A program made the position numbers and the translations under genes. This document shows, in pieces, positions 1 through 44,372 of a stretch of DNA of 44,372 nt (positions within the stretch are counted from its first letter, which is position 1; each line of letters begins with the position of its first letter). The notes below the pieces were generated by a model. The model searched no databases. It had not been told where the DNA came from and saw nothing but the letters and a program-made list of their open reading frames with translations. The DNA comes from Candidatus Dormiibacterota bacterium (lineage in GTDB: Bacteria > Chloroflexota > Dormibacteria > Aeolococcales > Bog-877): contig DAHUZI010000032.1 of assembly GCA_027306595.1 (NCBI GenBank), positions 1-44,372 of the forward strand, written 5' to 3'.

Positions 1-10
1 CCCGGGCCGT

Positions 11-1444
11 TCAGCCGGCCGGCGGCGGCCCCAGCGCCGGGTCGGGGGGCACGGCGGGGCCGGCGGGTCGGGCGGCCGCCGGCTCCGCCATCCCAACCGG
101 AAAGCCGAGCAGGGTCACGAGCGACTCCGCCGCCACCTTCCCGATGGCGGCCGCCGCCGCCCGCGGGTCGCCCGCCAGCACCCGGAAGGTGAGCCGGCTG
201 CCGCGGACCATCGCCGGGCGGACCCCGCCGACCGCGCCGTCGACCGCGGCGAGGACGCGAGCGACCAGCCGGCAGCTGGCGTCGCCCAGGTCGCGGTCGG
301 TGCCGCAGCCGGCCAGGGGGTCGCCCCAGGGCAGGAGCGCGGGCCGGGGACGTGCCTCGAGATAGGCACGGGCGCTGGGGAACGGGAGCAAGAGGCGGCG
401 GAGGGCGGGGGGCTGGGGCCCGAAGGCGAGCGCCGCGTTCGGGACCGGGGTCTGCCCGTCGAGCCGGGGACGGCCTCGCTGGAGCTGGCGCAGGACGACC
501 GCCACCTGGGCCGCATCGAGGCCGGCCGCCCTGGCCAGGCCCTGGGCCCCCAGGGCGAGGCCCGCCTGCAACCCCAGGTCCTTCGTCCAGGCCGCGACCA
601 GGAGGAGGGCCGGGCAGGGCACCTCGATGGCGATCAGCGGCTGGTCGCGCCGGACCGCTCGCTCGGCCCGGTCGGGCGGGGGCTCCACCGCCGCATACAG
701 CCCGGCCGGATGGGGGGGGTTGAGCAGGTGCCCGGTGAGGGAGAGCTGCGCCATGAGGCGAAGGTCGTCGGCGTACGGGAGCGCGTCACGCCGGCTGGGG
801 AACGCGGCCGCCCAGCGGGCGAAGGCCCTGCGGACCTGCTCGAGCTTCCACGGGCCCTCCTCCTCGGCGCTCGGCTCGCGCGGCTCGGCCGGCTCGGCCA
901 GCCCGACCATGGTCGTGAGCCGGAGCCGCTCCACGAAGCGGATCGGCAGGAGGGCGCGGCGAAGCTCCGCGTGCGCCGGGACCTCGCCGATCAGGACCGC
1001 GAACGGATGGCGGCGGACCAAGGCGTCGAAGGCCGGCAGGTCGAGCTCCTCGGGGTGGCCCGGAACCCGGATGTGCAGCCCCCCCGGCGCCGAGTGCTCG
1101 ACCACCCCGACCGGGAACGACGCCGGCCAGGGCCGCGGCGCCGGGGCCTTCGCGGGGCGGGGGGCGGCCCGCAGTTGGGGCCCCGGTTTCCGCCCCCGGC
1201 CGCGGCGGGCCCTGTCGTATGCGGCCCGCCGCTCGGGGGTGGAGACGAGCGCCCAGGCGGCCTGGAGCTCGGCGAACAGTCGGTTGGCTCGGGCGACCGC
1301 CAGCCGGTCCTCGGGGGGGCGCACGGTCTGGACGTCGGGGTGGAGCTCGAGGGCGCGGTGCCGGTAGCGGCGGCGCAGCTCCGGCCACGAGGTGGCGGGG
1401 TCGGCCTGGAGCACGGCGTACACGTCAGGGGGAGGCGCCGGCAT
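11..1444 (-). CDS. J-domain (DnaJ N-terminal) protein with unassigned C-terminal region
   Basis: A 477-residue protein. Residues about 5-80 form a J domain: a helix II of the RRRYRHRALELHPD type carrying the HPD tripeptide that stimulates DnaK/Hsp70 ATPase, then helices ending in ERRAAYDRARRGRG. There is no G/F-rich linker, no CxxCxGxG zinc repeats and no DnaJ C-terminal domain, so it is a type III J protein rather than the general chaperone DnaJ. About 30 residues of Ala/Pro/Arg-rich linker follow, then roughly 350 residues that I do not recognise and that show no membrane segment or signal peptide. It is divergent from the peroxiredoxin gene across 137 bases. The ATG at 1444 has only a weak ribosome binding site. 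Seen: the J domain. Inferred: recruitment of Hsp70 to a specific client. Confidence 0.8.
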   Translation of the reverse strand: MPAPPPDVYAVLQADPATSWPELRRRYRHRALELHPDVQTVRPPEDRLAVARANRLFAELQAAWALVSTPERRAAYDRARRGRGRKPGPQLRAAPRPAKAPAPRPWPASFPVGVVEHSAPGGLHIRVPGHPEELDLPAFDALVRRHPFAVLIGEVPAHAELRRALLPIRFVERLRLTTMVGLAEPAEPREPSAEEEGPWKLEQVRRAFARWAAAFPSRRDALPYADDLRLMAQLSLTGHLLNPPHPAGLYAAVEPPPDRAERAVRRDQPLIAIEVPCPALLLVAAWTKDLGLQAGLALGAQGLARAAGLDAAQVAVVLRQLQRGRPRLDGQTPVPNAALAFGPQPPALRRLLLPFPSARAYLEARPRPALLPWGDPLAGCGTDRDLGDASCRLVARVLAAVDGAVGGVRPAMVRGSRLTFRVLAGDPRAAAAAIGKVAAESLVTLLGFPVGMAEPAAARPAGPAVPPDPALGPPPAG

Positions 1445-1581
1445 CTCGGCCGGAGTCTACCGGCGGCGAGAGGCCGCCCGGCTCGGCCGGTGGGCCACCC
1501 TCTGCTACGGTGGGCGGGCAGCGGTGGGGACCGGTCGGGCCGCCCCGCCACAGGTCCTTCGCCTGGCCAGGGAGGGTTGGC

Positions 1582-2061
1582 GTGCTCGCAGTTGGAGATC
1601 CGGTGCCCGCGTTCGAGCTCGAGGCCAGCACCGGGGAGCGCATCGCCGCGGTCGGGCTCGTGGGCCACCGCTGGGTCGTCTACTTCTACCCCAAGGACAA
1701 CACCCCGGGCTGCACGACCGAGACCCTTGAGTTCGGCTCCGCGCTCGCCGAGTTCGAGCGCCTCGGCGTGCGCGTCTTCGGCTGCTCGATCGGCGACGTC
1801 GCCGCCAAGCGGGGCTTCGCCGCCGCCTGCGGGGCCGACCGCCTTCCCCTCTTGGCCGACCCCGACCACACGGTCGCGGAGGCCTTCGGCGCCTGGGGGG
1901 AGCGGCAGTTCGCCGGCCACCGCTACCTCGGGGTCGCTCGGATGACCGTGGCGGTCGGCGCCGACGGGCGGGTCGAGCAGGTCTGGACCAACGTCAAGCC
2001 GGCCGGCCACGCGAGCGCGGTGCTGGGCTGGCTGCGAGCCTCGGGCGGCGCCGCCGGCTGA
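1582..2061 (+). CDS. bcp: Peroxiredoxin, Bcp/PrxQ type
   Basis: A 159-residue thiol peroxidase of the AhpC/TSA superfamily that reduces H2O2 and organic hydroperoxides in the cytosol. The signature YPKDNTPGCTTET holds the peroxidatic cysteine at residue 44, with the family Thr/Pro (TPGC) before it. The usual Bcp resolving cysteine five residues later is absent; the only other cysteines lie further on (FGCS and AACG), so it may be a 1-Cys or an atypical 2-Cys form. I chose GTG at 1582 because GGAGGG at 1571-1576 sits five bases upstream and the protein then begins at the canonical LAVGDPVPAFELE start. The open frame extends 5' but has no homology there. It converges on the small membrane protein, with a perfect stem-loop between them. 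Confidence 0.9.
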   Translation: MLAVGDPVPAFELEASTGERIAAVGLVGHRWVVYFYPKDNTPGCTTETLEFGSALAEFERLGVRVFGCSIGDVAAKRGFAAACGADRLPLLADPDHTVAEAFGAWGERQFAGHRYLGVARMTVAVGADGRVEQVWTNVKPAGHASAVLGWLRASGGAAG

Positions 2062-2063
2062 GA

Positions 2064-2079
2064 CCCGGCCTCGGCCGGG
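2064..2079. terminator. Stem-loop between convergent genes
   Basis: CCCGGCC, TC, GGCCGGG: a perfect 7-bp inverted repeat in the 27-base gap between the convergent peroxiredoxin and membrane-protein genes. It would fold on either strand. There is no U-tract, which is usual for high-GC genomes. Likely a bidirectional terminator. Confidence 0.5.
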
Positions 2080-2088
2080 CCGGCCCCG

Positions 2089-2439
2089 TCAGATGGTGCG
2101 GACGGCCCGGTTGCCGAGGACGATGAGGCCGGCGCCGCAGGCGAGGAGGACGAGGAAGAGGACCTCGGGGACCGCCATCGTCCCGGTCTGGCTGTGGGAC
2201 ATCGCGAGGAACACCTCGCCGGAGACGGCCATGAGCAGGAACGCCGCGCCGAAGCAGGTGATGAGGAAGCAGGCGATCATCTTGAAGGCGAGGAGCCCCA
2301 CCCGCTGGTGGCCGCGGGCCTCGATCGCCAGCCGCTTCGTGAGCGCCGACGACACCCCCATCGCGTAGCCGATCGCGCCCACCAGGAGCACCAGGAACAG
2401 GACGAACGGGTCCCAGATCGGCGCCACCAGGAAGAGCAT
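2089..2439 (-). CDS. Small hypothetical membrane protein
   Basis: A 116-residue protein with three predicted hydrophobic helices: about residues 10-30 (FVLFLVLLVGAIGYAMGV), 50-72 (LLAFKMIACFLITCFGAAFLL) and 92-110 (VLFLVLLACGAGLIVLG). A basic loop (LTKRLAIEARGHQR) lies between the first two. The family is not recognised. The ATG at 2439 starts directly before the first hydrophobic stretch, with no strong ribosome binding site. It lies downstream of and co-directional with ccdA, 128 bases away, so co-transcription is possible. No catalytic motif is visible. Confidence 0.6.
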   Translation of the reverse strand: MLFLVAPIWDPFVLFLVLLVGAIGYAMGVSSALTKRLAIEARGHQRVGLLAFKMIACFLITCFGAAFLLMAVSGEVFLAMSHSQTGTMAVPEVLFLVLLACGAGLIVLGNRAVRTI

Positions 2440-2567
2440 GACCGAAGTATGGCCGGGGGTGAGGCGGCCGTCGCCGCCGTTACCAGCCCGTGACCTGGGC
2501 GCCAGCTGATGACAGGATCCGGGGCCCACCGTGCCCCACCCGCCGCGGCCGGCGTGCCGGCCGCGGC

Positions 2568-3341
2568 TCAGAGCTTGAAGGGGTCCTGGAGCCCAGACGG
2601 GAGGTGGGCGGCGAACCAGCCGTTGAGCAGGGTCACATGGTTGGTGATGACGAGCACCCCCATCCCCACGATCAGGGCCCCGCCGACCATCGCCACCGGG
2701 CGCTCGAGCCGCCGCAGGGCGAGGAGCGTCGGGGTCGCGACCTCGAGCAGCCCCGCCGCGATGAGGAAGGGCAGGCTGAGGCCGGCGGCGTAGGCGATCA
2801 TGAGGACCAGCCCGCGCGCCGTCGTCCCCTGGGCGACCCCTGAGGTCAGGACCGCCCCCAGCACCGGGCCGATGCAGGGGGTCCAGCCGGCCGCGAACCC
2901 GAGCCCGAGGAGGAACCCCGCCACCGGGCCGCCCCGCCGGGGCGCCCGCAGCCATGGGCGCCGCTCGCGCGCGAGCCAGGGTAGCCGGAGCAGGCCCATG
3001 TACTGGAGGCCGAGGAGGACCACCACCGCGCCCAGGCCTGGCAGGAGTACCCCGCGCCAGGGGTCGAGCACCGTCTGGAGCGCGTAGAAGGCGAGGATGA
3101 ACAGCAGGCTGAGCCCGAGGATGAAGGCGGTGGCGTTGCCGAGCACGGCCAGCCGACGGTGGACCCCGAGCTGGCCCACCGCGCCGCGCCCGCCCGCGGG
3201 CCCGGCGGCCGGGCCGGCGCGCACCGCGGAGCCGCCGAGGAACCCGAGGTAGGCGGGGACCAGCGGCAGCACGCACGGCGAGAGGAACGAGGCCGCTCCC
3301 GCCGCCGCCGCCAGGGGGATCGGGATCGAGTCGACGGTCAT
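2568..3341 (-). CDS. ccdA: Cytochrome c biogenesis/thiol-reductant transporter CcdA
   Basis: A 257-residue polytopic membrane protein of the CcdA/DsbD transmembrane family. It shuttles reducing equivalents across the membrane, from cytoplasmic thioredoxin to extracytoplasmic thiol proteins used in c-type cytochrome maturation or disulfide repair. The two hallmark cysteine motifs are present: SFLSPCVLPLVPAYLGFLGG near the N-terminus and AAGWTPCIGPVLGAVL in the middle, each with the Pro residues that flank the redox-active Cys. About six hydrophobic segments are visible. ATG 3341 is preferred over 3365 because AGGAGG lies six bases upstream of it. It is divergent from lpdA. No thioredoxin-like or ResB/ResC partner gene is adjacent here. 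Confidence 0.9.
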   Translation of the reverse strand: MTVDSIPIPLAAAAGAASFLSPCVLPLVPAYLGFLGGSAVRAGPAAGPAGGRGAVGQLGVHRRLAVLGNATAFILGLSLLFILAFYALQTVLDPWRGVLLPGLGAVVVLLGLQYMGLLRLPWLARERRPWLRAPRRGGPVAGFLLGLGFAAGWTPCIGPVLGAVLTSGVAQGTTARGLVLMIAYAAGLSLPFLIAAGLLEVATPTLLALRRLERPVAMVGGALIVGMGVLVITNHVTLLNGWFAAHLPSGLQDPFKL

Positions 3342-3493
3342 CCAGCGCCTCCTGCCGCGGCCCATGATCGCGCATCCGGGCGGGCGCTCCCCCCGACGCG
3401 CCGCCCGCCCGACTGCCGATACTGGCCGGGGGAGCCCCGGTTGGGCCGGCCCGGCCGCGGCGCCTCGACCGCCGCGGGGAAGGAGGAGCGGCT

Positions 3494-4939
3494 GTGAGCG
3501 AGTACGACATCGTCATCCTCGGGGCGGGGACCGGCGGGTATGCCGCCGCCCTGCGGGCGGCGGGCCTCGGGCTGTCCACCTGCCTCATCGAGCAGGGGCT
3601 GGTCGGGGGCACCTGCCTGCACCGGGGCTGCATCCCGACCAAGGCGATGCTCCACGCGGCCGAGCTCGCCGACGGGGTCCGCGAGGCCAGCGAGCGCTGG
3701 GGGATCCGCGCCACCCTCGACGGCATCGACGTCGCCAGGGTCGTGCACGCCCGGGACGACGTGGTCGAGCGCAGCTTTCGCGGGCTGGAGCAGCACCTGG
3801 CCAGCGACGGGGTGACCATCGTCCGCGGCCAGGGGCGGCTGCGCGACCCGCGCACCGTCGTGGTCGACGGGGAGCAGGCGCTGACCGCCCGCCGGGCGGT
3901 CGTGCTCGCGACCGGGTCGGTGCCGGCGCTGCTTCCCGGCCTGGTGGCGGATGGGGAGCGGATCCTCACCTCGGACGACGCGCTCCGCCTCGACCGCGTG
4001 CCGCGCTCGGTCGTGGTCCTCGGGGCGGGGTCGGTGGGGGTGGAGTTCGCCAGCCTCTGGCGCTCGTTCGGGGCGGAGGTCGTCCTGGTGGAGGCCCTGC
4101 CCTCGGTGCTGCCGCTCGAGGACCCCGATATCGGGCGGGAGCTGGGTCGGGCCCTGCGGCAGCGGGGCATCGACGTCCGCGTCGACACCCGTTTCGAGCA
4201 GGTGGAGACGGCGGGGGACGGGGTGCGGGCCACGGTCCGCCACGGTGAGGCGTCCACGGTGCTCGAGGCCGAGTGCCTGCTCGTCGCGGTCGGGCGCAGC
4301 CCGGTCACGGCCGACCTCGGCTACGAGGCGGCCGGGGTGCGCCTCGAGCGCGGGTACGTGGTGCCCCGCGACTGGGCGACCCTGGAGACCGATGCGCCCG
4401 GCGTCTATGCGGTCGGCGACATCCTCCCGCCCCCCTCGCTCGCCCTCGCCCACGCCTCGTTCGCCGAGGGGCTGCTGGTGGCGGAGCTGGTGGCCGGGCT
4501 GCCCTCTGCGCCGATCGACTACGACGGCGTCGCCCGGGCCACCTACTCCAGCCCCGAGGCCGCCAGCGTCGGGCTCACCGAGCCCGCCGCCCGCGCCCGC
4601 GGCCTCGACGTCGTCACGAACCGCATGCCCTTCGGCGGCGTCGCCAAGGGGCTGATCCTGGGCCAGGGCGGGTTCGTCAAGCTGGTGGCCGAGCGGGACG
4701 GCCAGGTGGTGGGGGTCCACCTGGTCGGGGCACGGGTGACCGAGCTCATCAGCGAGGCGATGCTGATCACGAACTGGGAGGCCGATCCCGCCGATGTCGC
4801 CCAGCTCATCCACCCCCACCCGACCCTGGCCGAGGCGGTCGGGGAGGCCCACCTGACCCTGGCCGGCCGGCCGCTCCATCAGGCCCTGCCGCCCTCGCGC
4901 CGCAAGGCGCCGGCCGCGGCCGGCGGCTCGGCGCCCTAG
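3494..4939 (+). CDS. lpdA: Dihydrolipoyl dehydrogenase (E3)
   Basis: A 481-residue FAD/NAD-dependent disulfide oxidoreductase that re-oxidises dihydrolipoamide in 2-oxoacid dehydrogenase or glycine cleavage complexes. It has an N-terminal FAD GxGxxG (ILGAGTGGYAAAL), the redox-active pair C41/C46 in GGTCLHRGCIPTKA, a second Rossmann motif (VVLGAGSVGVEFASL), the FAD-binding YAVGDI segment, and a C-terminal dimerisation domain with the catalytic His-Glu dyad in HPHPTLAEAV. Length is typical. GTG 3494 has AGGAGG at 3481-3486, seven bases upstream. No E1 or E2 gene is adjacent, so its partner complex is encoded elsewhere. A related flavoprotein disulfide reductase is possible but less likely, since every LPD landmark is intact. 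Confidence 0.92.
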   Translation: MSEYDIVILGAGTGGYAAALRAAGLGLSTCLIEQGLVGGTCLHRGCIPTKAMLHAAELADGVREASERWGIRATLDGIDVARVVHARDDVVERSFRGLEQHLASDGVTIVRGQGRLRDPRTVVVDGEQALTARRAVVLATGSVPALLPGLVADGERILTSDDALRLDRVPRSVVVLGAGSVGVEFASLWRSFGAEVVLVEALPSVLPLEDPDIGRELGRALRQRGIDVRVDTRFEQVETAGDGVRATVRHGEASTVLEAECLLVAVGRSPVTADLGYEAAGVRLERGYVVPRDWATLETDAPGVYAVGDILPPPSLALAHASFAEGLLVAELVAGLPSAPIDYDGVARATYSSPEAASVGLTEPAARARGLDVVTNRMPFGGVAKGLILGQGGFVKLVAERDGQVVGVHLVGARVTELISEAMLITNWEADPADVAQLIHPHPTLAEAVGEAHLTLAGRPLHQALPPSRRKAPAAAGGSAP

Positions 4940-4950
4940 GCAGGGGCGAA

Positions 4951-4962
4951 GGGGCCGGCCCC
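4951..4962. terminator. GC palindrome between lpdA and metG
   Basis: GGGGCCGGCCCC lies between the convergent lpdA and metG stop codons. It can form a short hairpin in both directions. There is no T-tract, so terminator function is an inference. Confidence 0.35.
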
Positions 4963-4963
4963 C

Positions 4964-6754
4964 TCAGCTGCCGGTCGCCGCCATCCGCTCGAGCTCCTGG
5001 TCGACGACCGCGGGGTCGAGCTTGCGGAAGAGCGGTCGCGGGGCGGCGATCGGCTGGCCGGCCGCGAGCGGGTGCCAGGCCCAGCTGCCCACGGCGGCGG
5101 CGTAGTCGCCGGTCAGGACGGCGTGCCCCCGGCCGTCGCCGTCGGCGTGCTCGGCGAACCGGGGCTGGCCGGTGAGGACGCCTGCGTGGCCGAGCTGCTG
5201 ATGGAGCGCCTCGCTGCTGAAGGGCAGGAAGGGTGCGAGCAGGACCTTGAGGTTGTCGACACAGGTGAGGGCGACGTTGAGGATCGTCGCGGCGCGCGGG
5301 CGATCGCTGGCGGCGAGCCGCCACGGCTCCTGCTCCCCCAGGTACTGGTTCACCTGGGCGGCGAGGGCCATCGCCTCGGTCAGCGCCGCCTTGAGGTGGG
5401 CGGCGGCGATCAGGTCGCCCACCCGCTCGTACCCGGCCGCCACCGCCGCCTCCACCACGCGATCGGCCGCGGTTGGCTCCCCGCGCGGGGGCACCTGCCC
5501 GAAATGGCGATGGGCGAGGGAGACGGTCCGGCTGACGAGGTTGCCCCAGGTGGCGACCAGCTCGTCGTTGGTGCGGCGGACGAACTCCGCCCAGGTGAAG
5601 TCGGTGTCCTGCGACTCGGGGCCGGCGGCGCAGAGGTAGTAGCGGAGCGGGTCGGGGTCGTACCGGTCGAGGACGTCGCCGACGTAGAGGCCGACGCCGC
5701 GCGAGCTGGAGAACTTGCGGCTCTCCATCGTGAGGAACTCCGAGCTCACGATGTCGTCGGGCAGCTCCAGCGGCGGCCGGCCGGCCCCCCCGCCGACCCG
5801 GCCGCCCGACCCGTAGCCGAGCAGCATGCTGGGCCAGATGATGGTGTGGAAGACGATGTTGTCCTTGGCCATCACGTAGTAGTGGCGGGCATCGGGGTTC
5901 TGCCAGAAGCCGCGCCAGGCCTCGGGATCGCCGGATGCCGCGGCCCACTCCACGCTCGCCGAGAGGTAGCCGATCACGGCGTCGAACCACACGTAGATGC
6001 GCTTGTCGCTGCGGCCCTCGAACTCGGGGAGCGGGATGGGAACGCCCCACTCGATGTCGCGGGTGATCGCCCGCGGCTGGAGCTCGTCGACCAGGTTCAA
6101 CGAGAAGCTGCGCACGTTCGCGCGCCACCGGGTCTGGGCCTCGATCCAGGGCCGCAGGCGGCCCGCGAACCGGGGCAGGTCGAGGAAGAAGTGCTCGGTG
6201 TCGCGGAAGACCGGGGGCTGGCCGTCGATCCGCGAGCGCGGCTCGATGAGGTCGGTGGGGTCGAGCTGGCGGCCGCAGGTCTCGCACTGGTCGCCGCGGG
6301 CGCCGGGATGGCCGCAGTGGGGGCAGATCCCCTCGATGTAGCGGTCGGGCAGGGTCTGGCCGGTGGATGCGGAGAACGCCCCCAGCGTCGTGCGGCGGGT
6401 GATGAAGCCCCGGTCGAGCAGGGTGCGAAAGACGTCCTGGACCACCTGCTGGTGGTTGGGGGTCGTGGTCCGGGTGAAGCAGTCGTAGCTCATCCCGAGT
6501 CGGCGGAGGTCGTCGGCGATGACCCGGCTGTACCGGTCGGCGATCGCCTTGGGGGTGATGCCCTCGCGGTCGGCCGCCACCGTGATCGGGGTTCCGTGCT
6601 CGTCGGTGCCGCTCACCATCAGGACCGGGTGCCCCGCCAACCGGTGGTAGCGGGCGAGGATGTCGGCAGGGACCCCGAAGCCGGCGGCGTGCCCGATGTG
6701 GCGCGGCCCCTGGGCGTACGGCCAGGCGGGGGCGATCAGGATCGGGTGGGGCAT
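4964..6754 (-). CDS. metG: Methionyl-tRNA synthetase
   Basis: A 596-residue class I aminoacyl-tRNA synthetase charging tRNA-Met. It has the HIGH motif ([15 protein letters not shown]) near residue 20, TDEHGTPI in the Rossmann fold, and a zinc knuckle with two CxxC pairs ([18 protein letters not shown]), the four-cysteine MetG1-type insert. The KMSKS loop takes the form RKFSSSRG, a variant seen in several high-GC Gram-positives. A C-terminal anticodon-binding helical domain follows; the C-terminal tRNA-binding EMAP-like domain of longer MetRS is absent. The frame extends upstream, but ATG 6754 is chosen because GGAG precedes it and the protein then opens with [22 protein letters not shown]. 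The 404-base leader shows no T-box consensus. Confidence 0.95.
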
Positions 6755-7158
6755 GGGGAACTCCGGGCCGGCGGATGACGGGAGGGGTCCGCCGATCGTA
6801 GCCGGTCGGCCGCCACCGGCCCGCGGGCCCCGGCTGAGTCGGCAGCGGCGCTTCTGGGCGTCAAGACTGCTCCGGGGGGCCCGCCGAACGGGTGCCGCCA
6901 TCCCCAGGCGCTCGGAGCCTCGCCAGGGGCCCCCGGGCGTGCACCGGCTGGGGTCGGTCACCCGCCGGCGATCCCAGGAACCGCCCAGATCCGCGGTTCG
7001 CGACTGCGCGTGGGAGCCGCCGCCGAGCCGCGCTGCCAGCCGGTCGCGGACCGCGGGCTCGTGGGGGGCTCGCGTCTGGTCGGGCCCATCTGTCACCGAC
7101 CGAGCCGGACCGCCAAGAACCCCTGAGCCTCGCCGGGCCGGTGCTACCCTCCGCCCCG
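6755..7158. other. Intergenic region between divergent metG and hypothetical gene
   Basis: 404 bases without a credible gene. A 9-bp inverted repeat (GCGGGCCCC at 6823-6831 and GGGGCCCGC at 6876-6884) with a 44-base loop lies in the metG leader and could form a structured 5' UTR. No T-box AGGGTGG-type motif is visible. Confidence 0.5.
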
Positions 7159-7635
7159 ATGGGGACCGGACGCCTGATCACGCTGGTGGTGCTTGCCCTG
7201 GCTGCCCTCGTCTACTTCGCCGTCGTCGCCCGCTCCCGCCGGCGCGGCGCGCCGGCGACGGACCGACCCGACTCCAGGCGGCCGCCCAGCGCGCTCCCCG
7301 TCCAGGAGGCGCTGGCGGGAGCGGAGGCGACGCTACGACTCCATCGGGCTTGGGGCGGGATCGCCATCGGCGGTCAGCGCGAGGCCTGGAACATCACCAT
7401 CGACGGGACCGTGGTGGGCGCGATCGCCGACCGGGAGACGGTGGAGGTGTCGGTCGAGCCCGGCCATCACACGCTGCGGCTGGGGCAGGGTCGTCACCGG
7501 AGCCCGCAGCGCACCTTCGACGTGGGGGAGGGTGAGGCGTACACCCTGACCTGCCACGGCCCACGGTTCTGGCCGATGCTGCTGGCCGCACTCGTCAAGG
7601 GCGACCGTTGGATCACGCTGAGGCCCTCCTCATGA
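7159..7635 (+). CDS. Membrane-anchored hypothetical protein
   Basis: A 158-residue protein. Residues 5-24 ([20 protein letters not shown]) form one N-terminal transmembrane anchor followed by a positive RSRRRG stop-transfer, then a Pro/Arg-rich linker. About 90 residues of predicted beta-sandwich follow ([34 protein letters not shown]), a pattern similar to PEGA-like or DUF-type surface domains in which an inhibitor-like beta domain decorates the membrane. The ATG at 7159 is the only start that gives the anchor at the N-terminus; there is no strong ribosome binding site. It stands alone. Function unknown. Confidence 0.6.
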
Positions 7636-8102
7636 ATCGCGCCCCGGCGCCGCGTTCAGCAGCCGCGCCTTCCGGCGGCATCCGCTGAAGGGACGCCTTT
7701 GAGTCGATCGCCGCTGGGACCGCGGCGCCCGCGACCACGACCCCCGTCTGCCACCTCCCCCCGCGCACGAGGGTGCCGAGACGGTCGCGCCCGTCGCTCG
7801 CCTCCCACACCACTCGAGCTCGCAGGCTGGCGGGCTCCAGCGCCCGGTGACCGGCGGACTGGACGCGCCCCTGCCCCAGCGAAGCGCCTGCAGCCCTGAT
7901 CCTCGGGGGGCAGGACCGGCCCAGGGGCAGGCCCCGGGTCGTCTGCGTGATCGGCAGGCGCTTGGGGGCTCGCCAGGCGCAGCGCGGTGGGCACCCGCTG
8001 GGCACGGTCACCCAGCTGCGGGACCCCAGCGACTTCTTTGACGCCTGGGAGCAGGCGCTGCGCCGTTGTCGGCGGCGCGCGCCTGCGTCCGCTTCCCGGT
8101 GG
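7636..8102. other. Intergenic region with a degenerate copy of the nifU-like gene 3' end
   Basis: 467 bases without a convincing gene. Frames of about 66-130 codons exist on both strands but show no recognisable motif or ribosome binding site. Bases 8032-8048 are an exact 17-base copy of the adjacent gene's 3' end. Confidence 0.5.
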
Positions 8103-8121
8103 CTACTTCTTTGACGCCTGG
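8032..8121. repeat. 17-bp direct repeat at the 3' end of the NifU-domain gene
   Basis: ACTTCTTTGACGCCTGG occurs at 8032-8048 and again at 8105-8121, 73 bases apart. On the minus strand the second copy encodes the last residues (QASKK) of the NifU-domain protein. The similarity extends about 15 bases further with roughly four mismatches, so the first copy would read R-S-A-C-S-Q-A-S-K-K without the stop codon. This looks like a small old tandem duplication of the gene terminus. Confidence 0.6.
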
Positions 8122-8708
8122 TAGTAGGGGTTGCGCCCCTGGGCGTGGTCGGTGACGTCGATGACCTCGGCGATCTCCGGGAAGCGGTCCTGGATCGCCG
8201 CCCGCACGCCCTGGGAGAGGGTGACCTCGGCGAGCCCGCACCCCTGGCAGCCGCCGCCCATCGCCACGATCGCGATCCCGTCGGCGACGTCGACCAGCTC
8301 GATCACCCCGCCGTGGGCCGCCACCGCCGGGTTGATCTCCTCGTCGAGCAGGGCCTGGACCGCCTCAGCCAGGGGGCCGGCTCCTGCCCCGGCCGTGCAC
8401 TCGGCCCGGAGCGCGCCGGTTGTGGGGTCAGCATCGATTCGGGCCCCGTCGAGCCGCCTGCGCAGCGGTGCCGGCACCAGGTACACGACGCCGGGCGGGC
8501 CCGGGACCGCCAGCTCGTCCGTCCGGTCGTCCCCCGGGTCGGCAAGGTCGAAGGTGAAGGCGAGCCGGCCAGCCTGCGGCCCTGCCAGGCCCAGCCGGAC
8601 CCGGGCCGCCGGCCGCCGCAGCCGCTCGCGCACCTGCCCGATCCGCGCCGCGGCTCGGTCCGTGGTGGTGATTCGGGGCGGGTCGGTCGCGCCGGTCTCC
8701 TCCGCCAT
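8103..8708 (-). CDS. NifU/Nfu-domain Fe-S cluster biogenesis protein
   Basis: A 201-residue protein with the layout of NfuA. The N-terminal half (residues about 10-105) resembles a degenerate A-type carrier (IscA/HesB) fold without its cysteines. A C-terminal NifU domain (about 115-190) carries the cluster-binding CxxC in GGGCQGCGLAEVTL, cysteines 154 and 157. Such proteins hold a [4Fe-4S] cluster at a dimer interface and deliver it to apo-proteins. ATG 8708 gives the natural start MAEETG with GGGAGG eleven bases upstream. It is divergent from the ATP-grasp gene. No suf or isc genes are nearby. The stop codon lies inside the direct repeat at 8105-8121. Confidence 0.85.
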   Translation of the reverse strand: MAEETGATDPPRITTTDRAAARIGQVRERLRRPAARVRLGLAGPQAGRLAFTFDLADPGDDRTDELAVPGPPGVVYLVPAPLRRRLDGARIDADPTTGALRAECTAGAGAGPLAEAVQALLDEEINPAVAAHGGVIELVDVADGIAIVAMGGGCQGCGLAEVTLSQGVRAAIQDRFPEIAEVIDVTDHAQGRNPYYQASKK

Positions 8709-8790
8709 CGTCTGGACGCCTCCCGGGTGATCGGTGCGCGCCGGCGCGGCCGCCCGCGCCCGCGCCCAGTCTGACGCTACCGTCCGTGGG

Positions 8791-10080
8791 ATGCGGAGCC
8801 GGGTCCTTCTGGTGGTGCCGGTCCAGACGTACCGCGCGGGCGCCTTCCTTCGCGCCGCCCACTCGCTCGGGGTGTCCGTGACCGTCGCCTCCGAGGTCGC
8901 CTCCACCCTCGCCGGCCTTCACCCCGCGTCGGAGCTGATCGTCGACCTCGCCGACCCCAAGCGGGCGGCCGAGCGGGCGGCGGCGTTCGCGAGCACGACG
9001 CCGATCGACGGGGTGGTCGGGGTTGACGAGGGCGCGGTCGTGGCCGCCGCCGCCATCGCCCTGCGGCTCGGGCTCCGCCACAGCCTCCCCGAGGCGGTGG
9101 CCGCCACCCGGGACAAGCGGCTCCTCCGCCGCCGGCTGGCCGCGGCCGGGGTCCCCCAGCCGGTGTTCACCACCTGGCCCCACCCGTCGGGCGACCCGAA
9201 GGCGGTCGGCGCCGCCACCGGCTTTCCCTGCGTCGTGAAGCCCGTGGACCAGGCGGGCAGCCGGGGCGTGATCCGGGCCGACGACCCGCCGGGGCTTCTC
9301 GCGGCTGTCCGCCGCGTCCTGGCGATGCTGGAGGGCGACCGGGCGGCCGGCCGCTGCGCGGGCGTGCCCGACCCGCCGCTGCTGATCGAGCGGTTCGTTC
9401 CCGGCCCCGAGGTCGCCCTGGAGGGGCTGGTCGTCGGTGGCCGGCTGCGCACGCTCGCCATCTTCGACAAGCCCGACCCCCTCGACGGCCCGACCTTCGA
9501 GGAGACCCTCTACTGCACCCCCTCCCGTCACGCGGCCGCGGTCCAGCTGCGCCTGCGGCGGGTGGCCGGCGCCGCGGTGAGGGCGCTCGGGCTCACCGAG
9601 GGGCCGATCCACGCCGAGCTCCGGCTCGCCGAGCGGGGCCCGGTCGTGCTCGAGGTCGCGGCGCGCACGATCGGCGGGCAGTGCTCGGCCGCTCTTCGGC
9701 TGGCGGGCGGGGAGAGCCTGGAGGCACTGGTCCTCCGCCACGCCCTCGGCTGGCGCCCGCTCGGGGCGCGGCTCGACCCGCTGGCGGCCGGTGCCTGCAT
9801 GTGGCCGATCCCCCGGGCCGGGCGGGTCGTCGCGGTGGAGGGGCTCGAGGCTGCGCGCCGGGTCCCGGGGGTCGAGGCGGTCCGGCTGGCGGTGCCCATC
9901 GGCGCCGCGGTCCGCCCGCTGCCCGAGGGCGACCGCTACCTGGGCTTCGCCATCGCGCGCGCGACCGACCCCGCGCTGGTCGAGGCCGCCCTGCGGCGGG
10001 TCCTCCGCCTGATTCGAGTGCGGATCAGCCCCGACGCCGGCCCAGCAGGCGGTCGAGCGAGACGGCCCCGGGACCGGTGA
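8791..10080 (+). CDS. ATP-grasp enzyme, substrate unknown
   Basis: A 429-residue protein with the ATP-grasp architecture: an N-terminal Rossmann-like pre-ATP domain (RVLLVVPVQTYRAGAFLRAA, then DGVVGVDEGAVV), the ATP-binding lid with GFPCVVKPVDQAGSRGV around residues 140-155, LLIERFVPGPEVALEG, and the Mg-ligand strand PIHAELRLAERGPVVLEVAART in the active site. This is the carboxylate-amine ligase/carbamoyl-phosphate-synthase-like branch, which forms an acyl-phosphate and couples it to an amine. The C-terminal about 110 residues resemble the LAL-family C-terminal domain. ATG 8791 is chosen over an upstream in-frame start at 8734 because the Rossmann strand begins immediately. Its last 56 bases overlap the convergent DoxX gene. 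The product cannot be deduced. Confidence 0.8.
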   Translation: MRSRVLLVVPVQTYRAGAFLRAAHSLGVSVTVASEVASTLAGLHPASELIVDLADPKRAAERAAAFASTTPIDGVVGVDEGAVVAAAAIALRLGLRHSLPEAVAATRDKRLLRRRLAAAGVPQPVFTTWPHPSGDPKAVGAATGFPCVVKPVDQAGSRGVIRADDPPGLLAAVRRVLAMLEGDRAAGRCAGVPDPPLLIERFVPGPEVALEGLVVGGRLRTLAIFDKPDPLDGPTFEETLYCTPSRHAAAVQLRLRRVAGAAVRALGLTEGPIHAELRLAERGPVVLEVAARTIGGQCSAALRLAGGESLEALVLRHALGWRPLGARLDPLAAGACMWPIPRAGRVVAVEGLEAARRVPGVEAVRLAVPIGAAVRPLPEGDRYLGFAIARATDPALVEAALRRVLRLIRVRISPDAGPAGGRARRPRDR

Positions 10081-10498
10081 GGGCGAGGCCGAGCGCCACC
10101 GTCCCCAAGAGGGCGGGGAACTCGTAGCCGCCCTGGCCGTAGAAGCCGGTCGTCCCGTGGGCGGTGCGCGCCGCGACTGCCATGTTCGCCGCCACCGCGA
10201 GGTTCGCCCAGGGGCTGAGGAACCCGGTCGCGAGAGCCAGCCCACCCCCGAGCTCGACCGCGCCGCTGACGTAGGCCGCGGCCGTCGGCATCGGGACCCC
10301 GAGCCGCTCGAGGACCTTGGCGAAGTTGGCCGGGCCGCTCGCCTCCCAGGACGGCGGGTAGTTGGACCCCATCGCCCGGGCCAGCCACGGCGGCGGGGCG
10401 GTGCCCGGGCCGCCGCGGAGCTTGGGCAGCCCGTGGGCCGCCAGCGTCGCCCCCGCCACGCCGCGCAGGGTCAGAAGTCCGAGGTCTCGAATCCCCAC
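10025..10498 (-). CDS. DoxX family membrane protein
   Basis: A 157-residue protein with four hydrophobic helices and the DoxX landmarks: an N-terminal LRGVAGATLAAHGLPKL segment, then AAAYVSGAVELGGGLALATGFL and ANLAVAANMAVAART. DoxX proteins are small membrane subunits linked to thiosulfate:quinone oxidoreductase or to redox homeostasis; most bacterial members have no proven reaction. GTG 10498 is preceded by GGGAGG with about six bases of spacing; the overlapping ATG one base earlier is in another frame and closes quickly. It is divergent from the SDR gene, with a 181-base shared upstream region. Its 3' end overlaps the ATP-grasp gene by 56 bases. Confidence 0.8.
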   Translation of the reverse strand: MGIRDLGLLTLRGVAGATLAAHGLPKLRGGPGTAPPPWLARAMGSNYPPSWEASGPANFAKVLERLGVPMPTAAAYVSGAVELGGGLALATGFLSPWANLAVAANMAVAARTAHGTTGFYGQGGYEFPALLGTVALGLALTGPGAVSLDRLLGRRRG

Positions 10499-10679
10499 AT
10501 CGCTCCTCCCGCAAACCCAACTGCCGTCCGCGCCGCTGTCGCCGCCGTCGCTCCCTAGGCTACGGGGTCGGACCGCCCCGCCCGCCCCGGCGGCCTGGGC
10601 TGGCGGAGCCCGGCTCGGCGAGAATGGGGCGCGCGGCCTTCGATCCCACCATCTGCGGAGCCGCCCTCGAGGAATGCCC

Positions 10680-11528
10680 ATGTCCCCGGCTGCTCCCCCC
10701 CGAACCTGGCTGGTCACCGGCGCCTCCTCCGGCTTCGGCCGGCACCTCACGCTGGCCGCGGTGGCGGCGGGCGACCGGGTGGTCGCCACCGTGCGCCGGC
10801 CCCAGGACGCCGCCTCCGTCGAGGCCGCGGGCGGCGACCGGGTCCGGGTCGCGATCGCCGACGTCACCGAGCCTGACCAGGTCCGGGCGGCGCTCCAGGT
10901 CGCGAGGACGGCCTTCGGCGGCCTCGACGTCCTCGTCAACAACGCCGGCTACGGGCTGGCGGGCGGGGTCGAGGAGGCGACCGACGAGCAGATCCGGCGC
11001 CAGTTCGCGGTCAATGTCTTCGGCTGCATCGACGTGACCCGGGCCGCCCTTCCGCTGCTGCGCCGCCCCGGAGGCCGAATCCTCATGATCTCCTCGGTGT
11101 CGGGCCAGAGCGCCGCGCCCGGCCTCGCCTACTACGCTGCGAGCAAGCACGCGCTCGAGGGCTTCTCCGAGGCGCTGGCGCGCGAGGTCCAGCATCTCGG
11201 CATCCGCGTCACGATCGTGGAGCCGGGGATGTTCCGCACCGACTGGGCGGGACGGTCGCTCGAGCAGGCGCCGACGCGCCTGGCGGCGTACGAGGCCAGC
11301 TCGGGCGCCGTGCGGGACCGGCTGGTCGCGGCCGACGGGACGCAGCGCGGCGACCCGGCCCGGCTGGCCGCGGCGCTCCTTCGGATCGTGGCCGAGGACG
11401 AGCCGCCGCTGCGGCTCCCGATGGGGCAGGACGCCGCCGACGGCATCCGGCGCAAGCTCCAGCGCCAGTTGGAGGAGCTCGACCGCTGGGAGGCCCTGTC
11501 GGTCTCGACCGCCTTCCCCGAGGGCTGA
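10680..11528 (+). CDS. SDR family oxidoreductase
   Basis: A 282-residue classical short-chain dehydrogenase/reductase. It has the cofactor motif TGASSGFG near residue 12, NNAG in the NAD(P)-binding core, the catalytic Ser in MISSVSGQ, and the YxxxK pair in YYAASKHALEGFSEALAREV. The Arg pair in ATVRRPQDA after the second strand favours NADP(H). The C-terminal region (GMFRTDWAGRSL and onward) is of the type found in oxidoreductases related to DltE/YbbO-like SDRs. ATG 10680 is preferred over ATG 10674 because GAGGA at 10669-10673 leaves six bases of spacing. A 7-bp stem-loop follows the stop. The substrate is unknown. Confidence 0.88.
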   Translation: MSPAAPPRTWLVTGASSGFGRHLTLAAVAAGDRVVATVRRPQDAASVEAAGGDRVRVAIADVTEPDQVRAALQVARTAFGGLDVLVNNAGYGLAGGVEEATDEQIRRQFAVNVFGCIDVTRAALPLLRRPGGRILMISSVSGQSAAPGLAYYAASKHALEGFSEALAREVQHLGIRVTIVEPGMFRTDWAGRSLEQAPTRLAAYEASSGAVRDRLVAADGTQRGDPARLAAALLRIVAEDEPPLRLPMGQDAADGIRRKLQRQLEELDRWEALSVSTAFPEG

Positions 11529-11531
11529 GCC

Positions 11532-11549
11532 CGCCCCCAAACGGGGGCG
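11532..11549 (+). terminator. Stem-loop after the SDR gene
   Basis: CGCCCCC, loop AAAC, GGGGGCG: a perfect 7-bp GC stem with a four-base loop, four bases after the SDR stop codon and upstream of the LysE gene. There is no U-run. Confidence 0.5.
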
Positions 11550-11586
11550 CCGCGGCCGCCGCGACGGCTCCCGTATCCTCGGCGCC

Positions 11587-12231
11587 ATGGGCGTCCAGCC
11601 GCTCCTGACGTTCGCGGCGGTCGCGCTGGTCGTGATCGTGATCCCCGGGCCCAGCGTCCTCTTCATCGTGAGCCGGGCGCTCACCCTGGGCCGCGCGGCC
11701 GCGATCCGCACCGTGCTCGGCAACGCCGCCGGGGAGTACCTGCAGGTTGTCGCGGTGGCGGTGGGGATCGGCGCTGTCATCGAGCGCTCGGTCCTCGCCT
11801 TCGCCGCCGTCAAGCTGGTCGGGGCCACGGTCCTCGTCCTCCTCGGCCTGCGCACGATCCGCCATCGCAGGCGGCTGGCGCGGACGGTGGCCGGGTCGCC
11901 GGCCGATCCGGCCGTCCCGACCGGGCGCCGGATCGTCGCGCAGGGGCTGGCGGTGGGGGCGACCAATCCCAAGACCGCAGTCGTCTTCGCCGCGGTGCTC
12001 CCGCAGTTCGTCGACCGCGCCGCCGGGCAGGTGCCCCTCCAGCTGCTGGCGCTCGGCCTCGTGTGGGTGGCGATCGCGCTCGTGACCGACACCGCCTGGG
12101 GGCTGGTGGCCGGGCGGGCGCGCTCCTGGTTCACCCGATCGCCGCAGCGGATGGACCGACTCGGGGGCGCGGCCGGGGTGGTGATGGTCGGGCTGGGGGT
12201 GGGCGTCGGGCTGACGGCGAGGGGCGGGTGA
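11587..12231 (+). CDS. LysE/RhtB family amino-acid exporter
   Basis: A 214-residue membrane protein with about six hydrophobic segments and the family's N-terminal signature: FAAVALVVIVIPGPSVLFIVSRALTLGRAAAIRTVLGNAAGEY. The PGP motif and the following GxxAGxRxxxG-type loop are typical. The second half begins with a GRRIVAQGLAVGATNPKTAVVF repeat, including the conserved NPK. Members export basic amino acids, homoserine or threonine by proton antiport; the substrate is not predictable here. Its TGA overlaps the GTG of the next gene (GTGA at 12228-12231), so translation of the two is probably coupled. Confidence 0.9.
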   Translation: MGVQPLLTFAAVALVVIVIPGPSVLFIVSRALTLGRAAAIRTVLGNAAGEYLQVVAVAVGIGAVIERSVLAFAAVKLVGATVLVLLGLRTIRHRRRLARTVAGSPADPAVPTGRRIVAQGLAVGATNPKTAVVFAAVLPQFVDRAAGQVPLQLLALGLVWVAIALVTDTAWGLVAGRARSWFTRSPQRMDRLGGAAGVVMVGLGVGVGLTARGG

Positions 12232-14339
12232 CGGCGCCCGCCCGGGCGGCTCGGCTGGCGGCCGGCATCCTGATGGCGGTCCCCCTCGCCGCGCCGGGCG
12301 GCCTTGTGGGCGCCCGTGCCGCCGGAGCGCCGGTCGGCTGGAGCGCGGTGACGACACCGGCGGGTCGGGCCTTCCAACTGGTCGAGCCCGCCTTCACCCT
12401 GCGGCTGCCACCGGGCTCCGCCGACCTCACGGTGACGACCCCGCAGCACCCGCAGCCGTTCCTCCTGCCGGTCGTCGCCCTGGTCGGGCGGACCCAGCTG
12501 CCGGTGCCGGTGCGGTTCGCAGCCAGCGCCGCCGGCGCCCAGCTCACCCTCTCGACGATCGCGGGGTCGGCGGGGTTCTGCGAGACCACCTTGGTCACGG
12601 GATCGGCCGCGTTCTTCACCGTGAAGGTCCTCGCCCAGACCGGGCCGGCCGCCGGGCCGGTGGAGTTCTTCGACGGCGGGACCAAGGGGACGGCGATGCG
12701 CCCGGTCACCGGCGGCTACACCCCGGACCCAGAGGCCCCGGCGGCGCTGACCGCGGCGCCCCAGGTCGTCGTCGGCCAGCTCGGCACCCGGTACAGCGAC
12801 CCGTTCTCCCCTCCGCCGCTCATGGTGGGGCTGGACACCTCGGCTGGCTGGCTCGGACTCGGCTTCGTCGGCGTCCCCAACGCCTCGGTGATGGGCTACC
12901 AGCCCGGCGGCGGGCTCGCGGTCAACTTCCCGCTGGCGACGCTGGCCGGCTTCCAGGACCGAGGGGCGGGCGGCCGGGTGCCCCCACCGGCCACCCCCGA
13001 CGTCCCGGGGACGCGGCCGGCTGCGGGCACCTGGCTCGGCTTCCCCCGGCTCGTGGTCACGGTCGCCGGGTCCCCGACCGCGGCGCTGGGCACCTACAGC
13101 GCGGCCCTGTCGGCGCTGGGCCTCGCCCGGGCCGCCTATCCCCCCGGGACCCGGCCGGCGTGGTGGCGCTGGCCCTTCGCCGACACCTGGGGGGAGCAGT
13201 TCCTGGTCGACGGGCTGACGACCAGGCGGCCGCTCACGGCCGCCTGGGTGCGCCAGATGGTCGCGGACTGGCGGACGCGGTTCGGGCTCCAGCACTTCAC
13301 GGTCGTGATCGACCACGGCTGGGAGTCCGAGCTCGGCAGCGCCATTCCCTCGGCCGGCTTCGGCGGGCTCAGCGGGATGCGAGCTTTGATCAACCAGCTC
13401 CACGCCGAGGGCCTGCGGGTCGTCCTCTGGTGGCCGCTCTGGCTGGAGCAGCGCACGCCCCAGGGGCCGCGGGTGCGGCTCGATCCCACCGCCCCGGGCT
13501 TCGGCGCCGCAATGCAGGCGGCGATGCGAACCATGCTGGGGTCGGGGCCGGGCCAGCTCGACGCCGACGGGATCAAGTTCGACTGGGGCTACCTGGTGCC
13601 CCAGCCCTCGGTGACGACCTTCGCCCGTCCCGCCGACGGGGTCGGGGCGGCCGCCATCCTCTACTACCTGCAGCTCCTCCAACGGGCCGCCGTCGCGGTC
13701 GATCCCACGGTCCTGCTCGACGGCGAGGCGGCCGCGCCCCAGTTCGACGCCGTGGAGGGGATGCTGCGGCTCTACGACGCCTCGACCAACCTGCAGTGGA
13801 GCCAGCGGGCCACGATCGCGGCGATCGCCGACCCCAAGGTGGCGATCGACGGCGACGGCTTCCTCATGGCGTCGACCCAGGCCGCGCCCCACCTGGTGAG
13901 CAGCACGGTCTATGGGACCCCGGCCCTCTACTACACGACCCAGTGGGGTGGGGGACAGCCGATCCCGCCCGCCGAGGCGCACGACCTCGGGCTCGTCCTC
14001 AACCTCAGCGCCCAGCTCGGTCAGGGGGAGGCGGTGCCGCTGGCCGATGGGGGATGGGCCTACCAGGCGGGGGGGCGGGTCGTCGCCGAGACCCTGGCGG
14101 GCGACTACGGGCTGGTCGTGTTCCAACTCTCGTCCTGCGGCCGGCCGGTGGCGGCCGAGGTGGTGACGACGGTCGCCGGCCCGCTCGCGGTGCCGGTGTC
14201 GCCGGGGTCGACGGTGGCCGGGGTCGCCGCCCAGCCCGGGGGCGCGATCGCGGCCACGGAGCAGGCCGGGCTCGCCAGCTTCCCGGCGGTGCCCGGTGTC
14301 CTCTACACGCTCCGCTACCAGGCCGCGGCCTGCCCCTGA
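12228..14339 (+). CDS. Secreted glycoside-hydrolase-like protein (GH31/GH36-type barrel)
   Basis: A 703-residue protein. The first 30 residues (ARAARLAAGILMAVPLAAPGGLVGARA) form a Sec signal peptide. A beta-rich N-terminal domain of about 300 residues precedes a TIM-barrel-like region starting near WPFADTWGEQFLVDG. Within it are HFTVVIDHGWES, LRVVLWWPLWLEQRT and ADGIKFDWGYL. The IKFDWG strand, with Asp at residue 452, matches the nucleophile strand of GH31 and clan GH-D enzymes (KxD), and LLDGEAAAPQFDAVEG may carry the acid/base. A short beta C-terminal domain follows. It may act on alpha-linked sugars outside the cell. The GTG start overlaps the upstream exporter stop. Family placement is by motif only. 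Confidence 0.6.
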   Translation: MTAPARAARLAAGILMAVPLAAPGGLVGARAAGAPVGWSAVTTPAGRAFQLVEPAFTLRLPPGSADLTVTTPQHPQPFLLPVVALVGRTQLPVPVRFAASAAGAQLTLSTIAGSAGFCETTLVTGSAAFFTVKVLAQTGPAAGPVEFFDGGTKGTAMRPVTGGYTPDPEAPAALTAAPQVVVGQLGTRYSDPFSPPPLMVGLDTSAGWLGLGFVGVPNASVMGYQPGGGLAVNFPLATLAGFQDRGAGGRVPPPATPDVPGTRPAAGTWLGFPRLVVTVAGSPTAALGTYSAALSALGLARAAYPPGTRPAWWRWPFADTWGEQFLVDGLTTRRPLTAAWVRQMVADWRTRFGLQHFTVVIDHGWESELGSAIPSAGFGGLSGMRALINQLHAEGLRVVLWWPLWLEQRTPQGPRVRLDPTAPGFGAAMQAAMRTMLGSGPGQLDADGIKFDWGYLVPQPSVTTFARPADGVGAAAILYYLQLLQRAAVAVDPTVLLDGEAAAPQFDAVEGMLRLYDASTNLQWSQRATIAAIADPKVAIDGDGFLMASTQAAPHLVSSTVYGTPALYYTTQWGGGQPIPPAEAHDLGLVLNLSAQLGQGEAVPLADGGWAYQAGGRVVAETLAGDYGLVVFQLSSCGRPVAAEVVTTVAGPLAVPVSPGSTVAGVAAQPGGAIAATEQAGLASFPAVPGVLYTLRYQAAACP

Positions 14340-14358
14340 GCCGGGCCCCGAACCGCGC

Positions 14359-14874
14359 CTACGGGAAGGGGGTGCCGAACCGCTCCGCCGAGGCTACCTC
14401 GCCGATCGGCTTGCGGGCCTTGCGGCCGCGGCCGATCGGGTGGCGGGGATACCCGAACGGGACCACGGCCAGGACGGCGTAGCGGTCGGGGAGCCCCATC
14501 TCGCGGCGGACCGCCTCGAGGCCGCCGAACCCGGTCCAGTTGGAGCCCACCCCGTCGGACCAGGCGGCGAGGACCATCGACTGGATCGCCCGGCTGGCGT
14601 CGGAGACCCCGAACCGGCTGTCCCGCTCGTGGGCGACCACGATCGCCAGGGGGGCCTGGTCGATGTACCGGCCGCTCGACACGAGCTGCGCCAGCCGGCG
14701 CAGCCGCTCGCGATCGCTCACGACCACGAAGTGCCAGGGCTGGCGGTTCATCGAGCTGGCGGTGAGGCGGCCGGCCTCGACGATCCGCTCCACGACCGCC
14801 GGCGGCACCGCCCGCGGGCCGTATTCGCGGACGGCCAGCACCGTGCGCACCGCGTCGAAGACCTCACGCCCCAC
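14359..14874 (-). CDS. Nitroreductase family protein
   Basis: A 171-residue FMN-dependent oxidoreductase of the NADH-oxidase/nitroreductase fold. The N-terminal FDAVRTVLAVREYGPRAVP and ERIVEAGRLTASSMNRQPWHFVVV segments bind FMN phosphate. APLAIVVAHE, the helix DASRAIQSMVLAAWSDGVGSNWTG and AVVPFGYPRHPIGRGRKARKPIGEV complete the typical family order, including the GYP motif and the C-terminal RKPxxE. GTG 14874 is chosen for the AGGAGG nine bases upstream. It lies 88 bases downstream of the aldo/keto reductase on the same strand, so the two probably form a small redox operon. The natural substrate is not predictable. Confidence 0.85.
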   Translation of the reverse strand: MGREVFDAVRTVLAVREYGPRAVPPAVVERIVEAGRLTASSMNRQPWHFVVVSDRERLRRLAQLVSSGRYIDQAPLAIVVAHERDSRFGVSDASRAIQSMVLAAWSDGVGSNWTGFGGLEAVRREMGLPDRYAVLAVVPFGYPRHPIGRGRKARKPIGEVASAERFGTPFP

Positions 14875-14962
14875 CGGCAGCTCCCTCCTGCGGCCACCGG
14901 CCGTTCCGGCGCGGGCCGGGGCGATGGACGGGCCTGGCCGGCCGGTCGGGCACGCGCCGCCC

Positions 14963-15946
14963 CTATCCGTCGACGGTGGCCGCCAGCTGCGGCGGGTACC
15001 GGTCGCCGGCGACCGCGGCCGGCGGGACGGCGGCCGCGATCCGCGCCAGCTCCTCGGCCGTGAGCGACAGGTCCAGGGCGGCCACGTTCTCCTCGAGGTA
15101 CCGGCGCCGCTTGGTCCCGGGGATCGGGACGACGTCGTCGCCCTGGTGCTGCACCCAGGCGAGGGCCAGCTGCCCCGGGGTGACCCCACGCGCGGCGGCG
15201 AGCGCGCGCAGCGCCGGGACGATGGCGAGGTTGCGCGCGAGGTTGGCGTCGGTGAAGCGCGGGAGCCCGCGCCGCATGTCGTCGGGTGGTAGCTGGGCGG
15301 TCGTCGTGATCGTCCCGGTGAGGAAGCCGCGGCCGAGGGGGGAGAAGGGGACGATCCCGATCCCGAGGGCGCGGCAGGTCGGCACGACCTCGGCCTCGAT
15401 CCCGCGGGTCCACAGCGACCACTCGCTCTGAACCGCGGCGACCGGGTGGACCCGGTGGGCCCGCCGGATCGTGACGGCCGCAGCCTCGGAGATCCCGAGG
15501 TGGCGGACCTTGCCCTCAGCGACCAGCTCTTTGAGCGCGCCCCAGGTCTCCTCGACCGGGACGGTGGGGTCGACGCGGTGCTGGTAGTAGAGGTCGATGT
15601 GGGAGACGCCGAGCCGCCGCAGCGACGCCTCGCACGCCTGGCGCACGTAGGCCGGGTCGCCGCGGGGGGGCTGCCGGACCTCGTCGGGGCGAAGGCCGAA
15701 CTTGGTCGCCAGCACGACCCCGTCGCGGCGGCCGGCGATCGCCCGGCCGACCAGCTCCTCGTTGGCTCCCGCCCCATACACGTCGGCGGTGTCGAGGAGG
15801 GTCACGCCGAGGTCGAGGGCTCGGCGGATGGTCGCGATCGCCTCCCGCTCGTCCCCGTACACGCCGTAGGCCGAGCTCATCCCCATGCAGCCCAGCCCCT
15901 GGGCGCCGACGGCGAGAGGGCCCAACTGCCGGGTCGCGATCGTCAT
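14963..15946 (-). CDS. Aldo/keto reductase
   Basis: A 327-residue NADPH-dependent AKR of the AKR13/YhdN-like type. It begins [23 protein letters not shown]. The catalytic tetrad is visible: Asp and Tyr in [18 protein letters not shown], Lys in LATKFG, and His in [11 protein letters not shown]. The C-terminal cofactor-binding segment is [25 protein letters not shown] 15946 is selected because the conserved domain starts at once; an in-frame upstream extension shows no homology. There is no good ribosome binding site. It is probably co-transcribed with the downstream nitroreductase and is divergent from the secreted peptidase. Confidence 0.9.
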
Positions 15947-16313
15947 CGGGGTGATCGGCCGCTCAATCGGGTCCCAGCCCGCGGCCGGTTGGGGCGCCAT
16001 CCGGTGGGCTCCGTGTCGGGAGTCGTGGGTGTTCCTCCGCCGGCCGCCCGCTCCGGCGCCGCCGGGTGGGCGGTCGCGAGCCATCGCGGCGCGGGCGCCG
16101 GTTCGCCCCAGTCTAGAGCGGTTCGGGCCCGCAGCCGGCCACCGGCCCCCGCGTCGGTCCGGCGCCCGATCCGCCCGCCAGGCGGCGTCATCACCTCGTC
16201 ACCGACCTCTCAGGTACATGGCGGCCCGGGCGACTAGACTCGCGGTGCGCTCCGGGCCGCCCGAACACCGCGGCGGCCGCCGCACCAGCCCTTCGGGCAT
16301 GGAGGACGAGGCC
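15947..16313. other. Intergenic region between divergent aldo/keto reductase and S53 peptidase
   Basis: 367 bases with no credible gene; short open frames are GC artefacts. Promoters for both divergent genes must lie here, but I could not single out a convincing -35/-10 pair. Confidence 0.4.
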
Positions 16314-18617
16314 GTGATCGCCATCTGGAAGCTGACCGCAGCGCTCGCGGCGGCGGTGATCGGGGTCGGCGGGCCGGTCGTGGCCGCGGCCGCGGGGGGA
16401 CGCGCGACCACCGCCCATTCCCCGATGGCCGCCGGAGGGCACCGCCTGCCCGCGTTCGAGTCACCCGTCTGCGGCACCCCGGCGGGGGACCACGCGGCCT
16501 GCCATCTGGTTCAGCTGCTCCAGCCGTCCCGCTACTGGCACCCTGGACCTGACGGCCGGGGGCCGGGACACGGCGGCGGCGGGGGCGCCGTCCCGGCCCC
16601 GCCAGCGTCCGGCTTCTACCCCGCCGACCTCCAGAGCGCCTACGGTCTTGCGTCCGCGGCTGCGGCCGTGACCGCCGGGCCCACCGCCCCGACGATCGCC
16701 ATCGTCGACGCCTACGACGACCCCCGCGCGGCGTCGGACCTCGCCGCCTACCGGGCCAGCCTGAGCGCGGCCACCGACCCCGCAACCGGCCTTCGCGACG
16801 CCGCCATCCCACCGGTGTGCAGCGCTTCGGGCCAGTCCGGGTGCGTTGCGTTCACCAAGGTGAACCAGACCGGCGGGACGAGCTACCCGAAGGGCAACTC
16901 GGGCTGGGCCGAGGAGATCTCCCTCGACCTCGACATGGTGTCGGCGATCTGCCCCGCCTGCAACATCGTCCTGGTGGAGGCGACCTCCAGCAGCTTTGCG
17001 AACCTCGCCCAGGCGGTGACCGAGGCCAAGGCCTTCCACCCCGCCGCCATCACCAACAGCTACGGCGGGGGTGAGTTCAGCTCGGAGACGAGCGACACCG
17101 CAGTCTTCTCCGGTAGCACGGGCACGGCCATGACCGCGGCCACGGGCGACTCGGGCTACGGGGTCGAGTTCCCGGCCGCCTCGCCGGGGCTGACCGCGGT
17201 CGGCGGCACCACGCTCACCTACACCGGCACCGGCGCCGGGCTGACCTGGGCCGCCCAGACCGTCTGGTCCGGTGCCGGCAGCGGCTGCTCCGCCTACGAG
17301 GCCCTTCCCGGCTGGCAGAGTGACCCCGGCGTCTACAGCCAGAACAGCGTGTGCACCGGGCGCCAGGTCGGCGACGTCGCCGCGGTCGCCAATCCCCAGA
17401 CCGGGGTCGCCGCCTACGACACCTACGGCCAGAGCGGCTGGCTGGTCTTCGGCGGCACCAGCGTCTCGACCCAGATCGTGGGCGCGATCTACGGACTGGC
17501 CGCCGGCAGCGGAGCCTTGCGGCCCAGTCCGAGCGCCCTCTACGTCGACACGGGCACCGGTGCCACCGGGCCGACCCCCGGCCTCGTCCCGGTGGCCTCG
17601 GGATCGACCGCCACCTGCGGCGACTACCTCTGCGACGCCCAGGACTCGCTGCCCAGCGGGTACAACGGGCCGACCGGGCTGGGGACCCCCGACGGGACCA
17701 CCGCCTTCGCCGGGCCGGCCGCGACCGCGGGGTCGCTCACGTTCAGCCCCCCGAGCGTCGCGCTCACCGCCGGCACGACGGCGGGGCCGATCAGCATCGG
17801 TCTGTCGCAGGCCGCGCCGAGCACCGGGCTTGCCCTGACGCTGAGCACGACGTCACCGACCGGCGGGTTCTCGGCCAGCTCGAGCGGCACCCCCACCGCC
17901 TCGATGACCCTTTCGGTTGCGGGTGGCGCCAGCCAGAGCGCGCCCTTCTACTACACCGACCAGACGGCGGGCAGCCCCACCGTGCGCGCGGCGGCCTCGG
18001 GCTGGAGCTCCGGGACCCTGGCGGTGACCGTCACCCCGGCTGCGCTCGCCACGCTCGTCGTCTCGCCGACGAGCGCCGCCGTCGCGGCCGGAAGCTCGCA
18101 GGGGTTCACCGCGACCGGCACTGACCTGTACGGAAATCCGGTGAGCGTGGACCCGACCTGGTCCACCTCGGTCCAGGGGGCGAGCGTAAGCCCGGCGTCA
18201 GGGAGCAGCACGACGTTCGCGGCGTCCGCCTCCGCCACCGGGAACGGCCTTGTCACCGCGACCGCCTCCGGGGTCACCGGCAGCGCCTCCGTCTCGATCA
18301 CGGCCCTGGCGCCGATGTCGGCTGCCATCTCCGCGGGGTCGGTGGCCAAGCGGGGACCGCAATACAAGGTTCCCCTCACCGTCAGCGCCGACAGCGGCTC
18401 GGGGACGCCGATCAGCGGCGCCAGCGCCTCGATCCAGGTGTATGCGGGCACGGTGTGCGGCGGACCCGTGATCTCGTCCGGCAGCGGGACCACTGGGACC
18501 AGCGGCCAGGTGGCGTTCACGTTCTCGACCCGCAAGGCGGGCTCGTGGTGCGCGGCCGCGACCGTTACCGACGCCGGCCACACGCCGGCCACCGCGCAGA
18601 CGACCTTCTCGAGCTAG
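16314..18617 (+). CDS. Secreted S53 family serine-carboxyl peptidase (sedolisin) with C-terminal Ig-like region
   Basis: A 767-residue protein. It has a Sec signal peptide (IWKLTAALAAAVIGVGGPVVAAAA), a short cysteine-containing N-terminal stretch, then a sedolisin catalytic domain of about residues 95-470. The Glu-Asp-Ser catalytic set is present: Glu201 and Asp205 in WAEEISLDLDMV, the oxyanion Asp279 in TAATGDSG, and nucleophile Ser383 in FGGTSVSTQ. The calcium-loop motif SGYNGPTGLGTPDG follows. From about residue 475 to the end come Ser/Thr/Gly-rich beta repeats of the Big/Ig type. GTG 16314 has GGAGG eight bases upstream; ATG 16299 is an alternative. The usual 150-200 residue activation prodomain is absent or much reduced. 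Probable role: an extracellular acid-tolerant protease. Confidence 0.85.
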   Translation: MIAIWKLTAALAAAVIGVGGPVVAAAAGGRATTAHSPMAAGGHRLPAFESPVCGTPAGDHAACHLVQLLQPSRYWHPGPDGRGPGHGGGGGAVPAPPASGFYPADLQSAYGLASAAAAVTAGPTAPTIAIVDAYDDPRAASDLAAYRASLSAATDPATGLRDAAIPPVCSASGQSGCVAFTKVNQTGGTSYPKGNSGWAEEISLDLDMVSAICPACNIVLVEATSSSFANLAQAVTEAKAFHPAAITNSYGGGEFSSETSDTAVFSGSTGTAMTAATGDSGYGVEFPAASPGLTAVGGTTLTYTGTGAGLTWAAQTVWSGAGSGCSAYEALPGWQSDPGVYSQNSVCTGRQVGDVAAVANPQTGVAAYDTYGQSGWLVFGGTSVSTQIVGAIYGLAAGSGALRPSPSALYVDTGTGATGPTPGLVPVASGSTATCGDYLCDAQDSLPSGYNGPTGLGTPDGTTAFAGPAATAGSLTFSPPSVALTAGTTAGPISIGLSQAAPSTGLALTLSTTSPTGGFSASSSGTPTASMTLSVAGGASQSAPFYYTDQTAGSPTVRAAASGWSSGTLAVTVTPAALATLVVSPTSAAVAAGSSQGFTATGTDLYGNPVSVDPTWSTSVQGASVSPASGSSTTFAASASATGNGLVTATASGVTGSASVSITALAPMSAAISAGSVAKRGPQYKVPLTVSADSGSGTPISGASASIQVYAGTVCGGPVISSGSGTTGTSGQVAFTFSTRKAGSWCAAATVTDAGHTPATAQTTFSS

Positions 18618-18629
18618 GCGCCCGGGCGC
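18618..18629 (+). terminator. Palindrome directly after the S53 peptidase
   Basis: GCGCCCGGGCGC is a perfect palindrome starting at the base after the TAG stop. It could act as a terminator stem with a four-base loop. There is no U-run. Confidence 0.35.
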
Positions 18630-18782
18630 ACTGTCAGCCTGGGGGACGTCACCGGGCACGTGGTGTGGCCCCGCGGACGCCGCGAGGTCGGGCCCAGCGG
18701 AGGACGACCCAATACCCAGCTACCGGCGACGGTCCCGGGCACGGCCGAATGGCAGCGCTGCGGCCGGGCGTCCCTCCACGCG

Positions 18783-18988
18783 GTGGCAAACGTGCGCGCT
18801 GACATCCCCGAGGCGGTGAATGCGGTCGTGATGGAGGCGGCCGACTACTGGCTCTCGGTCGGGCTCACGATCGAGCCCCGCCACCCCGATGCCGCCGCCC
18901 GGCTCCTGGCCTGATCGAGATGGAGGAGCCGGAGGGGCGCGAGCTGGCGACGGCCCCGGACCACTTCGTGGAGGAAGCGCTGGGATGA
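18783..18988 (+). pseudogene. Frameshifted short protein remnant
   Basis: Two adjacent reading frames join into one protein-like sequence. The first runs from about 18783 (VRADIPEAVNAVVMEAADYW then LSVGLTIEPRHPDAAARLLA) to a TGA at 18912-18914. The second continues one frame over as LIEMEEPEGRELATAPDHF then VEEALG to a TGA at 18986-18988. Loss of one C in a GCCCTG context would explain the break. The composition (Glu/Asp-rich, amphipathic) is unlike the Arg/Pro-rich noise in other frames. I do not recognise a family. A remnant is the best reading; a sequencing error is the alternative. Confidence 0.4.
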
Positions 18989-19890
18989 GACATCGCGGGC
19001 GGGCGTCGAACCTCCATCGCGCGGCGCGCGAGGCCAACGACGGCTGGACTCTTGCGTCCGGGAATCCCCGTCGGAGCGCGCGGCGAGGCCGGAACAAGAT
19101 CGTTGGCGCGCCGCGGCACGGGCCGGCCTGCGGCGCGCACTCTGGGGGTGACCGCGCGCCTTCCAGCACGGGTGAATCCCGAGGTTCAAGCGGATCGATC
19201 CGCCCACGAGTTCTTTGTCCCCGAGCGGCTATCCGGCCAGAGTTCCGTTTCCTTCGTCTCAGGGATCTGGCGCTGACGATGGTCGCGATGGCGAGTTCCA
19301 ATGTCCGCGCCCCTTCGCTCCGCAGACAGTTCCAGAGTCCCGCCCCTTTCGCGCGCGCCCTGCCTGTGCGCCCAGCTGAGCCTGCAGGGATGGCGGAAAC
19401 CCGAGCCCCACCCGTTGGCAGTCGAGGCGCGGTCGCTACTACCTTGCGCTGTCGAGATTGATCGGCAGGAACGCGGATACACCGTGGATGATCTGACCGT
19501 CCTGACTGGGGTGGGGCCGGACAAGTTCCCTAGCTGCCATGTGGCCGACCGCGATCCAGTGCGGCTCAGAGTTCGGGCCTGAGTCGCTCCAGCGAGCCGC
19601 CTCGGTCTTGCGGGCTGCCGCGGAGCGTGCCTCCGGGGTCACTCCAGCCGCCCGGGCTCTGCCGCCCTTGTGTCCGCCCAGCCGCCCCAGGGCAACCGCG
19701 GCCGGGTTCTAGCCCTGGCATGGGACCGGCTGGGGCTCGGTAGCCTCCCCGACGGTCACGGTGGCCCGAGCGCTGAGGTGGCTTGGGCGCCTGCGTGCTC
19801 GGTCAGGCATACGCCAATCGTTCGCCCGCCGGGTCCGAGGCGCCGCGACCGGTCTTGCCCAGCTGACCTACTCCCGGTGCCGCACAGCGC
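18989..19890. other. Gene-poor region
   Basis: About 900 bases on the left border of the transport/catabolic array. Several open frames of 60-190 codons exist, but all have Arg/Pro/Ala/Ser-rich translations, no ribosome binding sites and no motif. A frame at 19301-19582 ends in YTVDDLTVLTGVGPDKFPSC, which is more protein-like but unrecognised; it may be another remnant. No tRNA, insertion sequence or repeat was found. Confidence 0.45.
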
Positions 19891-19920
19891 TTGACACGTC
19901 GTGGCCGCGGCTGCCAGACT
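19891..19920 (+). promoter_or_regulatory. Candidate promoter of the transport/catabolic operon
   Basis: A perfect -35 TTGACA at 19891-19896 is followed after 18 bases by CAGACT at 19915-19920, which keeps the A at position 2 and T at position 6 of an actinobacterial-type -10. It faces the binding-protein gene and would give a leader of about 210 nucleotides. This is inferred from sequence only. Confidence 0.4.
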
Positions 19921-19930
19921 AAGAAGATCT

Positions 19931-20007
19931 GCACGCTGTGCGTGCGGCGTGGCCGGGGTTCGGCAGGAGGGGGCGAGCTGGCAATCGCGGGTTCGCACCC
20001 GGTTGCC
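19931..20007 (+). promoter_or_regulatory. Structured leader: two hairpins upstream of the binding-protein gene
   Basis: GCACGC, TGT, GCGTGC (19931-19945) is a perfect 6-bp hairpin. A second, two-part stem lies at 19980-20007: GGCAA, internal loop TCG, CGGGT, loop TCGC, ACCCG, bulge G, TTGCC. Both fall in the predicted 5' UTR, over 125 bases before the start codon. No known riboswitch consensus was recognised. Confidence 0.4.
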
Positions 20008-20135
20008 GCCCGACGCGAGCGCGGGGCCGGGTCGCCGGGCCGACGTCATCACCATCGAAGCACGGGGCGATACGGCGCGGGCACGTGTCCGTGGGATTGC
20101 CCCGTGACCCGGTGCAATTAGAGGGAGGGAGGACC

Positions 20136-21758
20136 ATGACCGTTCGATCGATCGTAGTCCGCCGGCTCACGAGATCCGCGGTGGCGGCATGCGCCGTGGC
20201 GGGCTTCAGCCTGATTGCCTCGCCGGTCACCGCCGGCACGGCTCGGACCGCCGCTGCCAGCCGACCCCTCATCGTCAACATGAGCTATCCGCCCTCGACG
20301 ATCGACCCCTCGGAGGGTCTCAACGAGGGTGACTTCATTCTTCCGCTGGCCACCTACACGACCCTCATCCGCTACGGGACCAAGCCTGGGCCGGATGGCA
20401 CGCAGCAGGTCGACTACTCGAAGTTCGAGCCCTACCTGGCGAAGTCCTGGAGCATCAGCGCCAACAGCAAGCGCTACACCTTTCACCTCAACACCGGATT
20501 CCACTTCGCCGACGGCACGCCGATCACCGCCGCTGATGTCGCATTCTCGTTCCAGCGCGAGATCACCATGAATGGGGGCGGGGCCTACTACATCCTCGAC
20601 GGCCACTACGCGCCGCTCCTGATCAAGTCGATCAGCACGCCCAACCCCGACACCGTCATCTTCAATCTCAACGTCGCCGACTCCGGCCTACTCACCAACT
20701 GGGCCCAGCCCGCCGGGGCGGTCATGGAGCCTTCGGTGGTGGACGCGCACGGCGGCGTGGCCAAGGACAAGGTGAACACCTGGGTCGCCGGCCACATCGC
20801 CGGCGGTGGGGGGGCGTACGACCTCGTCAGCTACAACCCGGGAGTGCAGGCGATCCTGAAGGCCAACCCAGCCTCGCCGCTCCGGGCGGTGAGCAAAGAG
20901 GTGATCGTCAACTTCATCACCAGCCCCGCCACCCTCGGGCTTGACGCCAGGGACGGCGAGGCCGACATCACCATCGGCATCCCCAACGCCACCGCGCACA
21001 GCCTAAGCCACGTGGCCGGAGTGAAGGTGCCGGCATATCCTGCCCCCGAGAGCGAGTACTTCGGCTGCAACCTCAAGGTCGCGCCCTGCAACAATCTTGA
21101 CCTGCGCTTGGCATTGCGCTACGGCACCCCGCTGGCGCCCATCCTCGCCCGGGTGGCGTTCGGTTATGGGGCCTTATTCACAAACCCGATCATCCCGGAC
21201 ATGCCCGGCTACAATCCTGCCCTGTCCAAGCCCGCCGCCTACAACCTCAGCAAGGCGAAGGCCTACATCAGGGAGTCTCATCTCGCCACCCCGATCAAGC
21301 TCACCATCGACATCGAGGCTGGAGATGAGGCTGGGGCGACGATCGGACCGATCCTTGAGGACTACTGGAGCAAGTTCGGAGTGTCGGTGAGCCTCCAGAC
21401 CCTGAGCGCTCCCGTCTACGTCACCACCACCGAGACCCACAAGGACGAGTCCTACATCCGGACCGCTGGGCCAGGCGTGCCGACCGTGCCCTACTATCTC
21501 GGCTACAGCGCGATCTGCGGGATCTCCTTCAACCTCACCCAGATCTGCATCCCTCAGGTCGACCGACTCCTCGCCGAGGGGGGAGCGGCACCCACCAGCC
21601 GGCAGCAGCCGTACTGGAACAAGATCACCGAGCTGATCAATGCGCAAGCGCCACGGGTGACCTTCTACGAGGTCTACTTCCCGATCGTGCTCAGCGACCG
21701 CGTCCACAGCTACGTGTTCAGCGACGAGTTCGGCCAGATGGCGACCTGGGGAACTTGA
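20136..21758 (+). CDS. ABC transporter substrate-binding protein, family 5 (peptide/nickel/opine type)
   Basis: A 540-residue secreted solute receptor of the SBP_bac_5 family. Residues 1-40 form a signal peptide (basic VRRLTRSAVAACAVAGFSLIASPVTA, cleavable at AxA); there is no lipobox cysteine at the cleavage site, so anchoring is unclear. Family landmarks follow: STIDPSEGLNEGDFILPLATYTTLI, YLAKSWSISANSKRYTFHL, then FADGTPITAADVAFSFQR, and a C-terminal lobe with RQQPYWNKITELINAQAPRV. The ATG at 20136 follows a strong GAGGGAGGGAGGA. It is the first gene of the co-directional array whose downstream genes are Dpp/Opp-type permeases and ATPases, then cyclic-amide hydrolases. This suggests the ligand is the catabolic substrate rather than a peptide. 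Confidence 0.9.
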   Translation: MTVRSIVVRRLTRSAVAACAVAGFSLIASPVTAGTARTAAASRPLIVNMSYPPSTIDPSEGLNEGDFILPLATYTTLIRYGTKPGPDGTQQVDYSKFEPYLAKSWSISANSKRYTFHLNTGFHFADGTPITAADVAFSFQREITMNGGGAYYILDGHYAPLLIKSISTPNPDTVIFNLNVADSGLLTNWAQPAGAVMEPSVVDAHGGVAKDKVNTWVAGHIAGGGGAYDLVSYNPGVQAILKANPASPLRAVSKEVIVNFITSPATLGLDARDGEADITIGIPNATAHSLSHVAGVKVPAYPAPESEYFGCNLKVAPCNNLDLRLALRYGTPLAPILARVAFGYGALFTNPIIPDMPGYNPALSKPAAYNLSKAKAYIRESHLATPIKLTIDIEAGDEAGATIGPILEDYWSKFGVSVSLQTLSAPVYVTTTETHKDESYIRTAGPGVPTVPYYLGYSAICGISFNLTQICIPQVDRLLAEGGAAPTSRQQPYWNKITELINAQAPRVTFYEVYFPIVLSDRVHSYVFSDEFGQMATWGT

Positions 21759-21777
21759 TTGCCCCGGCCTGAGGGGA

Positions 21778-21812
21778 CGACCCGCCCGCACTCTTGCCGC
21801 GGACGCGGGTCG
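21778..21812 (+). terminator. Strong stem-loop between binding-protein and permease genes
   Basis: Nested inverted repeats: CGACCCGC (21778-21785) pairs with GCGGGTCG (21805-21812), and inside it CCGC (21786-21789) pairs with GCGG (21799-21802). It lies 20 bases after the binding-protein stop. It could be a partial terminator or an RNA-stabilising 3' end that raises receptor level over permeases. Confidence 0.5.
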
Positions 21813-22039
21813 GCGCTCAATGAGTCGGCGCGACCGCCGGCGGAGGCGGCAGCTCCGTCGGCGCCATCCGGTTTGCTGAGGCCCGGGCCGGACCCACGTG
21901 CCTGAAGACGGGGTGGGTTGGGTGCGTGGCCGCGTCCGCCGTGGTGAGAGGCCCGGATCGCGCCGCGGCAGGCTCTCTCGGAGCCGCGCGGCCCGGCTCC
22001 CCCGGTCGGCTCGTCGGGGTTGTCAAGGGCACGGAGAAC

Positions 22040-22978
22040 GTGGCCGCCGCTGATCCCATCTCGCCGGTTGCCGGTCGTTGGTCACCGAGCCCGCTGCGGC
22101 TACGGGTCGTCGCGATGTGGCGGCGAGCAGGCCGATTCGTCGCCGGACGACGCGAGGCCACCGCTGGGTTCGCCATTGTCCTGGTCATCGCCGGGTTCTC
22201 CTGGGTGGGACCGCTGGTTTGGCGGGTCAATCCCCTCTCTGTCAGCCTCCTCAGCTCGCTCCTGCCCCCCACCTCCCGGCATCCCTTCGGCACCGACGAG
22301 GTGGGCCGCGACGTTCTCGCCCGGGTGATGAGCGCTGGGCAATTGGACATCTTGGCTGCCCTGGCGATCACCGCGGTCGGCGGTGTAATTGGCATGGGCA
22401 TCGGGCTCGCGGCCGGGCTGCGCGGAGGGGTGGCTGAGAACGTGAGCATGCGGCTGATCGATGCGCTGCTGGCGTTCCCGCCGCTCATCCTGGCGCTCGC
22501 GATCTCGGTCGCTCTCGGCGCCGGGACCACCTCCGCCGCGCTCGGGATTACGATCTCGACAATTCCCTTCTACGCCCGGCTGATGCGGAGCGAGGTCCTC
22601 CGCGTCAGGGCGTTGCCGTTCGTGGAGGCGGCCGAAGCCAGTGGCGGCCGTCCGTCGCGCATCGTGACGCGCCACATCCTGCCCCACACGTGGCGGGTCA
22701 TGGCCATCCAGGCCAGCTCGGTGGTGGGCTACGCCGTCCTCACCCTGGCCGCCCTGGGATTCGTCGGGCTGGGGGTGCAGGTCCCCACGCCCGAGTGGGG
22801 CACCATGATCACCAGCGGCCTCAGCTACGTGCTCTCCGGTCAGTGGTGGATCGGGGTCTTCCCAGGAGCGCTCCTGCTGGCTCTGGTGATCGGCTGCAAC
22901 CTAGTCGCTGACGGGCTGGGCGGCGATACCCCGGTCAGCCTGCTGACGGGGCCGCGCCGGGCTCCGACGCCCGAGTGA
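22040..22978 (+). CDS. ABC transporter permease, DppC/OppC type
   Basis: A 312-residue inner-membrane permease. It shows the DppC-type N-terminal cytoplasmic tail and first helix (GFAIVLVIAGFSWVGPLVW), then HPFGTDEVGRDVLARVMSAG, which is the DppC hallmark. About five further helices follow, with the EAA loop EAAEASGGRPSRIVTRHILPH that contacts the ATPases. The start is uncertain: GTG 22040 has GGAG close upstream, while ATG 22115 and GTG 21926 are in frame. It precedes the DppB-type gene, which is the reverse of the usual order in Dpp/Opp operons. Spacing to the next gene is 73 bases. Confidence 0.85.
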   Translation: MAAADPISPVAGRWSPSPLRLRVVAMWRRAGRFVAGRREATAGFAIVLVIAGFSWVGPLVWRVNPLSVSLLSSLLPPTSRHPFGTDEVGRDVLARVMSAGQLDILAALAITAVGGVIGMGIGLAAGLRGGVAENVSMRLIDALLAFPPLILALAISVALGAGTTSAALGITISTIPFYARLMRSEVLRVRALPFVEAAEASGGRPSRIVTRHILPHTWRVMAIQASSVVGYAVLTLAALGFVGLGVQVPTPEWGTMITSGLSYVLSGQWWIGVFPGALLLALVIGCNLVADGLGGDTPVSLLTGPRRAPTPE

Positions 22979-23051
22979 GCGGACGGCGTGGTCACCGCCT
23001 TCCTGGTGCCAGCGCGGTGAGCCGAGACCCTCGACGGACATCCGGTCGGGA

Positions 23052-24146
23052 TTGGCCATCTCGACCGGCGCCCCCGCGCTGGGCGCCGCTGGGGGAGGGG
23101 TCCGGCCCGGGGTCCACGGGTTGACCCGCACCGTCGGCTCGCGCCTCATCGGGGCAGCCATCACCCTCTTTATCGCCTCGGTGGCCGTCTTCGTGATCCT
23201 CCGGCTGCTGCCGGCCGACCCCGCCAGGCTCATCCTCGGCCCGTTGGCCAGCCCGGCCGCGATCCAGCACGAGCGGGCGGCCCTCGGTCTCGACCAACCC
23301 CTCTACACCCAGTACGCCACCTACCTGGTCGGCTTCGCCCACGGGAAATGGGGCTTCGACTATGAGAACGGCACGCCCGTGCTGACCGAGGTGGTGACGC
23401 GGCTGCCCGCCAGTCTCGAACTGGGGTTCTACGCCCTGCTGTTCGCCACGGTCGGTGCGGTCGTCGCCGCCGTGGCCTCGGTCGGGGCTCGCTCGCACGC
23501 GGTCGACCGTATCTTCCGATCGCTTGCCTTCGTCGGACTCGGCAGTCCGCCGTTCTGGATCGGCCTCATGGCGCTCGTGCTCTTCGCCGAGTACCTGCAC
23601 TGGCTCCCTGGTCCGGTCGGTCGGCTCGGAGTCGGGATTGCGCCGCCGCCCACGACGACGCACTTCTACACCTGGGACGCCCTGCTGCACGGGCGATGGG
23701 GCACGTTCGTCGATGCCTTCCGGCACCTGCTCCTGCCCGCCCTCACTCTCGGCCTGGCTCCGTTCGGATACCTGTTCCGGCTGCTCCGGCACAGCCTCAT
23801 GGAGGTGAGTGACGAGGACTTCCTGCTCGTGTGTCAGGGCAAGGGCCTCACCCGTTGGCAGGCCCTGCTGCGCCACGGCGTCCCCACCGCCCTGCTCCCG
23901 GCGCTCACCGCGCTGGGGCTCCTCGTCGCCCAGCTCGTTGCCGGGAGCGTGCTCGTCGAATCGGTGTTCGACTGGCCCGGGGTGGGTCAGCTGGTGGTGA
24001 ACTCCGTGCTGGCCCGCGAGTACGGGGTGGTTCAGGCCTTCGTCATCCTCAGTGCGGTCGCCTTCGTGCTCATGAACATGGTGGTCGACGCCCTGTATGT
24101 CGTCGTCGATCCTCGGCTGCGCCGGCCGGCCACGGTCTCACGATGA
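23052..24146 (+). CDS. ABC transporter permease, DppB/OppB type
   Basis: A 364-residue permease. It shows the DppB signature: SRLIGAAITLFIASVAVFVILRLLPADPARLILG, then ALGLDQPLYTQYATYLVGFAHGKWGFDY. Further helices follow, and an EAA-type loop (VCQGKGLTRWQALLRHGVPTA), ending LVESVFDWPGVGQLVVNSVLAREYGVVQ. TTG 23052 is the longest start and has little ribosome binding site support. TTG 23121 would remove a Gly/Ala-rich leader and place the first helix nearer the N-terminus, as in most homologues. Its TGA overlaps the ATG of the ATPase gene (ATGA at 24143-24146). Confidence 0.87.
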   Translation: MAISTGAPALGAAGGGVRPGVHGLTRTVGSRLIGAAITLFIASVAVFVILRLLPADPARLILGPLASPAAIQHERAALGLDQPLYTQYATYLVGFAHGKWGFDYENGTPVLTEVVTRLPASLELGFYALLFATVGAVVAAVASVGARSHAVDRIFRSLAFVGLGSPPFWIGLMALVLFAEYLHWLPGPVGRLGVGIAPPPTTTHFYTWDALLHGRWGTFVDAFRHLLLPALTLGLAPFGYLFRLLRHSLMEVSDEDFLLVCQGKGLTRWQALLRHGVPTALLPALTALGLLVAQLVAGSVLVESVFDWPGVGQLVVNSVLAREYGVVQAFVILSAVAFVLMNMVVDALYVVVDPRLRRPATVSR

Positions 24147-25219
24147 TCGCGGCCGATGCGACACCGGCGGTCAACCCTTGCACAGTTGCACCGCCGGTGC
24201 TGCAGGTGCAGAACCTCACCGTGGCGTACGGTCACGGGCCAGGAAGGGTCATCGCCGTACGCGACGTTAGCCTCACCATTCGAGCCGGTGAGAGGCGGGG
24301 GGTGGTCGGCGAGTCGGGGTCGGGCAAGACGTCGCTGGCGCGGGCGATCCCGGGCCTGCTGAGCCGAGGCGGGCGGGTCGTCGCCGGTCGGGTGCTAGTG
24401 GCCTCGCGGGACCTGCGCGACCTCTCGCCGCGCGCCAACGCCCTGCTGCGCCGCTCCGCCGTCAGCGTGATCTTCCAGGACCCGCTTAACGCGCTTGACC
24501 CGGTCCGGTCGATCCGCTCCCAGGTCTCCGAGGCCATCCGCCTTCGCCGACCGGGGGCGCGCCGCCAGAGTCGCCGACGGATGCGCGCCGACGTCGAGGC
24601 TCTGCTGGAGGAGTGCGAGATCCGCGACGCCGCGCGGGTCATGGGGCAGTACCCGCATGAGCTCTCCGGGGGGATGCGCCAGCGGGTGGCGATCGCCATG
24701 GCCGTCGCCGGGGACTGCACCCTGATCATCGCCGATGAGCCCACCACCGCCCTCGATGTCGCCACCCAGGCCGAGATCCTGCAGATGCTACGTCGGGTCA
24801 TCGCAGACCGCTCTAGTGCAATCATGTTCATCACCCACAACTTGGCGGTCGTGAGCCAGTTCTGCGACACGGTCTCGGTGATGTATGCCGGGCGCGTCGT
24901 CGAAGAGGGTCCCTGCGCCGAGGTGGTGCGCGATCCTCTCCACCCATATAGCCAGGGACTCATCGCCGCCATTCCCAGCCTTACCGGCCCCCGCCAGGAG
25001 CTGGTCGGCATTCCCGGGGAGCCCCCGCTCCTGAGTGAGCCCGAGTCCGGCTGCCGGTTCGAGCCGCGATGCCGGGTGGGACACGGCGTCGCGATCTGCC
25101 GGGAACAGGTGCCGGGCCTGGACCCGCTGCCGGGACGCTCCGGACTCCGGCACGTCCGCTGCCACCTCGTCGATCGGGCCTCGGTCGGTCGAGCCCCGGC
25201 GCCGGCGCGCGAGGCCTAG
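24143..25219 (+). CDS. ABC transporter ATP-binding protein, DppD/OppD type
   Basis: A 358-residue ATPase. Walker A is GESGSGKT at about residues 56-63, the Q-loop is in VIFQDPLNALDPVRSI, the signature is LSGGMRQRVAIAMAVAG, Walker B is LIIADEPTTALDV, and the H-loop is FITHNLAVV. The C-terminal oligopeptide-transporter extension is present (LHPYSQGLIAAIPSL, then GCRFEPRC), with the cysteine cluster usual for this subfamily. It energises uptake together with the next gene. The start overlaps the permease stop by ATGA, so translation is coupled. Confidence 0.92.
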   Translation: MIAADATPAVNPCTVAPPVLQVQNLTVAYGHGPGRVIAVRDVSLTIRAGERRGVVGESGSGKTSLARAIPGLLSRGGRVVAGRVLVASRDLRDLSPRANALLRRSAVSVIFQDPLNALDPVRSIRSQVSEAIRLRRPGARRQSRRRMRADVEALLEECEIRDAARVMGQYPHELSGGMRQRVAIAMAVAGDCTLIIADEPTTALDVATQAEILQMLRRVIADRSSAIMFITHNLAVVSQFCDTVSVMYAGRVVEEGPCAEVVRDPLHPYSQGLIAAIPSLTGPRQELVGIPGEPPLLSEPESGCRFEPRCRVGHGVAICREQVPGLDPLPGRSGLRHVRCHLVDRASVGRAPAPAREA

Positions 25220-25227
25220 CCGTCCCG

Positions 25228-26262
25228 GTGCCCGTCGCGCCTGTGTCCAGGCCCTCCACGCTGGCCACAGGGCCGGCCCTGGAGGTGGTCGATCTCAGCA
25301 AGGCGTACCTCGGCGCGCGCCCGAGGTGGAGCGGTGCGCGTCCCGTCATCGAAGCCATTCGCGGCGTCTCATTCCGGGCCGCGCCCGGCGGCATCCTCGG
25401 CATCGTCGGGGAGACCGGCTCCGGCAAGTCCACCCTGGCACGCTGCATCGCCGGGTTGACCCAGCCATCCGCGGGCCGGGTGGTGTGGGGAGACGTCACC
25501 CTCACGGCGCTCACGCGCGAGCAATGGCGCCTCACCCGACGACGTCTCCAGATCGTGCTCCAGAATCCGTATTCAACGTTGGACCCGAGGATGTCGGTCG
25601 GTCAGATCGTCGCCGAGCCGCTCGCGAACTTCGAAATCGGCACACCGCGCGACCGCCTGGAGATGGTCCGCGAGACGTTGGCCACGGTCGGGCTCGCCCC
25701 GAGCCTGGCGGGCAGCCGGCCGGCGGCCCTCTCAGGTGGACAGCGACAGCGGGTCGCCCTGGCCCGTGCCCTGGTGCTCCGTCCCGAGCTGCTGATCCTC
25801 GACGAGCCGGTCTCTGCCCTCGACGTCTCGGTGCAGGCTCAGGTGCTGAACCTGCTCCTGCAATTGCACCGCGCGCTGGGCCTCTCCTACCTTGTCATCG
25901 TTCACGACTTGGCCGTCGCCAGGCAGGTGTGCGATTCCCTGGTGGTCATGTTCGCCGGGGCGGTGGTCGAGGAGGGACCGGCCGACGCGATCCTCAGTCG
26001 TCCGATGCACCCCTACACCCGCCAGCTGGTGGCGGCGTCGCCGGAGATCGGAAAAGACCGAACGGACGGTCGAGCGGCGGCCGGTGACGCCGCTCGTCCG
26101 CCGGGAGCCGTCCATCGGCCGATCGGGTGCCGGTACCGCCCGCGCTGCCAGCTCACGCAGGGCGAGCCGGTGTGCGGCACCGTCGACCCGGAGCTGCGCG
26201 AGCTCGAGCCCGGCCGCAGGGTCGCCTGCCACCTGTCCCCCGAAGGCTCCGCCGATGGGTGA
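25228..26262 (+). CDS. ABC transporter ATP-binding protein, DppF/OppF type
   Basis: A 344-residue ATPase, the second of the heteromeric pair. Walker A is GETGSGKSTLARC, the Q-loop is in IVLQNPYSTLDPRMSVGQ, the signature is LSGGQRQRVALARALV, Walker B is LLILDEPVSALDVSVQ, and the H-loop is VIVHDLAVARQV. The C-terminal extension HPYTRQLVAASPEIG, then IGCRYRPRC, matches DppF. GTG 25228 lies nine bases after the DppD stop and gives a short Pro/Val leader before LEVVDLSKAY. The frame is open further 5' inside dppD but without homology. Confidence 0.9.
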   Translation: MPVAPVSRPSTLATGPALEVVDLSKAYLGARPRWSGARPVIEAIRGVSFRAAPGGILGIVGETGSGKSTLARCIAGLTQPSAGRVVWGDVTLTALTREQWRLTRRRLQIVLQNPYSTLDPRMSVGQIVAEPLANFEIGTPRDRLEMVRETLATVGLAPSLAGSRPAALSGGQRQRVALARALVLRPELLILDEPVSALDVSVQAQVLNLLLQLHRALGLSYLVIVHDLAVARQVCDSLVVMFAGAVVEEGPADAILSRPMHPYTRQLVAASPEIGKDRTDGRAAAGDAARPPGAVHRPIGCRYRPRCQLTQGEPVCGTVDPELRELEPGRRVACHLSPEGSADG

Positions 26263-26348
26263 GGAGCCGAGCTGTGCGCGGGGTCCACGCGCTCCGTGGT
26301 CCAGCGCCAGCCACCTGTCGCCAACCGCAGCAGCATTCGGAGGCTGAC

Positions 26349-27725
26349 GTGGAGCTCGACACGGTCGTCCGGTCGGGGCTGGTGACGACCGCGGCCTTCA
26401 GCCGGGTGACGGACCTGGGGATCCGCGACGGCCGGGTGGCCGCCATCGGCCCGCACCTCGACGCGCCCAACGTGATCGACGCCAAAGGGCGGCACGTGGT
26501 CCCGGGCCCGATCGACCCGCACACCCACTTCGGCAACAGGTTCGGGGGAGTCGAAGCGCTCGACGACCACGCGAGCGGCACCCTGGCCGCGGCGGTCGGC
26601 GGGGTCACCAGCGTCATCAACTTCACGTTCCCGCTGCCCGGCCAGCCGCTGCTGGAGGCTGTGGAGCGGGAACGGGCGGCTGCGGCCGGGCGAGCCCACG
26701 TTGACTATGCATTCCACGCTGTCGTCACCCCCGCCGCGGCCGCTGACGTCGCCGGCGAGCTGCCCGCGCTCGCCGCCGCGGGGGTCACCAGCCTCAAGGT
26801 CTTCATGGCCGGGGAGGGACTGGCCCTGAGCCGAAGCCAGCTCCTCGACGTCCTCGCGGCCGCCGCCCGCAATGGCTTCGTCGTAGCGGTGCACGCCGAG
26901 GACGGACCGTTGGTCGACCAGCTGACGGCGTCGCTGATCGCGTCAGGGCATCGGTCGATGTCGCACCTGACGCAGGCCCGCCCGCCGGCCGCGGAGGCGG
27001 CGGCGGTCGAGCTCGTCAGCCGCTACGCCCAGGAGCTTGGCGCCACCGTCTACCTGGTGCACCTTTCCTCTCGCGCCGCGCTGGCGGCGGTGCGGGCCGC
27101 CCGAGAGCGTGGCGCGCGGCTCCATGTCGAGGCCAGGCCCGCCCACCTCCTCCTGAGCGATGACCGCTACGAGCTGACCCGCACCAGGGCGCGCGACTTC
27201 GTCTGCTGGCCCCCACTGCGCCCGGCTGATGACCAGGCCGCCCTGTGGGAGGGTCTCGAGTCGGGTGAGATCCAGACCATCGGGACCGACCATGCCGGAT
27301 GGCCTCGGAGCGATCCCCCGGCGGCGCTCCCCGGATTCGACGAGGTCATTCCCGGGATGCCGGGCGTCCAGACCCTTGTCGCCCTCCTCTTCGCCGAGGG
27401 GGTGGCGCGCGGACGACTCACCATCGAGCGCTTCGTCGAGGTGACGGCGGTGAATCCCGCCAAGATCTTCGGGCTGTGGCCACGCAAGGGGAGCCTCGCC
27501 ATCGGCAGCGATGCCGACCTGACCGTGATCGACCCCGGGCGCTCGGCGAGGGTCGTGAGCTCGCGGATGGCTTCGCGATCCAGCTTCGACCCCTTCGACG
27601 GCTGGACGTTGAGGGGATCGCCAGTCCTCACGATGTTGCGCGGTACGGTGGTCGCCCGTGACGGGGCCGCAGCCGGCGACGGACCCTCGGGCGCCTACCT
27701 GTCGCGACCACTGCCACCATCGTGA
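26349..27725 (+). CDS. Dihydropyrimidinase/hydantoinase-type cyclic amidohydrolase
   Basis: A 458-residue binuclear-metal hydrolase of the D-hydantoinase/dihydropyrimidinase/allantoinase family, which opens cyclic amide or ureide rings. All metal ligands are present: His58 and His60 (DPHTHFG), Lys150 for carbamylation (SLKVFMAG), His182 (AVHAEDG), His238 (YLVHLSS) and Asp314 (GTDHAGW). The last motif differs from the usual SDH/TDHCP context of characterised dihydropyrimidinases, and CWPPLRP replaces CSPPLR, so it is a divergent clade whose substrate is uncertain. GTG 26349 has GGAGG five bases upstream. It is the first enzyme after the transporter genes, the position expected for the initial ring-opening step. 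An in-frame 5' extension lacks homology. Confidence 0.88.
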   Translation: MELDTVVRSGLVTTAAFSRVTDLGIRDGRVAAIGPHLDAPNVIDAKGRHVVPGPIDPHTHFGNRFGGVEALDDHASGTLAAAVGGVTSVINFTFPLPGQPLLEAVERERAAAAGRAHVDYAFHAVVTPAAAADVAGELPALAAAGVTSLKVFMAGEGLALSRSQLLDVLAAAARNGFVVAVHAEDGPLVDQLTASLIASGHRSMSHLTQARPPAAEAAAVELVSRYAQELGATVYLVHLSSRAALAAVRAARERGARLHVEARPAHLLLSDDRYELTRTRARDFVCWPPLRPADDQAALWEGLESGEIQTIGTDHAGWPRSDPPAALPGFDEVIPGMPGVQTLVALLFAEGVARGRLTIERFVEVTAVNPAKIFGLWPRKGSLAIGSDADLTVIDPGRSARVVSSRMASRSSFDPFDGWTLRGSPVLTMLRGTVVARDGAAAGDGPSGAYLSRPLPPS

Positions 27726-27802
27726 TCGGCGCGCTGCGGCCCCCGTGCGATCGGTCCGACCGGTCCTGCCCGTGAACCGAGAGTCGGCCGGAGGCTCGCG
27801 TC

Positions 27803-29551
27803 GTGCCTGACACGATCACCACCGAGGTGATCCATCACGGTCTCCTCGCGGCGGCCCAGGAGATGGCCCGCAACCTCTGCCGGACCGCCTACAACACCAT
27901 CGTCTATGAGATTCACGACTACGGAGTTGGGATCCACGACCCGGACGGCAACGTGGTCGCCGACGCTCCGGGCATCGCCAGCTTCACCGGGGCCAACGAC
28001 TTCGGGGTGAAGCGTGTCCTCGAGGTCTTGGGGCGCAGCTCCCTGGTTGCGGGCGACATCATCCTCCTCAACTACCCGTATTGGTCCGGGGCCCACACCC
28101 TGGACGCGCTGGTGATCGCGCCGATCGTCGAACACGAACGGCTGATCGCCTTTGCCTCCTGCCGGGTTCACCTGCTCGACCTCAAGCAGCGGCATGCGGG
28201 CTACGTTCTCGATTCCACCGACATGGCCGAGGAGGGCCTCTTCTTCCCCGGGGTGAAGCTCTACGCCGCGGGCAGGCCGCGGCCAGACATCTTCAATCTC
28301 GTCCGCTTCAACAGCCGGATGCCGGAGCGAACCTTGGGGGACCTCCAGGCGCAGGTCTCCGCCTGCCAGACCGGGGAGCGGCTGGTCCAGGCGATGGCTC
28401 GGCGGTACGGGGCGCGGGAGTTAGTCGAGGCCATGCGTGAGATCAATGACCACGGAGCGCGGCTGGCGCTCGCGGGGCTGTCTCGGCTGCCCACGGGCAC
28501 ATGGTCGGCGATTGACTACGTCGACAGCGACGGCATAGCCACCGACGAACTCGTGAAGCTCGAGGTGACGGTGACGGTGCAGCCGGACCGTATGGTAGTC
28601 GACTGGAGCCGCACCGACCGACCGGCCCGCGGACCCATCAACCTGCCTCGCGGTCGCACCCTGGCGGTCACCATGCTGGCCTTCAAGGCGCTGACGACCC
28701 CGGACAGCCCGGTGACATCCGGGAACTTCCGCCCCCTCGAGGTCCTCACCACACCGGGTTCGCTGATGGAGGCGGTGCCGCCGATGCCCACATTCACGCA
28801 GTGGACGGGGCTGCTCGTCCCGGAAGTGATCACCAAGGCGCTGGCGCAGGGGATGGCCTCTCTGATCCCAGCCTGCTCGGGTGGCGATATCTGCGACGTC
28901 ATGACGCTGGGGCCCGCGTCCTGGACCGGGGCCCCCTGGTTGGAGGCGATCAATGACGCCGTTGGGTTCGGCGGCCACGCGGAGGGGGACGGGTCGGACG
29001 GGATCACCCACGTGACCCAACCGGGGTGCCGCAACAACCCGATAGAGGTCTTCGAGACGAGGGCTCCGGTGCTGATCGAGCGGTACGGGTACCGGGTCGA
29101 CTCGGGCGGTCCCGGCACCCACCGCGGCGGGGTCGGGGTCGAGCGGACGTACCACTTCCTGGCCCCGGCTACGGCCATCGTCATCAACTACAAGACCCGG
29201 ACCTCCCCGTGGGGGTCAGCCGGCGGCCGTCCCGGGCGCCGCAACGAGGTCATCGTGCATCCGGGCACCGATCACACGCGGCGCGTCGGAGCCAGCCGCA
29301 ACGAGCTCCTGCCCGGAGATCGCCTCACCAACCTCACGGGCGGCGGGGGCGGCTGGGGGGACCCGATCGGGCGCGACCCGGCCCTGGTGGCCGCCGATGT
29401 CGAGTCCGGGCTGGTCACGGTGGGGCGGGCAGCGATCGACTACGGGGTCGTCGTCGACGCCAGCACCGGGCTCGTCGACGACGCCGCCACCCAGGCGTTG
29501 CGCGGTGCCGTCCCCGGGGGTGATCGGGACGGACCGTCGAGGCCGGGTTGA
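27803..29551 (+). CDS. hyuB: Hydantoinase B/oxoprolinase family protein, copy 1
   Basis: A 582-residue HyuB-type subunit. HyuA/HyuB enzymes use ATP to open cyclic amides (N-methylhydantoinase, 5-oxoprolinase, caprolactamase) or, in relatives, to carboxylate ketones. Conserved blocks include the N-terminal LLAAAQEMARNLCRTAYNTI, GDIILLNYPYWSGAHTLD, the Gly-rich CSGGDICDV and GFGGHAEGDG regions, HRGGVGVERTYHFL, and the C-terminal LTNLTGGGGGWGDP. GTG 27803 has GGAGG eight bases upstream. By eye it matches the second HyuB at 32685 over its full length at roughly three-quarters identity. No HyuA directly precedes it, which is unusual. Its TGA overlaps a possible TTG start of the LLM gene. Confidence 0.9.
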   Translation: MPDTITTEVIHHGLLAAAQEMARNLCRTAYNTIVYEIHDYGVGIHDPDGNVVADAPGIASFTGANDFGVKRVLEVLGRSSLVAGDIILLNYPYWSGAHTLDALVIAPIVEHERLIAFASCRVHLLDLKQRHAGYVLDSTDMAEEGLFFPGVKLYAAGRPRPDIFNLVRFNSRMPERTLGDLQAQVSACQTGERLVQAMARRYGARELVEAMREINDHGARLALAGLSRLPTGTWSAIDYVDSDGIATDELVKLEVTVTVQPDRMVVDWSRTDRPARGPINLPRGRTLAVTMLAFKALTTPDSPVTSGNFRPLEVLTTPGSLMEAVPPMPTFTQWTGLLVPEVITKALAQGMASLIPACSGGDICDVMTLGPASWTGAPWLEAINDAVGFGGHAEGDGSDGITHVTQPGCRNNPIEVFETRAPVLIERYGYRVDSGGPGTHRGGVGVERTYHFLAPATAIVINYKTRTSPWGSAGGRPGRRNEVIVHPGTDHTRRVGASRNELLPGDRLTNLTGGGGGWGDPIGRDPALVAADVESGLVTVGRAAIDYGVVVDASTGLVDDAATQALRGAVPGGDRDGPSRPG

Positions 29552-29556
29552 ATCCG

Positions 29557-30480
29557 ATGCGGATCGGCGTCTTCCTCGGAGCCTGGGGAGCCCTGGCTTC
29601 GACCGAGCACATCCGCAACTTCGCCGAGGTTGCCGAGGCCGCTGGCTTCACGACTCTCTGGGTCGGTGACCACATCGTGATCCCGAAGGTGCAGGGCTCC
29701 ACCTATCCCTACAGCCCGACCGGGCAGTCACCGTTTCGCGCCGACGACTTCCTCTTCGAACCCATCAGCCTGGTCGGGTACCTTGCCGGACGGGTGTCCC
29801 GGATCGGCCTCGGGATCAGCGTCTACGTCCTCCCGCTGCGCAACCCCGTCCTGTCGGCGAAGCAGCTGGCGGGTCTCCAAGCACTCTCCGGGGGCCGGCT
29901 CTCGGTCGGCATCGGAGTAGGGTGGCTTCGAGACGAGTTCCAGGCCCTCCAGGCCGACTTTGAGGCGCGGGGTCGGCGTGCCGAGGACTACCTTCGGGTC
30001 GTCCGCCACCTCTGGACCCGGCCGCAGGACCCGATCCATACGGACGCGTACGCTGTGCCCGCGGTCGGCTTCGCCCCCGTGCCGAGCCCGCTCCCCCCGT
30101 TGCTGGTCGGCGGCAACTCGGCGGCCGCGATCGGGCGTGCCGCGCGCCACGCCGATGGATGGCACCCGCTGCGAATCTCGGCGCAGAGGCTGGCGATGGG
30201 TCGCGAGCAGCTCAGGTGCGCGGCCACCGCGGCAGGTCGCGACCCGGCCACCCTGAAGGTGGTGCTGCGCCGTCCGCTGATGGGCGCCCACGAGTTGGGT
30301 GCGGATCCGCCCCGGCCCGCCGACGGTCTGTGGGCCGTCCTCGAGCGCAGGCTGCACCAGTATCATATCGCTGGTGTGGATGAGTTCGTAGTGGAGTTCC
30401 CGCTGGACACGGTGACGCCCGGGCGCCAGCTGGCGTGGCTCGAGTGGCTCGGGGCTCGTGCCCGGGGGGCCTTTGAATGA
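29557..30480 (+). CDS. LLM class F420-dependent oxidoreductase
   Basis: A 307-residue luciferase-like (TIM barrel) oxidoreductase. It begins MRIGVFLGAWGALASTEHIR, with AGFTTLWVGDHIVIP, LGISVYVLPLRNPVLSAKQL, LSGGRLSVGIGVGWLRDEF and LPPLLVGGNSAAAIGRAARHADGW, the order typical of the F420-dependent LLM families (TIGR03619-like) rather than FMN-dependent alkanal monooxygenases. It would perform a hydride transfer or oxygenation on the pathway compound. ATG 29557 gives the canonical MRIGVF start; TTG 29548 overlaps the HyuB stop and has GAGG five bases upstream, so it is a real alternative. It lies between hyuB copy 1 and hyuA. Cofactor assignment is by family resemblance. Confidence 0.85.
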   Translation: MRIGVFLGAWGALASTEHIRNFAEVAEAAGFTTLWVGDHIVIPKVQGSTYPYSPTGQSPFRADDFLFEPISLVGYLAGRVSRIGLGISVYVLPLRNPVLSAKQLAGLQALSGGRLSVGIGVGWLRDEFQALQADFEARGRRAEDYLRVVRHLWTRPQDPIHTDAYAVPAVGFAPVPSPLPPLLVGGNSAAAIGRAARHADGWHPLRISAQRLAMGREQLRCAATAAGRDPATLKVVLRRPLMGAHELGADPPRPADGLWAVLERRLHQYHIAGVDEFVVEFPLDTVTPGRQLAWLEWLGARARGAFE

Positions 30481-30592
30481 GGGCGGTTGGCCCAGGATCG
30501 GACGGACCCCGGCGGCGCCCGAGCCTCCTCGGCACCACCCAGCGCCCTGGCGTCCGGCCGCGCCCGATCCAGGCTGCGCCGGGAGCTCAAGG

Positions 30593-30608
30593 CACGATCT
30601 GGATCGTG
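30593..30608. promoter_or_regulatory. 16-bp perfect dyad upstream of hyuA (candidate operator)
   Basis: CACGATC, TG, GATCGTG: a perfect 7-bp inverted repeat with a two-base spacer. It ends 20 bases before the hyuA ATG, in the 148-base gap after the LLM gene, which is the longest non-coding gap between the enzyme genes. The size and symmetry fit a dimeric repressor site. I did not find a second exact copy by eye. Confidence 0.4.
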
Positions 30609-30628
30609 GACACCACCCCACCGGCCTC

Positions 30629-32692
30629 ATGACGCCGTCCGCTTCGGCACCGATCCGCCTCGCCGTAGACGTCGGGGGCACGTTCACCGACATCGTGGTC
30701 CACGACGGCTCCGACGGCGGGCTCCGGTTCGACAAGGTCCCGACCACTCCGGCCGAGCCGGGCACGGGGGTGCTGGCGGCGGTCGACCGTGCCCGCGTCC
30801 CCCTGGCCGCGGCTGGCTACTTCGCCCATGGAACCACGCTCGGGCTCAATGCCCTCCTCACCAGGGCCGGCGCCAGGACCGCGATCGTGACCACGAGGGG
30901 GTTCCGCGACGTCTACCTTCTCGGCCGCACCGACCGCTCAGTGTCGTACGACTTCAAGTACCGCAAGCCCAGGAGCCTGGTCCCGCGCAATCTCATCTTC
31001 GAAGTCCCCGAGCGGCTGAACTTCCGCGGTGAGGTGCTGGAGGCCTTCGACACCGAGTCGGCCCGTACCGTGGCGCGGACGATCCACCAGCTGGGCGTGG
31101 CGTCGGTGGCGGTCTGCTTCCTCCATGCCTACGCCAATCCAGCCCACGAGCTCGCGATGCGGGAGCTGCTCCTGGCGACCGCCCCCGGGGTTGAGGTCAC
31201 TCTCTCGCACACCCTGACGCGTGAGTACCGGGAGTACGAACGGACCAGTACCGCCGTACTCGACGCCTACATCCGGCCTCTGGTGCGCACCTACATCCAG
31301 CGGCTGGAGACTGCGCTAGGCGACGGGGGCTTCGCCGGTCGCTTCTTCATGATCCGCTCCGGCGGTGGGGCCATGACCGCGAGACGTGCCACCGACGCCC
31401 CGGTAAACCTGATCCTCTCCGGGCCCGCCGGGGGCGTCATCGGCGCCGCCCATTTCGGTGCGGCCATCGGCGAGCCCGACCTCATCAGCATCGACATGGG
31501 CGGGACCAGCCTGGATGCGTCGCTGATCCGCGACGGCCATCCCGTGGTCCACACCGAGGCCGCCTTCGAGGGGCTCCCGATCATGGTACCGTCCCTCTAC
31601 ATCAACACCATCGGGGCTGGGGGCGGATCGGTGCTGTGGGTGGACGAGGCCGGCCACCTCCAGGTCGGCCCGCGCAGCGCCGGGGCCAGCCCCGGCCCGG
31701 CATCCTACGGGCAGGGCGGAACCGAAGCCACACTCACCGACGCGGCCCTGGTGACGGGGTTCCTCGGCCCCGAGACGGCGCTTGCAGGAACGCTCCGACT
31801 CGATCCGGAGTTGGCGGTGGCGGCCCTTCGCCCTCTGAGCGAGGCGCTGGGGATGTCCGTAGACCGCGTCGCCGTCGGCGCCATCCGCATCGGCGTGACA
31901 AAGATCGTGGGCGCAATCCGAGCCATCACGGTCGAGCTCGGCCACCGACCTTCGGACTTCGCGCTGCTGGCGTTCGGGGGTGCGGGCGGGCTCCTCGCCG
32001 CAGAGGTGGCCCGCGAGCTCGCGATTGAGCGTCTCATCGTGCCGCCGGGCCCTGGTTCGTTCTCGGCCCTGGGCATGCTGATGGCCGACGTGCAGCACGA
32101 TCGGGCTCAGACCTACGTCACCGTTCTCGAACGAGCCGATCTCGGGGCCCTGGAGCATGAGTTCAGCGGAATGGAGCGGCAGGTCACCGAGGCGCTGAGC
32201 GAGGACGGCTTCAGCGCCGACCGCATGCGCCTGATCCGGCTCGCCGACATGCGCTACCAGGGCCAGGAGCATACCGTCTCGATTCCGATCGTCGCCGCCA
32301 TCACCCCTGCGGAGGTGGAGCGGGTGAGCCAAGCCTTCGCCCAGGCCCACCAGGTTCGGTACGGTCACGCGCTCGCGGACCCTGTCGAGATCGTGACGCT
32401 TCGCAGCCGAGGCCTCGGCCGAGTCGACCGTCCCGAGCTGCCCGCGATCGCCCGGCGCAGCTCCGGCGCGCTGAACCCAGCCTCACAGCGGCGGCTGCGA
32501 CAAGACGACGGCTCCGAGCTCGACGTCCCCGTCTACCACCGCGACCGCTGCGCTTTCGGGGACGAGATCGCCGGTCCGGCCGTCATCAGCGAGCACACGG
32601 CGACCACGGTCCTGCACCAGGGAGACGTGGCCCGGGTCGGTGCCCTGGGCGAGCTCAGGATCGCCGTCGCGTTGAGGGCCGTCGGTGAGTGA
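30629..32692 (+). CDS. hyuA: Hydantoinase A/oxoprolinase family protein
   Basis: A 687-residue ATP-binding HyuA subunit with an ASKHA-type fold. The N-terminal domain has LAVDVGGTFTDIVVHDG (phosphate loop) and HGTTLGLNALLTR. The second domain has LILSGPAGGVIGAAHFGAAIG and LISIDMGGTSLDASLI, then INTIGAGGGSVLWVDEAGHLQVGP and SAGASPGPASYGQGG. The C-terminal part has LAFGGAGGLLAAEVARELAI and MRYQGQEHTVSIPI. It is expected to pair with HyuB for ATP-dependent cleavage of a cyclic amide. ATG 30629 opens just before the phosphate loop; no clear ribosome binding site is seen. The stop overlaps the start of hyuB copy 2 by eight bases, so this HyuA is translationally coupled to copy 2, not copy 1. Confidence 0.9.
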   Translation: MTPSASAPIRLAVDVGGTFTDIVVHDGSDGGLRFDKVPTTPAEPGTGVLAAVDRARVPLAAAGYFAHGTTLGLNALLTRAGARTAIVTTRGFRDVYLLGRTDRSVSYDFKYRKPRSLVPRNLIFEVPERLNFRGEVLEAFDTESARTVARTIHQLGVASVAVCFLHAYANPAHELAMRELLLATAPGVEVTLSHTLTREYREYERTSTAVLDAYIRPLVRTYIQRLETALGDGGFAGRFFMIRSGGGAMTARRATDAPVNLILSGPAGGVIGAAHFGAAIGEPDLISIDMGGTSLDASLIRDGHPVVHTEAAFEGLPIMVPSLYINTIGAGGGSVLWVDEAGHLQVGPRSAGASPGPASYGQGGTEATLTDAALVTGFLGPETALAGTLRLDPELAVAALRPLSEALGMSVDRVAVGAIRIGVTKIVGAIRAITVELGHRPSDFALLAFGGAGGLLAAEVARELAIERLIVPPGPGSFSALGMLMADVQHDRAQTYVTVLERADLGALEHEFSGMERQVTEALSEDGFSADRMRLIRLADMRYQGQEHTVSIPIVAAITPAEVERVSQAFAQAHQVRYGHALADPVEIVTLRSRGLGRVDRPELPAIARRSSGALNPASQRRLRQDDGSELDVPVYHRDRCAFGDEIAGPAVISEHTATTVLHQGDVARVGALGELRIAVALRAVGE

Positions 32693-34412
32693 TTCGATCA
32701 CGGTGGAGGTGATCCGCCATGGGCTCCTGGCGTCCGCCCAGGAGATGGCTCGGAACCTCTGCCGGACCGCTTACAACACCATCGTGTACGAGATCCACGA
32801 CTACGGCGTGGGCCTTCACGACCCCGACGGCAACGTGGTGGCCGACACGCCTGGGATCGCCAGCTTCACCGGGGCCAACGACTTCGGCGTGAAGAATGCG
32901 GTGAGCTTTCTGGGCCGCGAGTCGCTCCACGATGGCGACGTGATCCTGCTGAACTATCCCTACTGGTCGTGCGCGCACACGCTGGACGCCTTGGTCCTGG
33001 CCCCGGTCATGGTGGACGATAGAGTGATCGCCTTTGCGTCCTGCCGCGTCCACCTCCTGGACCTCAAGCAGAAGGACGCCGGCTACGTGCTCGACTCCAC
33101 CGACATGGCCCAGGAGGGGATCTTCTTCCCCGCGGTCAAGGTCTGTGAGCGCGGCCAGCCCAACCAGGACATCCTCAACATCATCCGATTCAACAGCCGA
33201 CTGCCGGAGCGGACCCTGGGAGACCTGCATGCGCAGATCTCAGCGTGCCAGACCGGCGACCGGCTGATCAAGGCGATGGCCCGCAAGCACGGCGTGGAAA
33301 CCCTGATCGAGGCGATGCGGGAGATCAACGACCATGGCGAGCGGCTCACGCTCGCTGCGTTGGCGCGATTGCCCAAGGGCACCTGGTCGGCGGTCGACTA
33401 CGTCGACAGCGATGGCGTGGTCGAGGATCAGCTGCTCAGGCTCGAGGTGTCGGTGACCATTGCCGACGACAAGATGATCGTGGACTGGAGCCGGACGGAT
33501 CAGCCCGCCCTGGGGCCGCTCAACGCGCCTCGGGGACTGACCCTGGCCGTCACCATGCTGACGTTCAAGTTCCTCACCACTCCGGACAGCCCGGTGACTG
33601 CGGGCAACTTCCGTCCCCTCGAGGTGATCACCAAGCCGGGATCGCTGATGGAGGCGGTCCCACCGATGCCGACCTTCACGCTCTGGACCGGCCTGCTGGC
33701 GCCGGAGGTGATCACCAAGGCGCTGGCCAAGGGCATGCCGGGACTGATCCCCGGCTGCTCCGGTGGGGACGTCTGTGACGTGATGGCGCTGGGGCTCGAC
33801 CCGAGAACCGGACAGCCCTGGTTGGAGGCCATCAATGACGCCGTTGGGTTCGGCGGGCACGCCGAAGGCGATGGCGAGGACGGCATCATGCACGTCACGG
33901 AGCCTGGCTGCCGCAATAATCCCATCGAGGTGCTGGAGACCAAGGCACCTCTCTTGATCGACCGGTACGGCTACCGTCCGGATTCTGCCGGCCCGGGCCG
34001 GCACCGCGGTGGGGTGGGAGTCGAGCGCACCTACCACTTCCTCGCCCCCGCAACCGCGATCGTGATTAACTACAAGACGAAGACTCAGCCCTGGGGGTTG
34101 GAGGGGGGTGGCCCGGGGGTGAGCAACACCGTGATCCTGCGCCCAGGGACCGCCCAGGAGCAGCGGGTGGGCGCCAGCTACAACCACCTCCAGGCCGGAG
34201 AGCGGATTACCAACCTCACCGGCGGCGGCGGCGGCTGGGGAAACCCATTCGAGCGCGACCCCGAGCGAGTCGCCGGCGACGTGGAGGCGGGGCTGGTGAG
34301 CCTGGGGCATGCGGCCGATGAGTATGGCGTGGTGATCGATCCCACCTCTCGCGTGGTCGATGTCGCCGCCACCCGCGCCAGGCGCTCGGTGGCTCCGGAT
34401 GGAGCCCCGTGA
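32685..34412 (+). CDS. hyuB: Hydantoinase B/oxoprolinase family protein, copy 2
   Basis: A 575-residue HyuB subunit, starting at a GTG eight bases inside hyuA. It aligns without large gaps to the copy at 27803: shared blocks include EMARNLCRTAYNTIVYEIHD, FTGANDFGVK, YVLDSTDMA, EAMREINDHG, TPDSPVT and TNLTGGGGGWG. Differences cluster at positions such as YPYWSCAHT versus YPYWSGAHT and in the C-terminal 30 residues. The copies have therefore diverged as proteins while keeping the fold. Being coupled to hyuA it is the more likely cognate partner. The TGA overlaps the GTG of the next gene (GTGA at 34409-34412). Confidence 0.9.
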   Translation: MSDSITVEVIRHGLLASAQEMARNLCRTAYNTIVYEIHDYGVGLHDPDGNVVADTPGIASFTGANDFGVKNAVSFLGRESLHDGDVILLNYPYWSCAHTLDALVLAPVMVDDRVIAFASCRVHLLDLKQKDAGYVLDSTDMAQEGIFFPAVKVCERGQPNQDILNIIRFNSRLPERTLGDLHAQISACQTGDRLIKAMARKHGVETLIEAMREINDHGERLTLAALARLPKGTWSAVDYVDSDGVVEDQLLRLEVSVTIADDKMIVDWSRTDQPALGPLNAPRGLTLAVTMLTFKFLTTPDSPVTAGNFRPLEVITKPGSLMEAVPPMPTFTLWTGLLAPEVITKALAKGMPGLIPGCSGGDVCDVMALGLDPRTGQPWLEAINDAVGFGGHAEGDGEDGIMHVTEPGCRNNPIEVLETKAPLLIDRYGYRPDSAGPGRHRGGVGVERTYHFLAPATAIVINYKTKTQPWGLEGGGPGVSNTVILRPGTAQEQRVGASYNHLQAGERITNLTGGGGGWGNPFERDPERVAGDVEAGLVSLGHAADEYGVVIDPTSRVVDVAATRARRSVAPDGAP

Positions 34413-35680
34413 CCCCCACCGAGATCGTGCCTGCGCCGGCCTCGGACGAGGCGGGGGGGCCGCCGATCCATCTGACCAACGCCAGGGTGCTGGATCCGGT
34501 CTCCGGCTCGCTCGGGTCGCCGATGACGATCACGGTATCCGCAGGGACGATCGTCGCCATCGAGGAAGGCCGCCCCGGAGGTGACGGCCGATGCATCGAC
34601 CTCACCGGTCTGGTGGTGCTGCCCGGGCTGATCGACTGTCACGTCCACGTGACCGCCTTCTCGGCCGACGAGGCCAGCCTGAGCCGGTCGTCGGCCAGCT
34701 ACGTCACTGCCCAGGCGGCCCGTTCGATGGCGGCGATGCTGCAGCGGGGGTTCACCACCGTTCGCGACGGCACCGGGGCGGACTGGGGGCTGGCAGCGGC
34801 CGTTGCCGAGGGGCTGCTCCCGGGACCTCGCCTGCTCTTCTGCGGCCCCTCCCTCACCCAGACCGGCGGGCATGCCGATCACCGCGGTCCCAGCGATCAC
34901 TCCGCTCCGACCGGCCCGGCCTTCCCCTCCCATGGGATCGTCTGCGACGGAGAGGCCGAGGTGCGGCGAGCCGCCCGCGAGGTCCTGCGCGCCGGCGCCG
35001 ACCACGTCAAGATCATGCTGTCGGGCGGGGTCGCCTCGCCCACCGATCGCGTCGACAGCACCCAGTTCTCGGCGAGCGAGATCGCGGCGGTGGTGGAGGA
35101 GGCCACGGCGGCGGGGCGCTACGTGATGGGGCACGCCTACCCGGCGGCGGCAATCAATCGCGGGCTCGTGGCCGGGGTGCGGTCGATCGAGCACGGCAAC
35201 CTCCTGGACGACAGCAGCCTTGCCCTGTTCACCGCCCGGGGCGCGTACCTGGTCCCGACCCTCGTGACCTACCGCGCCCTGGTCGCGGAGGGCGACCGCT
35301 GGGGGCTGCCTCCGCAGAGCGCGGCCAAGGTGCGCGATCTCTTCGAACAGGGGCTCTTGGCCCTAGAGCGCGCCGACCGCGCCGGGGTCGCGATCGCGTT
35401 CGGAACGGACCTCCTGGGAGGGATGCAGCGGCATCAGTCCGAGGAGTTCGCCATCCGAGCGCAGGTCCAGTCGCCGCTCGCGGTCCTGCAGTCCGCGACC
35501 GTGGTCGGGGCCAAGCTGCTCGGCCTGGAGCACTGCGTTGGCCAGATCCGGCAAGGGTACGCCGCCGACTTGATCGCCGTCGACGGGAATCCGCTCGATC
35601 GGATCGAGATCCTGGCCGAGCCAGAGCGATCGCTGCGCCTCGTCATGCGCGATGGCAGGATCGTCCGGGACCGTAGCTGA
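34409..35680 (+). CDS. Amidohydrolase family protein (imidazolonepropionase/prolidase-like)
   Basis: A 423-residue metal-dependent hydrolase of the amidohydrolase superfamily. It has an N-terminal composite beta domain (IHLTNARVLDPVSGSLGSPMT), the metal motif HxH in LPGLIDCHVHV, the Lys ligand region DHVKIMLSGGVASP, His in MGHAYP and SIEHGNLL, and the catalytic Asp in IAFGTDLLGG, closing with GYAADLIAVDGNPLDRI. This is the Xaa-Pro dipeptidase/imidazolonepropionase-like group, which hydrolyses peptidic or cyclic amide bonds. It is a different subfamily from the hydantoinase-like gene at 26349, so the array carries two non-homologous-subfamily amide hydrolases. The GTG start overlaps the HyuB stop. 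Confidence 0.87.
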   Translation: MTPTEIVPAPASDEAGGPPIHLTNARVLDPVSGSLGSPMTITVSAGTIVAIEEGRPGGDGRCIDLTGLVVLPGLIDCHVHVTAFSADEASLSRSSASYVTAQAARSMAAMLQRGFTTVRDGTGADWGLAAAVAEGLLPGPRLLFCGPSLTQTGGHADHRGPSDHSAPTGPAFPSHGIVCDGEAEVRRAAREVLRAGADHVKIMLSGGVASPTDRVDSTQFSASEIAAVVEEATAAGRYVMGHAYPAAAINRGLVAGVRSIEHGNLLDDSSLALFTARGAYLVPTLVTYRALVAEGDRWGLPPQSAAKVRDLFEQGLLALERADRAGVAIAFGTDLLGGMQRHQSEEFAIRAQVQSPLAVLQSATVVGAKLLGLEHCVGQIRQGYAADLIAVDGNPLDRIEILAEPERSLRLVMRDGRIVRDRS

Positions 35681-35768
35681 TGCCGGCGCCGGAGACGTCA
35701 GGGCTGGCCGAGATGGCACCGTCGCCGGCTGCCACCTGGCCTGCCCTGCCGTGACACGAGGAGACCGC

Positions 35769-36656
35769 GTGGACACTTCCCGATTGGCCGCCGACAGGGT
35801 CGAGGTCGCGTGGGCGGGCCGGTCCGCCATCGGCGAGAGCCCATATTGGGACGCGGCGCACGACGCCGTCGTGTGGGTCGACATCGGGACACGGAAGGTG
35901 TGCCGCCTCGAGGTTGAAACCGGCCGCTACCGTTCCTGGCAGATGACCGAGCACATCGGCGCCGCGGTGCCGCGCCGGGGCGGCGGCATGGTGGTGGCCC
36001 TGGGCGCGGGATTTGCCGCCTTCGATCCCGAGGATGGCTCGCTTTCGATGCTGGCGCCGCTCGATTTGGGCGACAGCCAGGTTCAGCTCAACGACTGCCA
36101 GTGCGACCGCCATGGTCGGATCTGGGGCGGAACCCAGGGCGAACCCCCGCGGGCGGCCCACCTCTATCGCCTCGACGCCGGCCATGGGCTCACCACCGTG
36201 CTCGACCAGGTCACCGTCTCCAACGGCATCGGCTGGAGCCCGGACGATCGATCGATGTACTACGTCGACAGCCGGGAGCGTCGCATCGACGTCTTCGACT
36301 TCGACGTGGCCAGGGGAACGGTGAACAACCGTCGGCCCCTCGTGCACGTCCCCGACGAGGCGGGAGTGCCGGACGGACTCTGCGTCGACAGCGCCGGGAT
36401 GATTTGGGTCGCGCTGTGGGGGGGGGGCGCGGTGCGCCGGTATCGCCCCGATGGAGGACTGGATCGCGTGCTCCCGATCCCCGCGGCAAACGTCACCAGC
36501 TGCGCCTTCGGCGGAGCGGACCTCTCCACCCTCTACGTCACCACCGCGGCCCAGGGAATGACCGAATCCGAGCTGGAGATGCAGCCCGCGGCTGGCGCTC
36601 TCCTCGCGCATCGGCCGGGGGTGCACGGACAGCGTCCCAACGCCTACGCAGGCTGA
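35769..36656 (+). CDS. SMP-30/gluconolactonase/LRE family protein
   Basis: A 295-residue six-bladed beta-propeller lactonase-like protein. The N-terminal GESPYWDAAHDAVVWVDI motif carries the metal-binding Glu. LNDCQCDRHGRIWGGTQ, VSNGIGWSPDDRSMYYVDS with the Asn ligand, and VPDGLCVDSAGMIWVALWGGG with the Asp ligand complete the calcium/zinc site. Family members hydrolyse sugar or other lactones. As the last gene of the array it could open a lactone or act on a related cyclic product of the pathway. GTG 35769 is chosen for a GAGGAGA just upstream; the frame extends 5' without homology. It converges on a broken FAD oxidoreductase. Confidence 0.87.
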   Translation: MDTSRLAADRVEVAWAGRSAIGESPYWDAAHDAVVWVDIGTRKVCRLEVETGRYRSWQMTEHIGAAVPRRGGGMVVALGAGFAAFDPEDGSLSMLAPLDLGDSQVQLNDCQCDRHGRIWGGTQGEPPRAAHLYRLDAGHGLTTVLDQVTVSNGIGWSPDDRSMYYVDSRERRIDVFDFDVARGTVNNRRPLVHVPDEAGVPDGLCVDSAGMIWVALWGGGAVRRYRPDGGLDRVLPIPAANVTSCAFGGADLSTLYVTTAAQGMTESELEMQPAAGALLAHRPGVHGQRPNAYAG

Positions 36657-37230
36657 TACGGGGCGGCGGCCACCGGCTGCGACAGAGCTGACTGGCACGG
36701 CAAGGCGGCGACCTCGGCGCGCCACGCCAGTGCCTCGGACCGTGGCGCCGCGTTCGAGGAGCGCCGCCGGTAGCCCGCTGCGGCCGCGCGCGGTGGCGGA
36801 GCAAGCAATGGCCGCGCTGCGCCAGGTGCCCCGGCGACGCCGCCGCCGGGGTGGGTTCCGGCCCCGCACACGCGCAGGCCGGGAATCGTGGTGCGATAGC
36901 TGGCCCACCCTGGCACCGGGCGCAGCGGGTAGAGCTGGTCGAGGGTCGTCTCGCCCTGGACCGCGTGCCCGCCGGTGAGGCTGATCGGCGGCTCCATGTC
37001 GACCGGGATCATGATCCCGCCGACCTCGATCGCCGAGGGGAGCTCGGGCATCCATCCTCACAGCTTGCGGATCACGCGGTCGGCGACCCGCTCCCTGATG
37101 GCGTCCCGTCCCTCATCGGCCCGCCGATAGGGCCGGCTGGTGACGGCGGCCGTGATGATGTGGGACCGGGCGGTGCCCGGTCGAGGTCACGGGAGCCGGA
37201 GAGGAACGGCTTGGTGCGGGGCTGGGACGC
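36644..37230 (-). pseudogene. FAD-dependent oxidoreductase (phytoene-dehydrogenase-like), C-terminal remnant
   Basis: On the minus strand the region encodes the C-terminal part of an NAD(P)/FAD oxidoreductase of the CrtI/PYROXD2 type: HIITAAVTSRPYRRADEG, RDAIRERVADRVIRKL, then, in the same frame after a stop codon at 37058-37060, GWMPELPSAIEVGG, LTGGHAVQGETTLDQLYPLR, PVPGWASYRTTIPGL and the FAD-binding CGAGTHPGGGVAGAPG. Above about 37165 the protein-like sequence continues in another frame (RTKPFLSGSRDLDRAPPG), so there is also a frameshift. The N-terminal FAD-binding GxGxxG half is missing. This is a decayed gene: a nonsense codon, at least one frameshift and loss of the 5' half. Confidence 0.7.
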
Positions 37231-37596
37231 TGGACGCCCACCGCGCGCCGGCGCCTGCCGGGGATCGACGGCGTCGAAGGTGGACAGGCCCTCGCCGACG
37301 TCGGGGTGGTCGGCCTCGGCGTCCCTCTCCGGAAGGCCGACCAGCCGCGGGAGCGTGCCAGCGCGCAGGTGATCATGATGCGTATCTCCGGGCATCGGGG
37401 GGCGCCGTTCCCGCGACGGGGGATCACGGGAGGTCGCGGCGCTCCACCAAGGATTGGGGAGGATGATCGCTGCTGCGACCGAACTGGCGCCTCGGAGACC
37501 CACGCCGGCCCCGCGACCCCTGCCAGTGACCCGACCCCCGGAACCGGGCCGCGTGGTATGAGGGTTCCACCAGGGCCGACCCGGCCAGGAGGAACC
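37231..37596. other. Non-coding interval upstream of the IS3 remnant
   Basis: About 370 bases with only GC-artefact frames. A segment from 37527 (TGACCCGACCCCCGGAACC) resembles the left end of an IS3-group element and sits 70 bases before the OrfA start; this identification is tentative. The 37231-37400 part may hold further scrambled oxidoreductase sequence. Confidence 0.35.
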
Positions 37597-37749
37597 ATGA
37601 AGGGCAGGAAGCACGCGCCCGAGCAGATCGGCCGGAAGCTGCGGGATGGGGAGCGGCTGTTCGCCGAGGGCAAGAATATCGGCGAGGCGGCCAAGGCGCT
37701 CGAGATCGGCGACTGCACGTCCCTCCGCTGGCGCAACCAGTGCGGAGGG
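37597..37749 (+). pseudogene. IS3 family transposase OrfA, N-terminal stub
   Basis: ATG 37597 with AGGAGG four bases upstream starts MKGRKHAPEQIGRKLRDGER, LFAEGKNIGEAAKALEIGDC, TSLRWRNQCGG. This is the helix-turn-helix N-terminus of IS3-group OrfA (typically MKRKRxSPEQIVxKLREGERL ... TxxRWRNQYGG). Homology stops after about 50 residues where an IS21-type end begins; the frame runs on to 37896 as unrelated sequence. The leucine zipper and all of OrfB are missing, so it is inactive. Confidence 0.75.
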
Positions 37750-37751
37750 CT

Positions 37752-38114
37752 TGTCAACGGTCGCGAAGACCTCCCGGTGGGTGGCCATCGATACTCCCGG
37801 CGGGCGGCCACCGGACGACCGGGTGGGATCAGGCCAAGGGCTGCACTCCGCTGCCGGCCGTGGCCTCCGCGAGGCGGTGGGAGGTGCCCTGGTTAGGACG
37901 AGATGGGCGCGGCGGAGCAGGCAGTCCACCGCACCGGTGGCCAGGGGCTTGGGCATGATGGCGTCGGAGCCGGCGCGGTGCAGGTTCGACGTCACCGCCG
38001 CGCTCCGGCGTTCGTAGGCGGCGTCGACGACGCGGCAGAAGGCTTCGGCCGCGTCCTGCCCCGCTGGAAGGAGCCCGATGTCGTCGATCTGTGCGGATGT
38101 CGGCATAGCACGAA
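37752..38114 (-). mobile_element. IS21 family right-end fragment with istB 3' part
   Basis: Minus-strand istB coding sequence ends at a stop (37829-37831). It is followed by about 75 bases with the GTGGCCGCC/ATGGCCACC-type spaced repeats usual downstream of istB, reaching a terminus near TTGTCAACGGTCGC at 37751. The terminus abuts the IS3 OrfA stub. The other side is cut by the IS630 element at 38115; istA and the istB 5' half are absent. Confidence 0.55.
37829..38095 (-). pseudogene. istB: IS21 transposition helper ATPase IstB, frameshifted C-terminal fragment
   Basis: The minus-strand translation starts at the Walker B region IDDIGLLPAGQDAAEAF, continues CRVVDAAYERRSAAVTSNLH, DAIMPKPLATGAVDCLLRRA, HLVLT, and after a single-base loss resumes in the next frame as QGTSHRLAEATAGSGVQPLA and stop. 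This matches the C-terminal third of IstB/DnaC-like AAA+ proteins. The Walker A half is missing, removed at the left junction of the IS630 element. It is non-functional and a marker of nested insertions. Confidence 0.7.
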
Positions 38115-39276
38115 CTCGTGTCCTGCCCCTGAAATGCCTCGAAATATCCTTGAGTTTGCCGTTACTCCGAGGATGCAGCCTGCCCACCGCCACCCGAGGG
38201 CGGCGCACGGCGACGCTCGTCGTCAGCGATGAGGACCGCGACACGCTGACCCGATCGGCGCGGCGCCACACAATAGGACAGGCGTTGGCACTGCGTGCGC
38301 GCATCATCCTGGAGTCGAGCCTCGGCGCCACCAACCAACAGGTCGCCGGCACGCTGCGCATCACCAGCGCCACCATGGGCAAGTGGCGCTCGCGCTTCAT
38401 CGAACGGGGACCGGCAGGTCTGTTGGATGAGCCGCGTTGTGGTGTGCCACGCCGCATCACCGATGAGCAGGTCGAATCAGCGGTGGTTCGCACGCTGGAG
38501 TCGACCCCGCGAGACGCGACCCGTTGGAGCCTCTGGGGTCTCGCCGCGGAGACCGGCCTGAGCCGATCCAGGGTGCATCGAATCTGGCGCGCCTTCGGGC
38601 TCCAACCGCACCGCAGCGAGACCTTCAGACTGTCCACTGACCCGCAGGTGGTGGAGAAGGTCCGGGACATCGTCGGGCTCTACCTGGGCCCTCCCGACCA
38701 GGTGGCGGTTGTGTGCATCGACGAGAAGACGCAGATCGAGGCGCTGGATCGCTCGGAGCCAGTGCTGCCGATGCGGCCGGGCCACGCGGAGCGGCGCAGT
38801 TTCGACTACTGGCGCCACGGCACGCCGTCGCTGTCTGCCGCTCTCATGGTGGCGACGGGCGAGGTGGGGGCCGAGATCCGTCGCCGCCATCGTGCGGTGG
38901 AGTTCCGCGCCTTCCTCGATCACATCGATCGAGAGGTGCCAGCCGACCTTGAGGTGCACGTGGTGCTCGACACGCTCAGCACGCACGAGGCGCCACCGGT
39001 GCAGCGTTGGCTCATCCGGCACCGACGGTTCCACCTCCACTTCACGCCAACGTACTCGTCCCGGATCAACCAGGTGGAGCGGTGGTTCGCCGAACTGACA
39101 CGCAAGCAGTTGCCGCGTGGTGTTCACCGCAGCGCGCGCCAACTCGAGGACGCGATCGGCCTGTACCTGAAGACCTACAACGAGGATCCAAGCCCGTTCC
39201 GCTGGGTCAAGACCGCCGACGAGATCCTCGCCCGCATCCAGAGATCTTGTCCACGAACCCTTGGGGCAGGACACGA
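38115..39276 (+). mobile_element. IS630 family insertion sequence
   Basis: The element is bounded by perfect 15-bp terminal inverted repeats: CTCGTGTCCTGCCCC at 38115-38129 and GGGGCAGGACACGAG at 39262-39276. It is about 1.16 kb, normal for IS630. It contains one transposase. The TA target duplication expected of IS630 is not visible at both ends, so the ends or the target have changed since insertion. Left neighbour: istB fragment. Right neighbour: broken pRiA4b ORF-3-like gene. Confidence 0.8.
38150..39274 (+). CDS. IS630 family transposase, stop codon missing at element end
   Basis: About 375 residues from a TTG start (38150 or 38156; uncertain). The N-terminal helix-turn-helix region reads SDEDRDTLTRSARRHTIGQA, then LALRARIILESSLGATNQQV, ATMGKWRSRF and GLLDEPRCGVPRRI. 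The DDE catalytic domain has Asp in VVCIDEKTQIEAL, Asp in VHVVLDTLSTHEAP (usually LDNxxTH) and Glu in SSRINQVERWFAEL (usually SWLNQVE). The C-terminus is EDPSPFRWVKTADEILARIQ. Relatives stop at or just after the terminal repeat; here the frame runs through the repeat (LGAGHE) and stays open to 41344, which is an artefact of GC-rich sequence. All three catalytic acids remain, so activity cannot be excluded. Confidence 0.7.
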
Positions 39277-39317
39277 GACGGGGCCGCGCCCGTGGCCCGC
39301 ACGCCCGCACCCGGGAG

Positions 39318-39960
39318 CCGGATGGGATCGATCGGCTGGAGCCAGCGAGGGAGGCCGAGCCGCTGGCGTGGACGGGGTGGGCGATCCCCGTGGACCTCGT
39401 CGAGGGCCACGGGGAACCGCTGTGGCCACGTCCAGGGCGGTCGGTCGCCGCGGTGAGCCGCCACCCCTTGGCCCAACTCGGAGGCGCCTTCGACCGCCGG
39501 GACCGGTCCCCCTCCAGGGGTTCACCCTCGCCGACGCAGCCCGGCTGACGGTCCCCGGCCCGGACGCCGGGGACGACCAGCCGCGGGGGGGCATCGAGCG
39601 GGTCCGGCTGCCGCGGCTTCGGCCCGGCGAGTCGTTCGTGCTCGTCGGCGACCTGGCCACAACCGGGCGCACCCCCGCGCGGTCGGGCCGGAGCGGATCG
39701 ATCCCCTGGCCGCCCCAGGATCGTGACCGACCGGCCGCTTCCGTACTTCGGGGGGGCATCCCGACCGGTCCTGAAGGCGCTGGGCCGGCGACGACGGGCA
39801 GTCGACCCTGCCCGCGGACCCCGACCGTGCCGATCTGCCGTCGCTGCGGCCGGGATGGGTCCCAGGGCCACTTGGGGTCGGGCTCGAGCGTGCCCGCCGC
39901 CTCGCGGCCTCCGCCGGAGTTCGTTCCCGAGCCGTGGGCGACGGTCGCCGGGCGGAGCTG
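39318..39960 (+). pseudogene. Plasmid pRiA4b ORF-3-like protein, multiply frameshifted
   Basis: Protein-like segments follow each other in changing frames. They read DGIDRLEPAREAEPLAWTGW, AIPVDLVEGHGEPLWPRPGR and SRHPLAQLGGAFD, then (shift near 39508) PLQGFTLADAARLTVPGPDA and VRLPRLRPGESFVLVGDLAT, then (shift) AVGPERIDPLAAPG, then (shift) IVTDRPLPYFG, then DDGQSTLPADPDRADLPSLR. The order (an HTLAQL-type helix, HLQGFTLADG, RLRPGExFVYVxDLGDDW, and PYFG with DDG) matches the PRiA4_ORF3 domain found in mobile-element passenger proteins. At least three frameshifts rule out a working product. Function of the family is unknown. Confidence 0.55.
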
Positions 39961-40494
39961 GAGCCACTGGGACCTGCGGCTGTGCGTCGACGCGCGCCGC
40001 CCGCCTGGCGCGGGCCCGCCGACAAGTGGGCCGCGAGCTCCTCGACGGCCGGGCGCTCACCCCGGCGATTGTCGTGACGCCGTGGGTCCGCGGCGCCCGC
40101 GGCGCCGGCACGGGGCGCTGGGCGGCGCTCGCGGCCGACCCCGCCCGATTCTCCCGCGGTGTCCGCCGCTCGGTCGAGGGCTGGGCGCACGCCGCCGGTC
40201 GCGCGGGCTTGGCCGCCGTCCACCGCCTCGCGGGGCGCCCGGCACGCCCGGACGGGCCCGTGCTCGGGGGCGCGGAGCGGCTCGCCCGCCACCTGGCCTT
40301 CCCCACGCCGGTCTCGACTCGCCGACCAGGCCGACGGCTCGTGTGGAGCCGTGGGAGCGATGCGCTGCGTCGTCTGGCGGGCCGATCTTGGGATCGATCG
40401 ATCGCCAGCGGGAACGGCGCCCGCCGACCACTGGGCGGACCGCTTCGGCCTCGTCGCCCTCGAGCCGTGCACCCTGGGGGTTCGGGGGGGGGGG
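39961..40494. other. Interval of GC-rich DNA without a supported gene
   Basis: All frames are largely open because of base composition. Translations are Arg/Pro/Gly-rich, with no recognisable motif and no ribosome binding site. It may hold further scrambled remnants. Confidence 0.35.
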
Positions 40495-40752
40495 ATGCGG
40501 CCGCGGGCCCGGGCTCCGGCGGGGCACGCGGATCTGGTCGAGCGCAGTCTGGAGCAGCTGGTTGCGGAGGCTCGCGGCCACCACCTGGACCACCTGGTGG
40601 AGGCGGCGCTGCGCCAGAGCGCCCGGCTCACGGCCGCTCGGCACCGGTTCACCCGCCACGCCGCCGTCGCCGGGCGTGTGGGCACCGACGGCTGGTGGGA
40701 GGTCGAGGCGCTGGCCAGGTCCGCCGGTCGGGCGGCAAGCCATCCCCGCTGA
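40495..40752 (+). CDS. Possible small hypothetical protein
   Basis: An 85-codon frame from ATG 40495 preceded by a run of G. Its translation is more protein-like than the surrounding noise: DLVERSLEQLVAEARGHHLD, HLVEAALRQSARLTAARHRF, then WWEVEALARSAGR, with two amphipathic helices. It ends at TGA 40750-40752. No family is recognised. It may equally be a remnant of a longer decayed gene. Confidence 0.25.
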   Translation: MRPRARAPAGHADLVERSLEQLVAEARGHHLDHLVEAALRQSARLTAARHRFTRHAAVAGRVGTDGWWEVEALARSAGRAASHPR

Positions 40753-40901
40753 CACAGGGGCCGCTCCGCCGGCGGTGCCGCAGCCTCGTCGGCGTCGACC
40801 TGTCCCGATCGGCCTCGGTTGGGCGCCGACTCGCGCTGGTGCCGGAGACGGGCGGGGAGCCGGACCGGCCGGGGTGACCGTGGGGGCCGCAGGCCCGCCC
40901 C

Positions 40902-41849
40902 CTATCCCGGTGGTGGCTCCCCGTCCGACGCCCCGGCATCGCCGTGGAAGGCGAGGTAGGCGGGGAGGAGGAGCACCGGGAGGTCGACCCCGCCGAGCCG
41001 GAGGCCCGGGTCCTCCAGCTCGCGCAGCCCCAGCCCCGGCGCCGGGGCGCGCCGCGGCGGGCGTCGCAGGGCGGCAAGATCCCCGCCGGCCGCCCAGAAG
41101 CCGAGGGCGGGCCGGGCGGCCGGCGCCGCCGTGGCCGCTCCCGCCTGCACCCGGACCTTTGGCGCGGCGATCGGCGGGGTCGGCAGGGCTGTTCCCGACG
41201 GGGCGGCCCCCGGCTTCTGGGCGTCCCCGGCGGGGGCCCGGCGCCGAGCACGGAGCCGCTCGAGCAGGAGCGCCTTGGGCCGGCCGCGCCACGCCAGGAT
41301 CAGGAAGGGGTCGCGGTCGAAGGCCTCCGCGAGCAGGTACGTGACGGCCGCGATGTGTTTGCACGGGTTGGCCCAGTCCGGGCAGCTGCACTCGGTGACG
41401 AGGTCGCCCCGCCGGCTGGGGAAGAGGTCGACGCCGCAGGCGGCGAACGCCTCCTCGAGCCCCTCCGGCATCTCCCCCGCGAGCAGGCTGGCGAGGAACG
41501 CCGCCCTGGCGGCCATCGCGGCCTCGACCCGCTCCCAGTCCTTGTCGGCGAGGGCGAGCAGGCGCAGCGTCACCCGGTATGGCTGGGGCCGGGAGCCCTG
41601 GACCCGGGCCCGCACCTCGCCGGGCTCGACGGCCAGCCCCAGCACCTGGCCCTGACGGGCGTAGCGGCGGCCCCGCTCCAGGCGGGAGCCGGGGTCGAGC
41701 CGCTCCAGCACCTCGAGGAACCGCCGCGACCACCAACTCTCGCCGATCGTCCCCCGCTGGCTCTCGGCCCGGATGCCGCCGGCGGGGCGGGGCACCATGG
41801 GGGGCGGGTACCAGTCCCGTCCATACCCCCAGCTCCTGCGGCGGGGCAT
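40902..41849 (-). CDS. SWIM zinc finger protein
   Basis: A 315-residue protein. A SWIM zinc finger (CxCx-n-CxH) is present as ECSCPDWANPCKHIAAVTYLLAEAF near residue 155, preceded by the usual EPGEVRARVQGSRPQPYRVTLRL beta segment that occurs before SWIM in SNF2-associated proteins. The N-terminus (RRSWGYGRDWYPP, then SWWSRRFLEVLERL) matches SWIM partners of SNF2 helicases. The C-terminal 120 residues are Ala/Pro-rich. Its ATG follows the helicase TGA with no gap, so the two are translated from one message. It probably acts with the helicase on DNA or protein; no biochemical role can be read from sequence. Confidence 0.88.
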   Translation of the reverse strand: MPRRRSWGYGRDWYPPPMVPRPAGGIRAESQRGTIGESWWSRRFLEVLERLDPGSRLERGRRYARQGQVLGLAVEPGEVRARVQGSRPQPYRVTLRLLALADKDWERVEAAMAARAAFLASLLAGEMPEGLEEAFAACGVDLFPSRRGDLVTECSCPDWANPCKHIAAVTYLLAEAFDRDPFLILAWRGRPKALLLERLRARRRAPAGDAQKPGAAPSGTALPTPPIAAPKVRVQAGAATAAPAARPALGFWAAGGDLAALRRPPRRAPAPGLGLRELEDPGLRLGGVDLPVLLLPAYLAFHGDAGASDGEPPPG

Positions 41850-44372
41850 TCAGACGTCCCCGACGGAGCCGGCGTCGAGGGCGACCAGGCGGCGCAGGTC
41901 GGCGGTCGACAGCTCCGTGATCCAGGCGTCGCCACCGCCGACGACGCGCTCCGCCAGCCCGCGCTTGCGGGCGATCAGCTCGTCGATCCGCTCCTCGAGG
42001 GTGCCGACGCAGACCAGGGTGCGGACCTGGACCTGGCGGGTCTGGCCGATCCGGAAGGCCCGGTCGGTCGCCTGGTCCTCGACCGCCGCGTTCCACCAGC
42101 GGTCGAAGTGGACGACATGGTTGGCGGCGGTGAGGTTGAGGCCGACCCCGCCCGCCTTCAGCGAGGCCACCAGCACCGGTGGGCCGTCCTCGGCCTGGAA
42201 CCGCGCCACGAGGTCGTCGCGGGCCCGCTTGGCGAGCCCGCCGTGGAGGAAGGCGGCGGGCCGGCCCAGGACCCGCTCGAGGCGCGCCACCAGGAGCTTG
42301 CCCATCTCCACGAACTGGGTGAAGCAGAGGGCCCGCTCCCCCTCGGCCACCACCTCCCCCAGGACCGCCTCCAGCCGGGCGAGCTTGCCCGAGCGCCCCT
42401 CCAGGCGGGAGCCGTCTCCCAGCAGATGGACGGGGTGGTTGCACACCTGCTTGAGCCGGGTGAGGCCCGCCAGCACGAGCCCGCGGCGCTCCACCCCGTC
42501 GGCGCGGTCCACCCGCCGGAGCATCTCCTCGACCACCGCCTGATACAGGCTCGCCTGCTCGCGGGTGAGGGTGCACCACTCGCGGAGCTCGATCTTCGCG
42601 GGCAGGTCGGGGGCGACGTCGGGGTCGGTCTTCCGGCGCCGGAGGATGAACGGCCGGACCGCCCGCCGCAGCCGCTCAGCCGCCCTGTCGTCACCGTCAC
42701 GCTCGATCGGCAGGGCGAAGCGGCGGCGGAAGGCGTCGCGGGACCCGAGCAGACCCGGGTTGAGGATGTCCATCAGCGCGTGGAGGTCGGCGAGCCGGTT
42801 CTCCACCGGGGTCCCGGTGAGGGCGAAGCGGCGGTCGGCCCGAAGTGCGCGGACCGCGCGCGCCTGCTTGGTCTCGGGGTTCTTCACCATCTGGGCCTCG
42901 TCGAGGACGAGCCGGTGCCACCGGACCCCGGCCAGGGTGGCCTGGTCCCGCAGCGCCAACCCGAAGGTCGTGAGCACGAGGTCGGCGGCGCGGGCCCGGC
43001 GCTGGAAGGCCCGGCCGCGCGCGCGCTCGGGGCCGTGGTGGAGGAGGACCCGGAGCTGGGGGGCGAACCGGCGGGCCTCCCGCTCCCAGTTCCCCACCAC
43101 CGACATCGGGGCGACGAGGAGGGTGGCCGGCGGCCGGCGGCCCGGATCGCGGCCGTCCCCCACCACCAGCGCCAGCAGCTGGACGGTCTTGCCCAGGCCC
43201 ATGTCGTCGGCGAGGCAGGCGCCGAGCCCGAGGCGGTCGCAGAAGGCCAGCCAGCCGAGTCCGCGCTCCTGGTACGGGCGCAGAACCCCCTGGAAGCCGT
43301 CCGGCGCGGGCCGGGGCTGAACCCGATCCCCGCCGTCCGCGCCCAGGAGCTGGGAGAGCCAGCCAGTGGCCCGTAGGTCGACGACCGGGAGCCCGAGGCC
43401 GGGGTCACCGAGCCCGAGCCCGATCCGGAACAGGTCGCGGACGGTCGCCTCGGGCTCGCCCCGGCGCCGGAGCGCCGCCAGCGCCCGCTCCAGGTCGGCC
43501 GGGTCCAGCTCCACCCATCGGCCGCGCATCCGGACGAGCGGGGCCTTCCAGGCCGCCAGCCGGCGGAGCTCATCGAGCCCCAGCGTCTCGTCGCCCAGGG
43601 CGACCTCGTACCGGAACTGGCAGAGGCTGTCGAGCCCGAGGACGCCACCGCCCCGGTCGTTGTCGGCGCGCGCGGGCCTGGCGGTCAGCCGCAGCCCGAG
43701 CCGCTCCCGGTCGCGCCGCCACCAGGGCGGGACCATCACCCCGAACCCGGCGTCCTCCAGGGCCGGGACCGCGTCGACCAGAAAGCCGTGTGCCCCCTTC
43801 ACTCCCAGGGGGAGCGCCTCCGGCACCGCCTCCTCGAGGGCCGCCTCCAGCGGCGGCCAGAGCCGGGCCGCCCGGCCGAGATCGGCGAGGAGCCGGTCCT
43901 CGGGGTGCTCGGCACCGCCCGCGAGGCCGGGGTCGAGCACCCCGGCCCAGACGTCGGCGGCCGGGACCACGAGGCTGGGGTCCTCGTTCGACTGGAGGAG
44001 GATCTCGAGCCGCCAGGCGGGATCGTCCGTCCCGCCGGCGGTGGACGGCGCCGGCTCGCTTGCGTCCCCGGCGCCGTCCTTTGGGGGCGCGAGCCGAAAG
44101 CAGATCCGGACCGGGCCCAAGGCGGGGGCGGTGGCAGCCCAGGCGTCGAGGGCCGCCCGCAGCCTGGGGGCCCCGCCGCGGGGACCGGCCACCACCGGAT
44201 CGTCGCCGACCAGGGCGGCGAGGAGGGCGGCGAGCCCCGCCTGGCCACGACCCCGGCGGCCGGCGGCCGCCGGGGCGAGGCGCAGGGTCCCGAGCCGGCG
44301 CCTCGCACCCGCGTCGACCAGCTGCGCGATCGCCCCCAGCAGCAGGGTGGCGGGGTCGGACCCGAGCGGATC
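41850..44372 (-). CDS. SNF2 family DEAD/DEAH-type helicase (5' end beyond window)
   Basis: At least 840 residues; the frame is open to the last base, so the N-terminus is outside. The visible N-terminal half is the SNF2-associated bacterial region. The ATPase core follows: RPYQERGLGWLAFCDRLGLG, Walker A in ADDMGLGKTVQ, LLVAPMSVVGNWERE, the DEAQ box in LVLDEAQMVKN, and ALTGTPVENRLADLH. The C-terminal helicase domain has RALCFTQFVEMGKLL, VASLKAGGVGLNLTAANHVV, and the arginine finger region ATDRAFRIGQTRQV. Such enzymes translocate on double-stranded DNA. It is directly followed by the SWIM gene. It lies next to an insertion-sequence graveyard but shows no decay itself. Confidence 0.93.
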   Translation of the reverse strand, partial: DPLGSDPATLLLGAIAQLVDAGARRRLGTLRLAPAAAGRRGRGQAGLAALLAALVGDDPVVAGPRGGAPRLRAALDAWAATAPALGPVRICFRLAPPKDGAGDASEPAPSTAGGTDDPAWRLEILLQSNEDPSLVVPAADVWAGVLDPGLAGGAEHPEDRLLADLGRAARLWPPLEAALEEAVPEALPLGVKGAHGFLVDAVPALEDAGFGVMVPPWWRRDRERLGLRLTARPARADNDRGGGVLGLDSLCQFRYEVALGDETLGLDELRRLAAWKAPLVRMRGRWVELDPADLERALAALRRRGEPEATVRDLFRIGLGLGDPGLGLPVVDLRATGWLSQLLGADGGDRVQPRPAPDGFQGVLRPYQERGLGWLAFCDRLGLGACLADDMGLGKTVQLLALVVGDGRDPGRRPPATLLVAPMSVVGNWEREARRFAPQLRVLLHHGPERARGRAFQRRARAADLVLTTFGLALRDQATLAGVRWHRLVLDEAQMVKNPETKQARAVRALRADRRFALTGTPVENRLADLHALMDILNPGLLGSRDAFRRRFALPIERDGDDRAAERLRRAVRPFILRRRKTDPDVAPDLPAKIELREWCTLTREQASLYQAVVEEMLRRVDRADGVERRGLVLAGLTRLKQVCNHPVHLLGDGSRLEGRSGKLARLEAVLGEVVAEGERALCFTQFVEMGKLLVARLERVLGRPAAFLHGGLAKRARDDLVARFQAEDGPPVLVASLKAGGVGLNLTAANHVVHFDRWWNAAVEDQATDRAFRIGQTRQVQVRTLVCVGTLEERIDELIARKRGLAERVVGGGDAWITELSTADLRRLVALDAGSVGDV

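Follow-up and report, generated by a model that had tools for sequence, protein, structure and literature searches.

Two diverged HyuB-type beta subunits alongside a single HyuA in a gene cluster of a Dormibacterota-type soil bacterium

Why does a gene cluster for a HyuAB-type enzyme encode two diverged beta subunits (HyuB) and one alpha subunit (HyuA)? We examined this question in a stretch of 44,372 nucleotides (hereafter the window) from the MAG of a Dormibacterota-type soil bacterium (G000; 2.6 Mb, 149 contigs, 75.8% complete). An earlier sequence-only reading of the window had described two HyuB copies which share one HyuA and bracket an oxidoreductase, and had proposed that exchangeable beta subunits could give two substrate specificities on one ATPase.

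Gene content and order of the cluster

The following features make up the cluster:
19938-26262, + strand: Opp/Dpp-type ABC importer (PF00496, PF00528, NCBIfam Opp models), with the SBP at 19938-21758, permeases at 21926-22978 and 23052-24146, and ATPases ending at 25219 and 26262
26349-27725, + strand: D-hydantoinase/dihydropyrimidinase-like cyclic amidohydrolase, start set by a GGAGG site
27803-29551, + strand: HyuB1 (copy 1), beta subunit, 582 aa, Q333/Q406 (Hydantoinase_B, PF02538, E = 1e-146)
29557-30480, + strand: F420-type LLM oxidoreductase (TIGR03619, 212 bits, cutoff 166.9)
30629-32692, + strand: HyuA, alpha (ATPase) subunit, 687 aa, ATG start (PF05378, PF01968, PF19278)
32685-34412, + strand: HyuB2 (copy 2), beta subunit, 575 aa, L333/E406 (PF02538, E = 1e-150)
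34409-35680, + strand: amidohydrolase, Xaa-Pro-dipeptidase-like (PF01979; NF051886, 262 bits, cutoff 500)
35652-36656, + strand: SMP-30/gluconolactonase-like protein (PF08450, E = 8e-80)

All genes from the importer (19938) to the SMP-30-like gene (36656) lie on the + strand and are close-packed, so they are likely to form a single operon. Consensus scans gave no promoter match, and their sole terminator match was on the - strand at the start of the importer. The dihydropyrimidinase-like protein keeps its metal motifs intact; its best NCBIfam scores, 390 bits for PRK13404 (cutoff 647) and 385 bits for TIGR02033 (cutoff 393), are both below cutoff. Homologues of the amidohydrolase encoded at 34409-35680 adjoin HyuAB in many relatives.

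The two betas are both full-length Hydantoinase_B proteins which align over 573 aa without gaps at 74% identity and 85% similarity, bearing out the three-quarters identity first estimated by eye. Since their DNA is also only 74% identical, and fourfold sites are saturated (see below), a recent tandem duplication or an assembly artefact was ruled out. HyuB1 starts 77 bp past the dihydropyrimidinase-like gene, behind a GGAGG site, and the LLM gene, starting at TTG 29548 or ATG 29557, comes directly after it. Copy 1 thus stands apart from hyuA, as had been described, and the lone hyuA is coupled to copy 2: the HyuA stop (32692) and the HyuB2 GTG start (32685) give an overlap of 8 bp, and HyuB2 in turn overlaps the next amidohydrolase gene by 4 bp. 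HyuA carries the ATP motifs DVGGTFTD, DMGGT and GASPGP and the ER-type motif PERLNFRG, an alpha-type motif for beta contact.

These features place the enzyme in the Hyd branch (HyuAB/CapAB), which is marked by a beta metal site plus Tyr, by the alpha motifs DxGGTxTD, DxGGT and GxxPGP together with the ER-type motif, and by betas of ~570-580 aa with no gamma gene. Acetophenone and acetone carboxylases have a gamma subunit and betas of ~670-720 aa, whereas the window betas have 575-582 aa and no gamma-like gene was found among the cluster ORFs examined. The NCBIfam CapA and CapB models gave 206-229 and 486 bits against a cutoff of 1000, too low for the caprolactamase equivalog. The Hyd branch is described as having two genes only, in the order hydAB (PMC5214803), and the order B-LLM-A-B departs from this. 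As gene number is a usual feature of the branch and not a mechanistic one, we class the cluster as a variant of it.

To place this layout, we collected PF02538 and PF01968 hits from 110 genomes of the class and sorted them into clusters by contig and strand, leaving out orphan hits (several at contig ends) and weak DUF917-type alphas. Both subunits were present in 58 clusters: 47 alpha-beta, 4 beta-alpha, 3 alpha-alpha-beta, 2 alpha-beta-alpha-beta, one five-gene cluster with three betas and two alphas, and the window, which is the only beta-alpha-beta cluster (1/58). The premise that known systems use one A and one B therefore holds in the literature (PMC5214803) as well as in the class, making two Bs on one A a real departure, and our search of open-access papers found none which describes a pair of betas on a single alpha. 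Close homologues of both betas (> 57% identity) were found in Dormibacterota, other Chloroflexota and Actinomycetota, with one per genome in every other genome searched. A further candidate for the beta-alpha-beta order (L099) was rejected, as its upstream beta lies 4.8 kb off and may have a partner outside the stretch. The five-gene cluster (L073, contig C29 of genome G093) likewise has an excess of betas on one strand. However, it has two alphas, its alpha-adjacent betas are 68% identical with the third only ~30%, and its neighbours are of creatininase, M29 peptidase and beta-eliminating lyase type.

Partner subunits and descent of the two betas

A search of the host genome found one other full HyuB, on contig C25 beside its own HyuA, the two being 29% and 42% identical to the window HyuB and HyuA respectively. 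Contig C111 carries a DUF917-type HyuA-like gene followed by a DUF917-like gene (identified by eye), with no beta. No second hyuA of the window type, and so none paired with copy 1, was found, which agrees with the claim of a single hyuA for two betas; it should be noted that a further hyuA may exist, because the 149 contigs leave the genome at 75.8% completeness.

One relative, palsa_862 (L008 and L067, genome G037, 83% complete), belongs to the same family but another genus. It has the same order of importer, dihydropyrimidinase, HyuB and HyuA as the window, with importer and dihydropyrimidinase 57-80% identical (importer 68-80%), and its single HyuB (Q/Q) directly precedes the HyuA orthologue, inside which the contig ends. 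This suggests that the beta in position 1 plausibly works with the window alpha, and every locus of the window-type clade which covers both subunits has them side by side. About 500 bp of non-coding DNA stands in place of the LLM gene in palsa_862, so the bracketing of the oxidoreductase by the two betas, to which the first reading had drawn attention, is not conserved and is incidental. The palsa_862 amidohydrolase and SMP-30 genes are on a separate contig and have no HyuB immediately before them, as the ~590 bp upstream are apparently non-coding. One beta of the window clade was found in this 83% complete genome.

At fourfold-degenerate sites HyuB1 and HyuB2 agree in 114 of 262 codons (43.5%, against 39.6% expected from codon usage), while the NG86 method gave dN = 0.17, dS = 1.06 and dN/dS of about 0.16, a rough ratio as dS is near saturation. 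Judged by these saturated silent sites and the low dN/dS, both betas are old and have long been under purifying selection. Gene conversion was considered and rejected, there being no stretch of raised silent identity. Copy 1 has evolved mildly faster: it has 57 unique changes to 36 in Tajima's test (chi-square 4.7; outgroup L009, of the same genus as the host), its branch is longer (0.36 vs 0.16), and it breaks four otherwise invariant columns to one in copy 2.

A tree of HyuB had been suggested as a way of placing the duplication relative to the species. HyuB1, HyuB2 and the palsa_862 beta form one clade (support 98/92), but the order within it shifts with sampling, HyuB1 joining the palsa_862 beta in one tree (78/77) and HyuB2 doing so in another (81/48). 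A clade of HyuB1 and HyuB2 was disfavoured without being rejected (AU P = 0.066 and 0.158). The palsa_862 beta shares 9 derived residues with copy 1 and 9 with copy 2, and the copies share 1 with each other, which suggests, but does not prove, that the duplication and the split from palsa_862 are of the same age.

Active site, interfaces and a coupled residue pair

Among the closest known systems is the caprolactamase CapAB of Pseudomonas jessenii (PDB 6YRA; PMC8453981). In this (alpha-beta)2 tetramer, built round a central beta-beta dimer, alpha uses ATP to activate the amide, and the intermediate tunnels to the metal site of beta (PMC8453981). The window proteins resemble CapAB in the ASKHA ATP motifs of alpha, in the Asp-His-Asp-His plus Tyr site of beta and in the modelled fold of HyuB1. 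CapAB differs in having one alpha and one beta and a vicinal-disulfide pocket, the Cys-Cys pair being absent from the pocket of both window betas, and identity is 28%. The N-methylhydantoinase (PDB 7HK5/9H03) is the best PDB sequence match for both subunits; it is 29% identical, and as its alpha and beta are fused parts of a single chain, the beta part is not exchangeable. The acetophenone carboxylase Apc of Aromatoleum aromaticum (PDB 5L9W; PMC5214803), of the same superfamily, is a precedent for duplication of a subunit type within a cluster, although Apc doubles alpha (alpha, alpha') and adds one beta, gamma and epsilon, whereas the window doubles beta and has no gamma.

An AlphaFold2 model of HyuB1 (37 sequences, pLDDT 93.5) has a normal beta fold, matching as its closest solved structures 6yra_B (CapB) at TM 0.90, 9h03_A (the beta part of N-methylhydantoinase) at TM 0.91 and also subunits of Apc and acetone carboxylase, with an overall TM range of 0.84-0.91. 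Both copies keep the metal ligands D39, H98, D101 and H123 and the residue Y134, as do all 31 sequences compared. Of the residues which correspond to the CapB pocket (PMC8453981), only 363 (I/V) differs between the copies, and the copies differ less in active-site segments (20/135) than in the rest (126/435; P = 0.001). As these pocket equivalents are almost all identical, a gross change of specificity is argued against, and any difference would be subtle.

By homology, two positions which differ sharply between the copies lie next to pocket residues:
28799-28801, + strand: HyuB1 codon 333 (Gln), which switches jointly with 406
29018-29020, + strand: HyuB1 codon 406 (Gln), which switches jointly with 333
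33681-33683, + strand: HyuB2 codon 333 (Leu), which switches jointly with 406
33900-33902, + strand: HyuB2 codon 406 (Glu), which switches jointly with 333

Residue 333 adjoins W334, which aligns with CapB T336, and residue 406 adjoins T405, which aligns with C410 in the vicinal disulfide of CapB; their place beside the pocket is assigned by homology, with the CapB alignment in these loops uncertain by about 1 residue. The palsa_862 beta is Gln/Gln like HyuB1, and HyuB2 is Leu/Glu. The 31 sequences (26 distinct) show only Q-Q or L/I-E, and both residues have switched together 3-4 times independently; the pair was spotted in 16 sequences and then confirmed in 15 added later. Ten groups of columns share identical patterns with 3 or more changes, and of these the 333/406 group has the most changes (best tree), although other column pairs share patterns too and a sign test on 333/406 cannot reach significance. 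With just 3-4 events, the coupling is suggestive and falls short of proof.

The state of the pair goes largely with the class of importer in relatives. Q-Q loci have Opp/Dpp importers with a dihydropyrimidinase (palsa_862 and two actinobacterial loci, L100 and L101, with the gene set of the window minus copy 2, LLM and SMP-30) or OPT transporters (L018, L019 and L021), and nine L-E loci (L010, L011, L012, L014, L020, L022, L097, L098 and L102) have Peripla_BP_4/BPD_transp_2 importers of the ribose-type ABC class. The exceptions are two L-E loci, L017 with both importer classes and L009 with an SBP_bac_5 gene. Copy 1 is therefore of the type that such a cluster would be expected to carry, and copy 2 is an extra beta of the other type. 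No HyuA columns were found which separate Q-Q from L-E types, and alpha looks indifferent to the difference.

Loss of interface residues in one copy had been named as evidence against a shared alpha. These residues are mostly kept in both betas, except that copy 1 has R11H; R11 is invariant in 30 relatives, conserved in CapB and part of an N-terminal helix expected to face HyuA, and its loss is the clearest mark against equal docking of copy 1. The beta-beta interface stretch differs in 33% of positions vs 26% overall and has the highest frequency of copy-1-specific changes (8/45), but this enrichment is not significant (P = 0.15-0.22), and the differences are not significantly concentrated at the alpha-facing helices either.

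Possible roles of two betas beside one alpha

The sequence itself shows two intact betas under selection, one alpha, opposite states at a coupled pocket-side pair and an alpha without type-specific columns. We consider it an even chance that the cluster serves the catabolism of an imported cyclic amide or a compound derived from peptides, by an ATP-dependent ring-opening enzyme of CapAB/hydantoinase type in which two alternative betas share HyuA and widen the substrate range. By the chemistry known for the family, HyuA would use ATP to activate the ring amide, and the intermediate so formed would pass to the HyuB metal site for hydrolysis. HyuB1 (Q333/Q406), the presumed partner type for an Opp-plus-dihydropyrimidinase cluster, and HyuB2 (L333/E406), of the type otherwise mainly found with ribose-type importers, would dock on the same HyuA in (A-B1)2, (A-B2)2 or mixed tetramers, and two pocket types on one HyuA would broaden the range of substrates. 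The neighbouring genes suggest a peptide-like or hydantoin/dihydropyrimidine-like cyclic amide. We infer the shared partnership, the difference in substrates and the nature of the substrate from sequence. The proposal of two specificities on one ATPase is thus plausible but unproven: both betas are intact and old, and their opposite 333/406 states and the lack of type-specific residues in HyuA are what one would expect if specificity were set by beta and both betas used the same alpha, while the near identity of the CapB-pocket equivalents speaks against it.

The same near identity, with conserved active-site segments, purifying selection on both copies and differences scattered along the protein with no region significantly enriched, would also fit two betas doing the same job on the same alpha, the second copy mainly balancing subunit supply or serving other conditions. 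We regard this as somewhat unlikely, as the copies have been distinct for long enough to saturate silent sites, have opposite states at the coupled pair and differ mildly in rate (Tajima 57:36). A bolder form of the shared-alpha reading, which we think unlikely, is that one alpha serves two betas with opposite pockets, possibly around a hetero-beta core (A-B1:B2-A), whose halves would open rings of different kinds or else one kind of ring in different contexts, giving the hydantoinase/ketone carboxylase family a case of modular substrate choice through subunit exchange. Such a core taken by itself, with HyuB1 and HyuB2 pairing asymmetrically as beta-beta' by analogy with alpha-alpha' in acetophenone carboxylase, seems less likely still. 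It would accord with the central beta dimer of CapAB (PMC8453981) and with the divergence of the beta-beta stretch, where copy-1-specific changes peak, but this enrichment is not significant and the palsa_862 genome shows only one such beta.

HyuB1 could instead partner another alpha, encoded in the missing quarter of the 75.8% complete MAG, as its lack of coupling to hyuA and its loss of R11 might indicate. We find this distinctly improbable, given that just two other alphas were found (one with its own beta, one DUF917-type), that the position-1 beta of palsa_862 precedes the orthologous alpha, and that the subunits are adjacent in each locus of the clade covering both. It is very improbable that copy 1 is a decaying relic of the duplication: its longer branch and four broken invariant columns would fit decay, but it has no frameshift or stop, keeps all catalytic residues and a GGAGG site before its start, and shows low dN/dS with saturated silent sites.

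The substrates of most HyuAB-type enzymes are not readable from sequence, and two betas beside one alpha form a natural experiment with the same ATPase and two pocket types in the same genome. What is new here is the coupled 333/406 switch, with the window copies in opposite states. If the two betas are exchangeable, specificity would lie in beta, and annotation or engineering may be directed at these two positions.

Hydantoinase-type genes elsewhere in the genome and class

An LLM gene, 30% identical to the F420-type LLM oxidoreductase gene of the window, was also found to precede the second HyuAB pair of the same genome, and so the LLM-HyuA-HyuB arrangement recurs. A further HyuA-like/DUF917-type pair without a HyuB adjoins genes for SBP_bac_5-like solute-binding proteins, these neighbours being assigned to their family by eye. 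Another hydantoinase cluster with excess HyuB genes was found in genome G093, of the same class, in the order HyuA, HyuB, beta-eliminating lyase, creatininase-type, M29-type peptidase, HyuB, HyuB, HyuA and HpcH/HpaI aldolase-family gene. Its HyuBs adjoining HyuAs are 68% identical to each other and the third about 30%.

L068 (G000 C25:22001-36610), 8229-12789: LLM and second HyuAB pair
L069 (G000 C111), 9981-16688: HyuA-like/DUF917-type pair and SBP_bac_5-like neighbours
L073 (G093 C29:9001-29000), 3200-18029: hydantoinase cluster with surplus HyuBs

Actinobacterial counterparts

Two actinobacterial loci comprise an amidohydrolase, HyuA, HyuB (glutamine at residues 333 and 406, as in HyuB1), Opp importer and dihydropyrimidinase; compared to the window cluster, these are compact counterparts with one HyuB each.

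L100, 9296-14291: actinobacterial cluster
L101, 6380-11285: actinobacterial cluster

Base composition and mobile elements

Part of a window ORF (37306-37896, + strand), which had no Pfam match, looks by eye like the beginning of an OrfA transposase of IS3 type. An IS630-type transposase was found on an ORF shortly 3' of the window cluster.

38078-41344, + strand: IS630-type transposase ORF (DDE_3, HTH_32)

The GC content of the cluster (about 20-38 kb) is 0.67-0.72, compared to 0.75-0.78 in the left flank and far right end, which hints that the cluster may have been acquired horizontally.
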